NCBI GenBank assembly: GCA_017889545.1
Contig: JAGFZV010000007.1
Span: 1 to 64,000, forward strand
Direction of reading: 5' to 3'
DNA: 64,000 nucleotides
Source: Bacillota bacterium
GTDB lineage: Bacteria; Bacillota; Negativicutes; CTSoil-072
Positions 1 to 64,000 of this stretch are shown piece after piece. Position 1 is the stretch's first letter, and every line of letters starts with the position of its first letter. The notes under the pieces are model-generated. The model was not told the DNA's origin. It was given only the letters and a program-made list of their open reading frames with translations, and did not search any database. The position numbers and the translations under genes are program-made.

Positions 1-109
1 TAGTGCTAACAGCACTACATAAATAATAATTCAAGGGCTGCAGAAGTTACGCAATGTTTTCCATAACCTCATTTTACTCACCTCCCGCTTTTCATCTTTG
101 TATGGTATT

Positions 110-349
110 TCAACAGTCTACAAACCATTTTCCTTCATCGCAGAACAAATACACTTCTTTTCCGCAAATTCGGCAGGTATACCGCAATCCTTGACCGCCG
201 CATTTTAATGATGCAGCTTGGCGCACATCCAGTACACGGTCAATTTCATATTTTCTGCCGTCCGTCCACGTCAACGCCAATGGATGAATTTTCCCACCGG
301 CATCATGTTCGGCGGTAACTGCTATAAATACTTTGCTCATGGAAAACAC
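110..349 (-). CDS. small conserved hypothetical protein downstream of dinB
   Basis: 79 aa ORF with a CxxC pair (CRICGKEVYLFC); immediately downstream of and co-directional with dinB. Confidence 0.6.
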   Translation of the reverse strand: MFSMSKVFIAVTAEHDAGGKIHPLALTWTDGRKYEIDRVLDVRQAASLKCGGQGLRYTCRICGKEVYLFCDEGKWFVDC

Positions 350-1588
350 CTACCTTAAAAAAGCTATAGGATGAATGATGTGATCCTCTTTAGGGTTAAT
401 TCCCGTTAGTTTTCGATCTTGCAGCAACATGCAGCGTTGAATGCTCTCATGACCAAATCGCCTGCGGATCTCATCAACCGTCTTTTCCAGTTTTTCTTTT
501 GCTACAGGATCACGATCAAACAAGCCTATTTGAATATGTCGATCCGCTGTAACCAAATCGCTGCCCCGAATCCCAATACTTCGTAACGGTCGCTCCCAAC
601 GATAATGATCCCGAAATAACTCCATTGCCTTTTGCACAAGGTCAGTAGAAACAAAGGTCGGAGCCGACAACTTACCTTGCCTTTCAAAACTAAACAGTTC
701 CGTATTCCGCAGGCCGATGGCAATGGTCTTACATTTCAAACCGGACTGGCGCAAACGGGCTGCCACACTTTCCGCCAACACATAAAAAACCATCTTCACA
801 TCATTCTCATTCACCAGATCTCGCGTGGCGGTTGTGCTGTTTCCGATGGATTTCACGATACTTTCTTCGCCTGAAAGACGCACTGATGAATTATCCAATC
901 CATTGGCGTATTGATGAAGCATCTCACCCCATACGCCGAGCAATAACTTCAGCGTCCTCAGATCGGCATTGGCCAGATCCCCAATCGTTTGAATCATCCG
1001 GCTGTTCAGCTTACGTTGCGTTGCCCGCCCGACATACAATAAATCTTCTACAGGCAAAAGCCAGACGGTTTCCCGGAAGTTTTCTGCCGTAATCACGGTA
1101 GTGGCATCCGGTTTTTTCATATCGCTACCCAATTTCGCAAAAATCTTATTGTAGGAAACCCCAACGGAAGCAGTGATCCCAATTTCCTCCCGGAAGCGTC
1201 GGCGAATTGCATCGGCAATTTCTTGTCCTGTACCAAAAAGCTGAGCCGATCCACCGATGTCCAACCAACTTTCATCAATGCCGAATGACTCGATCCGGTC
1301 GGTGTAATCGGCGCAAATCGCTTTTGCCAAGCGCGAAAAGCGTAAATACTTTCGATAATCCGCCGGCAGGCAAATTAACTTGGGACATTTCTGCTTGGCC
1401 TGCCAGATCGCTTCCCCGGTTTTTATATCAAATTGTTTGGCCTGCTGGTTCTTAGCCAGAATAATGCCATGGCGCGCTTCTACATCCCCGGTAACGACTA
1501 CCGGCAAGTCACGCAATTCCGGACGATACAAGATTTCTACATTGGCGTAGAAGGCGTTCAAATCTACATGAAGTATTGTGCGTTTCAT
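350..1588 (-). CDS. dinB: DNA polymerase IV (Y-family)
   Basis: HVDLNAFYANVE, YRKYLRFSRLAKAICADYTDRIESFGIDESWLDI, GVSYNKIFAKLGSDMKKPDATTVI motifs of Y-family polymerases. Confidence 0.95.
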   Translation of the reverse strand: MKRTILHVDLNAFYANVEILYRPELRDLPVVVTGDVEARHGIILAKNQQAKQFDIKTGEAIWQAKQKCPKLICLPADYRKYLRFSRLAKAICADYTDRIESFGIDESWLDIGGSAQLFGTGQEIADAIRRRFREEIGITASVGVSYNKIFAKLGSDMKKPDATTVITAENFRETVWLLPVEDLLYVGRATQRKLNSRMIQTIGDLANADLRTLKLLLGVWGEMLHQYANGLDNSSVRLSGEESIVKSIGNSTTATRDLVNENDVKMVFYVLAESVAARLRQSGLKCKTIAIGLRNTELFSFERQGKLSAPTFVSTDLVQKAMELFRDHYRWERPLRSIGIRGSDLVTADRHIQIGLFDRDPVAKEKLEKTVDEIRRRFGHESIQRCMLLQDRKLTGINPKEDHIIHPIAFLR

Positions 1589-1605
1589 TTCTCAAACCTC
1601 TTTAT

Positions 1606-1619
1606 AGAACATTTGTTCT
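1606..1619. promoter_or_regulatory. LexA/SOS box upstream of dinB
   Basis: AGAACATTTGTTCT palindrome matches Gram-positive SOS box GAACNNNNGTTC; 18 bp upstream of the dinB start. Confidence 0.8.
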
Positions 1620-1733
1620 ATAATTATACGGCAACAAGGATAGAAAATCAAGTATGAGAATGAGTAAGGCAAAGCCAACGGCGAAAAACATCGCTGTCGG
1701 CCCGCTCTATTATCCGTTGTCGTCAAAACGCAA

Positions 1734-1762
1734 TAAAAAAAGCTCCCGATAAGTCGGAAGCC
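1734..1762 (-). terminator. intrinsic terminator downstream of tRNA-Val
   Basis: minus strand: GGCTTCCGACTTATCGGGAGC hairpin followed by TTTTTTT. Confidence 0.7.
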
Positions 1763-1772
1763 TTGATTTTAC

Positions 1773-1849
1773 TGGTGGGGTTAGGCGGACTCGAACCGCA
1801 GACCTCTTCGATGTCAACGAAGCGCTCTAACCAACTGAGCTATAACCCC
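1773..1849 (-). tRNA. tRNA-Val(GAC)
   Basis: cloverleaf GGGGTTATAGCTCAGTTGGTTAGAGC...CTTCGTTGACATCGAAG...GGTTCGAGTCC...CCA; anticodon GAC. Confidence 0.95.
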
Positions 1850-2001
1850 GCGTCTGATGAATTACTTTTATATTATATAGCATGGAATAGCTGTTTGCAA
1901 GGGTATTTTTCAAACTTTGTAGACCATCATAATCGGTCATGCTATAATGAATAGGAATGTTTGATCGAACGTGCTTATCTACGAGAGAAGGAGCGTGCAA
2001 A

Positions 2002-2166
2002 ATGGAAAAAGAAGCGCCAAAGAAGAGTAAAATCGGCTTTTATCTACCACTATTGCTTACAGGCGTGGCGATCGGTATAAATGAATTATATCCGAACTTT
2101 TATACGGAAGCTTTACTAATTGCTATGGCTGCCATTATGATTATTCAAATTTTTAGGAAATGGTGA
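2002..2166 (+). CDS. small membrane protein
   Basis: ORF 1957..2166; internal ATG at 2002 preceded by GAGAAGGAG RBS; hydrophobic FYLPLLLTGVAIGI and EALLIAMAAIMIIQIF. Confidence 0.55.
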   Translation: MEKEAPKKSKIGFYLPLLLTGVAIGINELYPNFYTEALLIAMAAIMIIQIFRKW

Positions 2167-2206
2167 AAAACCCCTTGCGCAGACAAAACTGTGCAGGGGT
2201 TTTTTA
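2165..2206. terminator. bidirectional intrinsic terminator
   Basis: AAAAACCCCTTGCGCAGACAAAACTGTGCAGGGGTTTTTT. Confidence 0.8.
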
Positions 2207-2935
2207 CTATTTGATCGTCTCCAGCCAAGCTATAACAATTCCCGTCGCTTCCATAGCATGTTGACTAAATTGATGATCGGCACCTTCAATAACTCTCATT
2301 AATTTTGGTTTGTCAGCTTGCTGAAATAATTTTTTCGCCTGATCCAATGGTACGATCGCATCCAGACTGCCGTGCAAAACCAGCAGTGGTAAACCTGATA
2401 GTCGCTGGATACAGGTCAATAAATTATAGTTATTAAAATCGTCAACGAAATAAGGAGCCAACTCCAGCGTTCCATATTCATCCTCAATCAGTATCTCTTC
2501 GCCGCCAAGCAACCGCTGGTAACTGTCGCCAAGAGCCAAGCGAAAGGTTTCTTGCAGATCAGACGGCGTTGACCATAGACAAAGTCCGATCAAATTTTCG
2601 TCGTCCGCTGCAAAAGCCAAAGATGCACTCCCGCCCATACTTCGTCCCAGTAATATAATTTGTTCACTCAATTTTGAACGACAATAAGCGACAACCGATC
2701 TAATCTCCTGTATCTGCTTTGTCAGACATTCTGTCGGTGTAAAATCAAACCGCACAACAATAAAATTTTTCGCTGCAGCCTGCTCCGCTAAATATACCGC
2801 CCGACCGCCGCCTTCTTTAGAGCCGCGAAACCCATGACACATTACCAAAACTTTCCCATTTGAAACAGACGGTTCGTGTACGACACCCGTCAAAAACTTT
2901 TCACCATGTGGAATACCTATCGACCGCATCGTCAT
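2207..2935 (-). CDS. alpha/beta hydrolase (serine aminopeptidase-like)
   Basis: CHGFRGSKEGGG, LGRSMGGSASL nucleophile elbow, VLHGSLDAIVP, GADHQF. Confidence 0.85.
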   Translation of the reverse strand: MTMRSIGIPHGEKFLTGVVHEPSVSNGKVLVMCHGFRGSKEGGGRAVYLAEQAAAKNFIVVRFDFTPTECLTKQIQEIRSVVAYCRSKLSEQIILLGRSMGGSASLAFAADDENLIGLCLWSTPSDLQETFRLALGDSYQRLLGGEEILIEDEYGTLELAPYFVDDFNNYNLLTCIQRLSGLPLLVLHGSLDAIVPLDQAKKLFQQADKPKLMRVIEGADHQFSQHAMEATGIVIAWLETIK

Positions 2936-2958
2936 AATAAAATCCTTTTACAATATTG

Positions 2959-3540
2959 TCAGTTTAAAATAAATACAGTAACTTTCTGTCGCCCGAATTG
3001 AAGAGCTTCATTATGAGAGTCAAACGCAAGATCAATATGATTGCCCTTGATCGATCCGCCAATATCATCGGCAATCGCATATCCGTATCCACTAATATAA
3101 AGCCGTGTTCCCAATGGGATCACGGAAGGATCCACCGCAACCAAGCCTTTTCGAACAATATTCCCATTGCAGGTACGACTGGAATTACCCGTATCATAGG
3201 CAGAATATCCGGAGGCAGACATCGTCAAGGAGCGGCTATACCGTGCCGGTTCCGTTGTCGAGCGCTGCAGATATTGCATTGTCGCTTTGCCGGCCACACC
3301 ATCGCCGGGCAAACCGTTGCTAATCTGGAAATCCCGCACAGCCGCCTGCGTGCCGCCGCCAAAGATTCCATCAATCTCGCCGGCATAAAATCCCTTCTCA
3401 GCCAACAATTTTTGCAAGACCACCACTTTCTCACCGCGCATGCCAATTTTGATCAAATCGTCGTTACTGGCGGCAAATGCGGTTGTTGAAACAAATAATA
3501 TCACTAAAAAAACCACTAAAATGCAGGTTGTCTTTTTCAA
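2959..3540 (-). CDS. peptidoglycan-binding and 3D domain cell wall protein
   Basis: signal peptide, PG_binding_1 repeat (VVLQKLLAEKGFYAGEIDGIFGGGTQAAVRDFQ), C-terminal 3D domain (VAVDPSVIPLGTRLYISGYGYAIADDIGGSIKGNHIDLAF). Confidence 0.9.
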   Translation of the reverse strand: MKKTTCILVVFLVILFVSTTAFAASNDDLIKIGMRGEKVVVLQKLLAEKGFYAGEIDGIFGGGTQAAVRDFQISNGLPGDGVAGKATMQYLQRSTTEPARYSRSLTMSASGYSAYDTGNSSRTCNGNIVRKGLVAVDPSVIPLGTRLYISGYGYAIADDIGGSIKGNHIDLAFDSHNEALQFGRQKVTVFILN

Positions 3541-3545
3541 TAGGC

Positions 3546-3672
3546 ACCTCTCTTTTCGCCTCCGGGGTTAGCTGACGGGATATGGCTAAGAGAGAATTGA
3601 GAATTGCCACTCCGCAAAACGGATTATCCCCACAAAGATTGGTTCCCCCGTACCTAATAGGATTCGGCGTTA
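3546..3672 (-). ncRNA. cyclic di-AMP riboswitch (ydaO/yuaA family)
   Basis: minus strand contains GGGGGAACCA, GTGGGGATAATCC and CGTCAGCTAACCCCGGAGGCGAAAAGAG, the ydaO family core, directly 5' of a cell wall 3D-domain gene. Confidence 0.88.
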
Positions 3673-3693
3673 ATTTACTTTACTATTGGCTTC

Positions 3694-4941
3694 CTACTTC
3701 GCCAATTCATATAGGGTCTTGGTCAAGATGTCAATTCCCTTCATGATATCTGCAGGTTCAGCAAATTCTCTCGGACTGTGACTGATCCCATCTTTACAAG
3801 GAATAAAAATAATCCCTGCCGGCGCCAGATGCGCCATGTTCATCGCATCGTGACCCCCGCCGCTGTTCATTCGCTTATAGGATACATTTTCGTCGATGCA
3901 GGCCGTTTCGATCATTCGGGTAACATAACTATCCATCTGAACCGGTTTTTCCGAAAACAGCATATCAATCGCAACCAAAGTTTCCTGTTCATCAGCAATC
4001 GTACTGACAGCGTCTTTGATCTCCTGAATCGTTTCGATAATATTTTCCTGATCCACCCCGCGCAAATCGATCCAAAGTTCCACTTGGGACGGGATTACGC
4101 TGATTGTTCCAGGTGTAGTAATTAACTTTCCAACAGTCGCTGCCGTTCCAGAGTGAGATTGCTCAAGCGCAATCGACTGCACAGCCAAAACAATCGTTGC
4201 CGCGCTTACCAGGGCGTCATGCCTGTCTTCCATGGGAATAGCACCGGTATGACCAGCCTCACCATTGATTGTGACTTTGATTAGGGTAGGTGCTGCAACC
4301 GTTTCAATGATGCCGATCTGTTTTTTCGCTTTTCCCAGTACCGTTCCCTGCTCAATATGCAGTTCCACAAAAGCCTTGATATTCTCTTTTACACGGGAAA
4401 CCTGATCCAATTCCTGCAGACTAAACCCTTTTGCCTGCAACACGTCCGGAAGAGATATCCCTGACGAGTCTTTCGCTTTACTCCATGTATGGCGGCTCGC
4501 CATGCCAGCCATTGACTTGCTTCCGAGCATCATTAACCCAAACCGACTGGACTCCGATGCAGCGAAAATGATAAGTTCAATTGGGTGGTTGAGCGGACCT
4601 AACGCTTGCAAACGCTTGATTGCCGCTAATCCGCCAACGATTCCGACAGCGCCGTCATAATTCCCTCCATCCGGTACCGTATCGAGGTGCGAACCGGTAA
4701 TTACAATGGAAGCATCCGGGCTTACCCCATCGAGCCTGCCAATAATATTGCCGATTGAATCAATCCGCACTGTCAACCCGCTTTCGCGCATAATGCGAAC
4801 CATAAATTCTTTCGCGTTCATATCAGCATCACTATATGCCAGGCGACTAACTCCTTGTGACCCCCGGCCAATCTGAGACAGTTTTCCCAGCATTGTTTCT
4901 ACCCATTGCTGATCCATTGTTGCACCTCCCCAAAATACCAT
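3694..4941 (-). CDS. M20-family Zn-dependent amidohydrolase (N-carbamoyl-L-amino acid hydrolase / allantoate amidohydrolase type)
   Basis: ITGSHLDTVPDGGNYDGAVGIVGGLAAI, FVELHIEQGTVL, GEAGHTGAIPMEDRHDAL, SGGGHDAMNM. Confidence 0.9.
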   Translation of the reverse strand: MVFWGGATMDQQWVETMLGKLSQIGRGSQGVSRLAYSDADMNAKEFMVRIMRESGLTVRIDSIGNIIGRLDGVSPDASIVITGSHLDTVPDGGNYDGAVGIVGGLAAIKRLQALGPLNHPIELIIFAASESSRFGLMMLGSKSMAGMASRHTWSKAKDSSGISLPDVLQAKGFSLQELDQVSRVKENIKAFVELHIEQGTVLGKAKKQIGIIETVAAPTLIKVTINGEAGHTGAIPMEDRHDALVSAATIVLAVQSIALEQSHSGTAATVGKLITTPGTISVIPSQVELWIDLRGVDQENIIETIQEIKDAVSTIADEQETLVAIDMLFSEKPVQMDSYVTRMIETACIDENVSYKRMNSGGGHDAMNMAHLAPAGIIFIPCKDGISHSPREFAEPADIMKGIDILTKTLYELAK

Positions 4942-4991
4942 ACTGTCTCAAAAGCGTCTGGATGCCATAGCGTCCAGACGCCTAAAATACT

Positions 4992-5687
4992 TTATTCTCC
5001 CATGATTTCTTGCTTAACTTTGTCAAAGCCGAGGCGGTCAATCATGGAGCCCATGCGTTCATAATTGCGGGCATTCGCTTTATAATAGGCGATGACTTTG
5101 TCCGCTAGCGGCAAGGCTTCTTCCTGTGAAACATTTTGCGCTAAAATGTTCCCCAAGCGCGGTTTGATACCGGCATTCCCGCCAATGTAAAAGGTATATC
5201 CCTTAGGGGTACCCATAATTCCCAGGTCCTTTACCGCCGGTTCGGAGCAGGAGTTCATGCACCCGCTTGCAGCCATCTTGAATTTAGATGGCAGCGCCAT
5301 GCCGTGATAGCGCTCGTCAAGGGCCAAACCCAGTGTAACGGCGTCCTGCTGCGCGCGTTTACAGAAATGCATCGCCGGACAGATTTTTATGCTGCGCACG
5401 CAAAGCCCCACCGCAGCGCCCTTGCTCATGCCTAAATCTTCCCAAGCAGCATCAATTTTGTCCGGAGCAATCCCCACAATGGCAATTCGTTGGGCCGAGG
5501 TTAGTTTCAGCGCTTTGGCTCCATATTTTTCCGCCACATCAACAAGCTTGCGCATCACATTTAAATCGAGGATGATCCCGCCGGGGATATGGGGAGCAAT
5601 CGCATAAGTTTCTTTATCACGCTGCAAAATAGCACCTTTTTCCAGTAAATCAGTTTTTATTTCCATAACAAATACACTTCCTCTCAT
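4992..5687 (-). CDS. stand-alone sulfite/nitrite reductase-like siroheme [4Fe-4S] domain protein
   Basis: CPAMHFC...SGCMNSCSEP cluster ligands; likely start is the internal M of MEIKTDLLEKG. Confidence 0.8.
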   Translation of the reverse strand: MRGSVFVMEIKTDLLEKGAILQRDKETYAIAPHIPGGIILDLNVMRKLVDVAEKYGAKALKLTSAQRIAIVGIAPDKIDAAWEDLGMSKGAAVGLCVRSIKICPAMHFCKRAQQDAVTLGLALDERYHGMALPSKFKMAASGCMNSCSEPAVKDLGIMGTPKGYTFYIGGNAGIKPRLGNILAQNVSQEEALPLADKVIAYYKANARNYERMGSMIDRLGFDKVKQEIMGE

Positions 5688-5705
5688 ATTTCTTTTTACA
5701 AGAAT

Positions 5706-5837
5706 TTAAAAAACGAAAGAAAAAATCATCACCGCTAAAATCGCACCGGCAACCGACCCGCCGATAAGCAGCGCTGTACGATTCAGTTTGTTCATGTCTT
5801 CCCTATGATATTGGTGTTTCCCTTTTGCCTTTGCCAC
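5706..5837 (-). CDS. small single-TM protein (43 aa, GTG start)
   Basis: not in the ORF track; GGAGGG RBS then GTG; translation VAKAKGKHQYHREDMNKLNRTALLIGGSVAGAILAVMIFSFVF. Confidence 0.5.
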   Translation of the reverse strand: MAKAKGKHQYHREDMNKLNRTALLIGGSVAGAILAVMIFSFVF

Positions 5838-5887
5838 ACCATATCCCTCCAGATACAAATTCTTCGGTACTAGGGGACATTACCTCA

Positions 5888-6382
5888 TTAAGCCCAGCAT
5901 TTGATCATTTCCCGCAGTTTTACAACATGCGTTTGTTCTTCCAGTTTCAACATAGTAAAAATCTGACGTGCTTCTTCGAATTTTGCATTGCGGGCTAATT
6001 CATCGTAAAAGAGGATCGAATCCTTCTCGGCCTGCATGGCAACATCCAATATGGCTCCGATAGTGTCCAGCTCCGCAACCTTCTTCGCCGCCTTATTTTC
6101 TTCCGGAAAAACATGTCCTTCAGCGAGAACCGTCAGGTACCGCGAAGTTTCCGGGTCAAATAAATATTCATCAGCCACAGCTTCCTTCTGCGCTTTGATT
6201 TTTTGATACAGTTCCGTAAATTTTTCTTTATGTTGAACTTCTTCATTCATTAGTAACAAAAACAGGTTCTTATGTTCGATTTTTTTTGCATAGGAATGTG
6301 CCTGCCGATAAAATTCCTGTCCTCGAGTTTCAATATCTACGGCAATTCTCAGACCTTCCAAATCACTGAACAGCTTCTCCAT
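5888..6382 (-). CDS. ferritin-like/rubrerythrin-fold diiron protein
   Basis: two helical repeats with E...ExxH: IETRGQEFYRQ, NEEVQHKEKF, AEKDSILFYDEL, LEEQTHVVKL. Confidence 0.8.
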   Translation of the reverse strand: MEKLFSDLEGLRIAVDIETRGQEFYRQAHSYAKKIEHKNLFLLLMNEEVQHKEKFTELYQKIKAQKEAVADEYLFDPETSRYLTVLAEGHVFPEENKAAKKVAELDTIGAILDVAMQAEKDSILFYDELARNAKFEEARQIFTMLKLEEQTHVVKLREMIKCWA

Positions 6383-6501
6383 AAATTACCCTCCTAACAG
6401 AATCGTTTTTGATACAAATGGGATCCGCTTTATTCACTTTCCACAATAATAAATATTACCCAATAGGTCCTCAAAATCCTTCTTTTTACAAATATTTATC
6501 T

Positions 6502-8274
6502 TCATTGGCTATGGTACAAACGGTAATAAAGTCCTCTATGAAGCAATAATTCCTCATGAGTTCCCTGTTCCACAATTTTGCCTTGATGAAGCACAATGAT
6601 CTTTCCGGCCTTCTGAATCGTTGACAATCGATGTGCAATCACAAGCATTGTTCTTTCCCGCCCGGCCTTGTCAAGAGCATCTTGAACCAGCACTTCCGTT
6701 TCACTATCAATACTCGAAGTGGCTTCATCCAGTACCAGGACGTTGGAACGGCAAGCCAACACTCTGGCCAAAGATACCAATTGCCGTTGCCCTGCCGACA
6801 GCATGCTGCCCCGATATCCGACTGAGGTATCATAACCATGAGACAGTTTCATTACAAAATCGTGGACATTGGCCGTCTTGCCCGCCGCCAAAATCACATC
6901 ATGAGTTATCGTTTCATCAAACATGCTGATATTTTCCGCTATCGTTCCTTTAAATAAATGAACGTCTTGAAAGACAACGCCAATTTTACGCCTTAAAGTT
7001 TCGAGTGGTATCTCTCGGATATTAACTCCATCCAAGAAAATATCGCCTTTTTGCGGTTCATAAAAACGCAGTAATAAGCCAATTAAAGTAGTCTTGCCGG
7101 ATCCGGACAATCCAACAATGCCAATAAACTGACCGGCGGAAATATCCAAAGAAACTCCCTGCAGGACCCAATTCTCCTCTTCATAAGCAAACCAGACATC
7201 CTTAAATTGAATATGCCCCAAAAATTCACAGTCCAGACTCTTGTTTAGAGGTTCTTCCGGCGGCCGCTCAGCCGCCAGCATATCATATACCCGCTCAGCA
7301 GCTGCCAGAGCGGATTGCAGGAGATTGTATTTCTCAGCCAAATCTTTGATCGGCCAAAAAAACTTTTCCACATACCGCAAAAATGCAATGACAACACCGA
7401 TCTCTACGTCCCCTGCCTGAACTTGCCAGCCGCCATGCCAAAGGACTATAACGACAGCCAACATATAGATGACATCCACCAATGGCCGAAAAACGGCAAA
7501 GGTCCGCATTTCCCGCAACCCGGCAGCTAAATATTCCTTGCTGACTATGTGAAACTCTTCTTCACTGCGCTGAAAACGGGAGAACGCTTTGATGATAGCC
7601 ACTCCGGTCATACTCTCTTGCAAGAAGGTATTCACATTGGCTGTCTTCTCCCGGACAGCCCGGTATGCCAAACGGGCATATTTCTGGTAGAGCATAGTAA
7701 TCAGGAACATGAGCGGCATGACAAGGAACGAAATCAATGCCAATCGCCAATTAATATACAGCATTACTACAATAATGCCCAACAAAACCAAGAAATCACT
7801 GGCAAAAGCCACTAATACATCGGTATACAGATCCCGGATCGCATCCGTGTCATTGGTCACTCTCGTTACCATCCGCCCGACCGGCTGCATTTCCAGATCA
7901 GCATACCGCTGATACATGATATATCGAAAAACTTTTTGGCGGACATTGTGAATAATTCGCTGCCCGATATGCTGCAAAATGATGTTTTCGGCAAAGGATA
8001 ATACGATACTGGCGATGATCGTCCAGCCATAAATAGTTGCAGTACGAATTAACCCATCTGCATCACCGACTGCAATTTGTTCGTCAATCGCTATTTTCAG
8101 CAAATAGGGGCGGGATAATTCCGCCACCGCACCCAACAGCATAACAAAAACAGCTACTGCCATTAACCCGCGGAAATCATGGGAAAACGACCACATAATG
8201 CGAAGCACCTTGCTGTCTAACGGTCGATTTTTCTCAGCCACATCATAGTCCCGTCCACGATAGATCATCGGCAT
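6502..8274 (-). CDS. ABC exporter half-transporter (TMD-NBD), canonical NBD motifs
   Basis: GLSGSGKTTL, LSAGQRQLVSLAR, VLVLDEATSSID, IAHRLSTI. Confidence 0.93.
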   Translation of the reverse strand: MPMIYRGRDYDVAEKNRPLDSKVLRIMWSFSHDFRGLMAVAVFVMLLGAVAELSRPYLLKIAIDEQIAVGDADGLIRTATIYGWTIIASIVLSFAENIILQHIGQRIIHNVRQKVFRYIMYQRYADLEMQPVGRMVTRVTNDTDAIRDLYTDVLVAFASDFLVLLGIIVVMLYINWRLALISFLVMPLMFLITMLYQKYARLAYRAVREKTANVNTFLQESMTGVAIIKAFSRFQRSEEEFHIVSKEYLAAGLREMRTFAVFRPLVDVIYMLAVVIVLWHGGWQVQAGDVEIGVVIAFLRYVEKFFWPIKDLAEKYNLLQSALAAAERVYDMLAAERPPEEPLNKSLDCEFLGHIQFKDVWFAYEEENWVLQGVSLDISAGQFIGIVGLSGSGKTTLIGLLLRFYEPQKGDIFLDGVNIREIPLETLRRKIGVVFQDVHLFKGTIAENISMFDETITHDVILAAGKTANVHDFVMKLSHGYDTSVGYRGSMLSAGQRQLVSLARVLACRSNVLVLDEATSSIDSETEVLVQDALDKAGRERTMLVIAHRLSTIQKAGKIIVLHQGKIVEQGTHEELLLHRGLYYRLYHSQ

Positions 8275-10019
8275 TACGGCGTACCGTCCACGATCTGCTG
8301 TTCATACAGCGAATAATATGCATTTTTCTTTGCAATCAATTCCTGGTGGGTCCCTTGTTCAACAATCGTGCCATTTTCCATAACCACAATAAAATCTGCA
8401 TCCTTTACCGCCGCTACCCGTTGTGAAACAATCAAGCTGGTGCGGCCCGCTACGAATTTTTTCATATTTGCCAACAATTCTACTTGCGTCCGGTAGTCAA
8501 GCGCAGCAAAAATATCATCAAGAAGCAGCAATCCCGGCTGTTTGATCAATGCGCGGGCAATGCTAACCCGCTGCTGCTGTCCGCCGGAAAGCCGCCGTCC
8601 CTTTTCACCAAGAACGGTTTCAAATCCTTCTGTTCGCGTATCAATCGTTTCCTTCACGACTGCCGCCTTTGCCGCCGCCTGGATTTCGCCCGGGGAATAG
8701 TCTTTGTCAAAAGCAATATTCTCCCCTATAGTCCTAGAAAACAACAAACTATCTTGCGAAACATATCCGACCGCTTCCCGCAACTGACTATAGTCAATTG
8801 CATGAATTTCCTTATCATTGATAAAAATGCTTTTATAAGGCGGATCGTATAAACGAAGCAACAGTTTAAGCAATGTCGATTTTCCCGATCCGGTACGTCC
8901 GACAATTCCGACAGTAGCTCCGGAGGGAATAAATAAAGAAATATTCTGCAGGGCCGGAACATCCATCTGCGGATAAAAGAAAGTTAAATGCCTGATTGTA
9001 ATCCGGGGAACCGCCAATGAAAAAGATCCTGTCCCTTCCTGCTCCGGTGTTTCTTGTTCATACAATGGTTCAGCCAATAAGGCGGCAATCCGGTTAAGGG
9101 AGGCAGAACCGCGCTGTACGATATTCATGAGATAACCAAGACCCATGATCGGCCAGATAATCAGTCCCAAATAGCCGGTAAACGCTGTAAATTCGCCTAC
9201 GGAAATGATCCCATCGATCATCATTTTCCCACCGCTGTACAAAGCAATGACATAGCAAAACAACGGAGCAATATGAGTCAGCGGCATATAGGCCGCTTGT
9301 GTCCGGGCCAATACCATATTTGTTTTTACATTTTCTTCACTCAGAGCGGCAAAACGGTCAATAAAAGTTTTCTCAGCCGCAAACCCTTTAATAACACGAC
9401 TGCCCGAAAAAATCTCCTGTGAATACTCTGTCAGTTCACTGAATTTTTCCTGTACCGCCCGAAACCTTTTGTGAATGGTTTGCCCCAGCAAAGTTGCTGC
9501 CAGCAAGACGAGCGGCAACGGCAAAACGGAACGCCAGGTTAATTCCGCATTGATGCTCACAGCCATCACTGCAACGGATGCAAAACCCATGATAATCGCG
9601 TCGACAAACAGCATGGTTCCCAGGCCAACAGCCATTCGAACGGCTGTAATGTCATTCGTCATCAACGCCATTAGTTTCCCCGGCCCCTGCACATCATAAT
9701 AAGACATCGGCAAGCGAAGAGCGTGCAAAAACAATCGCTGACGCAAATAAAACTCGAGTCGTCGCGTTGTCCCCATAATGCACTCCCGATACAGATAGCG
9801 CGTTAAAGCAATCGCAATTGTGATCAGAAGCAACAATAACAAAGGCTTTCGTGGATCCGTACCCGGAATAAGAAAACCATCGATCGCCTGACCAATCAAA
9901 CGGGGAATGCCTAAATGTAAAAAATCAACAAAAATCAATAAAACGACACCCAATAAATAGAACATCCAGTATCGCGCAAAAAAAGGCCGCAAAATTTCCA
10001 GTTGTGTAATACGATGCAT
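8274..10019 (-). CDS. ABC exporter half-transporter (TMD-NBD), degenerate catalytic residues
   Basis: GRTGSGKSTL, LSGGQQQRVSIARAL, LLLLDDIFAALD, VSQRVAAV. Confidence 0.93.
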   Translation of the reverse strand: MHRITQLEILRPFFARYWMFYLLGVVLLIFVDFLHLGIPRLIGQAIDGFLIPGTDPRKPLLLLLLITIAIALTRYLYRECIMGTTRRLEFYLRQRLFLHALRLPMSYYDVQGPGKLMALMTNDITAVRMAVGLGTMLFVDAIIMGFASVAVMAVSINAELTWRSVLPLPLVLLAATLLGQTIHKRFRAVQEKFSELTEYSQEIFSGSRVIKGFAAEKTFIDRFAALSEENVKTNMVLARTQAAYMPLTHIAPLFCYVIALYSGGKMMIDGIISVGEFTAFTGYLGLIIWPIMGLGYLMNIVQRGSASLNRIAALLAEPLYEQETPEQEGTGSFSLAVPRITIRHLTFFYPQMDVPALQNISLFIPSGATVGIVGRTGSGKSTLLKLLLRLYDPPYKSIFINDKEIHAIDYSQLREAVGYVSQDSLLFSRTIGENIAFDKDYSPGEIQAAAKAAVVKETIDTRTEGFETVLGEKGRRLSGGQQQRVSIARALIKQPGLLLLDDIFAALDYRTQVELLANMKKFVAGRTSLIVSQRVAAVKDADFIVVMENGTIVEQGTHQELIAKKNAYYSLYEQQIVDGTP

Positions 10020-10095
10020 GGTATGCCCTCCAGCCGTTGTAAACCCCTGTACAGCAAAGCAACAAGCTCTTTACGACTATTATAATATAGGATGG

Positions 10096-10154
10096 CAAAA
10101 AAATCCTCCACAGAGTTAGCCCAAAACGCTTTCTCTATGAAGGATTTTTTAATT
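10096..10154 (-). terminator. intrinsic terminator downstream of the glutamine synthetase gene
   Basis: minus strand AAAAATCCTTCATAGAG...CTCTGTGGAGGATTTTTTT. Confidence 0.7.
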
Positions 10155-10175
10155 AATTATTGTTTTTAGTGTTTC

Positions 10176-12077
10176 TTACAGAATGTTTTTCTTGTAGTCT
10201 GCATAAGTTGCTTGTAACTCAGCTACTTTATCAGCCATTTCAATCTGCAACTGGGAAACCAAATCAAAGTTTCCGGCTGCGATACCTTCTTTGATGCAAG
10301 TAAACATGCTCTTATTGGCAAATGTATCTTTCGCCAACGCCGTTTTGAGAGCACTGATTTTATCCCAGTAGAACAGGTCCAAATCGCTCGCATCATCTCC
10401 GTTATGCAAACGCTGGCATGATTTTACAATTTCAAGATTTTCCGGAATAATGCGCGTCAGCAGTTCTACTCTCCAGCGGATCAATGCACCGGCGGCAAAA
10501 GCATCAATCAATTCCTGGCGAAGTACATTTCCGGCTTTAAGAACAGCCAGTTTTTCCGGATATTTGCCAAGATTTTGCATGTTCTCCCATACCGTAGCAG
10601 GAGGAACGCTGAACAAACGGCCACGCTCTTCAGCAGTATAATCTTCGAATACGTCGTGTTCGCTGCGGTATGCTCTTTCTGTTTCCAGATAGAACCCTGG
10701 AACACCAGGCTCTTTGGAAAGTTCTTCCTCCAGCGCTTTAGTCGTTTTGCCCGAAGCAATAGCAGCCTTCACTCCATCTAGAAGGCTCAAATAAATGGTT
10801 GCTAACGCCACATAGGTGTTTGTATACGGGTTCGGCGAGCGAACTTCAAAGCGGGTAGCCATCGGATTATTGACATCACGCACCAAACCAGCCAAGATTG
10901 TACGGTTACGGGAAGGAATTTCCGGAGTATGCCCAAGAGAAGTAACGATACAAACCGGAGCTTCAAAACCTGGTTTCAGACGGTTCAAGGAATCGTTCGT
11001 GGAAGAAATGAATGGGTTGATGACTTCATAGTTTTTCAACACGCCCATGATGCTGCCATAGCCAATCGCACTCATGAAATCCTTCTTCATATCGCTTGGC
11101 GCAAACAAGTTAACCACTTTGCCGGATTTCATTTTCGCAGCAAGTCCGATATGAGTATGCTCTCCGCTGCCGGCTACGCCGATAATCGGTTTCGCTTTGA
11201 ATGTAACTTCCAACCCGTTGGCACGGAATACTTCTCTGATGATAATTCGAGCTTGCAGTTCATTATCAGCAGTCTGAACTCCGGACGCGAAGCGCCAATC
11301 TACTTCGATCTGCTCCATTACATGGCTCAGATGACCGCCTTCACTAATTTGCGCTTTTACACCGCCAACTTCTTTATGGCCCATTTCAGGCTCAAGACCA
11401 TAGTTGCCCAACATGAGCATAACTTGTTCTAAAGCAGTGCGAACTTCTCCACGGGTCCGTTGCCAATATTGTTCCTGCATAACCTGGGAGGCATGCAATT
11501 CCGCAACTTCAGCTTTATTCGTCGGCGTTTTGACCCAGAATTCCAATTCGGTTGCCGAGGTAAAGATGATATCTTCAATCTCTGCGACGTTGATATGTTC
11601 TAAACCAGAAATCTGCGGATATTTTTTGAACAAAGCCAGTAATTCCGCTTTCACATAATCCAAGCTTTGCGCCAAAATGGAACGGGAATCAACTCTCATG
11701 CCATTATGAACGAGAAAGGCAGGGATACGAAGCGTACCGGTCGGTTTACCTGTTCCTTCATCAATATATTCAAAGTTATAGTCTACGAACCAATTCACAT
11801 CCGGATCGGCCAACATATCGACTTTTGCATTGTTCAGCGTAGCGATTCCAGTCAGAACAACGGAAGAACCATCCGTTTGAACTGCGCCGCCGCTGTAAAA
11901 ATCTTCAATGTCTTTCAGGAACAATTTCATCGGAATCTTTTCATCAGTATCATTACCGGCAAGATCGACGCCTACAAGGGAGGCAAATTTAATTTCCGGG
12001 TGATCTTTTAGTAAATTGACCAATTCTTCCTTGCTGTACTGTCCTGCGGGGATCACATAGAGTAAATCATTTACCAT
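10176..12077 (-). CDS. glutamine synthetase family protein, long atypical form (633 aa)
   Basis: GS signatures FTSATELEFWV, GVAGSGEHTHIGL, TRFEVRSPNPYTNTYVALATIYLSLLDGV. Confidence 0.88.
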   Translation of the reverse strand: MVNDLLYVIPAGQYSKEELVNLLKDHPEIKFASLVGVDLAGNDTDEKIPMKLFLKDIEDFYSGGAVQTDGSSVVLTGIATLNNAKVDMLADPDVNWFVDYNFEYIDEGTGKPTGTLRIPAFLVHNGMRVDSRSILAQSLDYVKAELLALFKKYPQISGLEHINVAEIEDIIFTSATELEFWVKTPTNKAEVAELHASQVMQEQYWQRTRGEVRTALEQVMLMLGNYGLEPEMGHKEVGGVKAQISEGGHLSHVMEQIEVDWRFASGVQTADNELQARIIIREVFRANGLEVTFKAKPIIGVAGSGEHTHIGLAAKMKSGKVVNLFAPSDMKKDFMSAIGYGSIMGVLKNYEVINPFISSTNDSLNRLKPGFEAPVCIVTSLGHTPEIPSRNRTILAGLVRDVNNPMATRFEVRSPNPYTNTYVALATIYLSLLDGVKAAIASGKTTKALEEELSKEPGVPGFYLETERAYRSEHDVFEDYTAEERGRLFSVPPATVWENMQNLGKYPEKLAVLKAGNVLRQELIDAFAAGALIRWRVELLTRIIPENLEIVKSCQRLHNGDDASDLDLFYWDKISALKTALAKDTFANKSMFTCIKEGIAAGNFDLVSQLQIEMADKVAELQATYADYKKNIL

Positions 12078-12148
12078 AAACAGTCACCTCTTCTTCGTAT
12101 TTTTTGTTTTATTATGAATTTGGGCATAGGCTGGACGTGGGCTTTCTA

Positions 12149-12206
12149 AAAAAAGCAAAAACATCCCAGGCCATCATTAATAATGTAACAATTAAGATAG
12201 CTGGGA
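12149..12206 (-). terminator. leader terminator/attenuator 5' of the glutamine synthetase gene
   Basis: minus strand TTCCCAG...CTGGGA stem followed by TGTTTTTGCTTTTTTT, lying between promoter and start codon. Confidence 0.5.
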
Positions 12207-12257
12207 AGTCATCATTGACTTATCAAATATTTTTTTCACCTTGCCCTGTCGTAAATC

Positions 12258-12285
12258 AGTATACCATAAAAATAGCTTTTGTCCA
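12258..12285 (-). promoter_or_regulatory. sigma-A promoter of the glutamine synthetase gene
   Basis: TGGACA - 16 nt - TATACT on the minus strand. Confidence 0.55.
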
Positions 12286-12345
12286 GTCAAAAAATAAAAT
12301 CATATTTTTCTGAAAACATCTTGTTGTTCCGGCAGGTTAGGCATT

Positions 12346-12522
12346 TTAAAAACATCCGAGTTGACATTTGCTGATTTTAATTTTTAGAGTTTCCGCCTTT
12401 TCCCCGATTTCCAGCAAGGTCCAATCATATTGTTCCGCGATACGATGAGCAGCAGCGCAAGTCAAGCGCCGATCAACCGCATTCGCAAGAACGACCTGCT
12501 CCAAGTCTGGTTTTTCTGTCAT
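12346..12522 (-). CDS. small conserved hypothetical protein
   Basis: MTEKPDLEQVVLANAVDRRLTCAAAHRIAEQYDWTLLEIGEKAETLKIKISKCQLGCF; internal ATG of ORF 12346..12606 has a GGAGG RBS. Confidence 0.6.
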   Translation of the reverse strand: MTEKPDLEQVVLANAVDRRLTCAAAHRIAEQYDWTLLEIGEKAETLKIKISKCQLGCF

Positions 12523-12556
12523 TGAATTTCGCCTCCTTCCTACAGCATTGGTCGCT

Positions 12557-13270
12557 TCAAGTCCTATGTAAGAAGCCGGGAACTGCCGCAGCCAATTTCG
12601 ATGCAAAAGAAAGGCGGGTCTCCAAAAGGAGATATCCTTCTTTCGTTTGAACGCCGGTTACCTGCAATTCATCCGCCAGTCGACACCCTAGCAAGTTAAT
12701 TTGTCCAACTCTGGTTGTATACAAGTAGTCATGAAAATTCACCGTCACGGTATTCCCTTTGATCGCAACCGACAAGTCCTTCCCAGAAACAGGATTTCCA
12801 TAAATTTTACTTAGCATGGCTACGCTTACCCGCGAGAAAAGCCACGACACGAACGGTTTATCCGGCAAATTCTTGTTGAGTACCCGAAAAGTGAGCGAAG
12901 ATGCAGCCCTATCATGATGGATTTCTTCTACCACGCCAGCTATTTTAATTCGACCGAGCGCTTGCGTACCGACTTCCAGATTGATTTGTCCATTTTCGTG
13001 TGATGTAAAAGTAATCCCATCAATCCGCGAATTTTCGACTATATTTTCAGCCAATAGTTCGTTCATCACTTGATCGGTGATTACAACGCGGCCTGCCTGC
13101 ATTTCATTAAAAGTCTGCGCATCCCAAATTTCGCTTAATAAAATGATTGTTTTTTCTTCGGGCATCCATTGCCCAGCGTCCGGCCACGCCGGATAGGCTG
13201 TTGCCGTTACTGCCGGCTGAGCAAAAAACAATCCGCTCGCCACTAATACGATCATCGCAAGTTTATTCAT
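12557..13270 (-). CDS. exported hypothetical protein, possibly LmeA/DUF2993-like
   Basis: signal peptide; beta-rich repeats VRISGITFT..GQINLEVGTQALG; same-strand neighbour of a deacetylase gene. Confidence 0.55.
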   Translation of the reverse strand: MNKLAMIVLVASGLFFAQPAVTATAYPAWPDAGQWMPEEKTIILLSEIWDAQTFNEMQAGRVVITDQVMNELLAENIVENSRIDGITFTSHENGQINLEVGTQALGRIKIAGVVEEIHHDRAASSLTFRVLNKNLPDKPFVSWLFSRVSVAMLSKIYGNPVSGKDLSVAIKGNTVTVNFHDYLYTTRVGQINLLGCRLADELQVTGVQTKEGYLLLETRLSFASKLAAAVPGFLHRT

Positions 13271-13290
13271 CTGCCACAGTCTCCTCTGAC

Positions 13291-14559
13291 TTACCTGACC
13301 AATTGTGAAACAAAAACCAGCCGTACTCCATTCGCTTCAAGTTCAGGGATCATTTCACGAATCGCCATTGCAGTATTGGTCCTCGCATGACCAATAACGG
13401 TCACGCTCCCATTTTTTGCAGCCATCCTCTGTGCCGTCCGCAATTGATTTTTTATGTAGCCTATGTCAGAACTGTTGTCAAGAAACAAGTCGTTTTCTCC
13501 TGTACGCATTACCATTTGCCTCGCCATATCCATTCCAACAGTTTGTCCGCTTGTACGGCTGTCAATAAAGAACAACTGGTTATTGCGCATAACAGACAAA
13601 GCGGCCTGCATGACCCGGCGATCAGCGGTTGCGCGAGACCCTTGGTGATTGTTCACTCCAATTGCTTCCGGGGTATGCTGGAGGGCCCTGAGTACAATGT
13701 CTTGAATTTGCGCCTCCGTCATCTGTACAGTGATCATATCTTTTTCTACTTGATCCGGAAGTGTCATCGGCTCCATTGGCAAGTGCAATAAAACTTGATG
13801 TCCTGAACCGGCGCCTCTTTCTGCCGCCATTCGACTATATTGTTTGTACGGCAGGACGGAAAAAGTAATCGGCCTGTCTATCGCGGCAAACATCTCAATT
13901 GGTTCTGTCTGATAACCAAAATCGTCAATAATAATAGCCATTGAGACGCCTGGCCCGGAAGGCCGGACCGGCAAAGCCGGCGTTTGCGGCGGAACTTGTA
14001 TCGGTGATGACGGTTTCTCACTGCCTATATACAAGCGATCGGTGATAATGGTCAATGTGTCGCCCGCTAAAATCTCTTTAAACCCAATATCCATTCTGGT
14101 TACGGAACGTCCCTGATAATGATCCGGCTGCATGGCGAGGATTTCTCCGCCAGCCCTGGCAACCGAACTCTGCAATAATTGACGAAGCTTCTCCGGCGTC
14201 TTATCTTGCGGCGCTGTAACCTGCGTTTGCCAAGTACGCCACCGGATCAATCCTTCTCCACCTTGCCGCGGCGTTTCCTTCTGAAGTTCTTTCTTTTCGC
14301 CGACCGGTATCCCATTCGTGGATAAACCGTTATCCACTGCGTTGTGCAGCTTTATCGACATTTCACTATAATCAGCCACTGTTCCCGAACTTGTCTTCTC
14401 AATTGATGGGGGCAATGGTTTACTCCCCTGCTCCGGTTTATGGCTAATATAATAATAAAGACCAGCAGTAACAATAAACAACAGTAATAATACAGTCAAT
14501 TTCCGGGAAGGTCTTGAAGATCTTGAAGGTCTTGCAGGTTTCGAAGGTTTTTTTGCCAT
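13291..14559 (-). CDS. divergent polysaccharide deacetylase family protein
   Basis: MAIIIDDFGYQTEPIEMFAAIDRPITFSVLPY, LHLPMEPM, GVNNHQGSRATAD, FFIDSRTS. Confidence 0.88.
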   Translation of the reverse strand: MAKKPSKPARPSRSSRPSRKLTVLLLLFIVTAGLYYYISHKPEQGSKPLPPSIEKTSSGTVADYSEMSIKLHNAVDNGLSTNGIPVGEKKELQKETPRQGGEGLIRWRTWQTQVTAPQDKTPEKLRQLLQSSVARAGGEILAMQPDHYQGRSVTRMDIGFKEILAGDTLTIITDRLYIGSEKPSSPIQVPPQTPALPVRPSGPGVSMAIIIDDFGYQTEPIEMFAAIDRPITFSVLPYKQYSRMAAERGAGSGHQVLLHLPMEPMTLPDQVEKDMITVQMTEAQIQDIVLRALQHTPEAIGVNNHQGSRATADRRVMQAALSVMRNNQLFFIDSRTSGQTVGMDMARQMVMRTGENDLFLDNSSDIGYIKNQLRTAQRMAAKNGSVTVIGHARTNTAMAIREMIPELEANGVRLVFVSQLVR

Positions 14560-14645
14560 CTTGTTGCTCCTGTCAGAATATCGATTAATCCATATCTAAA
14601 ACAAAAAACATACTGTCAAAACACGTCCTAATACTGGGCATTCCT

Positions 14646-15362
14646 TCATTCACCCGCCAACGAAATTTTGCCAGCCGAATAATGCGGCACGATGGGAAAT
14701 AGATCGGTCTGCAAACAATATGTGATTTCATTCAGACGGTTCAGTTCTCGTAACCGCTGTCCATTCCGGCTGTTGCCTGCTATTTCAAGAATTTTTGATT
14801 TTGCTTGTTGATACATCAGCAAAGCGCCGGCCGCAGAATCGGTCAGGATCATTTCGCCGGTCTCCGTTAATGTCTGCACGAGCAATCCGGCACATAATGC
14901 GTCTTCGAGTGAAAAAGTACGATCCGTTCCGGCACAGACAATAACAATATTCTTTTCGTATCGTCTTGCTTCCCGGCACACGGCTCCAGCATTGATAAAC
15001 GAACCGATCAGCGTGCAGTAGGCCGTTTCTGTCGCTTTAACCGCCGCTGTGCCATTGCTGGTGGTCATGATCACCGTTTGGTCAGCGACTTTCGTCCGGG
15101 AAAATTCGAACGGTGAATTCCCCATGTCACAGCCATCCATCTTAATCGATTGCCGTTCTCCGGCAAGCAAAACAGATCCAGCCTGTTTTGCCAATCGATG
15201 AGCCTCAACAAGCGACAAGACAGGGATAATTGTTTTGCAGCCGTTGGAAAAAGCCGTCACGATACAGGTTGTCGCCCGGAATATATCCAATACAATGCAA
15301 ACCGCATCCGAGAGATTGTTTTCAGCAATTTCCTGCGGTAAAAATGCAACATCTAGTTTCAT
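14646..15362 (-). CDS. comB: 2-phosphosulfolactate phosphatase
   Basis: VVLDIFRATTCIVTAFSNG, LAGERQ, GNSPFEF, TMTTSNGTAAV, VCAGTDRTFSLEDALCAG. Confidence 0.85.
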   Translation of the reverse strand: MKLDVAFLPQEIAENNLSDAVCIVLDIFRATTCIVTAFSNGCKTIIPVLSLVEAHRLAKQAGSVLLAGERQSIKMDGCDMGNSPFEFSRTKVADQTVIMTTSNGTAAVKATETAYCTLIGSFINAGAVCREARRYEKNIVIVCAGTDRTFSLEDALCAGLLVQTLTETGEMILTDSAAGALLMYQQAKSKILEIAGNSRNGQRLRELNRLNEITYCLQTDLFPIVPHYSAGKISLAGE

Positions 15363-15393
15363 GAATCCATATCCTCTCCATTATATGCATCAG

Positions 15394-15690
15394 CTATAAA
15401 TATTCAGCCGTGATATCAACCAGTTCTGCCTCTGCGTTATCATATACAATCTGTCGGATGATTTCGATCTGTTTTTGCAGTATGAAACGATCAGCGCCGG
15501 CCATTGCCGCAGTGATCACGGCCCTTTGCCAGTTGTCCTGAAAGTCGGTTTCCGCCACTGACGCGTTGCAGCGCGCTTTAATGCGGCCAATAATACTTTT
15601 TACAACATGTCGTTTCTCTTTTAACGAAGCAGCGCCTGGTATCAGCAGCTCGATTTCACACACGACGGCGCTCATAATGCACCTCCACAA
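15394..15690 (-). CDS. DUF503 family protein (YlxP-like)
   Basis: CEIELLIPGAASLKEKRHVVKSIIGRIKARCNASVAE. Confidence 0.85.
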   Translation of the reverse strand: MWRCIMSAVVCEIELLIPGAASLKEKRHVVKSIIGRIKARCNASVAETDFQDNWQRAVITAAMAGADRFILQKQIEIIRQIVYDNAEAELVDITAEYL

Positions 15691-16067
15691 TTTACGCAGA
15701 CTGTCCTGCGGCGGGGACCGTCAAATTCTCCAAGATAGATGCCTTGCCACGTTCCCAAAAACAGCCGGTAATTTTCAATCGGAATAAATACGGATGATCC
15801 CAACAAGGAAGCTTGAATATGAGCCCGGGAATTCCCTTCTGAATGGCGATAAGCTAAACGGGGAACCATTTCTTCCAGCCCAGCGATGATGTCTTTCACT
15901 ACATCCGGATCAGCATTTTCATTGATAGTGACCCCGGCTGTCGTATGCGGCACAAAGACTTGACACAGACCATCCTTAACCGAACTGGCCGCCACGGCGT
16001 CTTTTACAGCAGCAGTTATATCCACCATACCGATTTTTGGCGTAGACACATAGAACTTTTCGATCAT
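15672..16067 (-). CDS. YjbQ family protein (secondary thiamine-phosphate synthase type)
   Basis: VFVPHTTAGVTINENADPDVVKDI, HSEGNSRAHIQASLLGSSVFIPI, GTWQGIYLGEFDGPRRRTV; start chosen at MIEKFYV. Confidence 0.88.
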   Translation of the reverse strand: MIEKFYVSTPKIGMVDITAAVKDAVAASSVKDGLCQVFVPHTTAGVTINENADPDVVKDIIAGLEEMVPRLAYRHSEGNSRAHIQASLLGSSVFIPIENYRLFLGTWQGIYLGEFDGPRRRTVCVNCGGAL

Positions 16068-16129
16068 ATCCCTCACCGCCTTCCTGTTAAAATATTTCAA
16101 CAAGGTAAAACAAAAATCCTACCTTGCTC

Positions 16130-17617
16130 TTAACCCCAAAATTTCCTGATAATTTCAGTTCGCGGAGGCGGTGTTAGTTTGCTGACGGCAACAAATACGA
16201 CGAGTCCGATAAGCAAAGGCAGAATAATTGTATGCGTGCCAAACGGACGTGTCCAAAAATAATGGCAGTACAGATAGGCGGCACATCCGGAAATCATCGA
16301 TGCCAAGGCTCCGTGATCATTGGCTCCTTTCCAATACAAACCCAAAAGTATCGGCCATAGAAAAACAGATTCCATGCCCGCAAGCGCAAAGAGATTGAGC
16401 CAGACAAGAAAATCCGGCGGCCGGAATGAAATTGCAAATACCAAAATGCCGGTTATAAGGGTAATGATCATGCTTACCTTGCGAATAAACGCTTCCTCCG
16501 GATTGGGATTAACGTAACTGACGTACAAATCTTTGATAATGGTGCTGGATAACACCAATAACTGCGAACTGACCGTAGACATAATCGCCGCTAGCGGCGC
16601 GGTAAGGAATAAACCGGCCAGCCATGGGTTAAGCGTTAATTTCGTCAATTCAGGAATGACGGTGTCGCCAATCTTAATCGCGGGATCAATAGCCTTACCA
16701 ATACTGCCGATTAAATGCATTCCCAACATCAAAAAACCAGTGAAAACAGTCCCTATAACAATCGCTGTATGCATCGCACGGGTGTCTTTGTATCCCATGC
16801 CCCGGACAGCTACTTGCGGCAGGCCGATAACACCAAAGCCTACCAAAATCCAAAAGGAGGCAATCCAAGGAACAGTGATAAAATGGTTTAAACCAAAAGG
16901 AGTGATCAAGTCAGGGTTTACGGCAGCCAGTTTCCCCATAACGGCCCCGACGCCTCCGCCATAGGTAAACACGCCAACCAGCAACACCAAGGTACCGGCA
17001 AACATCACGATCCCCTGCGCAGTGTCGGTTAATACAACGCCCCGGAACCCGCCAAATGTTACGTAAAAGACTACAACGCCAGCAAAAATAAATAACGCCG
17101 TTTCATAAGAATAGCCTGTCATCGATTGAAACAGCCGCGCACCGCCAATAAACTGGACTGCAATCGCTGCCAGAAAAAAACCAATGACCCCCATCACTGA
17201 CAACACAATAACCGCTTTACTTTCGTAACGGTGCTTCAAAAAATCAATCACCGTTACCGCCTGTATCTTCCTGCCTACAATCGCAAACCGTTTACCCAGT
17301 ACACCCAAAACGAGGTACCCTACCGGAAGTTGTGTCATAGCCAAAAGAACCCAGCCTAATCCTTGTGAATAAGCAACCCCTGGTCCGGCAATAAAGCTTC
17401 CGGCGCTAATATACGTCGTTGTCAGGGTCATCGCTAATACAAAGCCGCCCATGCCGCGTCCGCCTAAAAAATATTCTTCCATAAAGCCGCCCTTCGCGGC
17501 AATATTTAATTTTGCTCCCCACAAGCCAATACCAAGATTAATCGCCATATACACAACCATGACGACGAGAATTTCCCATTGCACTATCGTTTTCCCCCTC
17601 TGTCCTGCGGTTTCCAA
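16130..17617 (-). CDS. panF: sodium/pantothenate symporter
   Basis: SSS-family 12-13 TM protein; FLGGRGMGGFVLAMTLTTTYISAGSFIAGPGVAYSQGLGWV typical of PanF; DUF997 gene adjacent. Confidence 0.85.
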   Translation of the reverse strand: METAGQRGKTIVQWEILVVMVVYMAINLGIGLWGAKLNIAAKGGFMEEYFLGGRGMGGFVLAMTLTTTYISAGSFIAGPGVAYSQGLGWVLLAMTQLPVGYLVLGVLGKRFAIVGRKIQAVTVIDFLKHRYESKAVIVLSVMGVIGFFLAAIAVQFIGGARLFQSMTGYSYETALFIFAGVVVFYVTFGGFRGVVLTDTAQGIVMFAGTLVLLVGVFTYGGGVGAVMGKLAAVNPDLITPFGLNHFITVPWIASFWILVGFGVIGLPQVAVRGMGYKDTRAMHTAIVIGTVFTGFLMLGMHLIGSIGKAIDPAIKIGDTVIPELTKLTLNPWLAGLFLTAPLAAIMSTVSSQLLVLSSTIIKDLYVSYVNPNPEEAFIRKVSMIITLITGILVFAISFRPPDFLVWLNLFALAGMESVFLWPILLGLYWKGANDHGALASMISGCAAYLYCHYFWTRPFGTHTIILPLLIGLVVFVAVSKLTPPPRTEIIRKFWG

Positions 17618-17925
17618 TGATAATCCGTTGCCGCATCCAATGGCATGTCTTTATAAAAAAACTTCACCATAATCCAGGTCAGAAAAGAAAATACAACATA
17701 GCCGCCAATCACGCTCCAAAAAAACCAGGCAGGAAAACCCATAACATAGCTGTATTCTTGCGGCGGGCCTGAGCCCAAGCCGTACGCAAAAGCAAACCAC
17801 CAGAGAATATTCAACGCAAACAATCCAATTGCCAGCAGCGCTTCTTTATTCGCCTGCTTATAGCGGGGATCTTCTCTGAAAAGATCTTCTCTCATCCTTG
17901 CGCCTCTCTTTCTTAAAAAACACAT
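17584..17925 (-). CDS. YhdT family (DUF997) membrane protein
   Basis: EDPRYKQANKEALLAIGLFALNILWWFAFAYGLG; gene pair with panF. Confidence 0.8.
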   Translation of the reverse strand: MCFLRKRGARMREDLFREDPRYKQANKEALLAIGLFALNILWWFAFAYGLGSGPPQEYSYVMGFPAWFFWSVIGGYVVFSFLTWIMVKFFYKDMPLDAATDYHWKPQDRGGKR

Positions 17926-18115
17926 GCATATTTTTCAATTCACATCAAAACATCTTCCATAATTGGATGATATTAGTATAATATTCCGTAACTTGAAAGA
18001 TTTACCTGCCTGCGAAAAATTTTTTTGATGATATCGTTGATATAACACAATCGGCAGCATATTCTTCTGAGTATCCTTCTTCTTTTCATCGCGCCAACCA
18101 TTACCGATACACATA

Positions 18116-18150
18116 TACAAAAAGGGCTCCGAATAATATCGGAGCCCTTT
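18116..18150 (-). terminator. terminator of the tRNA cluster
   Basis: AAAGGGCTCCGATATTATTCGGAGCCCTTTTTGT on the minus strand. Confidence 0.8.
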
Positions 18151-18224
18151 CGACCAGTTTGTTCAGAAGATAGTCGCATCAGGCGATACGATAACTATTC
18201 ATCTTAAACTAGTTTCTTTTTGGC

Positions 18225-18314
18225 TGGTGCCGAGGACCGGAATCGAACCGGTACGGAGCTCACGCTCCGAGGGATTTTAAGTCCCTTGCGTCTGCCAGTT
18301 CCGCCACCCCGGCA
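18225..18314 (-). tRNA. tRNA-Leu(UAA)
   Basis: class II cloverleaf, anticodon TAA in loop ACTTAAAAT, CCA encoded. Confidence 0.95.
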
Positions 18315-18357
18315 TATCAATTGTACACTCCGATAACGGAGCCGGAAAAACGTTTTT

Positions 18358-18432
<75 letters not shown>

Positions 18433-18439
18433 AAACTTA

Positions 18440-18514
18440 TGGAGCGGAAAACGAGATTCGAACTCGCGACCCTCGCCTTGGCAAGGCGATGCTCTACCGC
18501 TGAGCTACTTCCGC
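18440..18514 (-). tRNA. tRNA-Gly(GCC)
   Basis: GCGGAAGTAGCTCAGCGGTAGAGCATCGCCTTGCCAAGGCGA...CCA. Confidence 0.95.
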
Positions 18515-18524
18515 ATATGAACAC

Positions 18525-18601
<77 letters not shown>

Positions 18602-18608
18602 TGATAAA

Positions 18609-18685
18609 TGGCGACCCTGATCGGATTTGAACCGACGATCTCCGCCGTGACAGGGCGGCATGTTAGACCGCTACACCACAGGGCC
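18609..18685 (-). tRNA. tRNA-Asp(GTC)
   Basis: GGCCCTGTGGTGTAGCGGTCTAACATGCCGCCCTGTCACGGCGG...CCA. Confidence 0.95.
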
Positions 18686-18802
18686 GTAAATCAAATCGCT
18701 TACTTAGTATAAACGAACAATGGCAATCTGTCAACACAGTTTTTCAATTCCCTGCCATTTCCCAGTGCGTTTTTTTCTTCACCAAAATCCTTTTGGCCGC
18801 CA

Positions 18803-19621
18803 CTAAAGCAAGCCTGCCTTTTTATACAAATCATAAAAATGATGAGTCGGCCCAACACCGTGTCCTAATGGAAACGAGTGGGTGATTGCCATCGTCACAA
18901 ACTCTTTTGCCGTCCTTACCGCAGCAGCGACCGGCAGCCCTTTTGCCAATCCAGCGGCGATCGCCGAAGAAAAAGTACAGCCGGTTCCATGCGTATGGGG
19001 CGTATCAATCCGCGTATTTTCAAAGGCAATGAACTCATGCCCGTCATATAACAGGTCACAGGCGTCTCCGGGCAAATGACCGCCTTTGACAACCACATAC
19101 TGCGGTCCCATCGCCTGGATCTTTACGGCAGCCTTTTCCATATCTGTTTTGTTCTCGACTGGTTCGCCAACAATTTCAGCGGCTTCCATCAGGTTAGGCG
19201 TAACCACTGTCGCCAAAGGAAACAGTATTTCTTTTAGGGCTCCAATTGCTTCCGGCTTTAAAAGATGACTGCCGCTTTTGGAGATCATCACCGGATCAAC
19301 TACAATATTCGTTATTTGCGTTTTCTGAAGTTCTTCTGCAACCGTCTTAATAATGTCCGCGTTTGACAGCATTCCGATTTTCACTGCATCTACCTGTATA
19401 TCAGAGCAAACTGCCCGGATCTGATCACGGACAATTTCGATATCCAGATCGCGAATATTCGTAACGCCGCAGGTGTTCTGTGCTGTAATTGCAGTAATTG
19501 CACTCATTCCATAAACGCCGAGCGCGGAAAATGTTTTTAAATCGGCCTGGATACCGGCGCCACCGCAAGAATCGGACCCAGCAATTGTCAATGCAGTTTT
19601 CAATGCAACTCCCCCTATCAC
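18803..19621 (-). CDS. thiD: hydroxymethylpyrimidine/phosphomethylpyrimidine kinase
   Basis: LTIAGSDSCGGAGIQADLKTFSALGVYGMSAITAITAQNT, VKGGHLPG, THGTGCTFSSAIAAGLA. Confidence 0.93.
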   Translation of the reverse strand: MIGGVALKTALTIAGSDSCGGAGIQADLKTFSALGVYGMSAITAITAQNTCGVTNIRDLDIEIVRDQIRAVCSDIQVDAVKIGMLSNADIIKTVAEELQKTQITNIVVDPVMISKSGSHLLKPEAIGALKEILFPLATVVTPNLMEAAEIVGEPVENKTDMEKAAVKIQAMGPQYVVVKGGHLPGDACDLLYDGHEFIAFENTRIDTPHTHGTGCTFSSAIAAGLAKGLPVAAAVRTAKEFVTMAITHSFPLGHGVGPTHHFYDLYKKAGLL

Positions 19622-20322
19622 TTTTCACCATTTCCAGCATCCAACTGGATGCGCATCTCTTTCAATACCGGAACAAGGTGAGATTTCAATTGTTCAGCAA
19701 GCTCAGACAATGTTTTGGCATCAAAAAGTCCCGACATCTGAGGCAAGCGGCGAAGATGAATTTCGCCATAAAAATCATCGCGAAAGACATTATAACAAAT
19801 GACCAAATGACTTTCCGTTGCAAAATCGCTGTAATCAATAATAACAAAAGACCCATTAAGTACTTTAATTGGCGCATCTGGACGAATAAATAAATGAAAT
19901 TCCGCAACCTCTTGCGGAAGCTGCGCAACATAGGTCCAGTCAAGAATCTTTTTTTCTTGAAAAATACTGCCCAGCTGTTTTGGGTCAAACCGTTCCAAGC
20001 CCCCTAATAATTTTCCCATTTTGCTGTTTAAGACGGTTTCTAAACCCGGAAGATCAGCAGCAATAAAATTAACATCATAATATTCATTAAGACCGATGAT
20101 CACTTTGCACAAAAAATCATCCGTATTCGAATCATACGCAACAGAAAAAAACAGATGGCGATCAGAGTTGGCGTAGGTAAATATGTGAACTTGGGCCTTG
20201 CTGCTCTCTGCTTCACGCACAAGCGTAAATCCGCCGATTTTTTCCGGCAAAGTTGTTAAATAAGGCCATTCCTGAATTTGTTTTTCTATCTCTTTCATAA
20301 TACCTCCCAATGACGATGCCAC
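19618..20322 (-). CDS. hypothetical protein
   Basis: 234 aa ORF overlapping thiD start by 4 bp; no family recognised. Confidence 0.6.
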   Translation of the reverse strand: MASSLGGIMKEIEKQIQEWPYLTTLPEKIGGFTLVREAESSKAQVHIFTYANSDRHLFFSVAYDSNTDDFLCKVIIGLNEYYDVNFIAADLPGLETVLNSKMGKLLGGLERFDPKQLGSIFQEKKILDWTYVAQLPQEVAEFHLFIRPDAPIKVLNGSFVIIDYSDFATESHLVICYNVFRDDFYGEIHLRRLPQMSGLFDAKTLSELAEQLKSHLVPVLKEMRIQLDAGNGEK

Positions 20323-20450
20323 GAAACATGCAATTCATTCCTATGAGTTCAACGCAAACTTATATATTCTTGATGACGATACAAAACCCTGCAAGAATCG
20401 TCCTATGCAAATACATCGTCTTGGCCTATAATATTGATCATAACGAATAA

Positions 20451-21092
20451 TTGTCCTGCAGGAAGCGAGGTATTGATTTGGGTTTCTTTTCTGAATTATT
20501 TATAAAAAAAAGCCCTCCATCTCCCAGAGAATTGGAATTGGAGCGTCAATTCATTCCCATCATCATGAAAGATATTGCATCAAAAGAACAAGCCGCCACG
20601 ATCTTTAAAAAATTATTAAAAGAAGCGAAAGAAGAAATAAATTCAGACAGTCATGTTCCGGTAAATCTAGGCGATTACCTATTGAAAGCTGAAAAAAGCA
20701 ATGACAAGGTCAATGCGATGATTGCCAAACGCCGTTTATTCGGCGTATCTGACGATGAAATCCGGGTCTGGTGGAATAAAGATGAATTGGAACGCGGATT
20801 GATAAAAAAATTTAGCGAGTTTCAGCGGATGGCGATCTTCTCTATGCTGAAAAATCAGGGCATGTCATCCAAAGCAGCATCAGAAAAAGTGAAGATGTGC
20901 TTTCCCACCTACGGTGAAAAAGATCTCAGCCAGCATCTTCCTTACGAGCTAAAAGAAAAAGTAGATGCATATATTTATGATGTGTTCCGTTCCCCCGAAA
21001 AAGCTGCTATCGCCAAACAAGAAATCGAAGCAGCCGGTTCCGTCAATGCCTATATTGTCAACAAAATCGATGAAGGTGTTTTTTCTCACTAA
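20451..21092 (+). CDS. hypothetical protein
   Basis: up to 213 aa on the plus strand with its own terminator; the true start may be TTG near 20478. Confidence 0.55.
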   Translation: MSCRKRGIDLGFFSELFIKKSPPSPRELELERQFIPIIMKDIASKEQAATIFKKLLKEAKEEINSDSHVPVNLGDYLLKAEKSNDKVNAMIAKRRLFGVSDDEIRVWWNKDELERGLIKKFSEFQRMAIFSMLKNQGMSSKAASEKVKMCFPTYGEKDLSQHLPYELKEKVDAYIYDVFRSPEKAAIAKQEIEAAGSVNAYIVNKIDEGVFSH

Positions 21093-21127
21093 AAAACGAC
21101 GCGGATCATATCCGCGTCGTTATGTTT
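21093..21127. terminator. bidirectional terminator
   Basis: AAAAACGACGCGGATCATATCCGCGTCGTTATGTTTTT. Confidence 0.75.
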
Positions 21128-21130
21128 TTC

Positions 21131-21206
21131 TGGCAGGGGCAGAAGGACTTGAACCCTCAACCAACGGTTTTGGAGACCGCTACTCTACCAATTGAGCTAT
21201 ACCCCT
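21131..21206 (-). tRNA. tRNA-Trp(CCA)
   Basis: AGGGGTATAGCTCAATTGGTAGAGTAGCGGTCTCCAAAACCG...CCA. Confidence 0.95.
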
Positions 21207-21276
21207 ATGCAACGTACGAAAATGATTTTACCATAAACACTACAAAATAACAACAGTTAATTTGTAAACTTTAGTT

Positions 21277-21855
21277 CTACTTCTTCCCTGTACTTCCCCG
21301 TTTCGTCAGAGGCATCCCTTGCGCGCACAGCGGGCATTGGTCCGGTTGATAAGCGGGAACCTCAAGCGTCATCAACGCTTTATGCGGAACATCGCCAAAG
21401 GAAATTTTCCCACCGCTGCGATCAACAAGGAGGCCCACGCCAACAGGAATACCGCCGCTGGCCCGGACTACATCAAGGACTTCGCAAACAGACCCACCGG
21501 TAGTAATAATATCTTCGACAATCAAAACCCGTTCACCCGGTTCGATAACAAACCCGCGCCGCAATGTCATGACCCCATCGACCCGTTCAGTAAAAATCGC
21601 TCTGGTACCCAGGTTTTTACCCACCTCATGTGCCAATAAAATGCCGCCGGTAACAGGACCGACAACTACATCAATCTTCTGATCCTGAAATTTTTCAGCC
21701 AGCGCAGCGCACATGTCAGCCGTATGCTGCGGATGCTGCAAAACTTGAAATTTTTCTACATACATTGGGCTATGCAATCCGGATGTCAGAAGGAAGTGTC
21801 CCTCAAGGATAGCGCCGGTTTTGAGGAAAATTTCCCGCACCTCTGCTTCATTCAT
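21277..21855 (-). CDS. pyrE: orotate phosphoribosyltransferase
   Basis: VLIVEDIITTGGSV PRPP motif; start MNEAEVREIF overlaps pyrF stop by 4 bp; the longer 259 aa ORF runs into pyrF. Confidence 0.92.
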   Translation of the reverse strand: MNEAEVREIFLKTGAILEGHFLLTSGLHSPMYVEKFQVLQHPQHTADMCAALAEKFQDQKIDVVVGPVTGGILLAHEVGKNLGTRAIFTERVDGVMTLRRGFVIEPGERVLIVEDIITTGGSVCEVLDVVRASGGIPVGVGLLVDRSGGKISFGDVPHKALMTLEVPAYQPDQCPLCAQGMPLTKRGSTGKK

Positions 21856-22580
21856 TCTGCCTGTCCCTCCATCTCTGCAATAATTTTTTGCGCAGCCAAT
21901 AAAGGGTCGGCCGCTTTCGTAATTGGCCTGCCAACGACCAAATAACTGGCACCGTCCCGCAACGCCTGCCCCGGAGCAGCAGTCCGGCTTTGATCGTTCA
22001 GTGCCGCATCTTTGGGCCGAATGCCGGGTGTCACAATCAGAAAATCTTCTCCGCAAACAGCCCGTATCATAGCTGCTTCCTGCGGCGAGGCGACCACTCC
22101 ATCCATGCCGGAAGCCTGCGCTAGTTTCGCCAGATTAAGTACCTGTTCCGGTATCGTCAGACTATAACGCAATCCGGACCATTCTTCCTCATTCATGCTG
22201 GTCAATACGGTGATCGCCAACATTTTGGGGCGGGGAATTCCTAATTCATCCGCTGTTTTCGCTACTTCATCCGCAGCAGCCCTCATCATCGCTCTGCCGC
22301 CGGTTGCATGGACCGTCAGCATCGTCACGCCTAGATGGGTGAGCATCTTGGCGCCATGAGCGACCGTGTTGGGTATATCTTGCAGTTTCAAATCACAGAA
22401 TACTTGTTTGCCCATATCACGCAAGAAATGAACCGCTTCACTGCCGCAGCCATAAAACAATTCCATCCCGACTTTGTAATAGTGAACCGCATCCCCTAAT
22501 TGGGTCACCATTTTTTTTACGGCTTCCATATCCGGCATATCCAACGCGACAATCAGCCGCTTATTTGCTTCCATAAGCAC
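21852..22580 (-). CDS. pyrF: orotidine 5'-phosphate decarboxylase
   Basis: LIVALDMPDMEAV, VFCDLKLQDIPNTV, VTPGIRP, LVVGRPITKA. Confidence 0.95.
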   Translation of the reverse strand: MLMEANKRLIVALDMPDMEAVKKMVTQLGDAVHYYKVGMELFYGCGSEAVHFLRDMGKQVFCDLKLQDIPNTVAHGAKMLTHLGVTMLTVHATGGRAMMRAAADEVAKTADELGIPRPKMLAITVLTSMNEEEWSGLRYSLTIPEQVLNLAKLAQASGMDGVVASPQEAAMIRAVCGEDFLIVTPGIRPKDAALNDQSRTAAPGQALRDGASYLVVGRPITKAADPLLAAQKIIAEMEGQAE

Positions 22581-22595
22581 TCTCCTTACTTGTTC

Positions 22596-25500
22596 TTACG
22601 CCAAGTCATATCCACTGCCAACATAATCCTGCAGAGCCAGCGCATAAACCAGGCGACGGTTGTGAACCGCTTTTAATACCAGCATGAGCTCCCGGGCTGT
22701 ATCCATGGAAGTCAGACAGGGTATCCCATTTTCAACTGTCGCCCGCCGTATTTTGAATCCGTCTCTTTCAGGTTCCCGGCCATGGCTGAGAGTGTTGATG
22801 ACGATGTTGATGTCCCCTGCTTTTATCATATCAAGAATATGCGGTTGATTTTCGCTTAACTTGTTGACTGTTTCCACTTTGATCCCCAATAAATTCAGCA
22901 ATTGAGCGGTTCCGCTGGTAGCAACGACCCGGAAACCCATCTCCTGGAAGCCTAAGGCAATATCCGCCGCTTCCTTTTTATCCTTATCCGCTACAGTAAC
23001 CAGCACAGTCCCCTGTTCAGGTATATTCATGCCGGCGGCAATAATTCCTTTGAATAATGCTCTGGCATAATGGTAATCAATGCCCATAACTTCACCTGTC
23101 GATTTCATCTCCGGCCCAAGAGTAATATCGACTTTCTGCATTTTGGCGAAAGAAAATACCGGCACCTTAACGGCAGTATAGGAAGGTGGTTTCAATAAAC
23201 CGGAACCATACCCCTGTGTGCGCAGAGAAATTCCCATTGCTGCTTTGGTAGCAACATTGACCATCGGCACGTAATGACTCCTTTAACCTGCAAATCAATG
23301 GCCAACCGCGTCGTGTAGTCCACGATGGTATCAATGATTGCATTGCTTAGCGTTCGCGGCGGATAGACGGCAATACTGTCTCCGGAGTGAACGCCGGCGC
23401 GTTCAATGTGCTCCATAATTCCCGGAATTAGCACATCGACTCCGTCAGAGATGGCATCTACCTCCACTTCCGTCCCCTGCATATAACGGTCTACGAGAAC
23501 GGGATGCTCTTGTGAAGCCTTTACAGCATATTTCATATAGTTGTCTAAATCTTCATCGGTGTACACAATTTCCATAGCCCGGCCGCCCAAAACATAAGAT
23601 GGCCGAACTACAACCGGGTAGCCAATTTTGTTAGCAGTGATGAGTGCATCCGCTGCATTAGTGACCGTAGCCCCTTTCGGCCGGGGAATGTTCAATTTCT
23701 CAAGCAATGCGTCAAACTTTTCTCTGTCTTCCGCCCGGTCAATGCTCTCCACACTGGTGCCCATAATTTTGACACCGGCCTTGGCCAATGGTCCGGCTAA
23801 ATTAATCGCCGTCTGACCGCCAAACTGCACAATGACCCCTTCCGGTTTTTCTTTTTCAATGACATTTAAAACATCTTCCACTGTCAAAGGTTCAAAGTAT
23901 AAGCGATCGGAGGTATCAAAGTCCGTACTGACTGTTTCCGGGTTATTATTGATAATCACTGATTCAATATCCATCGCCCGCAGTGCCCATACGGAATGAA
24001 CGGAGCAATAGTCAAACTCAATCCCTTGTCCAATGCGAATCGGTCCGGAACCGAGTACAATAACCTTGCGACGGTCTGTAATTTGAACTTCATCTTCCTG
24101 TGCATACGTTGAATAATAGTATGGTGTGACCGCTTCAAATTCTGCTGCGCAGGTATCTACCATTTTATAGCAAGGAAGAATGTTCGCTTCCATACGTAAT
24201 TTACGGACCGATTGCATATCCGAGTCCGTTAATTCCGCAATGATGCGATCGCCAAAACCCATTTTTTTCGCCGTTAATAACAGCTCCGGTTCCACTGGTT
24301 CCTTGGCAATGCGTCTTTCCATCGCAACAATGTTGGCAATCTTTTGTAAAAAGAACCGATCGACCAATGTAATGGAATGAATTTCATCAATCGACATATT
24401 CCGGCGCAGTGCTTCAGCAATCAGAAATGCCCGCTCATCGTCCACCAACGAAAGCCGCTGGTGAATTTCTTCGTTGGATAGCGATGCCAATTCCGGTATT
24501 GCTAAATGATGCAAGCCAATCTCCAGAGAACGAACAGCCTTCAGCAAGGCGCCCTCGAAGGTTCTGTCAATGGACATCACTTCGCCGGTTGCTTTCATCT
24601 GGGTGCCCAGCGTGCGGTCTGCGAAAACGAACTTATCAAAAGGCCAGCGGGGAAACTTGACTACCACATAATCCAATGCAGGCTCAAAACAAGCTTTTGT
24701 TTTGCGAGTCACCGCATTGGTGATTTCGTCTAATGTATAGCCGATGGCAATTTTACTGGCTACCTTGGCAATTGGGTATCCTGTTGCCTTGGAAGCCAGC
24801 GCGCTGGAACGGCTAACCCGCGGATTCACTTCGATTACATAATACTTACGGCTATTCGGATCAAGAGCATACTGAACATTACAGCCGCCTTCAATACCCA
24901 ACGCGCGGATAATTTTCAGAGCGGCGCTGCGCAGCATCTGATATTCATGGTCGGTCAATGTCTGGGACGGAGCCACTACAATGCTGTCACCGGTATGAAC
25001 GCCGACCGGATCAAAATTTTCCATATTACAAACTGTGATGCAGTTGTTCGCCGCATCCCGAATTACTTCATACTCAATTTCTTTCCAGCCTGCCACGCTT
25101 CGTTCGATCAAGGCCTGACCAATCATACTATATTTAAGCCCCAAATTGAGAACCGTGCGCAATTCCTCATCGTTCGCAGCAATCCCCCCGCCGGTTCCTC
25201 CCAGCGTGTAGGCAGGACGAACAATCAAAGGATAACCGATTTCTGCAGCAAATTGCAAAGCCGCATCAATGTCCTCAACAATCGTGCTTTCCGGAATCGG
25301 CTGTCCGATAGACTGCATCGTCTCTTTGAACAATTCCCTGTCTTCCGCTTTCTTGATTGCTTCCAACGGCGTCCCCAATAATTTCACATTATATTTTTCA
25401 AGGATGCCTTGCTCAGCTAATTGAACTGCCATATTCAAGCCGACCTGACCGCCAAGGGTAGCCAAGATGCCTTCCGGCCTTTCCCTCTCCAATACTTCAG

Positions 25501-25723
25501 CGATAAACTCCGGAGTCAACGGCTCAATATAAACCCGGTCGGCAATATGAACGTCTGTCATAATGGTAGCCGGATTGCTGTTTACAAGAATAACACGAAT
25601 TCCTTCTTCTTTTAAGGCTTGACACGCTTGAGTTCCGGCATAATCAAATTCTGCCGCCTGACCAATAACAATCGGTCCTGACCCAATGACAAGCACAGAC
25701 TGCAATTCTTTTTTCTTCGGCAT
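22596..25723 (-). pseudogene. carB: carbamoyl-phosphate synthase large subunit, split by an internal deletion/frameshift
   Basis: ORF 23192..25723 carries the N-terminal ~815 aa of CarB then leaves frame after [12 protein letters not shown] 22596..23270 resumes with [13 protein letters not shown] and the MGS domain. About 32 residues, including the second EVNPR motif, are missing at about 23268-23275. Confidence 0.8.
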
Positions 25724-25725
25724 AA

Positions 25726-26790
25726 CTACTCCCCTTTCCCCAACAATGTCATGAATTCGTCAAATAGATAGGTGTTATCGTCAGGACCAGGAGATGCCTC
25801 CGGATGATACTGCACGGAAAAAATCGGCAGCACGGAATGTTTCATTCCCTCGACAGTGTCATCGTTTACGGCCCGATGAGTGATCATAAATCCTTTATCG
25901 GTCAACGATTTTTCATCGACGGCATAACCATGATTTTGTGAGGTAATATACACTCTGCCCGTTGATAAGTCTTTTACCGGATGATTGGATCCACGGTGGC
26001 CAAACTTTAATTTATAGGTATCGCCGCCTACCGCCAACGCTAATAATTGATGCCCAAGGCAAATCCCAAAAATCGGTTTCTTGTCAAGCAACTGTTTGAC
26101 GACTTCTATTGAACCCGGGACATCCTTCGGGTCACCTGGACCATTTGACAAAAAGATCCCATCCGGGTTCATGGCGAGGATGGTTTTGGCATCCGTATCC
26201 GCCGGTACGACTGTCAAATTGCAGCCACTTTGAAATAAAGCATTCAGTATATTGCGTTTTATGCCCAAATCCATTACAACGACACGGGGACCATCCTGAG
26301 ACATATGATAAATCTCCGGAGTCGTGACCTCGGCCACAACATCCAGCTTGGCCGGCAGAGCCAGGTAACGGTCAATCGTTTCCTGTCCCACAGTCTCGGG
26401 GACAATAACCCCATTCATGGTTCCGTAGGAACGGATCACGCGTGTAATTGCTCTCGTATCCACTCCATATATGCAAGGAATATTCCGTTCAGTCAAATAG
26501 GCCGGCAAACTGTTTTCCATTTGCCAGTTGCTCGGTTCTCCGCATAGTTCACTGATGACAAAGCCTCGCACATAAGAACGGCGGGACTGGTCAAACAAAT
26601 CAGCCACACCGTAATTGCCGATTAACGGATATGTCAAGGTTACGATCTGCCCAGCATAGGAAGGATCGGTTAAAATTTCTTGATACCCGGTCATCCCGGT
26701 ATTAAATACGACTTCCCCTACAGCTTCTGTATCTGTCAGCAAATTTCCATAAAAAATGCTTCCATCCGCCAACACTAATTTTCCCTTCAT
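25726..26790 (-). CDS. carA: carbamoyl-phosphate synthase small subunit
   Basis: [61 protein letters not shown]. Confidence 0.96.
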
Positions 26791-28076
26791 TACAGCACCT
26801 CACCATTGCGCATCACAAATTTACCTGCCACGATTGTGGCAATTGCTTTTCCTTTTAGTTTACCATTTTCAAAGGGGGAATGTCTTGCTTTTGTCCAAAA
26901 AATTTTGGGATCCACTTGCCATTCAAGGTCCGGGTCCAAAATTGTGATATCCGCCTGGCATCCAACCTGCAGACTTCCTGCATCCAACCGCAATATGCGG
27001 GCCGGTGCAATACTCATTCGAGCGATAATATCCTGCAAAGACATAAACCCGCTATGATACAACGTAGTCATGAGCGCTCCGATTGCTGTTTCCAATCCTG
27101 GAAATCCGCTCGGTGCATAACGAAACTCTACATCTTTTTCCTCAAACGCATGGGGCGAGTGATCCGTCGCAATGGCATCAATCGTTCCATCGCGCAATCC
27201 TTCCCGCAACGCGGCAACATGTTCGGCCGAACGAAGAGGCGGGTTCACTTTAAAAGCAGTATTGAAACTTTGCAAAGCTTCATCAGTAAAATAAAGATGA
27301 TGCGGAGTCGCTTCGGCAGTAACGCGAACCCCGCGTTCCTTGGCCTTGCGAATTAACTCCACAGCTCCTTTGGTGCTGACATGGGCGATATGGATACGCG
27401 CGCCAGTATATTCAGCCATCAGCAAATCTCTGGCAACGGCAATATCTTCTGCAACCGCAGGCCGGCCTTTCATTCCCAGCATTGCCGAGACTGCGCCTTC
27501 GTGCATGACCCCGTCTTCAACCAAGGTTTCATCTTCCGCATGCGAAATCAACAGTCCGTCAAAAATACTGATGTATTCCATCGCCGTTCGCAGCAATTGA
27601 GCGCTGTTAATATAATGTCCATCATCCGAAAAAGCCACAGCTCCGGCTGCCAGCATGTCACCGATTTCAGCCAGTTCCTGTCCGGCCAATCCTTTGCTGA
27701 CGGCGCCAATCGCTTTGATGCGCACAACTCCCGTATCTTGCGCCTGACGATATAGTCCCGCGATCAGGATTGCATTATCAATAACCGGTTTCGTATTTGC
27801 CATACAGGCAACAGTAGTAAACCCGCCGGCTGCTGCGGCACGCGTTCCTGACGCAATATCTTCTTTTGCTTCCAATCCCGGTTCCCGCAAGTGAGTATGC
27901 ATATCGATAAAACCAGGAGCCACTACCAAGCCATCTGCCGGATAGATTTCTGCATCGTTACATATGATGTTTTTGCCAATTTCAATGATCCGGTCATTTT
28001 CAATCAGTATATCGCCGACCATATCCGTATTATCCGCTGGATTAATAATTCTGCCGCCTTTAATTAATCGTTTCAA
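26790..28076 (-). CDS. pyrC: dihydroorotase
   Basis: [55 protein letters not shown]. Confidence 0.96.
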
Positions 28077-29037
28077 CTTGGTTCCCTCCCATCAGCATCA
28101 AATATAATGCCGCCATCCGGACTGCCAGGCCATTTTTTACCTGCTCCGCAATAACGGATTGTTCGCTATACGCAATATCCGGCGCAATTTCCAATCCGCG
28201 GTTCATAGGACCTGGATGCATTAGAAGCGCATCCGGTTTCGCCAAAGCAAGCCGCGATTTATTAACACCAAAGATACGGGCATATTCGCGTGCCGAAGGA
28301 AACAAGCCTTTTTGCTGGCGCTCCCGCTGAATTCGCAGTACATTGACAACGTCGGCTCCTTCTAATGCTTCCTCAATTCGCTTGTGAACTTGCACTCCGA
28401 GTGTGTCGATATCCCGCGGCAATAAGGTTTGCGGCCCTGCCAAATGAACTTCGGCACCCATCTTTTTCAATCCCCAAATATTGGAGCGGGCCACTCGGCT
28501 ATGAAGAATATCACCGATGATCGCAACTTTCAAGCCCTGCAAAGAGCCTTTCTCTTCTCTCATTGTAAACATGTCCAGCAGTCCCTGCGTCGGATGCTCA
28601 TGTGCACCATCACCCGCGTTGATAAGCAAAGGTTTTACGATGCCGGCCGCAAATTGCGTTGCTCCTTCCGCCGCATGGCGCATAACAATAATGTCTACGC
28701 CCATCGCTTCTACAGTCAATAAAGTATCTCTGAGGCTTTCCCCTTTTACGACGCTGCTGGTGCTTGTCGTGATATTGATTACATCGGCGCCTAAATATTT
28801 TCCGGCCAACTCAAAAGAAGTCCGGGTTCGTGTACTTGGTTCGAAAAACAAGTTAACGATTGCTTTTCCGCGCAAAGTCGGTACTTTTTTAATGTCTCTA
28901 TCGATGATCGTTTTCATTTCGCGGGCCGTATCCAATATCAACTCGATTTCCGCTGGCTCCATGTTCTGCAACCCCAACAAATCTTTACCACGCAAGCAAA
29001 CATCACTTCTCCCCACAATGGCATTCCCCCTCTGCAA
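28060..29037 (-). CDS. pyrB: aspartate carbamoyltransferase catalytic subunit
   Basis: [61 protein letters not shown]. Confidence 0.96.
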
Positions 29038-29049
29038 AATTAGAACACC

Positions 29050-29140
29050 CTAAACAAAAACTCCTCACCCGTATTTGCGCAGGCAAGGAGAAGCTTTCCG
29101 TATCATCCTTGCCGGCCTCACGGGACCAATTTAAAGGATC
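29050..29140 (-). promoter_or_regulatory. PyrR-type attenuator 2 (binding loop plus terminator)
   Basis: minus strand CCTTTAAATTGGTCCCGTGAGGCCGGCAAGGATG followed by CTCCTTGCCTGCGCAAATACGGGTGAGGAGTTTTTG. Confidence 0.85.
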
Positions 29141-29159
29141 GTCTTATTGCTTTCAAAAC

Positions 29160-29258
29160 AATAAAAGCCTTATTGCTGTGAGTATAGCAAGAAGGCTTTT
29201 CCAACCAGTTTATTTGATCTCCTTACCAGCCTCACAGGACCAGTTTAAAGGCTTTATC
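29160..29258 (-). promoter_or_regulatory. PyrR-type attenuator 1 (binding loop plus terminator)
   Basis: minus strand GCCTTTAAACTGGTCCTGTGAGGCTGGTAAGGAGATC followed by AAAAGCCTTCTTGCTATACTCACAGCAATAAGGCTTTTATTGTTTT. Confidence 0.88.
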
Positions 29259-29328
29259 ATATTGTTAACAGTATACTCGCTGCAGCATGTTCTTGTCAAT
29301 GCATTCCGTCGACTTTTCCGGCAGCCCG

Positions 29329-29958
29329 TTACGCCAATAGCATCAACGGCTGCTCCAGCAACTCCCGAACCCGGGACATAAATTTCGCAGCAACCGTACT
29401 GTCAATCAACTGCGGATCAAACGACAAACACAGATTCATCATTGGCTGAATCATAACCGCATCATCAATAACAACTTGCCGGTTGACAATACGGCATATC
29501 CCCAGTATCGCACTTTCCGGAGAATGAACATTCAATGTAATTTGATCAACACCAAACATACCAAGGTTGGCGACTGAAAAAGTTCCGCCACTGGTTTCGT
29601 CCGGCAACAACTTCCCTTCATGAACTTTCTTGGCCAGTGTCAGGATATCATGCCGTATCGCATGTAATGATTTTCGTTGAACGTCCTTAATTACCGGTAC
29701 AGAAAAACCGCGCGGCAAAGCAATCGCAACACCAATATTAACAGTGTCATGTTCAAGAACTTGACCATCAATCAAGCTGGAATTCACTACTTTAAATTCT
29801 GTCAAAGCTTGCGCTGCGCATCGGACTATGAATTCTGTAAACGAATAACTTCCGCCGGTGATTTTTGTCAACTCGGCCTTTAACTCTTTCGCGGCCGCCA
29901 TATTTACTTCAACCGTGATCGTAAGACTCTGTTGAGGCACGGGAACATTTGCCTCCAT
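29329..29958 (-). CDS. stand-alone 2-oxoacid dehydrogenase E2 catalytic-domain homolog
   Basis: ITVEVNMAAAKELK, NIGVAIALPRGFSVPVIKDVQRKSL, GGTFSVANLGMFGVDQ; no lipoyl or peripheral-subunit-binding domain. Confidence 0.85.
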   Translation of the reverse strand: MEANVPVPQQSLTITVEVNMAAAKELKAELTKITGGSYSFTEFIVRCAAQALTEFKVVNSSLIDGQVLEHDTVNIGVAIALPRGFSVPVIKDVQRKSLHAIRHDILTLAKKVHEGKLLPDETSGGTFSVANLGMFGVDQITLNVHSPESAILGICRIVNRQVVIDDAVMIQPMMNLCLSFDPQLIDSTVAAKFMSRVRELLEQPLMLLA

Positions 29959-30109
29959 AAACAGTTCCTCCTCTTCATCTAATTTATCCTTTGCACGGAT
30001 ATCTTAGTGCGCGGTAAAATTATCTGTTTATTCTAAATATTATAATTCGCGATCTCGTAATGAAATCCTTTTTCTGCCAATGAAAACAATTCAAAATACA
30101 TAAAAAGAC

Positions 30110-30796
30110 TTAATAATTTTTGGACACTTTTTCTGTACACAACTGCTCTTCCTTTTTGCTAAAAAAATTTCTATATGTCTGCTCCAATGTTTCGTGTTTG
30201 ACCGCTGTTGCATCAAATTTAAGCAATGCAAAGGTTGTCTGAACACAAAAACCGATTGCAAATGCGGATACAATGGTTCCAATCCCAAGCATTCCACCAA
30301 GTTTCCATCCTATAATAACCGCCAAAAGTTCAATGATTCCCCGGCAAACACCTACAGATAATCCCGATTTTCGAGTAAGTGCGACCATCAAACTGTCTCT
30401 GGGACCTGCTCCAAAAGCCGAACCGATATAAAAATATGTGGCTAGCGAAATGATAAACAACCCTGCAATCAACATGATCGTACCAGTCACAAAGTCATTT
30501 GCCACCGGCACTATATTCAGTTTAAGAATGACGTCCAGAAACACGCCAATAAGCACCATATTTAAAACGGTACCAAAACCGAGTTTTTCTCCAAGAAAAA
30601 CCGTTATGATTCCAATGAATAATCCAGTGATAATTGAAGCGGCTCCGATGCTTATTCCAACCGTTTTGGCTAGTCCGACATGGAACACTTCCCACGGAGC
30701 GTATCCAATATTGGCATGCAAGGTAACGATAATTCCAAGCGCGTACAGGAATAGTCCTCCGACTAAAAACAGCAAACGAATATAAATTTGACGCAT
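30110..30796 (-). CDS. YczE/YitT-like integral membrane protein
   Basis: multi-TM; GLFLYALGIIVTLHANIGYAPWEVFHVGLAKTVGISIGAASIITGLFIG, FGAGPRDSLMVALTRKSGLSVGVCRGIIE. Confidence 0.8.
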   Translation of the reverse strand: MRQIYIRLLFLVGGLFLYALGIIVTLHANIGYAPWEVFHVGLAKTVGISIGAASIITGLFIGIITVFLGEKLGFGTVLNMVLIGVFLDVILKLNIVPVANDFVTGTIMLIAGLFIISLATYFYIGSAFGAGPRDSLMVALTRKSGLSVGVCRGIIELLAVIIGWKLGGMLGIGTIVSAFAIGFCVQTTFALLKFDATAVKHETLEQTYRNFFSKKEEQLCTEKVSKNY

Positions 30797-30834
30797 AATA
30801 AAATCTCCTTATTTACTTATTCCCACAGGAAAAT

Positions 30835-30864
30835 AAAAAAGCCTACAAGCAAACTGCCTGTAAA
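30835..30864 (-). terminator. terminator downstream of tRNA-Leu pair
   Basis: minus strand TACAGGCAGTTTGCTTGTAGGCTTTTTT. Confidence 0.6.
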
Positions 30865-30880
30865 CCATGTCATTTCTTAT

Positions 30881-30967
30881 TGGTGCGGTAGAATGGATTT
30901 GAACCATCACGGGGTTGCCCCCGCCAGCCCCTCAAGCTGGTGCGTCTGCCGTTCCGCCACTACCGCA
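30881..30967 (-). tRNA. tRNA-Leu(GAG)
   Basis: class II cloverleaf; loop TTGAGGG closed by CCAGC/GCTGG; CCA encoded. Confidence 0.93.
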
Positions 30968-30992
30968 TATTAATATCCATTATTAAAATAAG

Positions 30993-31079
30993 TGGTGCGG
31001 TCGAGTGGATTTGAACCACCACGAGGTTGCCCCCACTAGCTCCTGAGGCTAGCGCGTCTGCCGTTCCGCCACGACCGCA
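30993..31079 (-). tRNA. tRNA-Leu(CAG)
   Basis: class II cloverleaf; loop CTCAGGA closed by CTAGC/GCTAG; CCA encoded. Confidence 0.93.
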
Positions 31080-31221
31080 TGTCATATGGTCTTTTTTACT
31101 GACATGCATTAGTATACCATATCATGCTTAAATGTCAACATGGAGATAAAGGATTTTGTCCCCCCTATCTAGAATTTCTTGTCAATTAAGTAATTTGCAT
31201 TCAATTATCCAGAAAGGATAC

Positions 31222-32952
31222 ATGTTCTATATGACTGATAAAAGCTATGCCTTTAAAATCTCGTTGGTTTATTTCACGTTTGGACTAGTTTGGATTTTCT
31301 TCTCCGACACTTTGTCAGCAGCTTTATTTACAAACCATGTCCTAACCTCGGTATCAATGATCAAAGGCTGGTTATTCGTGAGCTTAACGGCTATTCTCAT
31401 CTACGCCATGAGCAACCGGTATATCCGAAAGCTGTCCAACGCCAACCAGCAACTTCAAAACAATTATGATCAATTGACGGCCATGCATGAAGAATTAATC
31501 GCCACCGAAGAAGAACTGCGGCAGCAGTATAAAGATCTTGATCATATTCAGACCCAAAATCAAGCACTGCTAAAAGCTATTCCTGACTTGATGCTGCGAC
31601 TGAGCAAGCAAGGTATATTTTTGGATTATAAGCAAGCTTCTAATTTTCCTTTATTTGCTGAACCAAAACATTTTTTAGGCAAAAGCATTTTTGATATTTT
31701 TCCAGAAGATTTTTCACAAAACGCTCTGCGGCATATCCAGCAAGCAATCCTTAGCGGCGATATCCAATTTTTTGAATATGAGCTGCTGCAAAATCATCAT
31801 ATGCACTATTTTGAAGCGCGCTTTGTCCACTGCGGGCCTGACGAAGTATTGGCCATCATCAGAGATATTACGGACAGAAAACGAATGGAACAGGAATTAA
31901 AATATCTAGGGTTGCACGACGCACTGACTACAACTTACAACCGGACTTTTTTTGAAGCAGAAATCTTAAAGATTGCAAGCTGGGATAAACAAAGCGCGGG
32001 AATTATCAGTTGTGATGTTGACGGGTTAAAACTAATCAACGATACTCTGGGACACCGGGCAGGGGATGAATTATTAAAAGTTGTAGCAAATATCCTTCAC
32101 GCTTGTGTAACTTCGCCTGACATTGTTGCCAGGATTGGCGGGGATGAGTTTGCCGTTCTTGTACTTGACCCTGACCAACCGAAAATGACAAATATTGTAG
32201 TTCAAATTAAGGAAGCGGTAGAACAGTACAATAAAAACAATCCCCAACTTCCGCTTAGTCTATCCGCCGGTTGGTCAATAGGGCCTGCCGCTGACAACAT
32301 CGATGCGTTACTAAAGGAAGCCGACAACAACATGTACCGGGAAAAAATGCACCAATCTCTCAGTTCGCGAAGTGCCATCGTACAGGCGATGATGCAGGCT
32401 TTGGAGGCGAGAGACTATATTACAGAAGGCCACGCCAACCGTCTGCAATCACTTGTAGAAGCAATATCCCGGAAACTGCAGCTGCCGGACCCTACAATCG
32501 CCGATTTAAGGCTTCTGGCAAAATTCCATGATATAGGAAAAGTCGGCATACCTGATCATATTTTGTTTAAACCCGGCCGATTAACCGAAGATGAGCTAGC
32601 AATTATGCGCCGTCACTGCGAAATTGGTTTTCGAATTGCAAAATCAGCGTTTGACCTGGCTCCTATTGCCGAATGCATTCTAAAGCATCAGGAGTGGTGG
32701 AATGGAAACGGTTACCCGCTCGGCATCGCCGGGGAGGATATTCCGCTGCCCTGCCGCATACTTGCGATTGTTGATGCCTTTGACGCCATGACAAACGCCC
32801 GTCCTTACCGCAAAGCAATGGAGGTTTCCGATGCAGTCAACGAGATACGCAGGTGTACGGGAACGCAATTCGATCCGGCTCTTACAGAAATTTTCATTAC
32901 CGTGCTGACCGAACAGCAACTTTTAGATTCAACTGCATTATGTTCCAACTAA
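31222..32952 (+). CDS. membrane-anchored PAS-GGDEF-HD-GYP signalling protein
   Basis: N-terminal TM segments; ARIGGDEFAVLV; HDIGKVGIPDHILFKPGRL and HQEWWNGNGYPLGI; start shifted from 31156 to an ATG after AGAAAGGA. Confidence 0.9.
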   Translation: MFYMTDKSYAFKISLVYFTFGLVWIFFSDTLSAALFTNHVLTSVSMIKGWLFVSLTAILIYAMSNRYIRKLSNANQQLQNNYDQLTAMHEELIATEEELRQQYKDLDHIQTQNQALLKAIPDLMLRLSKQGIFLDYKQASNFPLFAEPKHFLGKSIFDIFPEDFSQNALRHIQQAILSGDIQFFEYELLQNHHMHYFEARFVHCGPDEVLAIIRDITDRKRMEQELKYLGLHDALTTTYNRTFFEAEILKIASWDKQSAGIISCDVDGLKLINDTLGHRAGDELLKVVANILHACVTSPDIVARIGGDEFAVLVLDPDQPKMTNIVVQIKEAVEQYNKNNPQLPLSLSAGWSIGPAADNIDALLKEADNNMYREKMHQSLSSRSAIVQAMMQALEARDYITEGHANRLQSLVEAISRKLQLPDPTIADLRLLAKFHDIGKVGIPDHILFKPGRLTEDELAIMRRHCEIGFRIAKSAFDLAPIAECILKHQEWWNGNGYPLGIAGEDIPLPCRILAIVDAFDAMTNARPYRKAMEVSDAVNEIRRCTGTQFDPALTEIFITVLTEQQLLDSTALCSN

Positions 32953-32970
32953 ACACCCTATTTTTCATTA

Positions 32971-34605
32971 TTACCGCTTAATAAACGCCCATTGCCAAGC
33001 GTTCCATAAGTCACCGTATCCCGTTGGGCTCGGCTGATAATTTCCGACCGTATTTTTCACCATATCGATATTCGCCCAAAAATAGAGCGGGATAACCGGA
33101 CATTCGCCGACAATCAGTTCCTGTATCCGCCAATAAGCCTGTTTGCGGATTTCCTGGTCCACGATGGTTTTACCCCGCATTGTCAACTCATCCACTTCCG
33201 GATTTACCCAACCTGCCACATTACGGCCATCGTAGCCATTGGCAGCGCTGGGTATTTTTTTTGAATTCCACAAATCAAAATTGTCCGGATCACTCGACAT
33301 CGTCAATGCAAAAATCGCCATCTCAAAGTTTCGCATCTTTAAAACGTCATTCAAAAAATCTTCCCTCTTGATGGTCTTAATTTCCATTGCAACCCCTATT
33401 TCCTTGAGCTGCTGGGCCATCATTAACGCCACAGTTTCCCTGGCTTTGCTTCCTGCCGGGATCGACAGGGAAAACGTCAGCCGTCTTCCATTTTGAGCAA
33501 AGATATTATCATCGTCCTGTTTCCAGCCAGCTTGCGCAAGCAGTTCTTTCGCACCGGACACATTTCGTGCCGGAATTTGCAATGCAGAGTGATATGCCCA
33601 TGAAGAAGCGGATTGATCTGCCAATGCCGGCTCTCCAACCCCTTTTAAAGCAGAAGTAACGATGACAGATCGATCGAGTCCCATCACGATCGCTTTGCGC
33701 ACTCGCACATCCTGAAAAATCGTGGAATTCAAGTTGAAAACAGCATGTTCCCAGGTTAAGTTCGGCGTAATTACCGCTCGCATATTGGGGGTCGTTTTTA
33801 CTTGATCCAACTGGGCAAACGGCACCCGGCTAAAAATATCGATTTCTCCCGTTTTTAATTGTGCGACTAGCAACGCAGCGTCCGGAACGATCTTATAGGT
33901 GATCCCGTCCAAGGTTGGCTTGCCTTGAAAATACTGCGGATACGCTTCCAATAGAACTGCTTCGCCCACGTGCCAATCTTTAAAACGAAAAGGACCGGTC
34001 CCAACCGGCCGACGATTAAACGCCGCTTTATTCAAGTCCGGTTCCTTACTTAAAATATGCTGTGGCAATATGGCCGGGAAAAGTGACAGCATACCCGGAT
34101 AATACTCGCGGAAATGGACGACTACAGTATGTTTATCCGGAGTCTCAATTGCCCGTATTTTGTCATATCCTTCCCGGTTTTTAACATTCACCTTTGGGTC
34201 CATGATCATCTTCCAGGTAAACTTTACATCATCCGCTGTCAGCGGCATTCCATCGTGCCACGTTACATTTGTTCGCAGTCGGTAAGTAAGCGTCAATCCA
34301 TTCGCACTGATGCCGCCATTTTGACGGTTTGGCGTCTCTGTTGCCAGATCAGGAATCCACTCTCCCTTGTTATTTGTTCGCAGCAGGCCGCTGAAAATCA
34401 GGCTGCTTACTTCCGTTACGGCAACTAAATCAGACATGAGCGGATTCAAAGTATCCGGCTCATACAAAGTACCATATGTAAGCTGGCCGCCCGCTTGATA
34501 ATCTACTTTTGTTTGATTGCCAGGGCCCGACGTTTGAGAGCAGCCTGTCACTAAAACAACGAATAAAAGAAAAATGATGCTTATATTTATTCTACGACCG
34601 GACAA
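32971..34605 (-). CDS. ABC transporter substrate-binding lipoprotein (peptide/SBP_bac_5 family)
   Basis: lipobox LVTGCSQ; LTYRLRTNVTWHDGMPLTADDVKFTWKMIMDP; RRPVGTGPFRFKDW. Confidence 0.92.
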   Translation of the reverse strand: MSGRRINISIIFLLFVVLVTGCSQTSGPGNQTKVDYQAGGQLTYGTLYEPDTLNPLMSDLVAVTEVSSLIFSGLLRTNNKGEWIPDLATETPNRQNGGISANGLTLTYRLRTNVTWHDGMPLTADDVKFTWKMIMDPKVNVKNREGYDKIRAIETPDKHTVVVHFREYYPGMLSLFPAILPQHILSKEPDLNKAAFNRRPVGTGPFRFKDWHVGEAVLLEAYPQYFQGKPTLDGITYKIVPDAALLVAQLKTGEIDIFSRVPFAQLDQVKTTPNMRAVITPNLTWEHAVFNLNSTIFQDVRVRKAIVMGLDRSVIVTSALKGVGEPALADQSASSWAYHSALQIPARNVSGAKELLAQAGWKQDDDNIFAQNGRRLTFSLSIPAGSKARETVALMMAQQLKEIGVAMEIKTIKREDFLNDVLKMRNFEMAIFALTMSSDPDNFDLWNSKKIPSAANGYDGRNVAGWVNPEVDELTMRGKTIVDQEIRKQAYWRIQELIVGECPVIPLYFWANIDMVKNTVGNYQPSPTGYGDLWNAWQWAFIKR

Positions 34606-34616
34606 CGGAAAACCCC

Positions 34617-35177
34617 CTAACGCCCATACAGCTCTTGGTAGCGTTTTTTACTGGCCAAAACCCGGCCAACATACTCTCTGGTTTCTTTGAAGGGTATCTG
34701 CTCGATACTGTGAAAATCACTTTGCCATCCATATTGTGACATCCATTGCCGGACATTCCCCCTGCCGCCGTTATAAGCGGCCAAAGCTAAGATTTCGTTG
34801 TTCGCAAATTCTTCTTTCAGAGAAGCAAAATACCAGGTGCCAAACCGAATGCCGACTTCAGGATGATCCAAATCATTTAACCGGAATTGATCCTCGTGAA
34901 GTTGTTCGGCAACCCAATTGGCGGTCTGTGGCATCATTTGCATAATTCCCCGCGCCCCGGTGGGAGATTGGGCTGTAGCCTTGAATTTACTTTCACTATA
35001 AATTAATCCAGCTACCAAATAAGGATCTAAATGATGTTTCTCAGCATATAGAAATACGGTAGCTTGATAAGGAAACGGATACAAAAACTTTTTTTGAAAC
35101 CAATCACTGCTGTATACGGCTTGACCGAATACAAGCAACGCACATAAGCCAATCAGCAGTGTTTTAACACTGTGCAA
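34617..35177 (-). CDS. lytic murein transglycosylase (SLT domain)
   Basis: LVAGLIYSESKFKATAQSPTGARGIMQMMPQTA; LALAAYNGGRGNVRQWM. Confidence 0.92.
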   Translation of the reverse strand: MHSVKTLLIGLCALLVFGQAVYSSDWFQKKFLYPFPYQATVFLYAEKHHLDPYLVAGLIYSESKFKATAQSPTGARGIMQMMPQTANWVAEQLHEDQFRLNDLDHPEVGIRFGTWYFASLKEEFANNEILALAAYNGGRGNVRQWMSQYGWQSDFHSIEQIPFKETREYVGRVLASKKRYQELYGR

Positions 35178-35183
35178 ATTCGA

Positions 35184-35786
35184 TCACTCCGTTGTCTTTG
35201 TTTTTTCGGCCCATGCCTTTTCCACTTGGCGAGCCGTTGCCGCCAGATCCCCTTCATTATCGATCACAATTGTCGCATAACGCAGTTTCTCGCGAAGCGG
35301 CATTTGTGATCGTATTCTTGCTTTCGCTTCGTCCGCTGTTAAATGGTCCCTTTTTTGCAGCCGTTCCATTTCCACTTCTTCATTAACATAGACAACCCAT
35401 ACTTCATCAACCAAATCTGCAAAATTGGCCTCAAGCAGCAAAGGAACATCCAAGACAATGATTTTATGTCCTCTTTTTTCCATATCAAAAATTGTTTCTT
35501 CCATCTCATGGAAAATTCTCGAATGCGTAATCTTGTTTAACACTTCCCGGTCGGATGGAGAATTGAAAACAATGTTTCCCAGTAATTTTCGGTTCAAATG
35601 CCCATCCGGCAATAAAACAGCCTTGCCAAAGTGAGCGACGATTTCCTGCCATGCAGGCTGATCCGGTTCAACAATTTGCCGCGCCAATTGGTCTGCATCA
35701 ACAACACAAGCACCCAATTTCCGCAAAATATCGCTTACAGAACTTTTGCCGCTGGCAATCCCACCGGTAAGACCAATCACATACAT
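35184..35786 (-). CDS. coaE: dephospho-CoA kinase
   Basis: MYVIGLTGGIASGKSSVSDILRKLGACVVDADQLAR; VLDVPLLLEAN. Confidence 0.95.
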   Translation of the reverse strand: MYVIGLTGGIASGKSSVSDILRKLGACVVDADQLARQIVEPDQPAWQEIVAHFGKAVLLPDGHLNRKLLGNIVFNSPSDREVLNKITHSRIFHEMEETIFDMEKRGHKIIVLDVPLLLEANFADLVDEVWVVYVNEEVEMERLQKRDHLTADEAKARIRSQMPLREKLRYATIVIDNEGDLAATARQVEKAWAEKTKTTE

Positions 35787-35809
35787 ACCTCTACCGCCTG
35801 CCTTTATTA

Positions 35810-36658
35810 TCATGTATGTACAGGCTTGCAGCCCTGCGGCTGGCAACTAGGGCAATAATGCGTCCCTCGGCCCGCTACTTCTGTTTTCGCAATCAAACAT
35901 CCACAAAGAAGGCATGCCTGATTTTTCCGTCCGTAAACGTGCAAATGATGCTGGTGTCCGCCGCTCTGGCCATTGCTGTTTCGATAATCGCGCACTGTCG
36001 TCCCGCCATGCTGTATCCCTTCCGAGATGACTTGGTTGATCCTGGTGTACAAACGGTCAATTTCTTCGCCCGATAATGAGTTTCCGGAACGCGAAGGGTG
36101 AATACCGGACAAATGCAGACTTTCATCCACATAAATATTCCCCAGTCCGCCGATAGCCTTTTGGTTCAGCAGCAATCCTTTGACCGTTCCCCGGTAATTC
36201 GCTGCAATCGACTGCAAATATTCCCCGGTAAATTCGGGCGATAACGGTTCCGGTCCCATCGCATTCAAACCGCCGATCCGCCATAATTCCTCCGGAGTGA
36301 TCAAATATAACGTTCCCAGCGTGCGTGTATCTGCATATAATAACGCATGGTCATCCGTAAAGGTAAAAATAACGCGCGTATACTTGTCATGCGGCATTCC
36401 CGGCATGACATAAATCAACCGCCCAGTCATCCGCAAATGCACGACCAGCAGCAACTCTTCGTCCAAATGAAAAATCAGATATTTTCCCCGCCGTTCTACC
36501 GACGTAATCGTCCGGCCAACAACAGATTGCTGAAAAGTTTCAGCGGATGGCCACTTAATAAGACGTGGCAGCCTTAAATCAATACTCTGAACTGTCTTTC
36601 CAATAATCTGCCCGGCAAGTGCTCGCCGGATAATCTCCACTTCCGGCATCTCCGGCAT
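35810..36658 (-). CDS. mutM: formamidopyrimidine-DNA glycosylase
   Basis: MPEMPEVEIIRRAL; IGGLGNIYVDESL; zinc finger CLLCGCLIAKTEVAGRGTHYCPSCQ. Confidence 0.95.
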   Translation of the reverse strand: MPEMPEVEIIRRALAGQIIGKTVQSIDLRLPRLIKWPSAETFQQSVVGRTITSVERRGKYLIFHLDEELLLVVHLRMTGRLIYVMPGMPHDKYTRVIFTFTDDHALLYADTRTLGTLYLITPEELWRIGGLNAMGPEPLSPEFTGEYLQSIAANYRGTVKGLLLNQKAIGGLGNIYVDESLHLSGIHPSRSGNSLSGEEIDRLYTRINQVISEGIQHGGTTVRDYRNSNGQSGGHQHHLHVYGRKNQACLLCGCLIAKTEVAGRGTHYCPSCQPQGCKPVHT

Positions 36659-36671
36659 ACTATTCCCTCCA

Positions 36672-39305
36672 TTACTTTGTTTGGGCCCAATTTTTTCCCA
36701 TCTTGACATCCACGGTTAATTTAACAGCCAAAGTAACCGCCTTTTCCATCGCTTCCCGGACCAAGTCAGCCGTAATCTCTTCTTCCGTTTCGGCAATTTC
36801 CAGCACCAATTCGTCATGCACCTGCAATAATACGCGACTTTGCAGGCGATGCGCGGCTAATGCCTTGGAAACATCAATCATAGCCTTTTTGATAATATCG
36901 GCCGCCGACCCCTGTACCGGCGTATTCATTGCCGTCCGTTCCGCAAAAGATCGCTGGCTGAAGTTACTGCTGTGAATATCAGGCAAATACCGGCGACGGC
37001 CAAAAAGGGTCGTAACGTAACCCAAACGCCGCGCTTCGGCGATCATGCGGTCCATATAGGCCTTAACGCCGCCATAACGGGAAAAATAAAGTTCTATGTA
37101 TTGCCCGGCCTCTTTACGGCTTACACCGGTATTGCGGGCAAGACCATAATCACTAATTCCATAAATAATACCAAAATTTACCGCTTTGGCCCGTGAACGC
37201 ATCTCGGAAGTAACGTCTTGTAATGGCACGCCAAAAACCTCAGAGGCCGTACGAGCATGGATATCCTGATTGCTGCGAAATGCATCGAGCAAACCGGCAT
37301 CACCGGATAAATGAGCCAAAATCCGCAATTCAATTTGCGAATAATCCGCAGCCATCATAGATTTCCACTGTTTGCCCGGAATAAACAGTTCTCTGATCCT
37401 GCGGCCAATTTCTGTCCGTACAGGAATATTCTGCAGATTGGGTTCAGAACTGCTAAGCCTTCCAGTCGTAGTAACCGCTTGATTAAAGCTTGTATGGATC
37501 CGGCCTGTGCCCGGATTAATCAAAGCGGGCATGGTATCCAAATACGTTGATTTCAGTTTGATCAACAACCGGTATTCCTGCAGTTGATCGATCAGCGGAT
37601 GCAATCCGGTAAGCTTATCCAAAACCTCGGCATCTGTAGAATAACCGGTTTTTGTTTTTTTCATCACCGGCAGCTTCAATTTATCAAATAGGATCATTCC
37701 CAATTGTTTCGGTGAATTAACATTAAATTCTTCGCCGGCAAGTTGATAAATGGTTTTCAGCAGCGAATCAACCAGAAGCGATAGGTCTGCAGTCATCGTT
37801 TTCAAATGTTCTGCATCCACCTGTATTCCGGCCATTTCCATATTGGAAAGAACGGATGCAAGCGGTAATTCCACTTCATAGTATAACTTATCCAGTCCAT
37901 CCTCAGCAAGTTTAGCGGCAAAAACCGGATAAAGAGCACGAATATATCCTGCTTGAGCGGCAAGATCAACGTCCTTCTGTCCAGCGGAATTCGCCAGTGA
38001 AGCGGTTCCCTCCAGATACAGTTTTGCCAACTCTTCCAATGAATAGGTTGGAGAAGCGGAATTTAACAGATACGCGGCAAGCAGAATATCAAAAAGCGGC
38101 CCGGAAAGTTCTATCCCCGATGCACGGCACGCATTCCAGAAGTCTTTTGTGTTATAGGTTATCTTTTGAATATCGGGGTCAGACAATAACTGGGCAAATT
38201 CCGTCCAACCTTCGGTCTTTGCGTCAATCAAAACCGCTTCTCCATCAAAAGAAGCAACAAGTCCTTTCACTTGGCTGTCCGGTACTCGGCCAGTTACGAC
38301 AGGTAAAAAAACAAAACTACCGGATTTTCGAATCGCTGCAGCAATTTTCCGTGCCGACTGTATATTGTCAACTTCCTGGACCGGTTTTGCCAACGGAATC
38401 TCGGTCAGAGAAACCTCGTTTTTCTTTTCTTTCTGGATAAGTTCCGGCAAATTGGCCAATAGCCTGCGAAACTGAAATTTCGTAAAAGCTTCATGAACCT
38501 TGTCGTAATCCGGTCGAACCAAAAAATCGTCCCACTGAAAAGAGATGGGCATATCACAGATAATCGTCGCTAATTTTTTCGACAACCTTGCCAAATCGGC
38601 ATGTTTTCGCAGGTTTTCCCGCAATTTATCCCCTGTAACAGCGTCAAGTTGATCCAAAATGTTTTCTACCGTGCCAAACTCGTTGAGAAGCTTGACAGCG
38701 GTTTTTTCGCCTATCCCCGGCACTCCCGGTATATTATCCGACTTATCGCCCGTCAGTCCTTTCAGATCGACAACCCGCTCCGGTTCAATGCCATATTTTT
38801 CTTTCACTGCCTGGCTGTCCATTTCATCCATGTCAGTGATGCCTTTTTTTGTCAACATGATTTTTGTATGCGGGCCAATAAGCTGCAATACATCCCTGTC
38901 GCCGGTTACAATCACAGCGTCATAGCCGTCCGCGACTGCTTTGGCCGCAAGTGTGCCGATAATGTCGTCTCCTTCAAAACCGGCTTGGGCAATCGTTTTG
39001 ATTCCAAAAGCATCCAAAATTTCCTGTACCAAAGGAAATTGTTCGCTCAATTCAGACGGCGTATTGGGCCGATGCATTTTGTACGCTTCGTACAGTTCAT
39101 TGCGGAATGTTTCTTTCCCTTTATCAAAAGCGACGGCAACTGCTCCAGGCTTTCGCTCAGCCAATAACTTCAGCAGCATCGTGGTAAAACCATAAACGGC
39201 ATTCGTATGCCGTCCAGCGGCTGTCATACTCATCGGCAAAGCGTAAAACGCCCGGTGAACCAGGCTGCTGCCGTCAATAATTACAATTTCTCGTGTCATA
39301 AACAC
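36672..39305 (-). CDS. polA: DNA polymerase I
   Basis: 5' nuclease domain (VTGDRDVLQLIGP, GVPGIGEKTAVKLL); polymerase motifs AADYSQIELRILAHLSGD, KAVNFGIIYGISDYGLA, LLQVHDELVLE. Confidence 0.97.
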   Translation of the reverse strand: MFMTREIVIIDGSSLVHRAFYALPMSMTAAGRHTNAVYGFTTMLLKLLAERKPGAVAVAFDKGKETFRNELYEAYKMHRPNTPSELSEQFPLVQEILDAFGIKTIAQAGFEGDDIIGTLAAKAVADGYDAVIVTGDRDVLQLIGPHTKIMLTKKGITDMDEMDSQAVKEKYGIEPERVVDLKGLTGDKSDNIPGVPGIGEKTAVKLLNEFGTVENILDQLDAVTGDKLRENLRKHADLARLSKKLATIICDMPISFQWDDFLVRPDYDKVHEAFTKFQFRRLLANLPELIQKEKKNEVSLTEIPLAKPVQEVDNIQSARKIAAAIRKSGSFVFLPVVTGRVPDSQVKGLVASFDGEAVLIDAKTEGWTEFAQLLSDPDIQKITYNTKDFWNACRASGIELSGPLFDILLAAYLLNSASPTYSLEELAKLYLEGTASLANSAGQKDVDLAAQAGYIRALYPVFAAKLAEDGLDKLYYEVELPLASVLSNMEMAGIQVDAEHLKTMTADLSLLVDSLLKTIYQLAGEEFNVNSPKQLGMILFDKLKLPVMKKTKTGYSTDAEVLDKLTGLHPLIDQLQEYRLLIKLKSTYLDTMPALINPGTGRIHTSFNQAVTTTGRLSSSEPNLQNIPVRTEIGRRIRELFIPGKQWKSMMAADYSQIELRILAHLSGDAGLLDAFRSNQDIHARTASEVFGVPLQDVTSEMRSRAKAVNFGIIYGISDYGLARNTGVSRKEAGQYIELYFSRYGGVKAYMDRMIAEARRLGYVTTLFGRRRYLPDIHSSNFSQRSFAERTAMNTPVQGSAADIIKKAMIDVSKALAAHRLQSRVLLQVHDELVLEIAETEEEITADLVREAMEKAVTLAVKLTVDVKMGKNWAQTK

Positions 39306-39399
39306 ACCACCTCATTTGGCTCTCCTTACTGATTGTAACCTATTTACAGACCAGATGCAAAAGCATCTGGTCTGTTCTTGAACCTTTGCCTTTCATTAA

Positions 39400-39437
39400 A
39401 AAGCCGTGTAGAAAATGCTAGTTTCTACACGGCCTCG
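39400..39437 (-). terminator. intrinsic terminator
   Basis: minus strand GCCGTGTAGAAACTAGCATTTTCTACACGGCTTTTT. Confidence 0.8.
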
Positions 39438-39452
39438 TTTAAAATATTAATT

Positions 39453-39794
39453 TTATTTGTGCCACCGATGGCGGACTTTTTGCTTTTTCTGAGCGGTAAA
39501 AGGTGTATTGAAATGCCCTTTGAAAAGAACCCAAACAATGATCACCAGCAATATCAGATTTCCTACACCGCCTGAAATAATTCCCACATCAACAAGAATG
39601 CTGACACCAGTCAACCCGGCAAGAAATTTCATGGATTTCTTCAGATCTACATAGGGATATTGATGAAGAATAAGATAACAGACGCCAAGAGTAGTTAAGT
39701 CGATTACCACCCAAACAAACTCATTAGCCATCGCATATTTCAGTATCCCGCCTACCAGCAAAACTCCGAATATTTTCAGCCAAATCTGGTTCAT
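39453..39794 (-). CDS. small membrane protein (hypothetical)
   Basis: 113 aa, 3-4 hydrophobic segments. Confidence 0.6.
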   Translation of the reverse strand: MNQIWLKIFGVLLVGGILKYAMANEFVWVVIDLTTLGVCYLILHQYPYVDLKKSMKFLAGLTGVSILVDVGIISGGVGNLILLVIIVWVLFKGHFNTPFTAQKKQKVRHRWHK

Positions 39795-39829
39795 ATCTCA
39801 AACACGCTCCTTCATGCACCAAGCTTTCT

Positions 39830-40708
39830 TTAACGTAAGCCAGTGTGCTGCAAAATTGTTTTTGTCTGAGCTGCCTTGTTCATTGTATATAAATGGATCC
39901 CATTCACCCGATGGGCCATTAGAGCATCAATTTGTTTACACGCATATTCAATGCCCGCTTTTTCCATGTCTGCTGCACAATTCCCATACCGGTCCATGAT
40001 CTTTTGTAATCCGGCGGGGATCGCAGCACTGCACAGACTCGTTATCCGTTTTACCTGCGCCGCATTCAAAACAGGCATGATGCCAATATGTATCGGACAA
40101 ATGATCCCGATCTTCCGGATTTTCTCTTCAAAAGCATAATATTTATCGTTGTCAAAAAACAATTGCGTGACAAGAAAGTCAACGCCACGGTCCACCTTGA
40201 ATTTGAGGTTTTGAATATCCTCCGCCATTGCAGCGCATTCCGGATGTCCCTCAGGATATGCCGCCGCAGCAATACAAAATTGACCTCTTTTATTAATCTC
40301 TTCAATTAAATCACTGGCATGGGAATAGCCATTCGCTGCCGGAGTAAATTCAGTTTCACCCTGGGGAGGGTCTCCGCGCAAAGCCAAAATATTTTCAATG
40401 CCATTTTCCGCGAGTTGATCCACTAAGGCTTCCATTTCCTTGTGGGACGATCCTACACAAGTCAAATGCGCCAACGTTTCAATCTTAAAATCGTTTTTTA
40501 TTCTTGCAGCAATTTCAATGGACCGGGCTGCATTCCCTCCGCCGGCGCCATAGGTTACACTAATAAAATCCGGCTTCAATTCCTTCAGATCCGTCAGCGT
40601 TTCGAACACGGTTTCCAATGGATATGTGGGTTTAGGAGGAAATATTTCGCAAGATACAACGAATTTTCCCTGTTCAAAGCAATCACAAATTTTCACTACT
40701 ACATCCAC
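39830..40708 (-). CDS. metF: methylenetetrahydrofolate reductase
   Basis: VSCEIFPPKP, SVTYGAGGG, LAHLTCVGSS, ILALRGDPPQGE, DFLVTQLFFDN. Confidence 0.95.
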   Translation of the reverse strand: MDVVVKICDCFEQGKFVVSCEIFPPKPTYPLETVFETLTDLKELKPDFISVTYGAGGGNAARSIEIAARIKNDFKIETLAHLTCVGSSHKEMEALVDQLAENGIENILALRGDPPQGETEFTPAANGYSHASDLIEEINKRGQFCIAAAAYPEGHPECAAMAEDIQNLKFKVDRGVDFLVTQLFFDNDKYYAFEEKIRKIGIICPIHIGIMPVLNAAQVKRITSLCSAAIPAGLQKIMDRYGNCAADMEKAGIEYACKQIDALMAHRVNGIHLYTMNKAAQTKTILQHTGLR

Positions 40709-40889
40709 CTTAGCAAAAAGTTATCCATATTCTTTCTGTACACAGCATAGATATGTATTATTATATATTCTTTATCCAGACTCACAATTCCTGTAGTGAA
40801 TCTTTTCAATTCCATAGCATTTTCCGTGCAAAATATATGGACGGTATGTAAATTTGCAATTTTCCTTCAGTCTAAAAACAATCGTGTTC

Positions 40890-40934
40890 TTGACAAACAA
40901 TGTGATGTAAAATAATATATGTATATACATATAT
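40890..40934 (+). promoter_or_regulatory. promoter and operator of marR-type gene
   Basis: TTGACA-17 nt-TAATAT, with palindrome ATATATGTATATACATATAT over and just downstream of the -10. Confidence 0.75.
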
Positions 40935-40951
40935 CGATTGGAGTGCACATC

Positions 40952-41389
40952 ATGTCTTGTTCTGATCTCTCTGGCGCGCGTCGCTGTGCTTGCGGCAATT
41001 TAAGAAGAACGACCCGATCGATTACGCAATTCTATGATCAATTTCTTCTGAAAAGCGGATTGCGAAGTCCGCAATTTTCGTTACTCTTAAACATTTCCCT
41101 GAATGAAAATATTTCAGTCGGAGAACTTGGATCTATACTGCTCATGGATCAGACCACAGTGACGCGTAACATCGAAATGTTAAAAAAGAATGGTTACGTT
41201 ACGATCATAAAAGATCCTGCCGATGCCAGGAGAAAGACCATTTCGATAACCGAAAGCGGAGCCGATAAACTTGCAGAATCCATGCCGCTTTGGGAGCAAG
41301 CTCAATCACAAATCGAAAAGGGCCTCGGCACCGAGAGATACCGCGACTTTTTGAAGACATTAAAGGACATCACCCAATTAGTTCAGTAA
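40952..41389 (+). CDS. MarR-family transcriptional regulator, Cys-containing N-terminus
   Basis: wHTH LGSILLMDQTTVTRNIEMLKKNGYVTIIKDPADARRKTISIT; start chosen at MSCSDLSGARRCACGN within ORF 40919..41389. Confidence 0.88.
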   Translation: MSCSDLSGARRCACGNLRRTTRSITQFYDQFLLKSGLRSPQFSLLLNISLNENISVGELGSILLMDQTTVTRNIEMLKKNGYVTIIKDPADARRKTISITESGADKLAESMPLWEQAQSQIEKGLGTERYRDFLKTLKDITQLVQ

Positions 41390-41400
41390 TTTTTAGCACT

Positions 41401-41420
41401 TTACATGTATATACATGTAA
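41401..41420. promoter_or_regulatory. second MarR-type operator
   Basis: perfect palindrome TTACATGTATATACATGTAA, core ATGTATATACAT identical to the one at 40919-40930. Confidence 0.75.
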
Positions 41421-41501
41421 TTAAAAAGATTTTACTGCACTTTCACTTCATTTCACTAGTATTTGCCAAAACAGGCGAACAAAATATGAGGAGGAACGGC
41501 T

Positions 41502-42269
41502 TTGAGTAAGGAAAAGATTAGAAAGTATATCCTGGATTTGGGCGTCGATGATGTAGGTTTTGCTAAAGTGGAGGATTATCATAGCCCGAAATCGTATGAG
41601 ATCGAAAGATTTTTGCCGGGGGCCAAAACGATCATTTCCCTGGTTTTCCGGGAACTGGACACTTGCGAAAGTCCCAGCGTCACCATCGCCATGAATGGCC
41701 GGCTGGACATGAATTACTTTCAGCGGTCCTGCAACTACCAGATCAATCGTTTCCTGACACGTGAATTTCAGGCCAAAGTGGTGAATATGCCCTACTCTTC
41801 CCCTATGGAACTGCATAAGGACAGAATGGCAGTTGCCGATTTTTCCCATCGTCATGCGGCGGTTGCTGCAGGCCTAGGAACATTTGGCCGGCATAACCTG
41901 GTCATCCATCCACGCTTCGGAACACGGATCGGCTTAACCGCCTTCGTTACCGATCTTGAGTTGGAACCGGATGAGAAAATAAATCAGGACCTCTGCATTC
42001 ATTGCGATCTGTGTGTCAAAAACTGTCCCGGAGGAGCGCTTGATGAGGCTGGCAAAACAAACATTGCTAAATGCATAAAGCACTCGCAGCCCTATGGATT
42101 GCGTACGAACATCGGCTTTTGGCAACAGTTTGCCGATAGTCGGCCGGAAGAGCAGAAGCAGATGTTCACCGATGAAAAATACTGGCGCTTGCAGCAGGCT
42201 CATTCGATTGGAATGCAATATTACTGCTTTAACTGCATGAAATCTTGCCCGGTAGGATTAAACACTTAG
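41502..42269 (+). CDS. QueG-like [4Fe-4S] ferredoxin-domain oxidoreductase
   Basis: TTG start after GAGGAG; CIHCDLCVKNCPGGAL and CFNCMKSCPVG; AVAAGLGTFGRHNLVIHPRFGTRI. Confidence 0.82.
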   Translation: MSKEKIRKYILDLGVDDVGFAKVEDYHSPKSYEIERFLPGAKTIISLVFRELDTCESPSVTIAMNGRLDMNYFQRSCNYQINRFLTREFQAKVVNMPYSSPMELHKDRMAVADFSHRHAAVAAGLGTFGRHNLVIHPRFGTRIGLTAFVTDLELEPDEKINQDLCIHCDLCVKNCPGGALDEAGKTNIAKCIKHSQPYGLRTNIGFWQQFADSRPEEQKQMFTDEKYWRLQQAHSIGMQYYCFNCMKSCPVGLNT

Positions 42270-42345
42270 CGAACAGCCTTATTGCCGTGCAGAACCGATA
42301 TCGAAATATTGAGCTGTGAGTAAAGCCGAAGAAGGACATAACAAT

Positions 42346-42489
42346 ATGGACTTTCAGGAAAATAATCATAATATTAATCTTGATGATTCGATCCTTGCAT
42401 TCAAGCTAAGCCAAACTTTTTGGCCTCTTGAATGCGAATTGGTCGCGCACTTAGGAATAGATAAGAGCAGAATATCAGAAGCCATCTAA
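42346..42489 (+). other. 47 aa short ORF, possible gene remnant at the island edge
   Basis: MDFQENNHNINLDDSILAFKLSQTFWPLECELVAHLGIDKSRISEAI; not in the ORF track. Confidence 0.25.
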
Positions 42490-42618
42490 AATACTGCTCG
42501 CGCAAATTTTTTCTTTTTATGGAAACTGTTTATTAGGCAACGTTTACCAAACTTTTCTGTCTATTATCTGGGTCCAAAAAGCGGATATGAAACAGGTACT
42601 CAGAACCTAGTCCGTACT

Positions 42619-45069
42619 TCAATAAATTGGAATTCTTGTAAGAGCCCCTACTCGCTTAAGCCCATTTTTAAAACATTCGCTTTTTGCACTATTCAATAAA
42701 ATATCGCGTAATATCTCCCAATATTCAAAACCTACATCTTTTGAGATTCCTGAACAAATACTAAATGCCAATTCTTCCTCAAACTCGACCCATTTATCAC
42801 TTAATATTACTTGAGTTCTAGCCGAATTTAAATCCAAATCTCTTTTTCCGCATATATCTATAACCAGTAACATTGGAAATGGCCAAGATAATTTTACTTG
42901 GTTCTTTTGCAACCTCCATGATGGCGTAACTATGCTAGCTGGCACTTCAACGCCATGCAATGAAAGCTTTGCTTTGGATTCAGCTAAGGATCTTGTATTT
43001 GAACTTTCCTCAATTTCCCCATCATCATTGATTGTTATGGATGTTGACTTTAATTCAAGTTCATTATCCTTTATGCTTATATGTTTGTCTAAATGGTAGG
43101 TTTCCCCTTCGATATCAATGTGCTTTGATGGCATATCCACCGTTTTAACTGGCATATTGCGCATTTCTAATATCGCAACAATTGCTGACCCAACAAAACC
43201 CGCAGATCTCTCATCAAGCTTTATCTCAATCTCTCGAATATTTTCATGCTCATCCCAAGAGTAATTTTTGAGAGACTCCGCAATATTTTTCTGAAAGCTG
43301 TTCTCATTCCATAATTGGGTTATATGTTCAGTCTTTATCAAAATTTTCAAAGGAGGATTTGGTATTACCGTCTCTACCGCTTTAATAAATTGTTCATCTG
43401 ACATGTTTTCCCATGGGTTATTTTTTTTTCGCAGAATTAGTCTTGTGCTGGTGCCAGGTATTTTGCGATTTCCTTGCTTTATCCAAAAAATACTCTCCTG
43501 GCCTTCAACAATTATATTAAGCGGCGCACTAGATTCATGAGGACCATAAACTCGGCGAGTATCGACTATAAGAGTATCGGATATCATAAAGCACGACAAG
43601 ATACCAATACCGAATCTCGATGTTGGAGTGAAATCGGCATTACTCTCCGATTTTAGATCATAAAATTCGCTCGATACATAGAAAGAAGAACCTATTCTTG
43701 TATAATAGTTATCGACAATGTGTTGATCCATTCCACTCCCATTATCAATAACTTCGAGAACGTATTCGCTGTTTTCCTTAAAATACCGGACTTCTATCTC
43801 AGGAGAGTATGTTGTATCCCATTTTTTCTCAAGTGCTTTTCTCAGCAAGCATGCATCGATGGAATTCTGCAATAATTCCCGAAGTGCCACTTCTGGATTG
43901 CCATATAGCTTAGTCCCCATTAGCAAATCGATAACTTGAGCTTTGCTCAGGTTAAATTGGGTTTTTCTATATAAATACTGCGGATCTCCATTTATATTTT
44001 TCTTTGTTTCAATCTTTTCTCTATTAACTCTAAGAGGTAAATCAATAAGCATTTTTCGTTCTCGAATGCGCGGCTCCTTATTGAGCGTATACAGAACATT
44101 ATTGCATATACTCAACTCATTATCTATCAAATCACAGAATGAATGAATTGACGCTTCTATTGCCGGATGCACGCATTTCGCTTGAAAACAAATCTCTCTA
44201 TTGTTTATTACCCACGCGTCAATTGACCGATGTTTATTCCACTCCTTGATTGACACAGGGTGTTTAACAGTCAAATTGGAAAATAGTACTGAAGGAGTTC
44301 TCTTTGCATCAAAATCCAAAATATCCGCCAACCTTAATACAATCGCTATAAACGGCAAACATGCAAAAGTTTCAGGCCCACATAGCAAATTATTATCCAA
44401 GTTGAGCAAAAAAACGGCATCTTCATTGTGGCTAAAACATATTTCTGCAAATTCAACTGTCAAATCTACATCTCTGTATTTTATCTTACCGTTCCAATCG
44501 TTTTCAATAATCTCTCTTGCTCTTAACGCATGAGTATTTCTAATATATTCGGAAATCAAATATGCCTTAAGCGTCTCGGAAGTTGCGTTTTCCCCCTCGG
44601 TGTCTAATACTTCTATTTGTTTAAGTTGCTCTGGTCTAGCAGCACAATGCCGCTTAAACCTTGTGTATTGTTCTACTGCCTCTTCATCAACAAATGCCGG
44701 CGTCTTATCCCAAATTCTTCTCCAATTTGCTACATGCTCTCCGCTAGGCGCCATACCAATATCATGAAAAAACGCACTTAAAATCATCAACATCAATTCT
44801 GGCACTGTCAAACTATCAATGCAATCTTCAGGAAGAAGCGCTTCCATCAAGCCTAATACTCTGAACAGGTGCTCCCCATCGTGTAAAGTGAACTCTCCCA
44901 TATGTTGGAGAACAATTTTAGTCCTATGATACGCATAATAAGTGGCATCATCAACCAATGACAATGCGTGCGAACCTGACGGATCACTGCCACATTTTTC
45001 TTTTAACTTCAAATATATTTTGCTTTTTGCAAGGCGTACTTGAGTTTCGGCATGCCAGTCGTCGTTCAT
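42619..45069 (-). CDS. HD-domain and Hsp90/GHKL ATPase fusion protein
   Basis: N-terminal HD motifs (HDGEHLFRV, AFFHDIGMAPSGEH, RLADILDFDAKRTPS); HtpG-like VALRELLQNSIDAC, VIDNGSGMD, SRFGIGILSCFMISD; start taken at MNDDWHAET. Confidence 0.85.
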   Translation of the reverse strand: MNDDWHAETQVRLAKSKIYLKLKEKCGSDPSGSHALSLVDDATYYAYHRTKIVLQHMGEFTLHDGEHLFRVLGLMEALLPEDCIDSLTVPELMLMILSAFFHDIGMAPSGEHVANWRRIWDKTPAFVDEEAVEQYTRFKRHCAARPEQLKQIEVLDTEGENATSETLKAYLISEYIRNTHALRAREIIENDWNGKIKYRDVDLTVEFAEICFSHNEDAVFLLNLDNNLLCGPETFACLPFIAIVLRLADILDFDAKRTPSVLFSNLTVKHPVSIKEWNKHRSIDAWVINNREICFQAKCVHPAIEASIHSFCDLIDNELSICNNVLYTLNKEPRIRERKMLIDLPLRVNREKIETKKNINGDPQYLYRKTQFNLSKAQVIDLLMGTKLYGNPEVALRELLQNSIDACLLRKALEKKWDTTYSPEIEVRYFKENSEYVLEVIDNGSGMDQHIVDNYYTRIGSSFYVSSEFYDLKSESNADFTPTSRFGIGILSCFMISDTLIVDTRRVYGPHESSAPLNIIVEGQESIFWIKQGNRKIPGTSTRLILRKKNNPWENMSDEQFIKAVETVIPNPPLKILIKTEHITQLWNENSFQKNIAESLKNYSWDEHENIREIEIKLDERSAGFVGSAIVAILEMRNMPVKTVDMPSKHIDIEGETYHLDKHISIKDNELELKSTSITINDDGEIEESSNTRSLAESKAKLSLHGVEVPASIVTPSWRLQKNQVKLSWPFPMLLVIDICGKRDLDLNSARTQVILSDKWVEFEEELAFSICSGISKDVGFEYWEILRDILLNSAKSECFKNGLKRVGALTRIPIY

Positions 45070-45164
45070 TTTATACCTTCTTTGCGTTTCAAATGCGATT
45101 TTCGCTTGAAATCGCACGTTGAAAACTAATTATTTTTATTGCAATGACAGTAAAAATGATCAAA

Positions 45165-45435
45165 TTTTTACTGCAAAGGAATCCTGAAATATCTTTTCTA
45201 GCACACCTTTCCATTGGGGAGAAACTACTAAATTTTCTTGCCAATTATCATCTAAACTTTTGATACTACGGCCTTTATCCTGTATCTCTCAGTCACTAAA
45301 AAACCTCTCAAGCTCTCCGAAATTATTTCAAGTTTCTCATCACTTCTCTTCTGCCAGCATGTTGTTGCGATTAGGATTCGTCTTTTAGGTAGCGCACAGA
45401 ATGTGTCGATACTAAAAGAGCTAATTTCCGAGCTC
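45165..45435 (-). pseudogene. decayed ORF fragment upstream of the HD-Hsp90 gene
   Basis: minus strand reads SIDTFCALPKRRILIATTCWQKRSDEKLEIISESLRGFLVTERYRIKAVVSK, then after a one-base shift SLDDNWQENLVVSPQWKGVLEKIFQDSFAVKI*. Confidence 0.45.
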
Positions 45436-45436
45436 T

Positions 45437-45631
45437 TTATGAGCTTATTATGAGCTTTTTCCCTGGATAGCCCGGCACCACTTTCGTTCTTCGCCCAAAG
45501 CCATCCAGTTCGACTGATCCCAAGTGTTTCAGTTGCTCAAGGTCGCACCGAAGTGTTGGATCGGAAAAGTTGTCGTTCATTCCGGCCATAATCTCGCTTA
45601 ATGAAATGGTCCTTGGCGACAGTACCCGCAA
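45437..45631 (-). pseudogene. fragment of a helix-turn-helix C-terminus (Fic-associated type)
   Basis: LSEIMAGMNDNFSDPTLRCDLEQLKHLGSVELDGFGRRTKV resembles a winged helix at the end of Fic-like proteins; no upstream domain in frame. Confidence 0.35.
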
Positions 45632-45949
45632 GTTTCTGCGCTGCGCGGCGTCAAATTATGTTTCACCCGAATCGGTGGGTATAACCATTGATCAGGAAGC
45701 GTACGCCCATTGCGACTGCCTTCTCCAGAAATTTCGGTTCCGGATCCCACCTATAGAATTCAGCACTCTCTAATTCTTCGGCCTGTTTTCCACTATCTGC
45801 TGCAAGAAGACCCGCATCCGAAGCAAAGGATGGATAAAATGACGTTAGCGGCGCAATGATGAAACCTACAGTACGATGACGCGTTCCCGGAAACGAATGT
45901 ATTGAGGCTTGGGACAGCGGCGGTGGCGATAACGAGAGCGGCCCGAGAA

Positions 45950-46046
45950 CCGGGAGCGGAGAGACGCGCAGTGGATAGCAGCCCGGTCGCTGGAACGCGG
46001 ATGGCGGCAGTTGTAATATAATTGTTTTGTCGCAATACTTCTGTGC
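45950..46046. repeat. GC-rich direct repeat, copy B (downstream of the RT gene)
   Basis: core CCGGGAGCGGAGAGACGCGCAGTGGATAGCAGCCCGGTCGCTGGAACGCGGATGGCGGCAGT, then CTTCTGTGC; about 70% identical to copy A. Confidence 0.6.
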
Positions 46047-46174
46047 AATTCCTTTTCGTTGTGATGAAATGCAGGAATCAGGGACAAAGACCTTAACGAG
46101 GTCTTTTATAGCGAAAAATATTTTATACTATAGAAACGATTGTTACACAAAAAGGCATAAAAGTTCTATTGCCC

Positions 46175-47716
46175 TTATTTTTTAGACCAAAGAATGAGTA
46201 GTTCATCTAGTTTGTCTTCCTTAGATACCTGACTGAAAAAGAAGCGTTTCTCCTCTCTGGGCAATTTTGAGCATGCAACCAGGAAGGCTCTTTGCGTCCA
46301 ACGATCCATTCCCCGATAATGCTCTTTCAATTCACGCAACCAATCTGCTGCATCATACTTGAAAGCCGCAATTATGGTTTCTCTTTTTAAGTTTGAAGGG
46401 TTCGCTTGATAATTTCTCAGTATTTTTTCGAAGTGATTAAGTTCGAGCTTTCTATTAAATAAAGAATAGATTGAAAGCTGATAGTATTCATTTGCTTGAA
46501 TTATTGGATCGTCAAGTAAGTTTAGTATTTTTTCCCCCAATATAGGCCAGTCCGATGCACTGAAATTGCTTACTGAAACAAAATATTGACATATATCATT
46601 TAAAGCAGGCATTAATTTGTTTATATTATCGACACAATAATTTACCGCGCCAGGGTGACCAACTTGGGATAGCCTTCGGATAAACCATCTAAGGCGAGTA
46701 TAATCTGGTTCTGTTTGTGATATATAGTCATTAAATATTTTTGTTATTGATTCATCATTAAAAGAGTTAAGTTCCTCTGCTGAAAGCTGACTCAAATAGA
46801 TAATGCCGTAAGGATTGCCACCTGAGTGCTTTCGAATTATTTTTAACAGATTGGTCTCTAAATCGTTAATGGGTCGATCTTCCAACATTTCATTACAGTA
46901 TTTCTGAAAGTTCTCTTTATCGAGAATTTTCGTTTTATGTCTTTGCAGCATTAGACGTTGCTGTTTGTCCAAAATATCCGCTATTGTCAAAATGTTAATT
47001 TTTGCCTCGGTTTCCGAGTTGCAAAAAACGATAATATCGTCAACGAAGCGACAGAATTCAATTCCTCGAGTTACTAAGCTATTGTCAATCGGCTTTAAAG
47101 AAATTTCTGCTAACAAATGTGCGGAATGTGGTCCAACTGGGATACCTCTAGACGTTTTAGCCGTTATACTTTCCGATAATGCAATGATCCATTTGATTAC
47201 TTGATTTGGCAAACCACACTCAGCAAGTTGGTTCTCTAAAGTATGGTGATAAATCTGGTTGTAAAAGTCAGAGATATCTAGGACGAGCGCGTATTCAAAA
47301 GACTTGGATTTTTCAAAGCAATTTTTCCAAAATTCATTCCACGAAAAAATCTTATCATAGAAGTTACCACCGGGATCTGGTGCAAATCTATAACTAAATA
47401 CTCTGTTTTCCTCCACTGGTCTTCGTTTGCTCTCAATTTCAACTCCAAATTGGTACATTATCGCAGCTAAGAAAATGCTATCTAATGGATCTAGCTGTGT
47501 GGCTACTCGGTATGATAAGTCATCTTTAGGAACGATAAAGCGCCTAGCTGATCCTGGATTAACCTGACTAAGATCAAGGTCGGACAGAAAATTAATAGCC
47601 TCTTCACCTTGGCCTACTATAGCCTCAAATTCTATTGGTATTGGAAATAAATCAGAATCACCAATAGTTGTTAAATGATTTAAAGCCCATTTGATGGATA
47701 CAGCATCAATTTTCAT
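46175..47716 (-). CDS. reverse transcriptase of the UG/Abi (defense-associated) type
   Basis: LDISDFYNQIYHH (motif A), SRGIPVGPHSAHLLAEISLKPID (motif B), RFVDDIIVFC (motif C), HKTKIL (motif D), long helical C-terminal region; start at MKIDAVSIKWALNHL. Confidence 0.85.
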   Translation of the reverse strand: MKIDAVSIKWALNHLTTIGDSDLFPIPIEFEAIVGQGEEAINFLSDLDLSQVNPGSARRFIVPKDDLSYRVATQLDPLDSIFLAAIMYQFGVEIESKRRPVEENRVFSYRFAPDPGGNFYDKIFSWNEFWKNCFEKSKSFEYALVLDISDFYNQIYHHTLENQLAECGLPNQVIKWIIALSESITAKTSRGIPVGPHSAHLLAEISLKPIDNSLVTRGIEFCRFVDDIIVFCNSETEAKINILTIADILDKQQRLMLQRHKTKILDKENFQKYCNEMLEDRPINDLETNLLKIIRKHSGGNPYGIIYLSQLSAEELNSFNDESITKIFNDYISQTEPDYTRLRWFIRRLSQVGHPGAVNYCVDNINKLMPALNDICQYFVSVSNFSASDWPILGEKILNLLDDPIIQANEYYQLSIYSLFNRKLELNHFEKILRNYQANPSNLKRETIIAAFKYDAADWLRELKEHYRGMDRWTQRAFLVACSKLPREEKRFFFSQVSKEDKLDELLILWSKK

Positions 47717-47827
47717 ACAATCCCTCTTCCAATATTTAATTCGCATGTTATTATATCGGTTATTCATCTTGAAAGACTTTTTTGCCTGGATCTTAATGTA
47801 ACAACTGGAAGTTTGATGAATATAATT

Positions 47828-47910
47828 CCGCCGGAAGCGGAAAGCGGCGCAACGAATCGCAGCCCAGCCCGCAGGGACGCTGTTGGCGGCAGTAACTTTA
47901 TCTTCTGTGC
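47828..47910. repeat. GC-rich direct repeat, copy A (upstream of the RT gene)
   Basis: core CCGGAAGCGGAAAGCGGCGCAACGAATCGCAGCCCAGCCCGCAGGGACGCTGTTGGCGGCAGT, then CTTCTGTGC; same orientation as copy B. Confidence 0.6.
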
Positions 47911-48049
47911 GAAACAGCACCTCTTATATAGCAGGTGGCCTTGCCAATGCCTTGCTGCACCATGCTACTCAGAATTTCCGACGTTCTTGATTTCCCCAAT
48001 GACAACAGCTCCATGCCCTGTGCCACTGTGACCCTCCCTATTCCAAGAC

Positions 48050-48394
48050 AAACGCCAAAATTTTATTTTGTGACTCCACTGCTTTCTCATCTGCGTCCGT
48101 TTTTTTGTGTCCGGCTTCCCTGAGAGCGCCGCATTTTTATGATAAAACGTTACCTACACGAACATCCCGGTTTCAACAATGTCCGATTTTTGCAAACCGG
48201 CTTCCAAACGCAACCGAGTCAGCTTCTAGGTCCCACGCCCTCATTGATTCCAGCTTCCTTAAAAATGCGGGCAATGACCTTATTGCACACTTCCGAGCGA
48301 GCATCGAGAACCTCATTCAGCGTAATGCCCCTTGAAAATGCGCCCGGCAAAGTGATCCCAATCCAGGAATCATAAACGGCAACTTTAATGTCCT
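48050..48394 (-). pseudogene. remnant of an AlbA/RecG-like (HATPase_c_4) ATP-binding regulator C-terminus
   Basis: minus strand: DIKVAVYDSWIGITLPGAFSRGITLNEVLDARSEVCNKVIARIFKEAGINEGVG, frameshift, TRLRLEAGLQKSDIVETGMFV*VTFYHKNAALSGKPDTKK. Confidence 0.6.
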
Positions 48395-48444
48395 AACTGC
48401 GAAAACAGGCCACCCGCCAATTCTTTATGGTCGATTGTTCATCC

Positions 48445-50304
48445 TCAACTGCTCATACGTCCAGCTATACATTCAATCTCAGCATCTGACAACCGCGCTA
48501 AGCTCCAACCTTGAGCAAACTTTGCCGTCTCAGATTTTGGCAACTGTGCTTCCGAAAGATCACGAATACGCACCCGCGCTGGCATAGCAGCACCTTCGCC
48601 AACAAAGATAGCCTCTTGTTGAGCTAGGTTTGGCAAAACTTTCGTCATTCCCGATAATCCGTCCGGCAAGAAACGGGAAACATGCTGTTGATCAGCCGCA
48701 TTCGTCAAACGCAAAATCAGCCATGTTCCACATTGCGCGATAACTGTACTTTCGATATCGGCAGGTCGTTGGCTTACCAACATTAGTCCAATCCCATACT
48801 TACGGCCCTCGCGAGCAATTCTCCTGATAGAATGTTGGGCTGCGGAGTATTCCGCTTCGCCACGATCAGGAACATATCTATGGGCCTCTTCGCATACTAA
48901 AACAACCGGATCGCGTTTGCGCTCTTCATCCGTTTGATAAACTTTGTATTGAAAGAGTAATCGAGCCAGAACTGCTGATAGAGGACCGGCAACTTCATTG
49001 GGCAAGCCGGAAATATCTAGTATCCGAAGGTCTTTTTTCATCTCCGTTTCCGCATTAATATCTCCAACCAATTGACCAATGACTTTCCCAAGAGAAAGGC
49101 TTTGCTGCGTCCATTCTTCCATTAAAAATTTGATGCGAGGATCACGACGTAGTACAGACAGTTTATCTAAGACCGACTTAAAAGTTTTGGCAAATTCGCC
49201 ATCAGCAATTTTTGATAAAGTCGTTCCCTGAACACGAGCTGCTTGCAAATACACGATATGATTATAAAACTCATTCAAACTAAAAGGACGTGGTTTATCA
49301 CGATCAAATTGCAACAATTGTTCTTCACTAATTCCTTCGACTGGTCTCGGAGCATCAATTTCCTTTCCGTCTGTTGGCGCTGGGCTTCCGTATGCTGTAG
49401 GTGAGGGTGCAACAAATCCAGCCGCTACCATCCGTGCATACGTTATGGCTTTATAAACAATGTTGTTCTGTGAAGTCGCTTCCTGCTCCGTTTTACCGAT
49501 CAATAGCATACGGAATTCATCAGCCGACATCAACCAATAGGGAAGAATGATCGGAGCTCCATTAGTTGTCTCTGTACCCAAGGGGTTATAAGCCCGATAT
49601 ATTTTAGCATGATCTCCAAAAGCATGACCATATTCTCCATGTGGATCAATAATCACGACCCGGGGATGACATTCGGTATCAGATTTCGCCTTATGTTCTA
49701 TCATGCTGTGAAGAAGTGCTGCCACAGCACCAGACTTGCCCGATCCTGTTGATCCCAAAACAGCACAGTGCATTCCAAACATTTTATCAATGTTGGCATG
49801 ACAATTCGTATTATCTGCTCCAACATAGCTCGCAAAAGGAACCAATGGATTGTAATCACCTAAGCGTTGTTTTCCCTCTGCCGCACTATAAAGTTCGGTT
49901 GTTTCTGGACGAGTAAGCAAATAGACACCTTGTCGCGGCAAAGGATATGTCGTAACACCACGGGAAAAATGCAATTTTTGTTCCGCCGAATTCCAAGCCC
50001 CTTCAGCAAACAACTCTACCTCCATCATTCGCTGATCTGCTTCGGGCGGTATCGGTTTGCCCATTTCAGTAAGTTCTTCGGATCTCATGCGTAATAAAGT
50101 GACAAAGCCGAAGACCAACCGACGTCCAAAATGAATCTTTACCATGCTACCCATTTGTCCAATCGGATACACGCGCCCTTCATAGGTTCTCGTTAACTCG
50201 GTCACGTCACCTGATAATTCTATCCGAATGGATGTGCCGGAAACTTCGACTAGATGACCAATCTTCAAGTCATTGACAAGATCAAAAGTATTCACAATAC
50301 ACAC
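48445..50304 (-). CDS. HerA-like hexameric ATPase/translocase
   Basis: LGSTGSGKSGAVAALLHSMIE, VVLVCEEAHRYVP, RRIAREGRKYGIGLMLVSQRPADIESTVIAQCGTW. Confidence 0.93.
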   Translation of the reverse strand: MCIVNTFDLVNDLKIGHLVEVSGTSIRIELSGDVTELTRTYEGRVYPIGQMGSMVKIHFGRRLVFGFVTLLRMRSEELTEMGKPIPPEADQRMMEVELFAEGAWNSAEQKLHFSRGVTTYPLPRQGVYLLTRPETTELYSAAEGKQRLGDYNPLVPFASYVGADNTNCHANIDKMFGMHCAVLGSTGSGKSGAVAALLHSMIEHKAKSDTECHPRVVIIDPHGEYGHAFGDHAKIYRAYNPLGTETTNGAPIILPYWLMSADEFRMLLIGKTEQEATSQNNIVYKAITYARMVAAGFVAPSPTAYGSPAPTDGKEIDAPRPVEGISEEQLLQFDRDKPRPFSLNEFYNHIVYLQAARVQGTTLSKIADGEFAKTFKSVLDKLSVLRRDPRIKFLMEEWTQQSLSLGKVIGQLVGDINAETEMKKDLRILDISGLPNEVAGPLSAVLARLLFQYKVYQTDEERKRDPVVLVCEEAHRYVPDRGEAEYSAAQHSIRRIAREGRKYGIGLMLVSQRPADIESTVIAQCGTWLILRLTNAADQQHVSRFLPDGLSGMTKVLPNLAQQEAIFVGEGAAMPARVRIRDLSEAQLPKSETAKFAQGWSLARLSDAEIECIAGRMSS

Positions 50305-51455
50305 CCCTCTGCTCCGCAGTTCAAGATTTTTGTTACTCCCTCAAATGTCCACCAGTTATAAGCCATATCGTCAGTAGGCGAACAGTATGGTCCCTGATCA
50401 CCTACATACAAGCCCTTCTCAGAAATGATATAAAGCCGCTTACCCCAAGGGCTTTTTCTCCATTCATTCAATTTATTATTCAATCCCTTGGAAAAAGCTA
50501 AAACGGTCGACTTATTCTCTGAACTTCTCATGGCAAATTCAATCTCTTGATTGATATGTTCATCACCGAAGCTGTAGCCGCAAATAGAAAGTACATTCTC
50601 AGCTTTTTTGTTTAGTGTTCGACGAAATAAATCAAAGTTTGCCGCAAATGGGTCACGTTGTGTCGCCAAATACTTCGTCGCTTGAGGGTAAATGAGAACT
50701 CTTCCGGCTTTTTCAGGATAAAGGTCGCCACTGCGAACCCTTAATATCCGGTCTTCCTCGCCAAGGTACCAGTCAATTGAGCCATGGAGCTTGACTATAT
50801 GTGCCCGGAAATTTTCATCCGGCTCTTTGGCGCCATATCGATAATTCCGATAGGCAACCGCACCCCCAGAAAATCCATCCCAATAGCTACAGCAGCATAA
50901 AGCCAGTGCATCTTCAAGGAGCGTATCATAATTTGTTGTAAATAAGTTTACCGCTCCTCTCCTTTCTGCAATCCCAGCTTGATTACGATGAAATAGAGCA
51001 TTAATAAACGATTGATGGACATCAATTGTTACGATTGATTTTCCTTTTTCGCCAGCGGTTTCTGATGCTCCATCTTTTGCCGGCTTATATCCCCAGCGAA
51101 TTGTTTCAGAAATCAATTTCAAAATTTTATCATGGGCGTCATTCATATCCGAAAGATTAAATTGTCCAGAACCAATCTTCACCGCCTTGTCTTTTCCTCG
51201 CTCTGCAATAGCAATGTAATCTCCTAAATGGCTAAGAATATGCTCGATATGAGCTTCTGAAGATAACTCAGTTTTTATTGCGTCGAATAGCGTTTTTACC
51301 GGGGAATCAGCTACCGCATAAATTCTTTTAGTCAAAGAATCAATTAAAGGGATTCCCGCGCTAAAGCTAATCCCAGCACCAAATAACCATGACTGATGGC
51401 TAATCGCCAACAACTCGTCAATCTGTTTTAAACAATCACTCGCTGAAGAATCCAA
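50292..51455 (-). CDS. SIR2 family NAD-binding protein
   Basis: FGAGISFSAGIP, LFTTNYDTLLEDAL, VKLHGSIDWYLG, SICGYSFGDEHIN; overlaps herA-like gene by 13 bp. Confidence 0.92.
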   Translation of the reverse strand: MDSSASDCLKQIDELLAISHQSWLFGAGISFSAGIPLIDSLTKRIYAVADSPVKTLFDAIKTELSSEAHIEHILSHLGDYIAIAERGKDKAVKIGSGQFNLSDMNDAHDKILKLISETIRWGYKPAKDGASETAGEKGKSIVTIDVHQSFINALFHRNQAGIAERRGAVNLFTTNYDTLLEDALALCCCSYWDGFSGGAVAYRNYRYGAKEPDENFRAHIVKLHGSIDWYLGEEDRILRVRSGDLYPEKAGRVLIYPQATKYLATQRDPFAANFDLFRRTLNKKAENVLSICGYSFGDEHINQEIEFAMRSSENKSTVLAFSKGLNNKLNEWRKSPWGKRLYIISEKGLYVGDQGPYCSPTDDMAYNWWTFEGVTKILNCGAEGCVL

Positions 51456-51564
51456 GCCTAATCGCCCCCACTAAAGAATTCTTTTCCTTACAGTCTTCCA
51501 ATTTCAGTACCAGGATATTTCTTATATCCTCAATATGCAACCACGTCCTTCTCTTTATTCTCCC

Positions 51565-54549
51565 CTATCCCCGCAACACTTCATAAATCGTCGACGCATC
51601 CTTAAAGTTCACGCCCAGAGCCGCAAAATGAGCCTTGCCGCAATCCACTTTCTTATTCTCGCTCTCACGACGTTTGTCTCGGTCCAAGGTACTCTTGGTT
51701 TCCCTGACCAGATAAAGTTTCTGGTCATCTTCCACCACTACGGCCCAATCAGGATTGTAGTCTCCCAATGGGGTCGCCACCTTGAACCAACGCGGCAATT
51801 TACAGAAGAACTTCACTTTTTCGTCGGAATCCAGTAGTTTGGCTACTTCTTCCTCAATGCCGGATTCGTAGGAAATATAGGTATAGGGAGTCCGGTCGTC
51901 ATGGCTCTGTACTTCATAAAGCCGATTCAGATACTCTTCGACTTCCTCTGTCTCGAACAACCGCATTTCATAGTTTTGCCCCTTAATCGGTTCATACTTT
52001 ATGCCGTCGATAATCAGTTCATGCAGGGCGCGGTTGATCATTTTGGCCACTTCAGTCATAAACGACTGTGGATTGACAGTAAAATCTTTCAGCCGACCTG
52101 ACTCTATCAAAATTCGGACCAGTGTGCCTCGAGTGAGTTCCGTTTCCCGTTGTAAAAAACCTAAAATGTCAGGCACTGGTTGATGATTATTGACAATATA
52201 CGTTCGGTTGCTGGTGATTTTGCCGCCTTCAACGCCAGCCTCCCGAATCTCCAAATCCCGTTTTGTGATCTCGATTTGCACAGCCCTGACTTCGGCCATA
52301 CTTTTGATCTTGTTCACAGCCCGTTCCACCAGGGTATCTGTCTTGAACTCCACAAAGTACCGCGTGCGTTGGCTGATCCGATCCCACAGCGCTTTAAAAT
52401 CCGGGTTCAGTTCTACCCGCTTGTTGTACCCCACCGGTTGCCGTTTTCGGGCATCCTTGACGAATTCACACGGCAGGAATTTCTTCAATCTTGCGACCAC
52501 AGCCTCTTCCATTCCCGAAAATGCATATGGAAGCTGCAAGGAAAAATCGTCCCGCTCCGACCAAAAAGCCTGCGTAAAATCGCCATTAGAATCAATATAT
52601 CCCTGCTTTTCGATATGCTGCCAAAGCTCTGTCGATTCATCCTGCGACAGATAGCGTGACCCGTCAGCATGGAGCAACGGAGTGAAAGCAATTCGCGGCA
52701 CGCGCCCGAACTTGAATCCGCCGCTGGGGTCGATCGCCGCTTCGATGTCGGATTGCAGCCCCCGGGCAAAGTTTTCAAAAGACTCATTGGCTATGACGGT
52801 CAACCGATTGATCTGCTCATCATATACCCGATCCCCGTCCTGATTCACCGGCAGCCGCAGGCCCCGGCCAATCGTTTGGCGGCGTTCGCGGTCGGTACCC
52901 ATTTCCCGCAAAGTGCAGATCTGAAACACATTGGGATTGTCCCAACCTTCCCGCAGCGCCGAATGACTGAAAATAAAGCGCAAAGGTACGTCATTGGACA
53001 GAAGGCGTTCCTTGTCCCGCATGATCAGTTCATACGTCTCGTCGTCTTTGGCAGTTCTGCCGCTGGTATCCAGCAGTTCCACGACTTTGCCCTTCTTCTT
53101 GTCGGACGAAAAATACCCGTTGTGGACTTCCTCTGCGGAATAGGGCAGCAGTCCTTTATACATCGGCTTTTGCCGGATTTTCTCATACGCTTCTTCGAAC
53201 CACAGAGCGACTTTCCCTTTTTGCCCATTGCCGACATCGTCATAGACCCGATAACTCTTGACATGGTCGATAAAAAACAGCGACAATACCTTTATTCCCT
53301 TGTCCCTCAGTTTCTTCTCCTTGGCGAAATGCGCTTCCACCGTCTGCTCGATCTGACTTTTCAGCCGTTCGTCATTCATGCCGCCCGACTCTTGCAAGAG
53401 CTCAACGACAACGCCGTTTTGAAACTCCACATATTCATTGCCAGGCTCGGCATTGATGTTCGTCACCAGGTATCCGTCATAATCCTCACGCTTCGTCTGG
53501 CTGGCCAAATCCGTTCCGTGTTTGATTTTAACCTGCTTTTCGCGGGTTCCATTGGGTGTATCATCGAAAATCGTCACTTTGGCTTGCGGAGTTTTGGACG
53601 TTTTGGGCCAATATCCCACTGCATCCAGCCGGACAAATGTCTGGTTGAAGTCCTGTGTGTCGCTGGCATCCACCACTTCGATCTGCTTAACCAGGCGCAA
53701 ATCAAATGCCCTGACAGGATCCAGCTGATAGAGCAGATGATAGGGATTGGCATGGGTAGCCGAATACCGCAGGCAGAACAGTGGGTTCAGATTGCGGATG
53801 GCCTTCTGCGACTTGTCAGTATTGTCTACGCTCTGCGGTTCATCAATGATTATAATGGGGCGGGTGGCCTGAATATATTCGATCGGGCGGCGTCCCGACA
53901 TTTTGTCCTGCTCCTGGTGAATGACATTAAGCCGTTTCTTCTGCTCCTCAGTAAGGTTGGCATACTCAACGTTCTCCCCGGCATCCTTCTGAAACGCCTG
54001 GATATTGATCACCATGATCTGTACTTCGTTATTCACGGCAAACTGGCGCACGCGGCTCAAATCTTTGGACTGGTAGACAAAATCATCGAACGAAACATTG
54101 TCGTAAAGCCCTTTGAAATGTTCCCGCATCAATTGAATCGAAGATGTCACGCCTTCACGAATAGCCACCGAAGGCACCACGATAATGAATTTTTTCAGAC
54201 CGTAAAGTTGGTTCAATTCAAAAATCGTCCGCAGATAGACATAGGTTTTGCCGGTACCGGTCTCCATCTCGACGGAAAAGTTGGGAAAATCATACGGGCA
54301 TCCTTCACCCAGTTCCCGGGAATGGGGTATCTGGTTGCGCGACTGAATAGCCTGCAAATTGGCCAGTAATTGATCCGGTGGTAGGAGATCACGGTTGCCA
54401 ATCCCCAGTTCGTTGAACATGCCTCCGTCAATTTTGCCAAAATCCGTCGAAAACAATGTTGCTTGTGCAGACAACCCTTCGAACAAATCTGTCACGCTCT
54501 GAATCGCTTCGAGCTGGTAGTCAAGGGTGGCGTCAAACTTCAGTTTCAT
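51565..54549 (-). CDS. type III restriction endonuclease, Res subunit
   Basis: METGTGKTYVYL, IIIDEPQSVD, TIGRGLRLPV helicase motifs; C-terminal YNPDWAVVVEDDQKLYLVRETKST (PD-(D/E)xK). Confidence 0.93.
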   Translation of the reverse strand: MKLKFDATLDYQLEAIQSVTDLFEGLSAQATLFSTDFGKIDGGMFNELGIGNRDLLPPDQLLANLQAIQSRNQIPHSRELGEGCPYDFPNFSVEMETGTGKTYVYLRTIFELNQLYGLKKFIIVVPSVAIREGVTSSIQLMREHFKGLYDNVSFDDFVYQSKDLSRVRQFAVNNEVQIMVINIQAFQKDAGENVEYANLTEEQKKRLNVIHQEQDKMSGRRPIEYIQATRPIIIIDEPQSVDNTDKSQKAIRNLNPLFCLRYSATHANPYHLLYQLDPVRAFDLRLVKQIEVVDASDTQDFNQTFVRLDAVGYWPKTSKTPQAKVTIFDDTPNGTREKQVKIKHGTDLASQTKREDYDGYLVTNINAEPGNEYVEFQNGVVVELLQESGGMNDERLKSQIEQTVEAHFAKEKKLRDKGIKVLSLFFIDHVKSYRVYDDVGNGQKGKVALWFEEAYEKIRQKPMYKGLLPYSAEEVHNGYFSSDKKKGKVVELLDTSGRTAKDDETYELIMRDKERLLSNDVPLRFIFSHSALREGWDNPNVFQICTLREMGTDRERRQTIGRGLRLPVNQDGDRVYDEQINRLTVIANESFENFARGLQSDIEAAIDPSGGFKFGRVPRIAFTPLLHADGSRYLSQDESTELWQHIEKQGYIDSNGDFTQAFWSERDDFSLQLPYAFSGMEEAVVARLKKFLPCEFVKDARKRQPVGYNKRVELNPDFKALWDRISQRTRYFVEFKTDTLVERAVNKIKSMAEVRAVQIEITKRDLEIREAGVEGGKITSNRTYIVNNHQPVPDILGFLQRETELTRGTLVRILIESGRLKDFTVNPQSFMTEVAKMINRALHELIIDGIKYEPIKGQNYEMRLFETEEVEEYLNRLYEVQSHDDRTPYTYISYESGIEEEVAKLLDSDEKVKFFCKLPRWFKVATPLGDYNPDWAVVVEDDQKLYLVRETKSTLDRDKRRESENKKVDCGKAHFAALGVNFKDASTIYEVLRG

Positions 54550-55406
54550 TCGCTGCCCTCCTGTCCGCTATCATCACTCAACATTTTTTTACGGGGCGCC
54601 GGGGGCAAAAAATTTTCTCCAGTCACCACATTGCGACCGGTTTTCTGCTCCAGTTCCAGTCGGGCTCGTTTGGCAATACGCCCACCGGTCTTCCCTGCTT
54701 GCTTGTTTTCATCCATCCCGCTGGCCTCCACGCTTTGGGCGATTTGTCGGGTGGACAGCTCGGCCAGCGCGGTGAAGATCAGCTCCGCCTCGCTCATATG
54801 GTCCCGCAGATTTTGCGTCTTCAATCCCTTGATCTCTTTGTGTTTTTTGACTGATACCCCGGTCCATTCCTGATGAATGATGTTGGTCAGAATCGCGTAT
54901 TCCTCTTCTCCGGCTATCTCATGGTCCCGCCAATAGTCGGTCAACTTGTTCCGGGTTTCCTGGCCCATCATCCGCTGCTGAATCCATTTTTCGCTGCGTC
55001 CGTGCTGCTGCCAGTACTCGCGGGCCCGGTCGAGCGAACGGGCCGGATCGGCCATGTCCTGCATGCGTTCATAGCCAACCTTGGCCAGCCATTGTTTGAA
55101 CGGTTCCGCCTTGGGTGACGGGATGGACTGGATAATTCGCAATAACCCTTGAACATTCGACGCATCGGTCAGTCGCATTTTTCCGTCCGGCGCTTCCATT
55201 TTCAACTGTCGACAAATTGTCGACAGTTCAAGTCCGTCTTCACTTTTTACCCGCAGTTTCATCTTGAACCAGTAATCACGTGGATTAACACTATCGGTCA
55301 ACGCGCCTACCACGTCCACGACCGAAAAATACCAACTCGCATCCTTTTCGTCGAAATGACGACGAATCTTATAGTTTTCAAACAACGCCAGCTCATTATC
55401 CTTCAT
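54546..55406 (-). CDS. BRO-N domain protein embedded in the type III R-M operon
   Basis: KIRRHFDEKDASWYFSVVDVVGALTDSVNPRDYWFKMKLR, SIPSPKAEPFKQWLAKVGYERM; 4-bp ATGA overlap with res. Confidence 0.85.
   Translation of the reverse strand: MKDNELALFENYKIRRHFDEKDASWYFSVVDVVGALTDSVNPRDYWFKMKLRVKSEDGLELSTICRQLKMEAPDGKMRLTDASNVQGLLRIIQSIPSPKAEPFKQWLAKVGYERMQDMADPARSLDRAREYWQQHGRSEKWIQQRMMGQETRNKLTDYWRDHEIAGEEEYAILTNIIHQEWTGVSVKKHKEIKGLKTQNLRDHMSEAELIFTALAELSTRQIAQSVEASGMDENKQAGKTGGRIAKRARLELEQKTGRNVVTGENFLPPAPRKKMLSDDSGQEGSE
55204..55228. repeat. 25-bp palindrome inside the BRO-N gene
   Basis: AACTGTCGACAA-A-TTGTCGACAGTT, perfect 12-bp arms. Confidence 0.85.
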
Positions 55407-55418
55407 CGTATCCCCTCC

Positions 55419-57455
55419 CTACACCGTCTTGAACACAATCTGATTGTGTTTCTCTTTTTGCAGATTGCGGGCAGCGAAGGTCTGAACGGCGTTGGACTTC
55501 AACTGATCATTGCCGCCAAAAGCGGAGTCGAGGCAGATGAATTGCATGGGCTCGTCTTCGGCTATCTGGTCGATCAATTCTTTGGTGACTTTTTCTGCCA
55601 GGCAGATCAATAAGGCTCCGTCAGCAATGGAGAAGACCGGCACTCCTGCGTATTCTTTCACTTTGGCTTTTTCTGTCGGTTGGAACCCTGCTTTCAGGAG
55701 AATTTCGAACAGCAGCGCTTCCTGCGAAGACGCTTGATTGATATGGTCGACGTGGTCCGTCAACTGCAGCGCCAATTGTTCTACCGTGACAGAGGCATCG
55801 ATGGGCCGCCACTGTTTAAAGTTGGACTGATCCAGTTTCAACACCCGGAATCCCCGGTCCTGGTCCTTGTCCCCCTCCAGGTCGAGTTTGCCTTCCTGTT
55901 CAGCATTCAGCTTTTTGATCACCCTGCGAATTCGTTCTTTGCCAATATCGGCAATGGTATGATAGCCGGCCTTGAAGGCTTCACTGTCTTCAGCACAGGG
56001 CTCAGGTAATTGAACCAGGATGAATTTGCGGTGTCCAGCATCTTGTTTATTTAGATCAAAAACTGCGTGGGCCGTAGTCGCAGAACCGGCGAAGAAGTCG
56101 AGGATAATGTCATCGGATAATGTTCTCGCTATCTCCAAAAGATATTTAATGAGTCTCGATGGTTTAGCAAAATCAAAAATTATATTGAGGTCTTTTAACT
56201 CTGCTGAACTCTGCCGGTTTTCAAATTTTTCGATAAAATTTGACGGAACCATTCCTTTCTCTTTTTGATCTTCAAGCCAAACTTTATTGTATATATTCCA
56301 CTTTGACTGTTCATTATTTTGGTTTAATAAAGCAGAAGTTGTTGTTTGTTTAAATACTATATTTCCAGCTGTAAGCTCTTTAACATAAGATGAAAAAACC
56401 CATTTCCACACACCATCTTCTGAAGTTGGCGCAACTTGTACTCCTTGCGCCACTAATTCCGGAAAATTAACTCCAGGTGGGATCACAAATGAGCCATCTG
56501 GGCACTCAATCCAGTATCTTTGATTGGGTCTATGGTCTAAACTGGCTTTATATAATCGTTCTTCACCATAAATTTCACCTGCTCGTAGGCCTTCCGTTTC
56601 AATTTTAGTATAATATCGATCAATTTGCTCCTGAAGTATCTCTGACCGAAAAGCGTCTGTTCTTTCTTTGTTTTTTGCATAAACACAAATATAATCAATA
56701 TTCGGAGTGAAAAAACGTCCTTTTGCTCCTCCAGATTTCATCATTCGAGAAATTATCCCTATAAAATTTTCTTCCCCAAAAACTTCATCACACAGCTTTT
56801 TGAGGTTTGTCACTTCATTATCATCAATGCTAATAAAGATAACCCCATCGTCCCGGAGCAGGTTCCGCGCCAGATACAGTCTCGGATACATCATGTTCAG
56901 CCACTTGGTATGAAAGCGGCCTTCGTTCGCAGTATTGGTGGAAAACTTCTTGCCTCTGCTGTCCACCAGTCCAGCATATTCCAGATAGGTCTGCAGGTCT
57001 TCAGTGTAATTATCCGGATAGATGAACTCCTTGCCGGTGTTGTAAGGCGGGTCGATATAGATCATCTTGACTTTGCCATAGTAGCTTTTCTGCAGAAGTT
57101 TCAACACTTCCAGATTATCGCCCTCGATGAACAGGTGCTCGGTCGTATCAAATTTCACTGACTCTTCGCGGCAAGGTTTCAAGGTGGCGCGGCTGGGCGT
57201 CTGGATCAGCCGCAGGGCGTCTTTTTTCCCAGGCCAGTCCATGCCGTATCGTTCGCGCCGGGCCTCGAACAAATCCGTGAACGTCCCGAGTTCGGCTTGG
57301 AGTTTGCCAAAGTCAACGGACTCCACCGTTTCCCCGGCGTCGTTCACAGTTTCGGTAAAGACCGTGGGAAACAGTTCTTTGAGACGAGCCCGCTGCTCGG
57401 CAGCGATGTCCAGTGACGTGCCGTTCATTTTTTTAGGTTGTTCGTTTGCCATCAC
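55419..57455 (-). CDS. type III DNA adenine methyltransferase, Mod subunit
   Basis: [20 protein letters not shown] (DPPY), [17 protein letters not shown] (FxGxG), [19 protein letters not shown]. Confidence 0.95.
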
Positions 57456-57480
57456 ACATTCTCCCTTGTCTTTTTAATTG

Positions 57481-60330
57481 TTATAACAGTTCCCAACGAA
57501 CCGTGAAAATCGTTTTCTCTTCGACCGTCTGTTTCAGCCGATCTTCGACGGTGTCCAACAGACGATCTTTTTGCATTTCGATCTGTTTGGCGGCCTCGTC
57601 GTATTCTTTCCAGGCCCCATCCCGCTTCTTATCGAGGTCGCGCAGCTTTTTTTGCAGCGCCAATTTCTCAGGTAAACTGCCGGCAGACCGCGCCTCTTTC
57701 TTAAACAGCGCAATCTGGTCGTCATATTCTTTTAGATCTGCTTTCAGTCCCTTGCGCCGGTCTTCGGCCCAATAATTCAGCTTGTCGATTTCTTCGTCAA
57801 ACCAAGCCGTTCTTTTCTGTGCAATATCCTCCAAAATAGTCTTTCGCTGCTTATTGGCATCTCGTTTCAGTCGCTCGGGGACCGCCACCCGTTCCTTACC
57901 GACGACACGGGCCGGTATATCGAACAATCGCCGAACCGCCGCGACAGGCAATCGGTCTCCGGCATCGGTGATCGCGCAAAGAATCAAATGATCCTGGGCG
58001 TCAGATCCATTGATGGAAAGCAAGCCAAGAGTCAACGTGCCGACTTTTCCCCGGTACGGATCCAGACTCTGTGCAGTCTGCGCCCAGGCAGAATAGTCGA
58101 AGATCATACTGGAAGATGACATCGCGCGTTGTTTGGCTTGGGCTATCACCTGTTGCGCCAGCGGGTGGCCGATTCGGTAGCGCCGGGCATCTTCTTTGAT
58201 GCGAGACAAGGTATATGCGCCGGCAGGAATAGAAATTCCCGTCTTTTTGATTGGCGTACGCAGGTGGAAACTGAAATTTTCATCATCAAATTCCGCCCTG
58301 TCCGCCAGTTCATATCGAGTCAGTCGCCAGAGCATTGTGTCAAACTTATTCAAGTATTCCCGACTGTTGGAAAGATTGACGCGGAGACGGTCATGCACGT
58401 CCGCATCGAAGTTTTCCAGCAATTTTTTCCGTGTATCCCCCAATGTCGTCGCGACCTGGGTTTCCATCTCGGCCTGCAATAGCAAAAATTCATTATCTAT
58501 TTCGGCAACAGTCCGGCAGTTTTGATAAATGGCCGCAATTCTTTTTTCAAACTCCACGCCGGATTCAATGACGCCCAATACTTCATCGCTGGCTCCGAAC
58601 ACTCCGGAAAACAGCTTGAACTTTTGATCCAGCAGCTCAAACACGCGTTGGTCAGCCGCATTTTTTCGATTGATAAAATTGATGACCACTACATCATGTT
58701 GTTGGCCGTAACGGTGGCAACGACCGATTCGCTGCTCGATACGCTGCGGGTTCCACGGCAAGTCATAGTTGACAATCATGGAGCAAAATTGCAGGTTGAT
58801 TCCTTCGGCCCCTGCTTCGGTCGCGATCATGATTTTGGCATGAAGTTTAAAATGGTCTACCAGCGCAGCCCGCATATCCGCCGACTTCGATCCGGTCACA
58901 CGGTCGGTCCCTTTATGTTTAGCAACCCACTCCGTATATATTGCTTTGGACAACGGGTCGCTGTTGGTTCCATTGAACAAAACGATTTGCCCCTGATAGC
59001 CATTTTGTGCCAGAAGCGAAATGAGATAGTTTTGGGTTCGCCGCGATTCGGTGAAGATCAGGGCCTTCTCTGTCGCTCCCAACTCCTTGGCCTTGGCAAA
59101 GCCATGGAATAAGGCGCTGACCAGGGCCTGTCCTTTGGCGTTCTCGCTAATGCTCACCGCCAGATCCCGAAATAGTTCCAGCTCCGATATTTCTGCCTCA
59201 ATCGCCGCGATATCGATTGCCTGGATTGGGTCGGGTGATTGCTCCTCATCCCACTCTTCAGCATCGGCTTCCGCCGCTTCGAAATCCTGCGCCAGATCAG
59301 TCAACGCGTTTTGCGCTTGTGTCGCTTTGACTTGCTTCTTCAATCGGTTGGCCAGAGACTCCAAGGCTCCGGCGATGGCGAACGTGGAGGATGCAAGTAG
59401 TTTTCGCAGAATCAATGTGATCAATTGCCGCTGCGAATTAGGGAGCGCAAATAGTTGCTTCCTCTGTAGGTATTCGGTGACCATGTCATACAGGGCCGTT
59501 TCATCATCGGACGGGTAAAAATCTTCGGTAAGCGGAATGCGGTTGGTATAACGGATATATTCCAGCACCTGCCGCCGCAAGGTACGGTGACAAATCGGCG
59601 CCAAGCGGGCTTTTAATTCATCAAATGTCGTTTCCGATGTCAGGCGTGCATATTGCGCCTTGTAGCTTTTCTCGTCGCCAAAAGCATATTCGTCAATGAC
59701 ACTGGCCAGTCCGTAGAGTTCCATCAATGAATTCTGCAACGGCGTGGCCGTCAGGAGAAGTTTCTGCGTATTGCCTAACGCGGCTTTGATAGCCTTGGCG
59801 ATCTTGTTGTCCGACTTGTACACATTCCGCAGCCGGTGCGCCTCGTCAATCACTGCCAAATCCCAGGGCAATGCCAATATTTTGTCGCTGTTCTTTGCCG
59901 CAAATTGATAAGAGCAGATGATGAGAGCATCTTGAACCCATGGATTCTTCCGGCCATCTTTTTGGAGTTGCCGGAAATTCTTCGCTTCCAGAATGTACGA
60001 CGGAAGATAGAACTTCTCTGACATTTCCATCGCCCATTGCTTGCGAAGATTGGCCGGAGTGATAATCAAAATGTGTCGTTTCCGTTCCGACCATTTTTGT
60101 GCAATCACCAGCCCTGCCTCGATCGTCTTGCCCAAACCCACTTCGTCCGCAAGAATACAGCCTTTTGACAAAGGCGACCGGAACGCAAATAAAGCCGCAT
60201 CCAATTGGTGCGGATTGAGATCGACTTGTGCATCGGCCAGGGCCGGCGCCAATTTCTCCGAATCGCTAAGGGAATACCGACGACTCAATTCATGAGCAAA
60301 ATAGGTGGCTTGATACTCTGTCAGGCTCAA
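57481..60330 (-). CDS. SNF2-family helicase
   Basis: LADEVGLGKTIEAGLVI, VIDEAHRLRN, LLLTATPLQNSLMELYGL, ATEAGAEGINLQFCSMIVNYDLPWNPQRIEQRIGRCHRYGQ. Confidence 0.93.
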   Translation of the reverse strand: MSLTEYQATYFAHELSRRYSLSDSEKLAPALADAQVDLNPHQLDAALFAFRSPLSKGCILADEVGLGKTIEAGLVIAQKWSERKRHILIITPANLRKQWAMEMSEKFYLPSYILEAKNFRQLQKDGRKNPWVQDALIICSYQFAAKNSDKILALPWDLAVIDEAHRLRNVYKSDNKIAKAIKAALGNTQKLLLTATPLQNSLMELYGLASVIDEYAFGDEKSYKAQYARLTSETTFDELKARLAPICHRTLRRQVLEYIRYTNRIPLTEDFYPSDDETALYDMVTEYLQRKQLFALPNSQRQLITLILRKLLASSTFAIAGALESLANRLKKQVKATQAQNALTDLAQDFEAAEADAEEWDEEQSPDPIQAIDIAAIEAEISELELFRDLAVSISENAKGQALVSALFHGFAKAKELGATEKALIFTESRRTQNYLISLLAQNGYQGQIVLFNGTNSDPLSKAIYTEWVAKHKGTDRVTGSKSADMRAALVDHFKLHAKIMIATEAGAEGINLQFCSMIVNYDLPWNPQRIEQRIGRCHRYGQQHDVVVINFINRKNAADQRVFELLDQKFKLFSGVFGASDEVLGVIESGVEFEKRIAAIYQNCRTVAEIDNEFLLLQAEMETQVATTLGDTRKKLLENFDADVHDRLRVNLSNSREYLNKFDTMLWRLTRYELADRAEFDDENFSFHLRTPIKKTGISIPAGAYTLSRIKEDARRYRIGHPLAQQVIAQAKQRAMSSSSMIFDYSAWAQTAQSLDPYRGKVGTLTLGLLSINGSDAQDHLILCAITDAGDRLPVAAVRRLFDIPARVVGKERVAVPERLKRDANKQRKTILEDIAQKRTAWFDEEIDKLNYWAEDRRKGLKADLKEYDDQIALFKKEARSAGSLPEKLALQKKLRDLDKKRDGAWKEYDEAAKQIEMQKDRLLDTVEDRLKQTVEEKTIFTVRWELL

Positions 60331-60525
60331 TGTACCGTTATCCTTCCTCCTGCTGATAGGCCTTTCTTACTCTGCTTCTACTTTGGAAGTCGATTTCCTT
60401 TATTATCAAGTCATTTTTATCACAAAAGTATAGTGTAGTTACAAAACTCCTGCATGCGCCTTGATGAACTCATGTATCTCACTTAGGCGGCGGTGGACTT
60501 TTTAAAAAAAAGCATTGCTGTTCGT

Positions 60526-60558
60526 CAAAAAAAAAAGACAGGCCGAACATCGCCTGTC
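60526..60558 (-). terminator. intrinsic terminator of the SEC-C gene
   Basis: minus strand GACAGGCGATGTTCGGCCTGTCTTTTTTTT. Confidence 0.85.
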
Positions 60559-60573
60559 GTGTGGATTAAAAGT

Positions 60574-61341
60574 TCACAGCTCCAAACAGCACTTTTTATA
60601 TTTTTTTCCGCTGCCACATGGACACGGATCGTTGCGGCCGACTTCCGCTGCCACCTTGCTTGAGAATACAAATGGTTCTTTCGGCAGCGGGCGCAGCGCC
60701 GGTTTGTCAAATTTCTCAAACACTTCCTGTGAAGTCCATCCCTTCAGTATCCATTGGTGCGTCTGGTTGTAGAGGTCCTGCAAATGCTGCAACAACACTT
60801 GGACTTCTTCGAAAGAGCCGAGGCCAATCTCACTCTGTACCTCTTTCACAAGTTCCGTGAATTTTACATCGTTGCGGATGTTAGTCTGAAGGTCGAGGAT
60901 GATCGCCACTGCGAACTCTTTGCTTTTCACCCCTTTTTTCAGCAGCCATTCGCAGAATTTTTTCTCTGCCGGCCCGAACGATTGTCCTTCTTCTTCGCCA
61001 CCAGCCCGCATGGCGGCTTCTTCACTGACCGGCCAGAAGTCCAGAAAAGGTCGCGCCGCCTGTTCGCACCAGACCCAGTCTGCATCTTCGACGTCCAGAT
61101 GGTGGATTTCGTCTCGTACTACATCAAACATCGCATCATCGGTAGAATCATCCATAGATTTTCTTTTCAGCTGCGCCCGAAATTTGGTCAAGTCCGGCGA
61201 ACAATTGAATAGCAGTTGGACCCGTCGATGCATTTCATCCAGTTTCATCACTCCGTAATAGTACAGCAGACCGTTAATGTAACGGCACATCCGCGCGATT
61301 TCATTTTTCGGCATTCTACTTGTGTTGTTCAAGTGAATCAC
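60574..61341 (-). CDS. SEC-C metal-binding domain protein
   Basis: C-terminal [21 protein letters not shown]. Confidence 0.85.
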
Positions 61342-61545
61342 CCCAGTTTCGAATTTTCAATACCATGAAAATAGCTTTTCTAGTACAAACTAATTCATTT
61401 TTCTCCCTGTTCTTACCCATTTCCTGCCAATATCTATTTTAAATTTATATATATCAGGCTTTACACCGTACTCAATGTGGCGTTTATACAGGCCAAAAGA
61501 ACCAAAACAGTCCTATGGAACTACCGCACTTTAATGCAGCAACAA

Positions 61546-61580
61546 AAAAGACTCCGGGGAAAAATCCCTGAAGTCTTAAC
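61546..61580 (-). terminator. terminator of tRNA-Leu(CAA)
   Basis: minus strand AAGACTTCAGGGATTTTTCCCCGGAGTCTTTTTTG. Confidence 0.75.
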
Positions 61581-61587
61581 TTTAATA

Positions 61588-61675
61588 TGGTGCCGAAGGC
61601 CGGACTCGAACCGGCACGCCATCGCTGACGGCAGATTTTGAGTCTGCTGCGTCTGCCAATTCCGCCACTTCGGCA
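61588..61675 (-). tRNA. tRNA-Leu(CAA)
   Basis: TGCCGAAGTGGCGGAATTGGCAGACGCAGCAGACTCAAAATCTGC...CCA; anticodon CAA. Confidence 0.95.
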
Positions 61676-61855
61676 TGTGCTAGCGGGGCTTGTGAACAAT
61701 TGATATATTACCATCCAATTGGATGCTTGTCAAGGGATTGAATGATTTTTTGTTTTTGTTTTCTTTGCTATCTCCCTCTTTCCCTCAGGGAATATCATAT
61801 ATTGATCATTCCTTGCAGGATTCTGCGTTCATAATGAAAAATATTTACAATAAGA

Positions 61856-62608
61856 TTGAACGCAAAGGATCATGAATATATGCTGGAAATCATTTTAGCC
61901 AATCGTCGCTTTCTCTACCAAGTCAAAAGGAAACCAAAAAGCAAAACCATCACCTTGAGACTGGTTACCCCCACAACGCTTGAAATTACTGCGCCAAAGG
62001 TCATAGACCCCGATGAGATCCAAGAATTGCTGCAACAGAAACAAAAATGGATTTTTAAAAAAGCTGAACACTTAAGCAGCATTGCCGCAAACCCGCTTAA
62101 TATCTCGTTAGACCATGGATCGCAATTGCTTTATCAAGGCAGATCCTATCTTTTGCATCTGAAAACCAGCGACACAAAACGTCCGGCGGTTTTCCTGACA
62201 CCGGGCGGAATCCATGTTTCGATTCCAGCAAAAAAAATGGATCATGCATCGACTTTGGCCCATGAGTTGCTTCGCAACTGGTATGTAGAAAACGCCACCC
62301 GGCAATTTACCGAAAAAACGATTTTCTGGGCCGGCCGTCTCTCCGTCCAGCCTGCTAAAATCAGCATCCGTGATCAAAAAACTCGTTGGGGCAGCTGCTC
62401 ATCACGCGGAACGATCAATTATAATTGGCGTGTGATCATGGCGCCGCCGGAAATCATGGATTATTTAGTGGTTCACGAATTATGCCATATGCGGATCGCC
62501 AATCATTCCGCATTTTTTTGGCAATTAGTCGGGCAATTTATGCCGGAATACAGACAGAGCCGTGATTGGCTGAGACGAAACAGTGATTTGCTTACCAGAA
62601 TTTTATAG
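61856..62608 (+). CDS. YgjP-like/SprT-type zinc metallopeptidase (DUF45)
   Basis: IRDQKTRWGSCSSRGTINYNWRVIMAPPEIMDYLVVHELCHMRIANHSAFFW. Confidence 0.92.
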   Translation: MNAKDHEYMLEIILANRRFLYQVKRKPKSKTITLRLVTPTTLEITAPKVIDPDEIQELLQQKQKWIFKKAEHLSSIAANPLNISLDHGSQLLYQGRSYLLHLKTSDTKRPAVFLTPGGIHVSIPAKKMDHASTLAHELLRNWYVENATRQFTEKTIFWAGRLSVQPAKISIRDQKTRWGSCSSRGTINYNWRVIMAPPEIMDYLVVHELCHMRIANHSAFFWQLVGQFMPEYRQSRDWLRRNSDLLTRIL

Positions 62609-62652
62609 ACTTCCTCAGAGCAAAAATACAAAACAAAACGGAGGGAACCATT

Positions 62653-63753
62653 ATGAGCATCCTGTTTACCCCGATCTCCATCGGTAACTTTACCGTAAAA
62701 AACCGGTTCGTCCGGTCTGCGACCCAAGACTATCTAGGCAATGAAGACGGAAGTATTTCCGAAGCCGAGCTGCTGCTCTATAGTCAATTGGCGCAGAACG
62801 ATGTAGGTCTCATCATTTCGGCCCACTCCTATGTTCAACATCCGCTCGGCAAAGCCAGCATCCGCCAAAACGGCATCTATGAAGACCGGTTCATCGCCGG
62901 CTACAAGCAAGTCACTGAAACCGTACATCGCTATGGCGCAAAATTTGTGCTGCAAATATCGCATGCCGGCCGGCAGACAACATCGGATTTAATCGACCAT
63001 CTTACTCCCGTTGCACCGAGCGCCGTAACAAACGGCGTTACCGGAATTACGCCTCGCGAACTGTCGGATGCGGAAATTCAACAGTTGATCGCCGATTACG
63101 CCGCTGCCATGCGCCGGGCGAAAGATGCCAATTGCGACGGGGTTCAGGTGCATATTGCTCATGGGTATTTGCTTGCTCAGTTTCTCTCACCGTATACCAA
63201 CAAACGCACCGACATGTGGGGCGGCAGCATTGAAAACCGTACCCGTATTTTCCGTGAAATCATTGCTGCCGGGCGCAAGCAAGTCGGCGATCAGTATCCT
63301 ATTTTGGTAAAGTTGAATTCCACTGATGGTCTTGTCGGATCCGGATACCTTTCCTTAGAGGATGTAATTTATACAGCAAAGCTTTTGGAGCAGTGCGGTG
63401 TTTGTGCAATTGAAATCAGCGGCGGAATGCACGAAGCCAAGGGAGTCATGGCTCAGCCAGGCGTCAACACGCCGGAAAAAGAAGCCTATTTTGCCAAAGC
63501 CTCACAAGCACTGAAAAAAGCGGTAGCCATCCCAATTATTTTGGTGGGAGGACTACGATCATTGAAAATCATGGAAAATGTTGTCGCAAATGGTGTTGCC
63601 GATATGGTTTCTCTCAGTCGGCCCTTTATAAAAGAACCGGACTTGGTTCAACACTTGCAGCACGGAGCAAAAGAAGTGCAGTGCATTTCCTGCAATGCTT
63701 GCTTTAATCCGGCAGGACTGCGCTGCTACTATAAAGGAGGGACACCTTCATGA
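62653..63753 (+). CDS. NADH:flavin oxidoreductase (Old Yellow Enzyme family)
   Basis: RFVRSATQDYLGNEDGSI, LQISHAGRQT, GVQVHIAHGYLLAQFLSPYTNKRTDMWGGSIENRTRI, VANGVADMVSLSRPFIKEPDL. Confidence 0.94.
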   Translation: MSILFTPISIGNFTVKNRFVRSATQDYLGNEDGSISEAELLLYSQLAQNDVGLIISAHSYVQHPLGKASIRQNGIYEDRFIAGYKQVTETVHRYGAKFVLQISHAGRQTTSDLIDHLTPVAPSAVTNGVTGITPRELSDAEIQQLIADYAAAMRRAKDANCDGVQVHIAHGYLLAQFLSPYTNKRTDMWGGSIENRTRIFREIIAAGRKQVGDQYPILVKLNSTDGLVGSGYLSLEDVIYTAKLLEQCGVCAIEISGGMHEAKGVMAQPGVNTPEKEAYFAKASQALKKAVAIPIILVGGLRSLKIMENVVANGVADMVSLSRPFIKEPDLVQHLQHGAKEVQCISCNACFNPAGLRCYYKGGTPS

Positions 63754-64000
63754 AACGGTACACAATTCTGTTCGTTTTCTGTCTGCTGATGATCTGTTCT
63801 CTGAATGCGCAAGCAAAAGAAATGAACGCCAATTCGCCCGTCAGTACGGTAACGGTGCAAGGTTCTTCCCAGATTGAAGTCGCGCCTGATCAAGCTGTGC
63901 TGACCATTGGCGTCATGACGATCGGTGAAACAGCAGCGCAAGCGCGCCAGGAAAATGCCGTCACCGCATCAGATCTCCAGCAAAAAATTTTAGAACTTGG
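63750..64000 (+). CDS. SIMPL domain (DUF541) exported protein, truncated by window end
   Basis: MKRYTILFVFCLLMICSLNAQAKEMNANSPVSTVTVQGSSQIEVAPDQAVLTIGVMT; 4-bp overlap with the upstream gene. Confidence 0.8.
   Translation, partial: MKRYTILFVFCLLMICSLNAQAKEMNANSPVSTVTVQGSSQIEVAPDQAVLTIGVMTIGETAAQARQENAVTASDLQQKILEL

Follow-up and report, generated by a model that had tools for sequence, protein, structure and literature searches.

Class 1 reverse transcriptases (RTs) of the UG/Abi group have alpha-repeat domains and need no nucleic-acid template for DNA synthesis (PMC13174585). Template-independent DNA synthesis has been described for the Abi enzymes (PMC11077055) and for DRT4 (PMC13314766), and in some cases class 1 synthesis is primed from protein (PMC13174585, PMC11077055, and PMC13314766). 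Several DRT families use an adjacent non-coding RNA (ncRNA) (PMC12632851 and PMC12483538). For DRT8, phage resistance has been reported at the family level, with a mechanism that is yet to be resolved (PMC13314766 and PMC13213688). Here, we describe a DRT8-family RT gene that is bracketed by two direct repeats, and we weigh how these repeats came to be there.

A DRT8-family reverse transcriptase in a defense island

The 64-kb stretch of DNA that was analyzed (the window) encodes on its minus strand an intact RT of 513 aa (46175-47716), which runs from an ATG at 47716 to a stop codon at 46175. A longer frame of 581 aa, whose GTG start lies just outside the upstream repeat and which reads through that repeat (repeat B, below), probably does not mark the true start, because the N-termini of orthologs begin at the ATG. 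The RT motifs DISDFY and FVDD are present, Pfam RVT_1 matches the protein (E = 2.4e-19), and the catalytic residues Asp147, Asp226, and Asp227 are invariant across the window RT and 18 aligned relatives. The first-pass annotation had called the gene a UG/Abi-type RT; this was correct and can now be made specific. The best PADLOC profile is Drt8, which matches over its full length (3-491/493; E = 6.7e-159) and leaves the second-best family, RT_UG21 (E = 1.1e-52), far behind. All 18 aligned relatives match Drt8 as well. By these profile matches, the window RT belongs to the DRT8 family, a known antiphage RT type, and it is ordinary for that family: it is encoded by a single gene within a defense island and has a helical C-terminus. 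It departs from other DRT8 loci at two points, namely the flanking direct repeats, which are absent from most relatives examined, and residue 297, which is a histidine here and a tyrosine in nearly all DRT8 relatives. With this histidine, priming or activity could differ from that of the relatives.

An AlphaFold2 model of the RT (mean pLDDT 91.3 and pTM 0.90) shows an RT domain and, from residue 285 onward, a C-terminal array made up entirely of helices, in agreement with the long helical C-terminus proposed earlier. The best Foldseek matches to the model are DRT6, DRT4/UG15, Abi-P2, AbiA, and AbiK, whereas the ncRNA-using DRT9 ranks lower. The nearest solved structures by sequence profile are Abi-P2 (7r08) and UG15. 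The predicted protein thus shares with class 1 enzymes an alpha-helical repeat domain fused to the RT domain, intact catalytic aspartates, and the nearest fold, but structural alignment to class 1 structures yields only ~13-17% identity.

By analogy, we infer that the window RT works like the class 1 UG/Abi enzymes. The protein would then assemble into an oligomer, as can be expected from other class 1 enzymes, and would synthesize DNA with no nucleic-acid template, using one of its own side chains as the primer. Phage infection may turn this DNA-making activity into growth arrest.

The surrounding region (42619-60030) is a dense defense island with all genes on one strand. Its members include an SNF2 helicase (DrmD-like), a type III methyltransferase, a BRO-N protein (PDC-S13), a type III restriction subunit, a SIR2 and HerA pair, DRT8 itself, and an HD-CE and HSP90-like ATPase protein.

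Direct repeats A and B around the RT gene

The first-pass annotation had placed two GC-rich repeats in the same orientation on either side of the RT frame, and both are where it put them. The core of repeat A (45950-46011) lies 164-225 bp past the RT stop codon, and the GC-rich core of repeat B (47831-47893) lies 115-177 bp upstream of the start codon. The two cores are 76% identical over 63 bp with one gap, with an alignment score of 49 against a maximum of 29 in 500 shuffles. Sequence and alignment also place a CTTCTGTGC block in both copies, at unequal distances from the core: 26 bp past it in repeat A (46038-46046) and 8 bp past it in repeat B (47902-47910). With an identity of 76%, the copies have diverged too far to stem from a target duplication of recent date.

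To count copies, we relied on model searches, since neither copy leads to its partner in an ordinary BLAST of the genome. A two-sequence model of A and B (R1) returned two matches over the 3.27-Mb genome, both at the RT locus (E = 6.5e-31 and 7.8e-23), and the next match had an E value of only 0.4; blastn likewise found no third copy across the window. One of the two outcomes that the first-pass annotation had named as refuting its proposal, repeats scattered tens of times through the genome away from RTs, is therefore not seen. As a base rate, we scored 3,900 random pairs of 400-bp segments at equal spacing. A score of at least 40 was reached at three places only: the window RT locus, the locus of a Planctomycete RT relative, and one spot in L049. 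The bracketing of the RT by repeats is thus genuine, and chance would very seldom produce it.

Base composition changes at both repeats. The segment between them that holds the RT (46047-47830) has ~36% GC, and the profile steps to this value from ~48-50% in the adjoining DNA. Repeat B adjoins a decayed gene on the minus strand (47935-48440), which is broken by stops and frameshifts and once encoded an ATP-binding, RecG-C-terminal-like (HATPase_c_4) protein; its translation, read with X at stops, matches Pfam PF13749 (E = 1.3e-6). On the other side, a non-coding or decayed stretch of ~800 bp separates repeat A from the HD-CE gene (45118-45949) and contains no intact gene and no significant Pfam match in six-frame translation.

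Relatives of the RT and their flanks

Judging by its genes, the organism of the window is a bacterium. Drt8 is carried by 2 of 381 genomes in its class, the window genome and one other. In this other genome, the DRT8 locus (L025:5973-9081) has a SIR2-domain gene 142 bp downstream. Further relatives are scattered among an archaeon, a Planctomycete, Bacteroidota, Rhodobacteraceae, and Rhizobium plasmids. Sporadic occurrence within the class, together with relatives in distant taxa, points to horizontal spread of DRT8. No relative was found in viral contigs scanned with the RT, nor in a first genome scan with the single RT protein.

The closest relative found (65% identical) is in an ANME-1 archaeon MAG, GoMg1 (L027), where DRT8 sits between two attC-type sites (5862-5941 and 7562-7649; p ~0.02 and <0.02 against shuffles). 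A distant relative in Aidingimonas halophila (23%; L046) lies inside an array of four attC-type sites (2637-7648). All of these sites were detected by a home-made scan. The Planctomycete DRT8 (51%; L028) has a direct repeat of ~112 bp on both sides (5865-5975 and 7694-7805), which is unrelated to A and B. Read by eye, its copies contain promoter-like hexamers (TTGAAA/TTGACA, 17 bp, TAGACT/TAGGCT), and they precede DRT8 and the next gene, a nucleoside-deoxyribosyltransferase-like gene, respectively. From this layout, the Planctomycete repeat may be regulatory. The shared promoter- or leader-like repeat hints at a co-regulated two-gene system. We had also suspected a half attC downstream of the Planctomycete RT, but a plasmid search did not support it.

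Most relatives have no flanking direct repeat (L030-L037, L023, L025, and L097-L101), and, apart from the ANME-1, Aidingimonas, and Planctomycete loci, neither a direct repeat nor an attC was seen in relatives with enough flank. The window RT lies inside a named DRT family and its flank is not conserved, essentially the other outcome that the first-pass annotation had said would count against its proposal. The idea of an undescribed arrangement is thus weakly supported, since most relatives do without the repeats.

Origin of the repeats

Two readings account best for the bracketing: it is a trace of how the gene was acquired, or it is what remains of a dispersed repeat. On balance, we lean toward the former: a single-gene DRT8 system that was gained horizontally into the defense island, as an AT-rich insertion at a GC-rich intergenic repeat. 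We prefer this reading because the RT is AT-rich within DNA of ~48% GC and stands beside a pseudogene. Also consistent with it are the composition step at both repeats, the genome-unique repeat pair, and the sporadic occurrence of the gene, as well as other DRT8 genes that have a direct repeat of another kind on both sides (the Planctomycete) or sit at attC sites (ANME-1 and Aidingimonas). In such a scenario, an AT-rich segment with DRT8 would have entered the island by horizontal transfer and inserted at a GC-rich intergenic repeat, to leave one repeat copy on each side. The repeats would be traces of the insertion, either through recombination between repeat copies or through the arrival of a repeat together with the gene, and the enzyme would work independently of them. 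The cassette yielded no recombinase, and a search of plasmid DNA with either flank of the RT gave no match. The first-pass annotation had offered mobile-element ends and a dispersed repeat as two of its readings, and both still stand; the low-GC insert and the second repeat-bracketed relative favor the former, and a weak reciprocal match to a class-wide repeat speaks for the latter.

That match raises the most serious alternative, that A and B are diverged copies of a repeat dispersed in the class, present on both sides of the RT by chance and unlinked to the RT or its arrival. When run over 381 class genomes, model R1 gave weak matches to a GC-rich intergenic repeat of ~290 bp, which was detected one to three times in each of several large class genomes (L102-L106; for example, L104:4789-5072 and 15783-16072) and no match in Rfam. 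A reciprocal model (R2), built from copies of the ~290-bp repeat alone, without A or B, ranked A first (E = 0.0082) and B second (E = 0.011) in the window, on one strand, with the next match at E = 1.5. The similarity is weak and collinear: A aligns along most of an ~80-bp module, scoring 42-52 with four of the five copies where shuffles reach at most ~27, and B aligns along part of it. We regard homology of A and B to this repeat as suggestive, and the R2 result is no stronger than that because A and B themselves had led to the ~290-bp repeat; as the best of 381 genomes, the match is of modest significance. The window copies are also strongly diverged and shorter, no other recognizable copy is present in the window genome, and base composition shifts at both A and B. 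Overall, we think a chance pair of dispersed copies unlikely, if worth keeping in mind. Two other candidates were discarded along the way. The four initial BLAST hits that repeat A gave in relatives from the class (L018-L021) were short and due to chance, and three of them fell within coding frames. An inverted pair of the dispersed repeat in L104 and L105 had suggested the ends of a transposon, but around it L104 and L105 share 98% identity across 14 kb, and thus a single chromosomal locus had been seen twice.

The remaining explanations give the repeats a function. They might serve for recombination in a site-specific cassette system, integron-like or other, with the RT as the excisable cassette. 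A single gene between two recombination-like repeats fits this idea, as do the position of each copy after the 3' end of a gene, like attC, the attC-type sites around the ANME-1 and Aidingimonas relatives, and the direct repeat in a similar position in the Planctomycete, although the latter resembles a promoter and leader before two genes. Yet A and B do not have attC features. The scan that was positive in the ANME-1 and Aidingimonas loci detected no attC-type site (RYYYAAC ... GTTRRRY with paired arms) in the window, A and B have no palindromic arms in common, and all matches of the genome to the integron integrase model TIGR02249 are below the cut-off (best, 97 of 265 bits). The latter is not decisive, since cassettes can exist without an integrase, but we consider excisable-cassette sites improbable here. 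Slightly less credible still is that the repeats are duplicated promoter or operator regions through which the RT is linked with a second gene. Both copies of the Planctomycete repeat shortly precede a gene start and have promoter-like hexamers, whereas in the window repeat B ends ~115 bp before the ATG with no promoter-like site on the RT strand, and repeat A is followed by the ~800 bp without an intact gene. We give the least credence to paired structured ncRNAs that would be partners of the RT in the manner of DRT2, DRT9, and DRT10, another reading put forward in the first-pass annotation. Conspicuous non-coding sequence flanks the RT gene on both sides, and dependence on an adjacent ncRNA is known from several DRT families, as noted above. 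Nevertheless, neither A nor B folds better than shuffled sequence (z of 0.77 to 1.29 on the RT strand, and 0.72 and -0.03 on the other strand), neither has an Rfam match, and the flanks of relatives at 65% to 41% identity have nothing in common with them, even at 65%. Moreover, by its predicted fold the RT groups with the enzymes that need no RNA template, with DRT9 a weaker fold match than class 1.

Our preferred reading, horizontal gain of a single DRT8 gene, concerns the window. A wider version would be that DRT8 genes travel as repeat-bracketed single-gene cassettes by several routes across domains, with the unrelated repeats of the window and the Planctomycete, and the attC sites of ANME-1 and Aidingimonas, as landing or excision sites. 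We hold this generalization to be doubtful and offer it as speculation.

For the DRT8 family, which lacks a known mechanism (PMC13314766 and PMC13213688), the conserved relatives and the confidently predicted class 1 fold make the hypothesis of template-independent synthesis easy to test. What the repeats offer is a clue to the movement of such genes, rather than evidence for a new system. The ANME-1 DRT8 between two attC-type sites would show, in a specific instance, that archaea can carry an antiphage gene in the form of an integron cassette.
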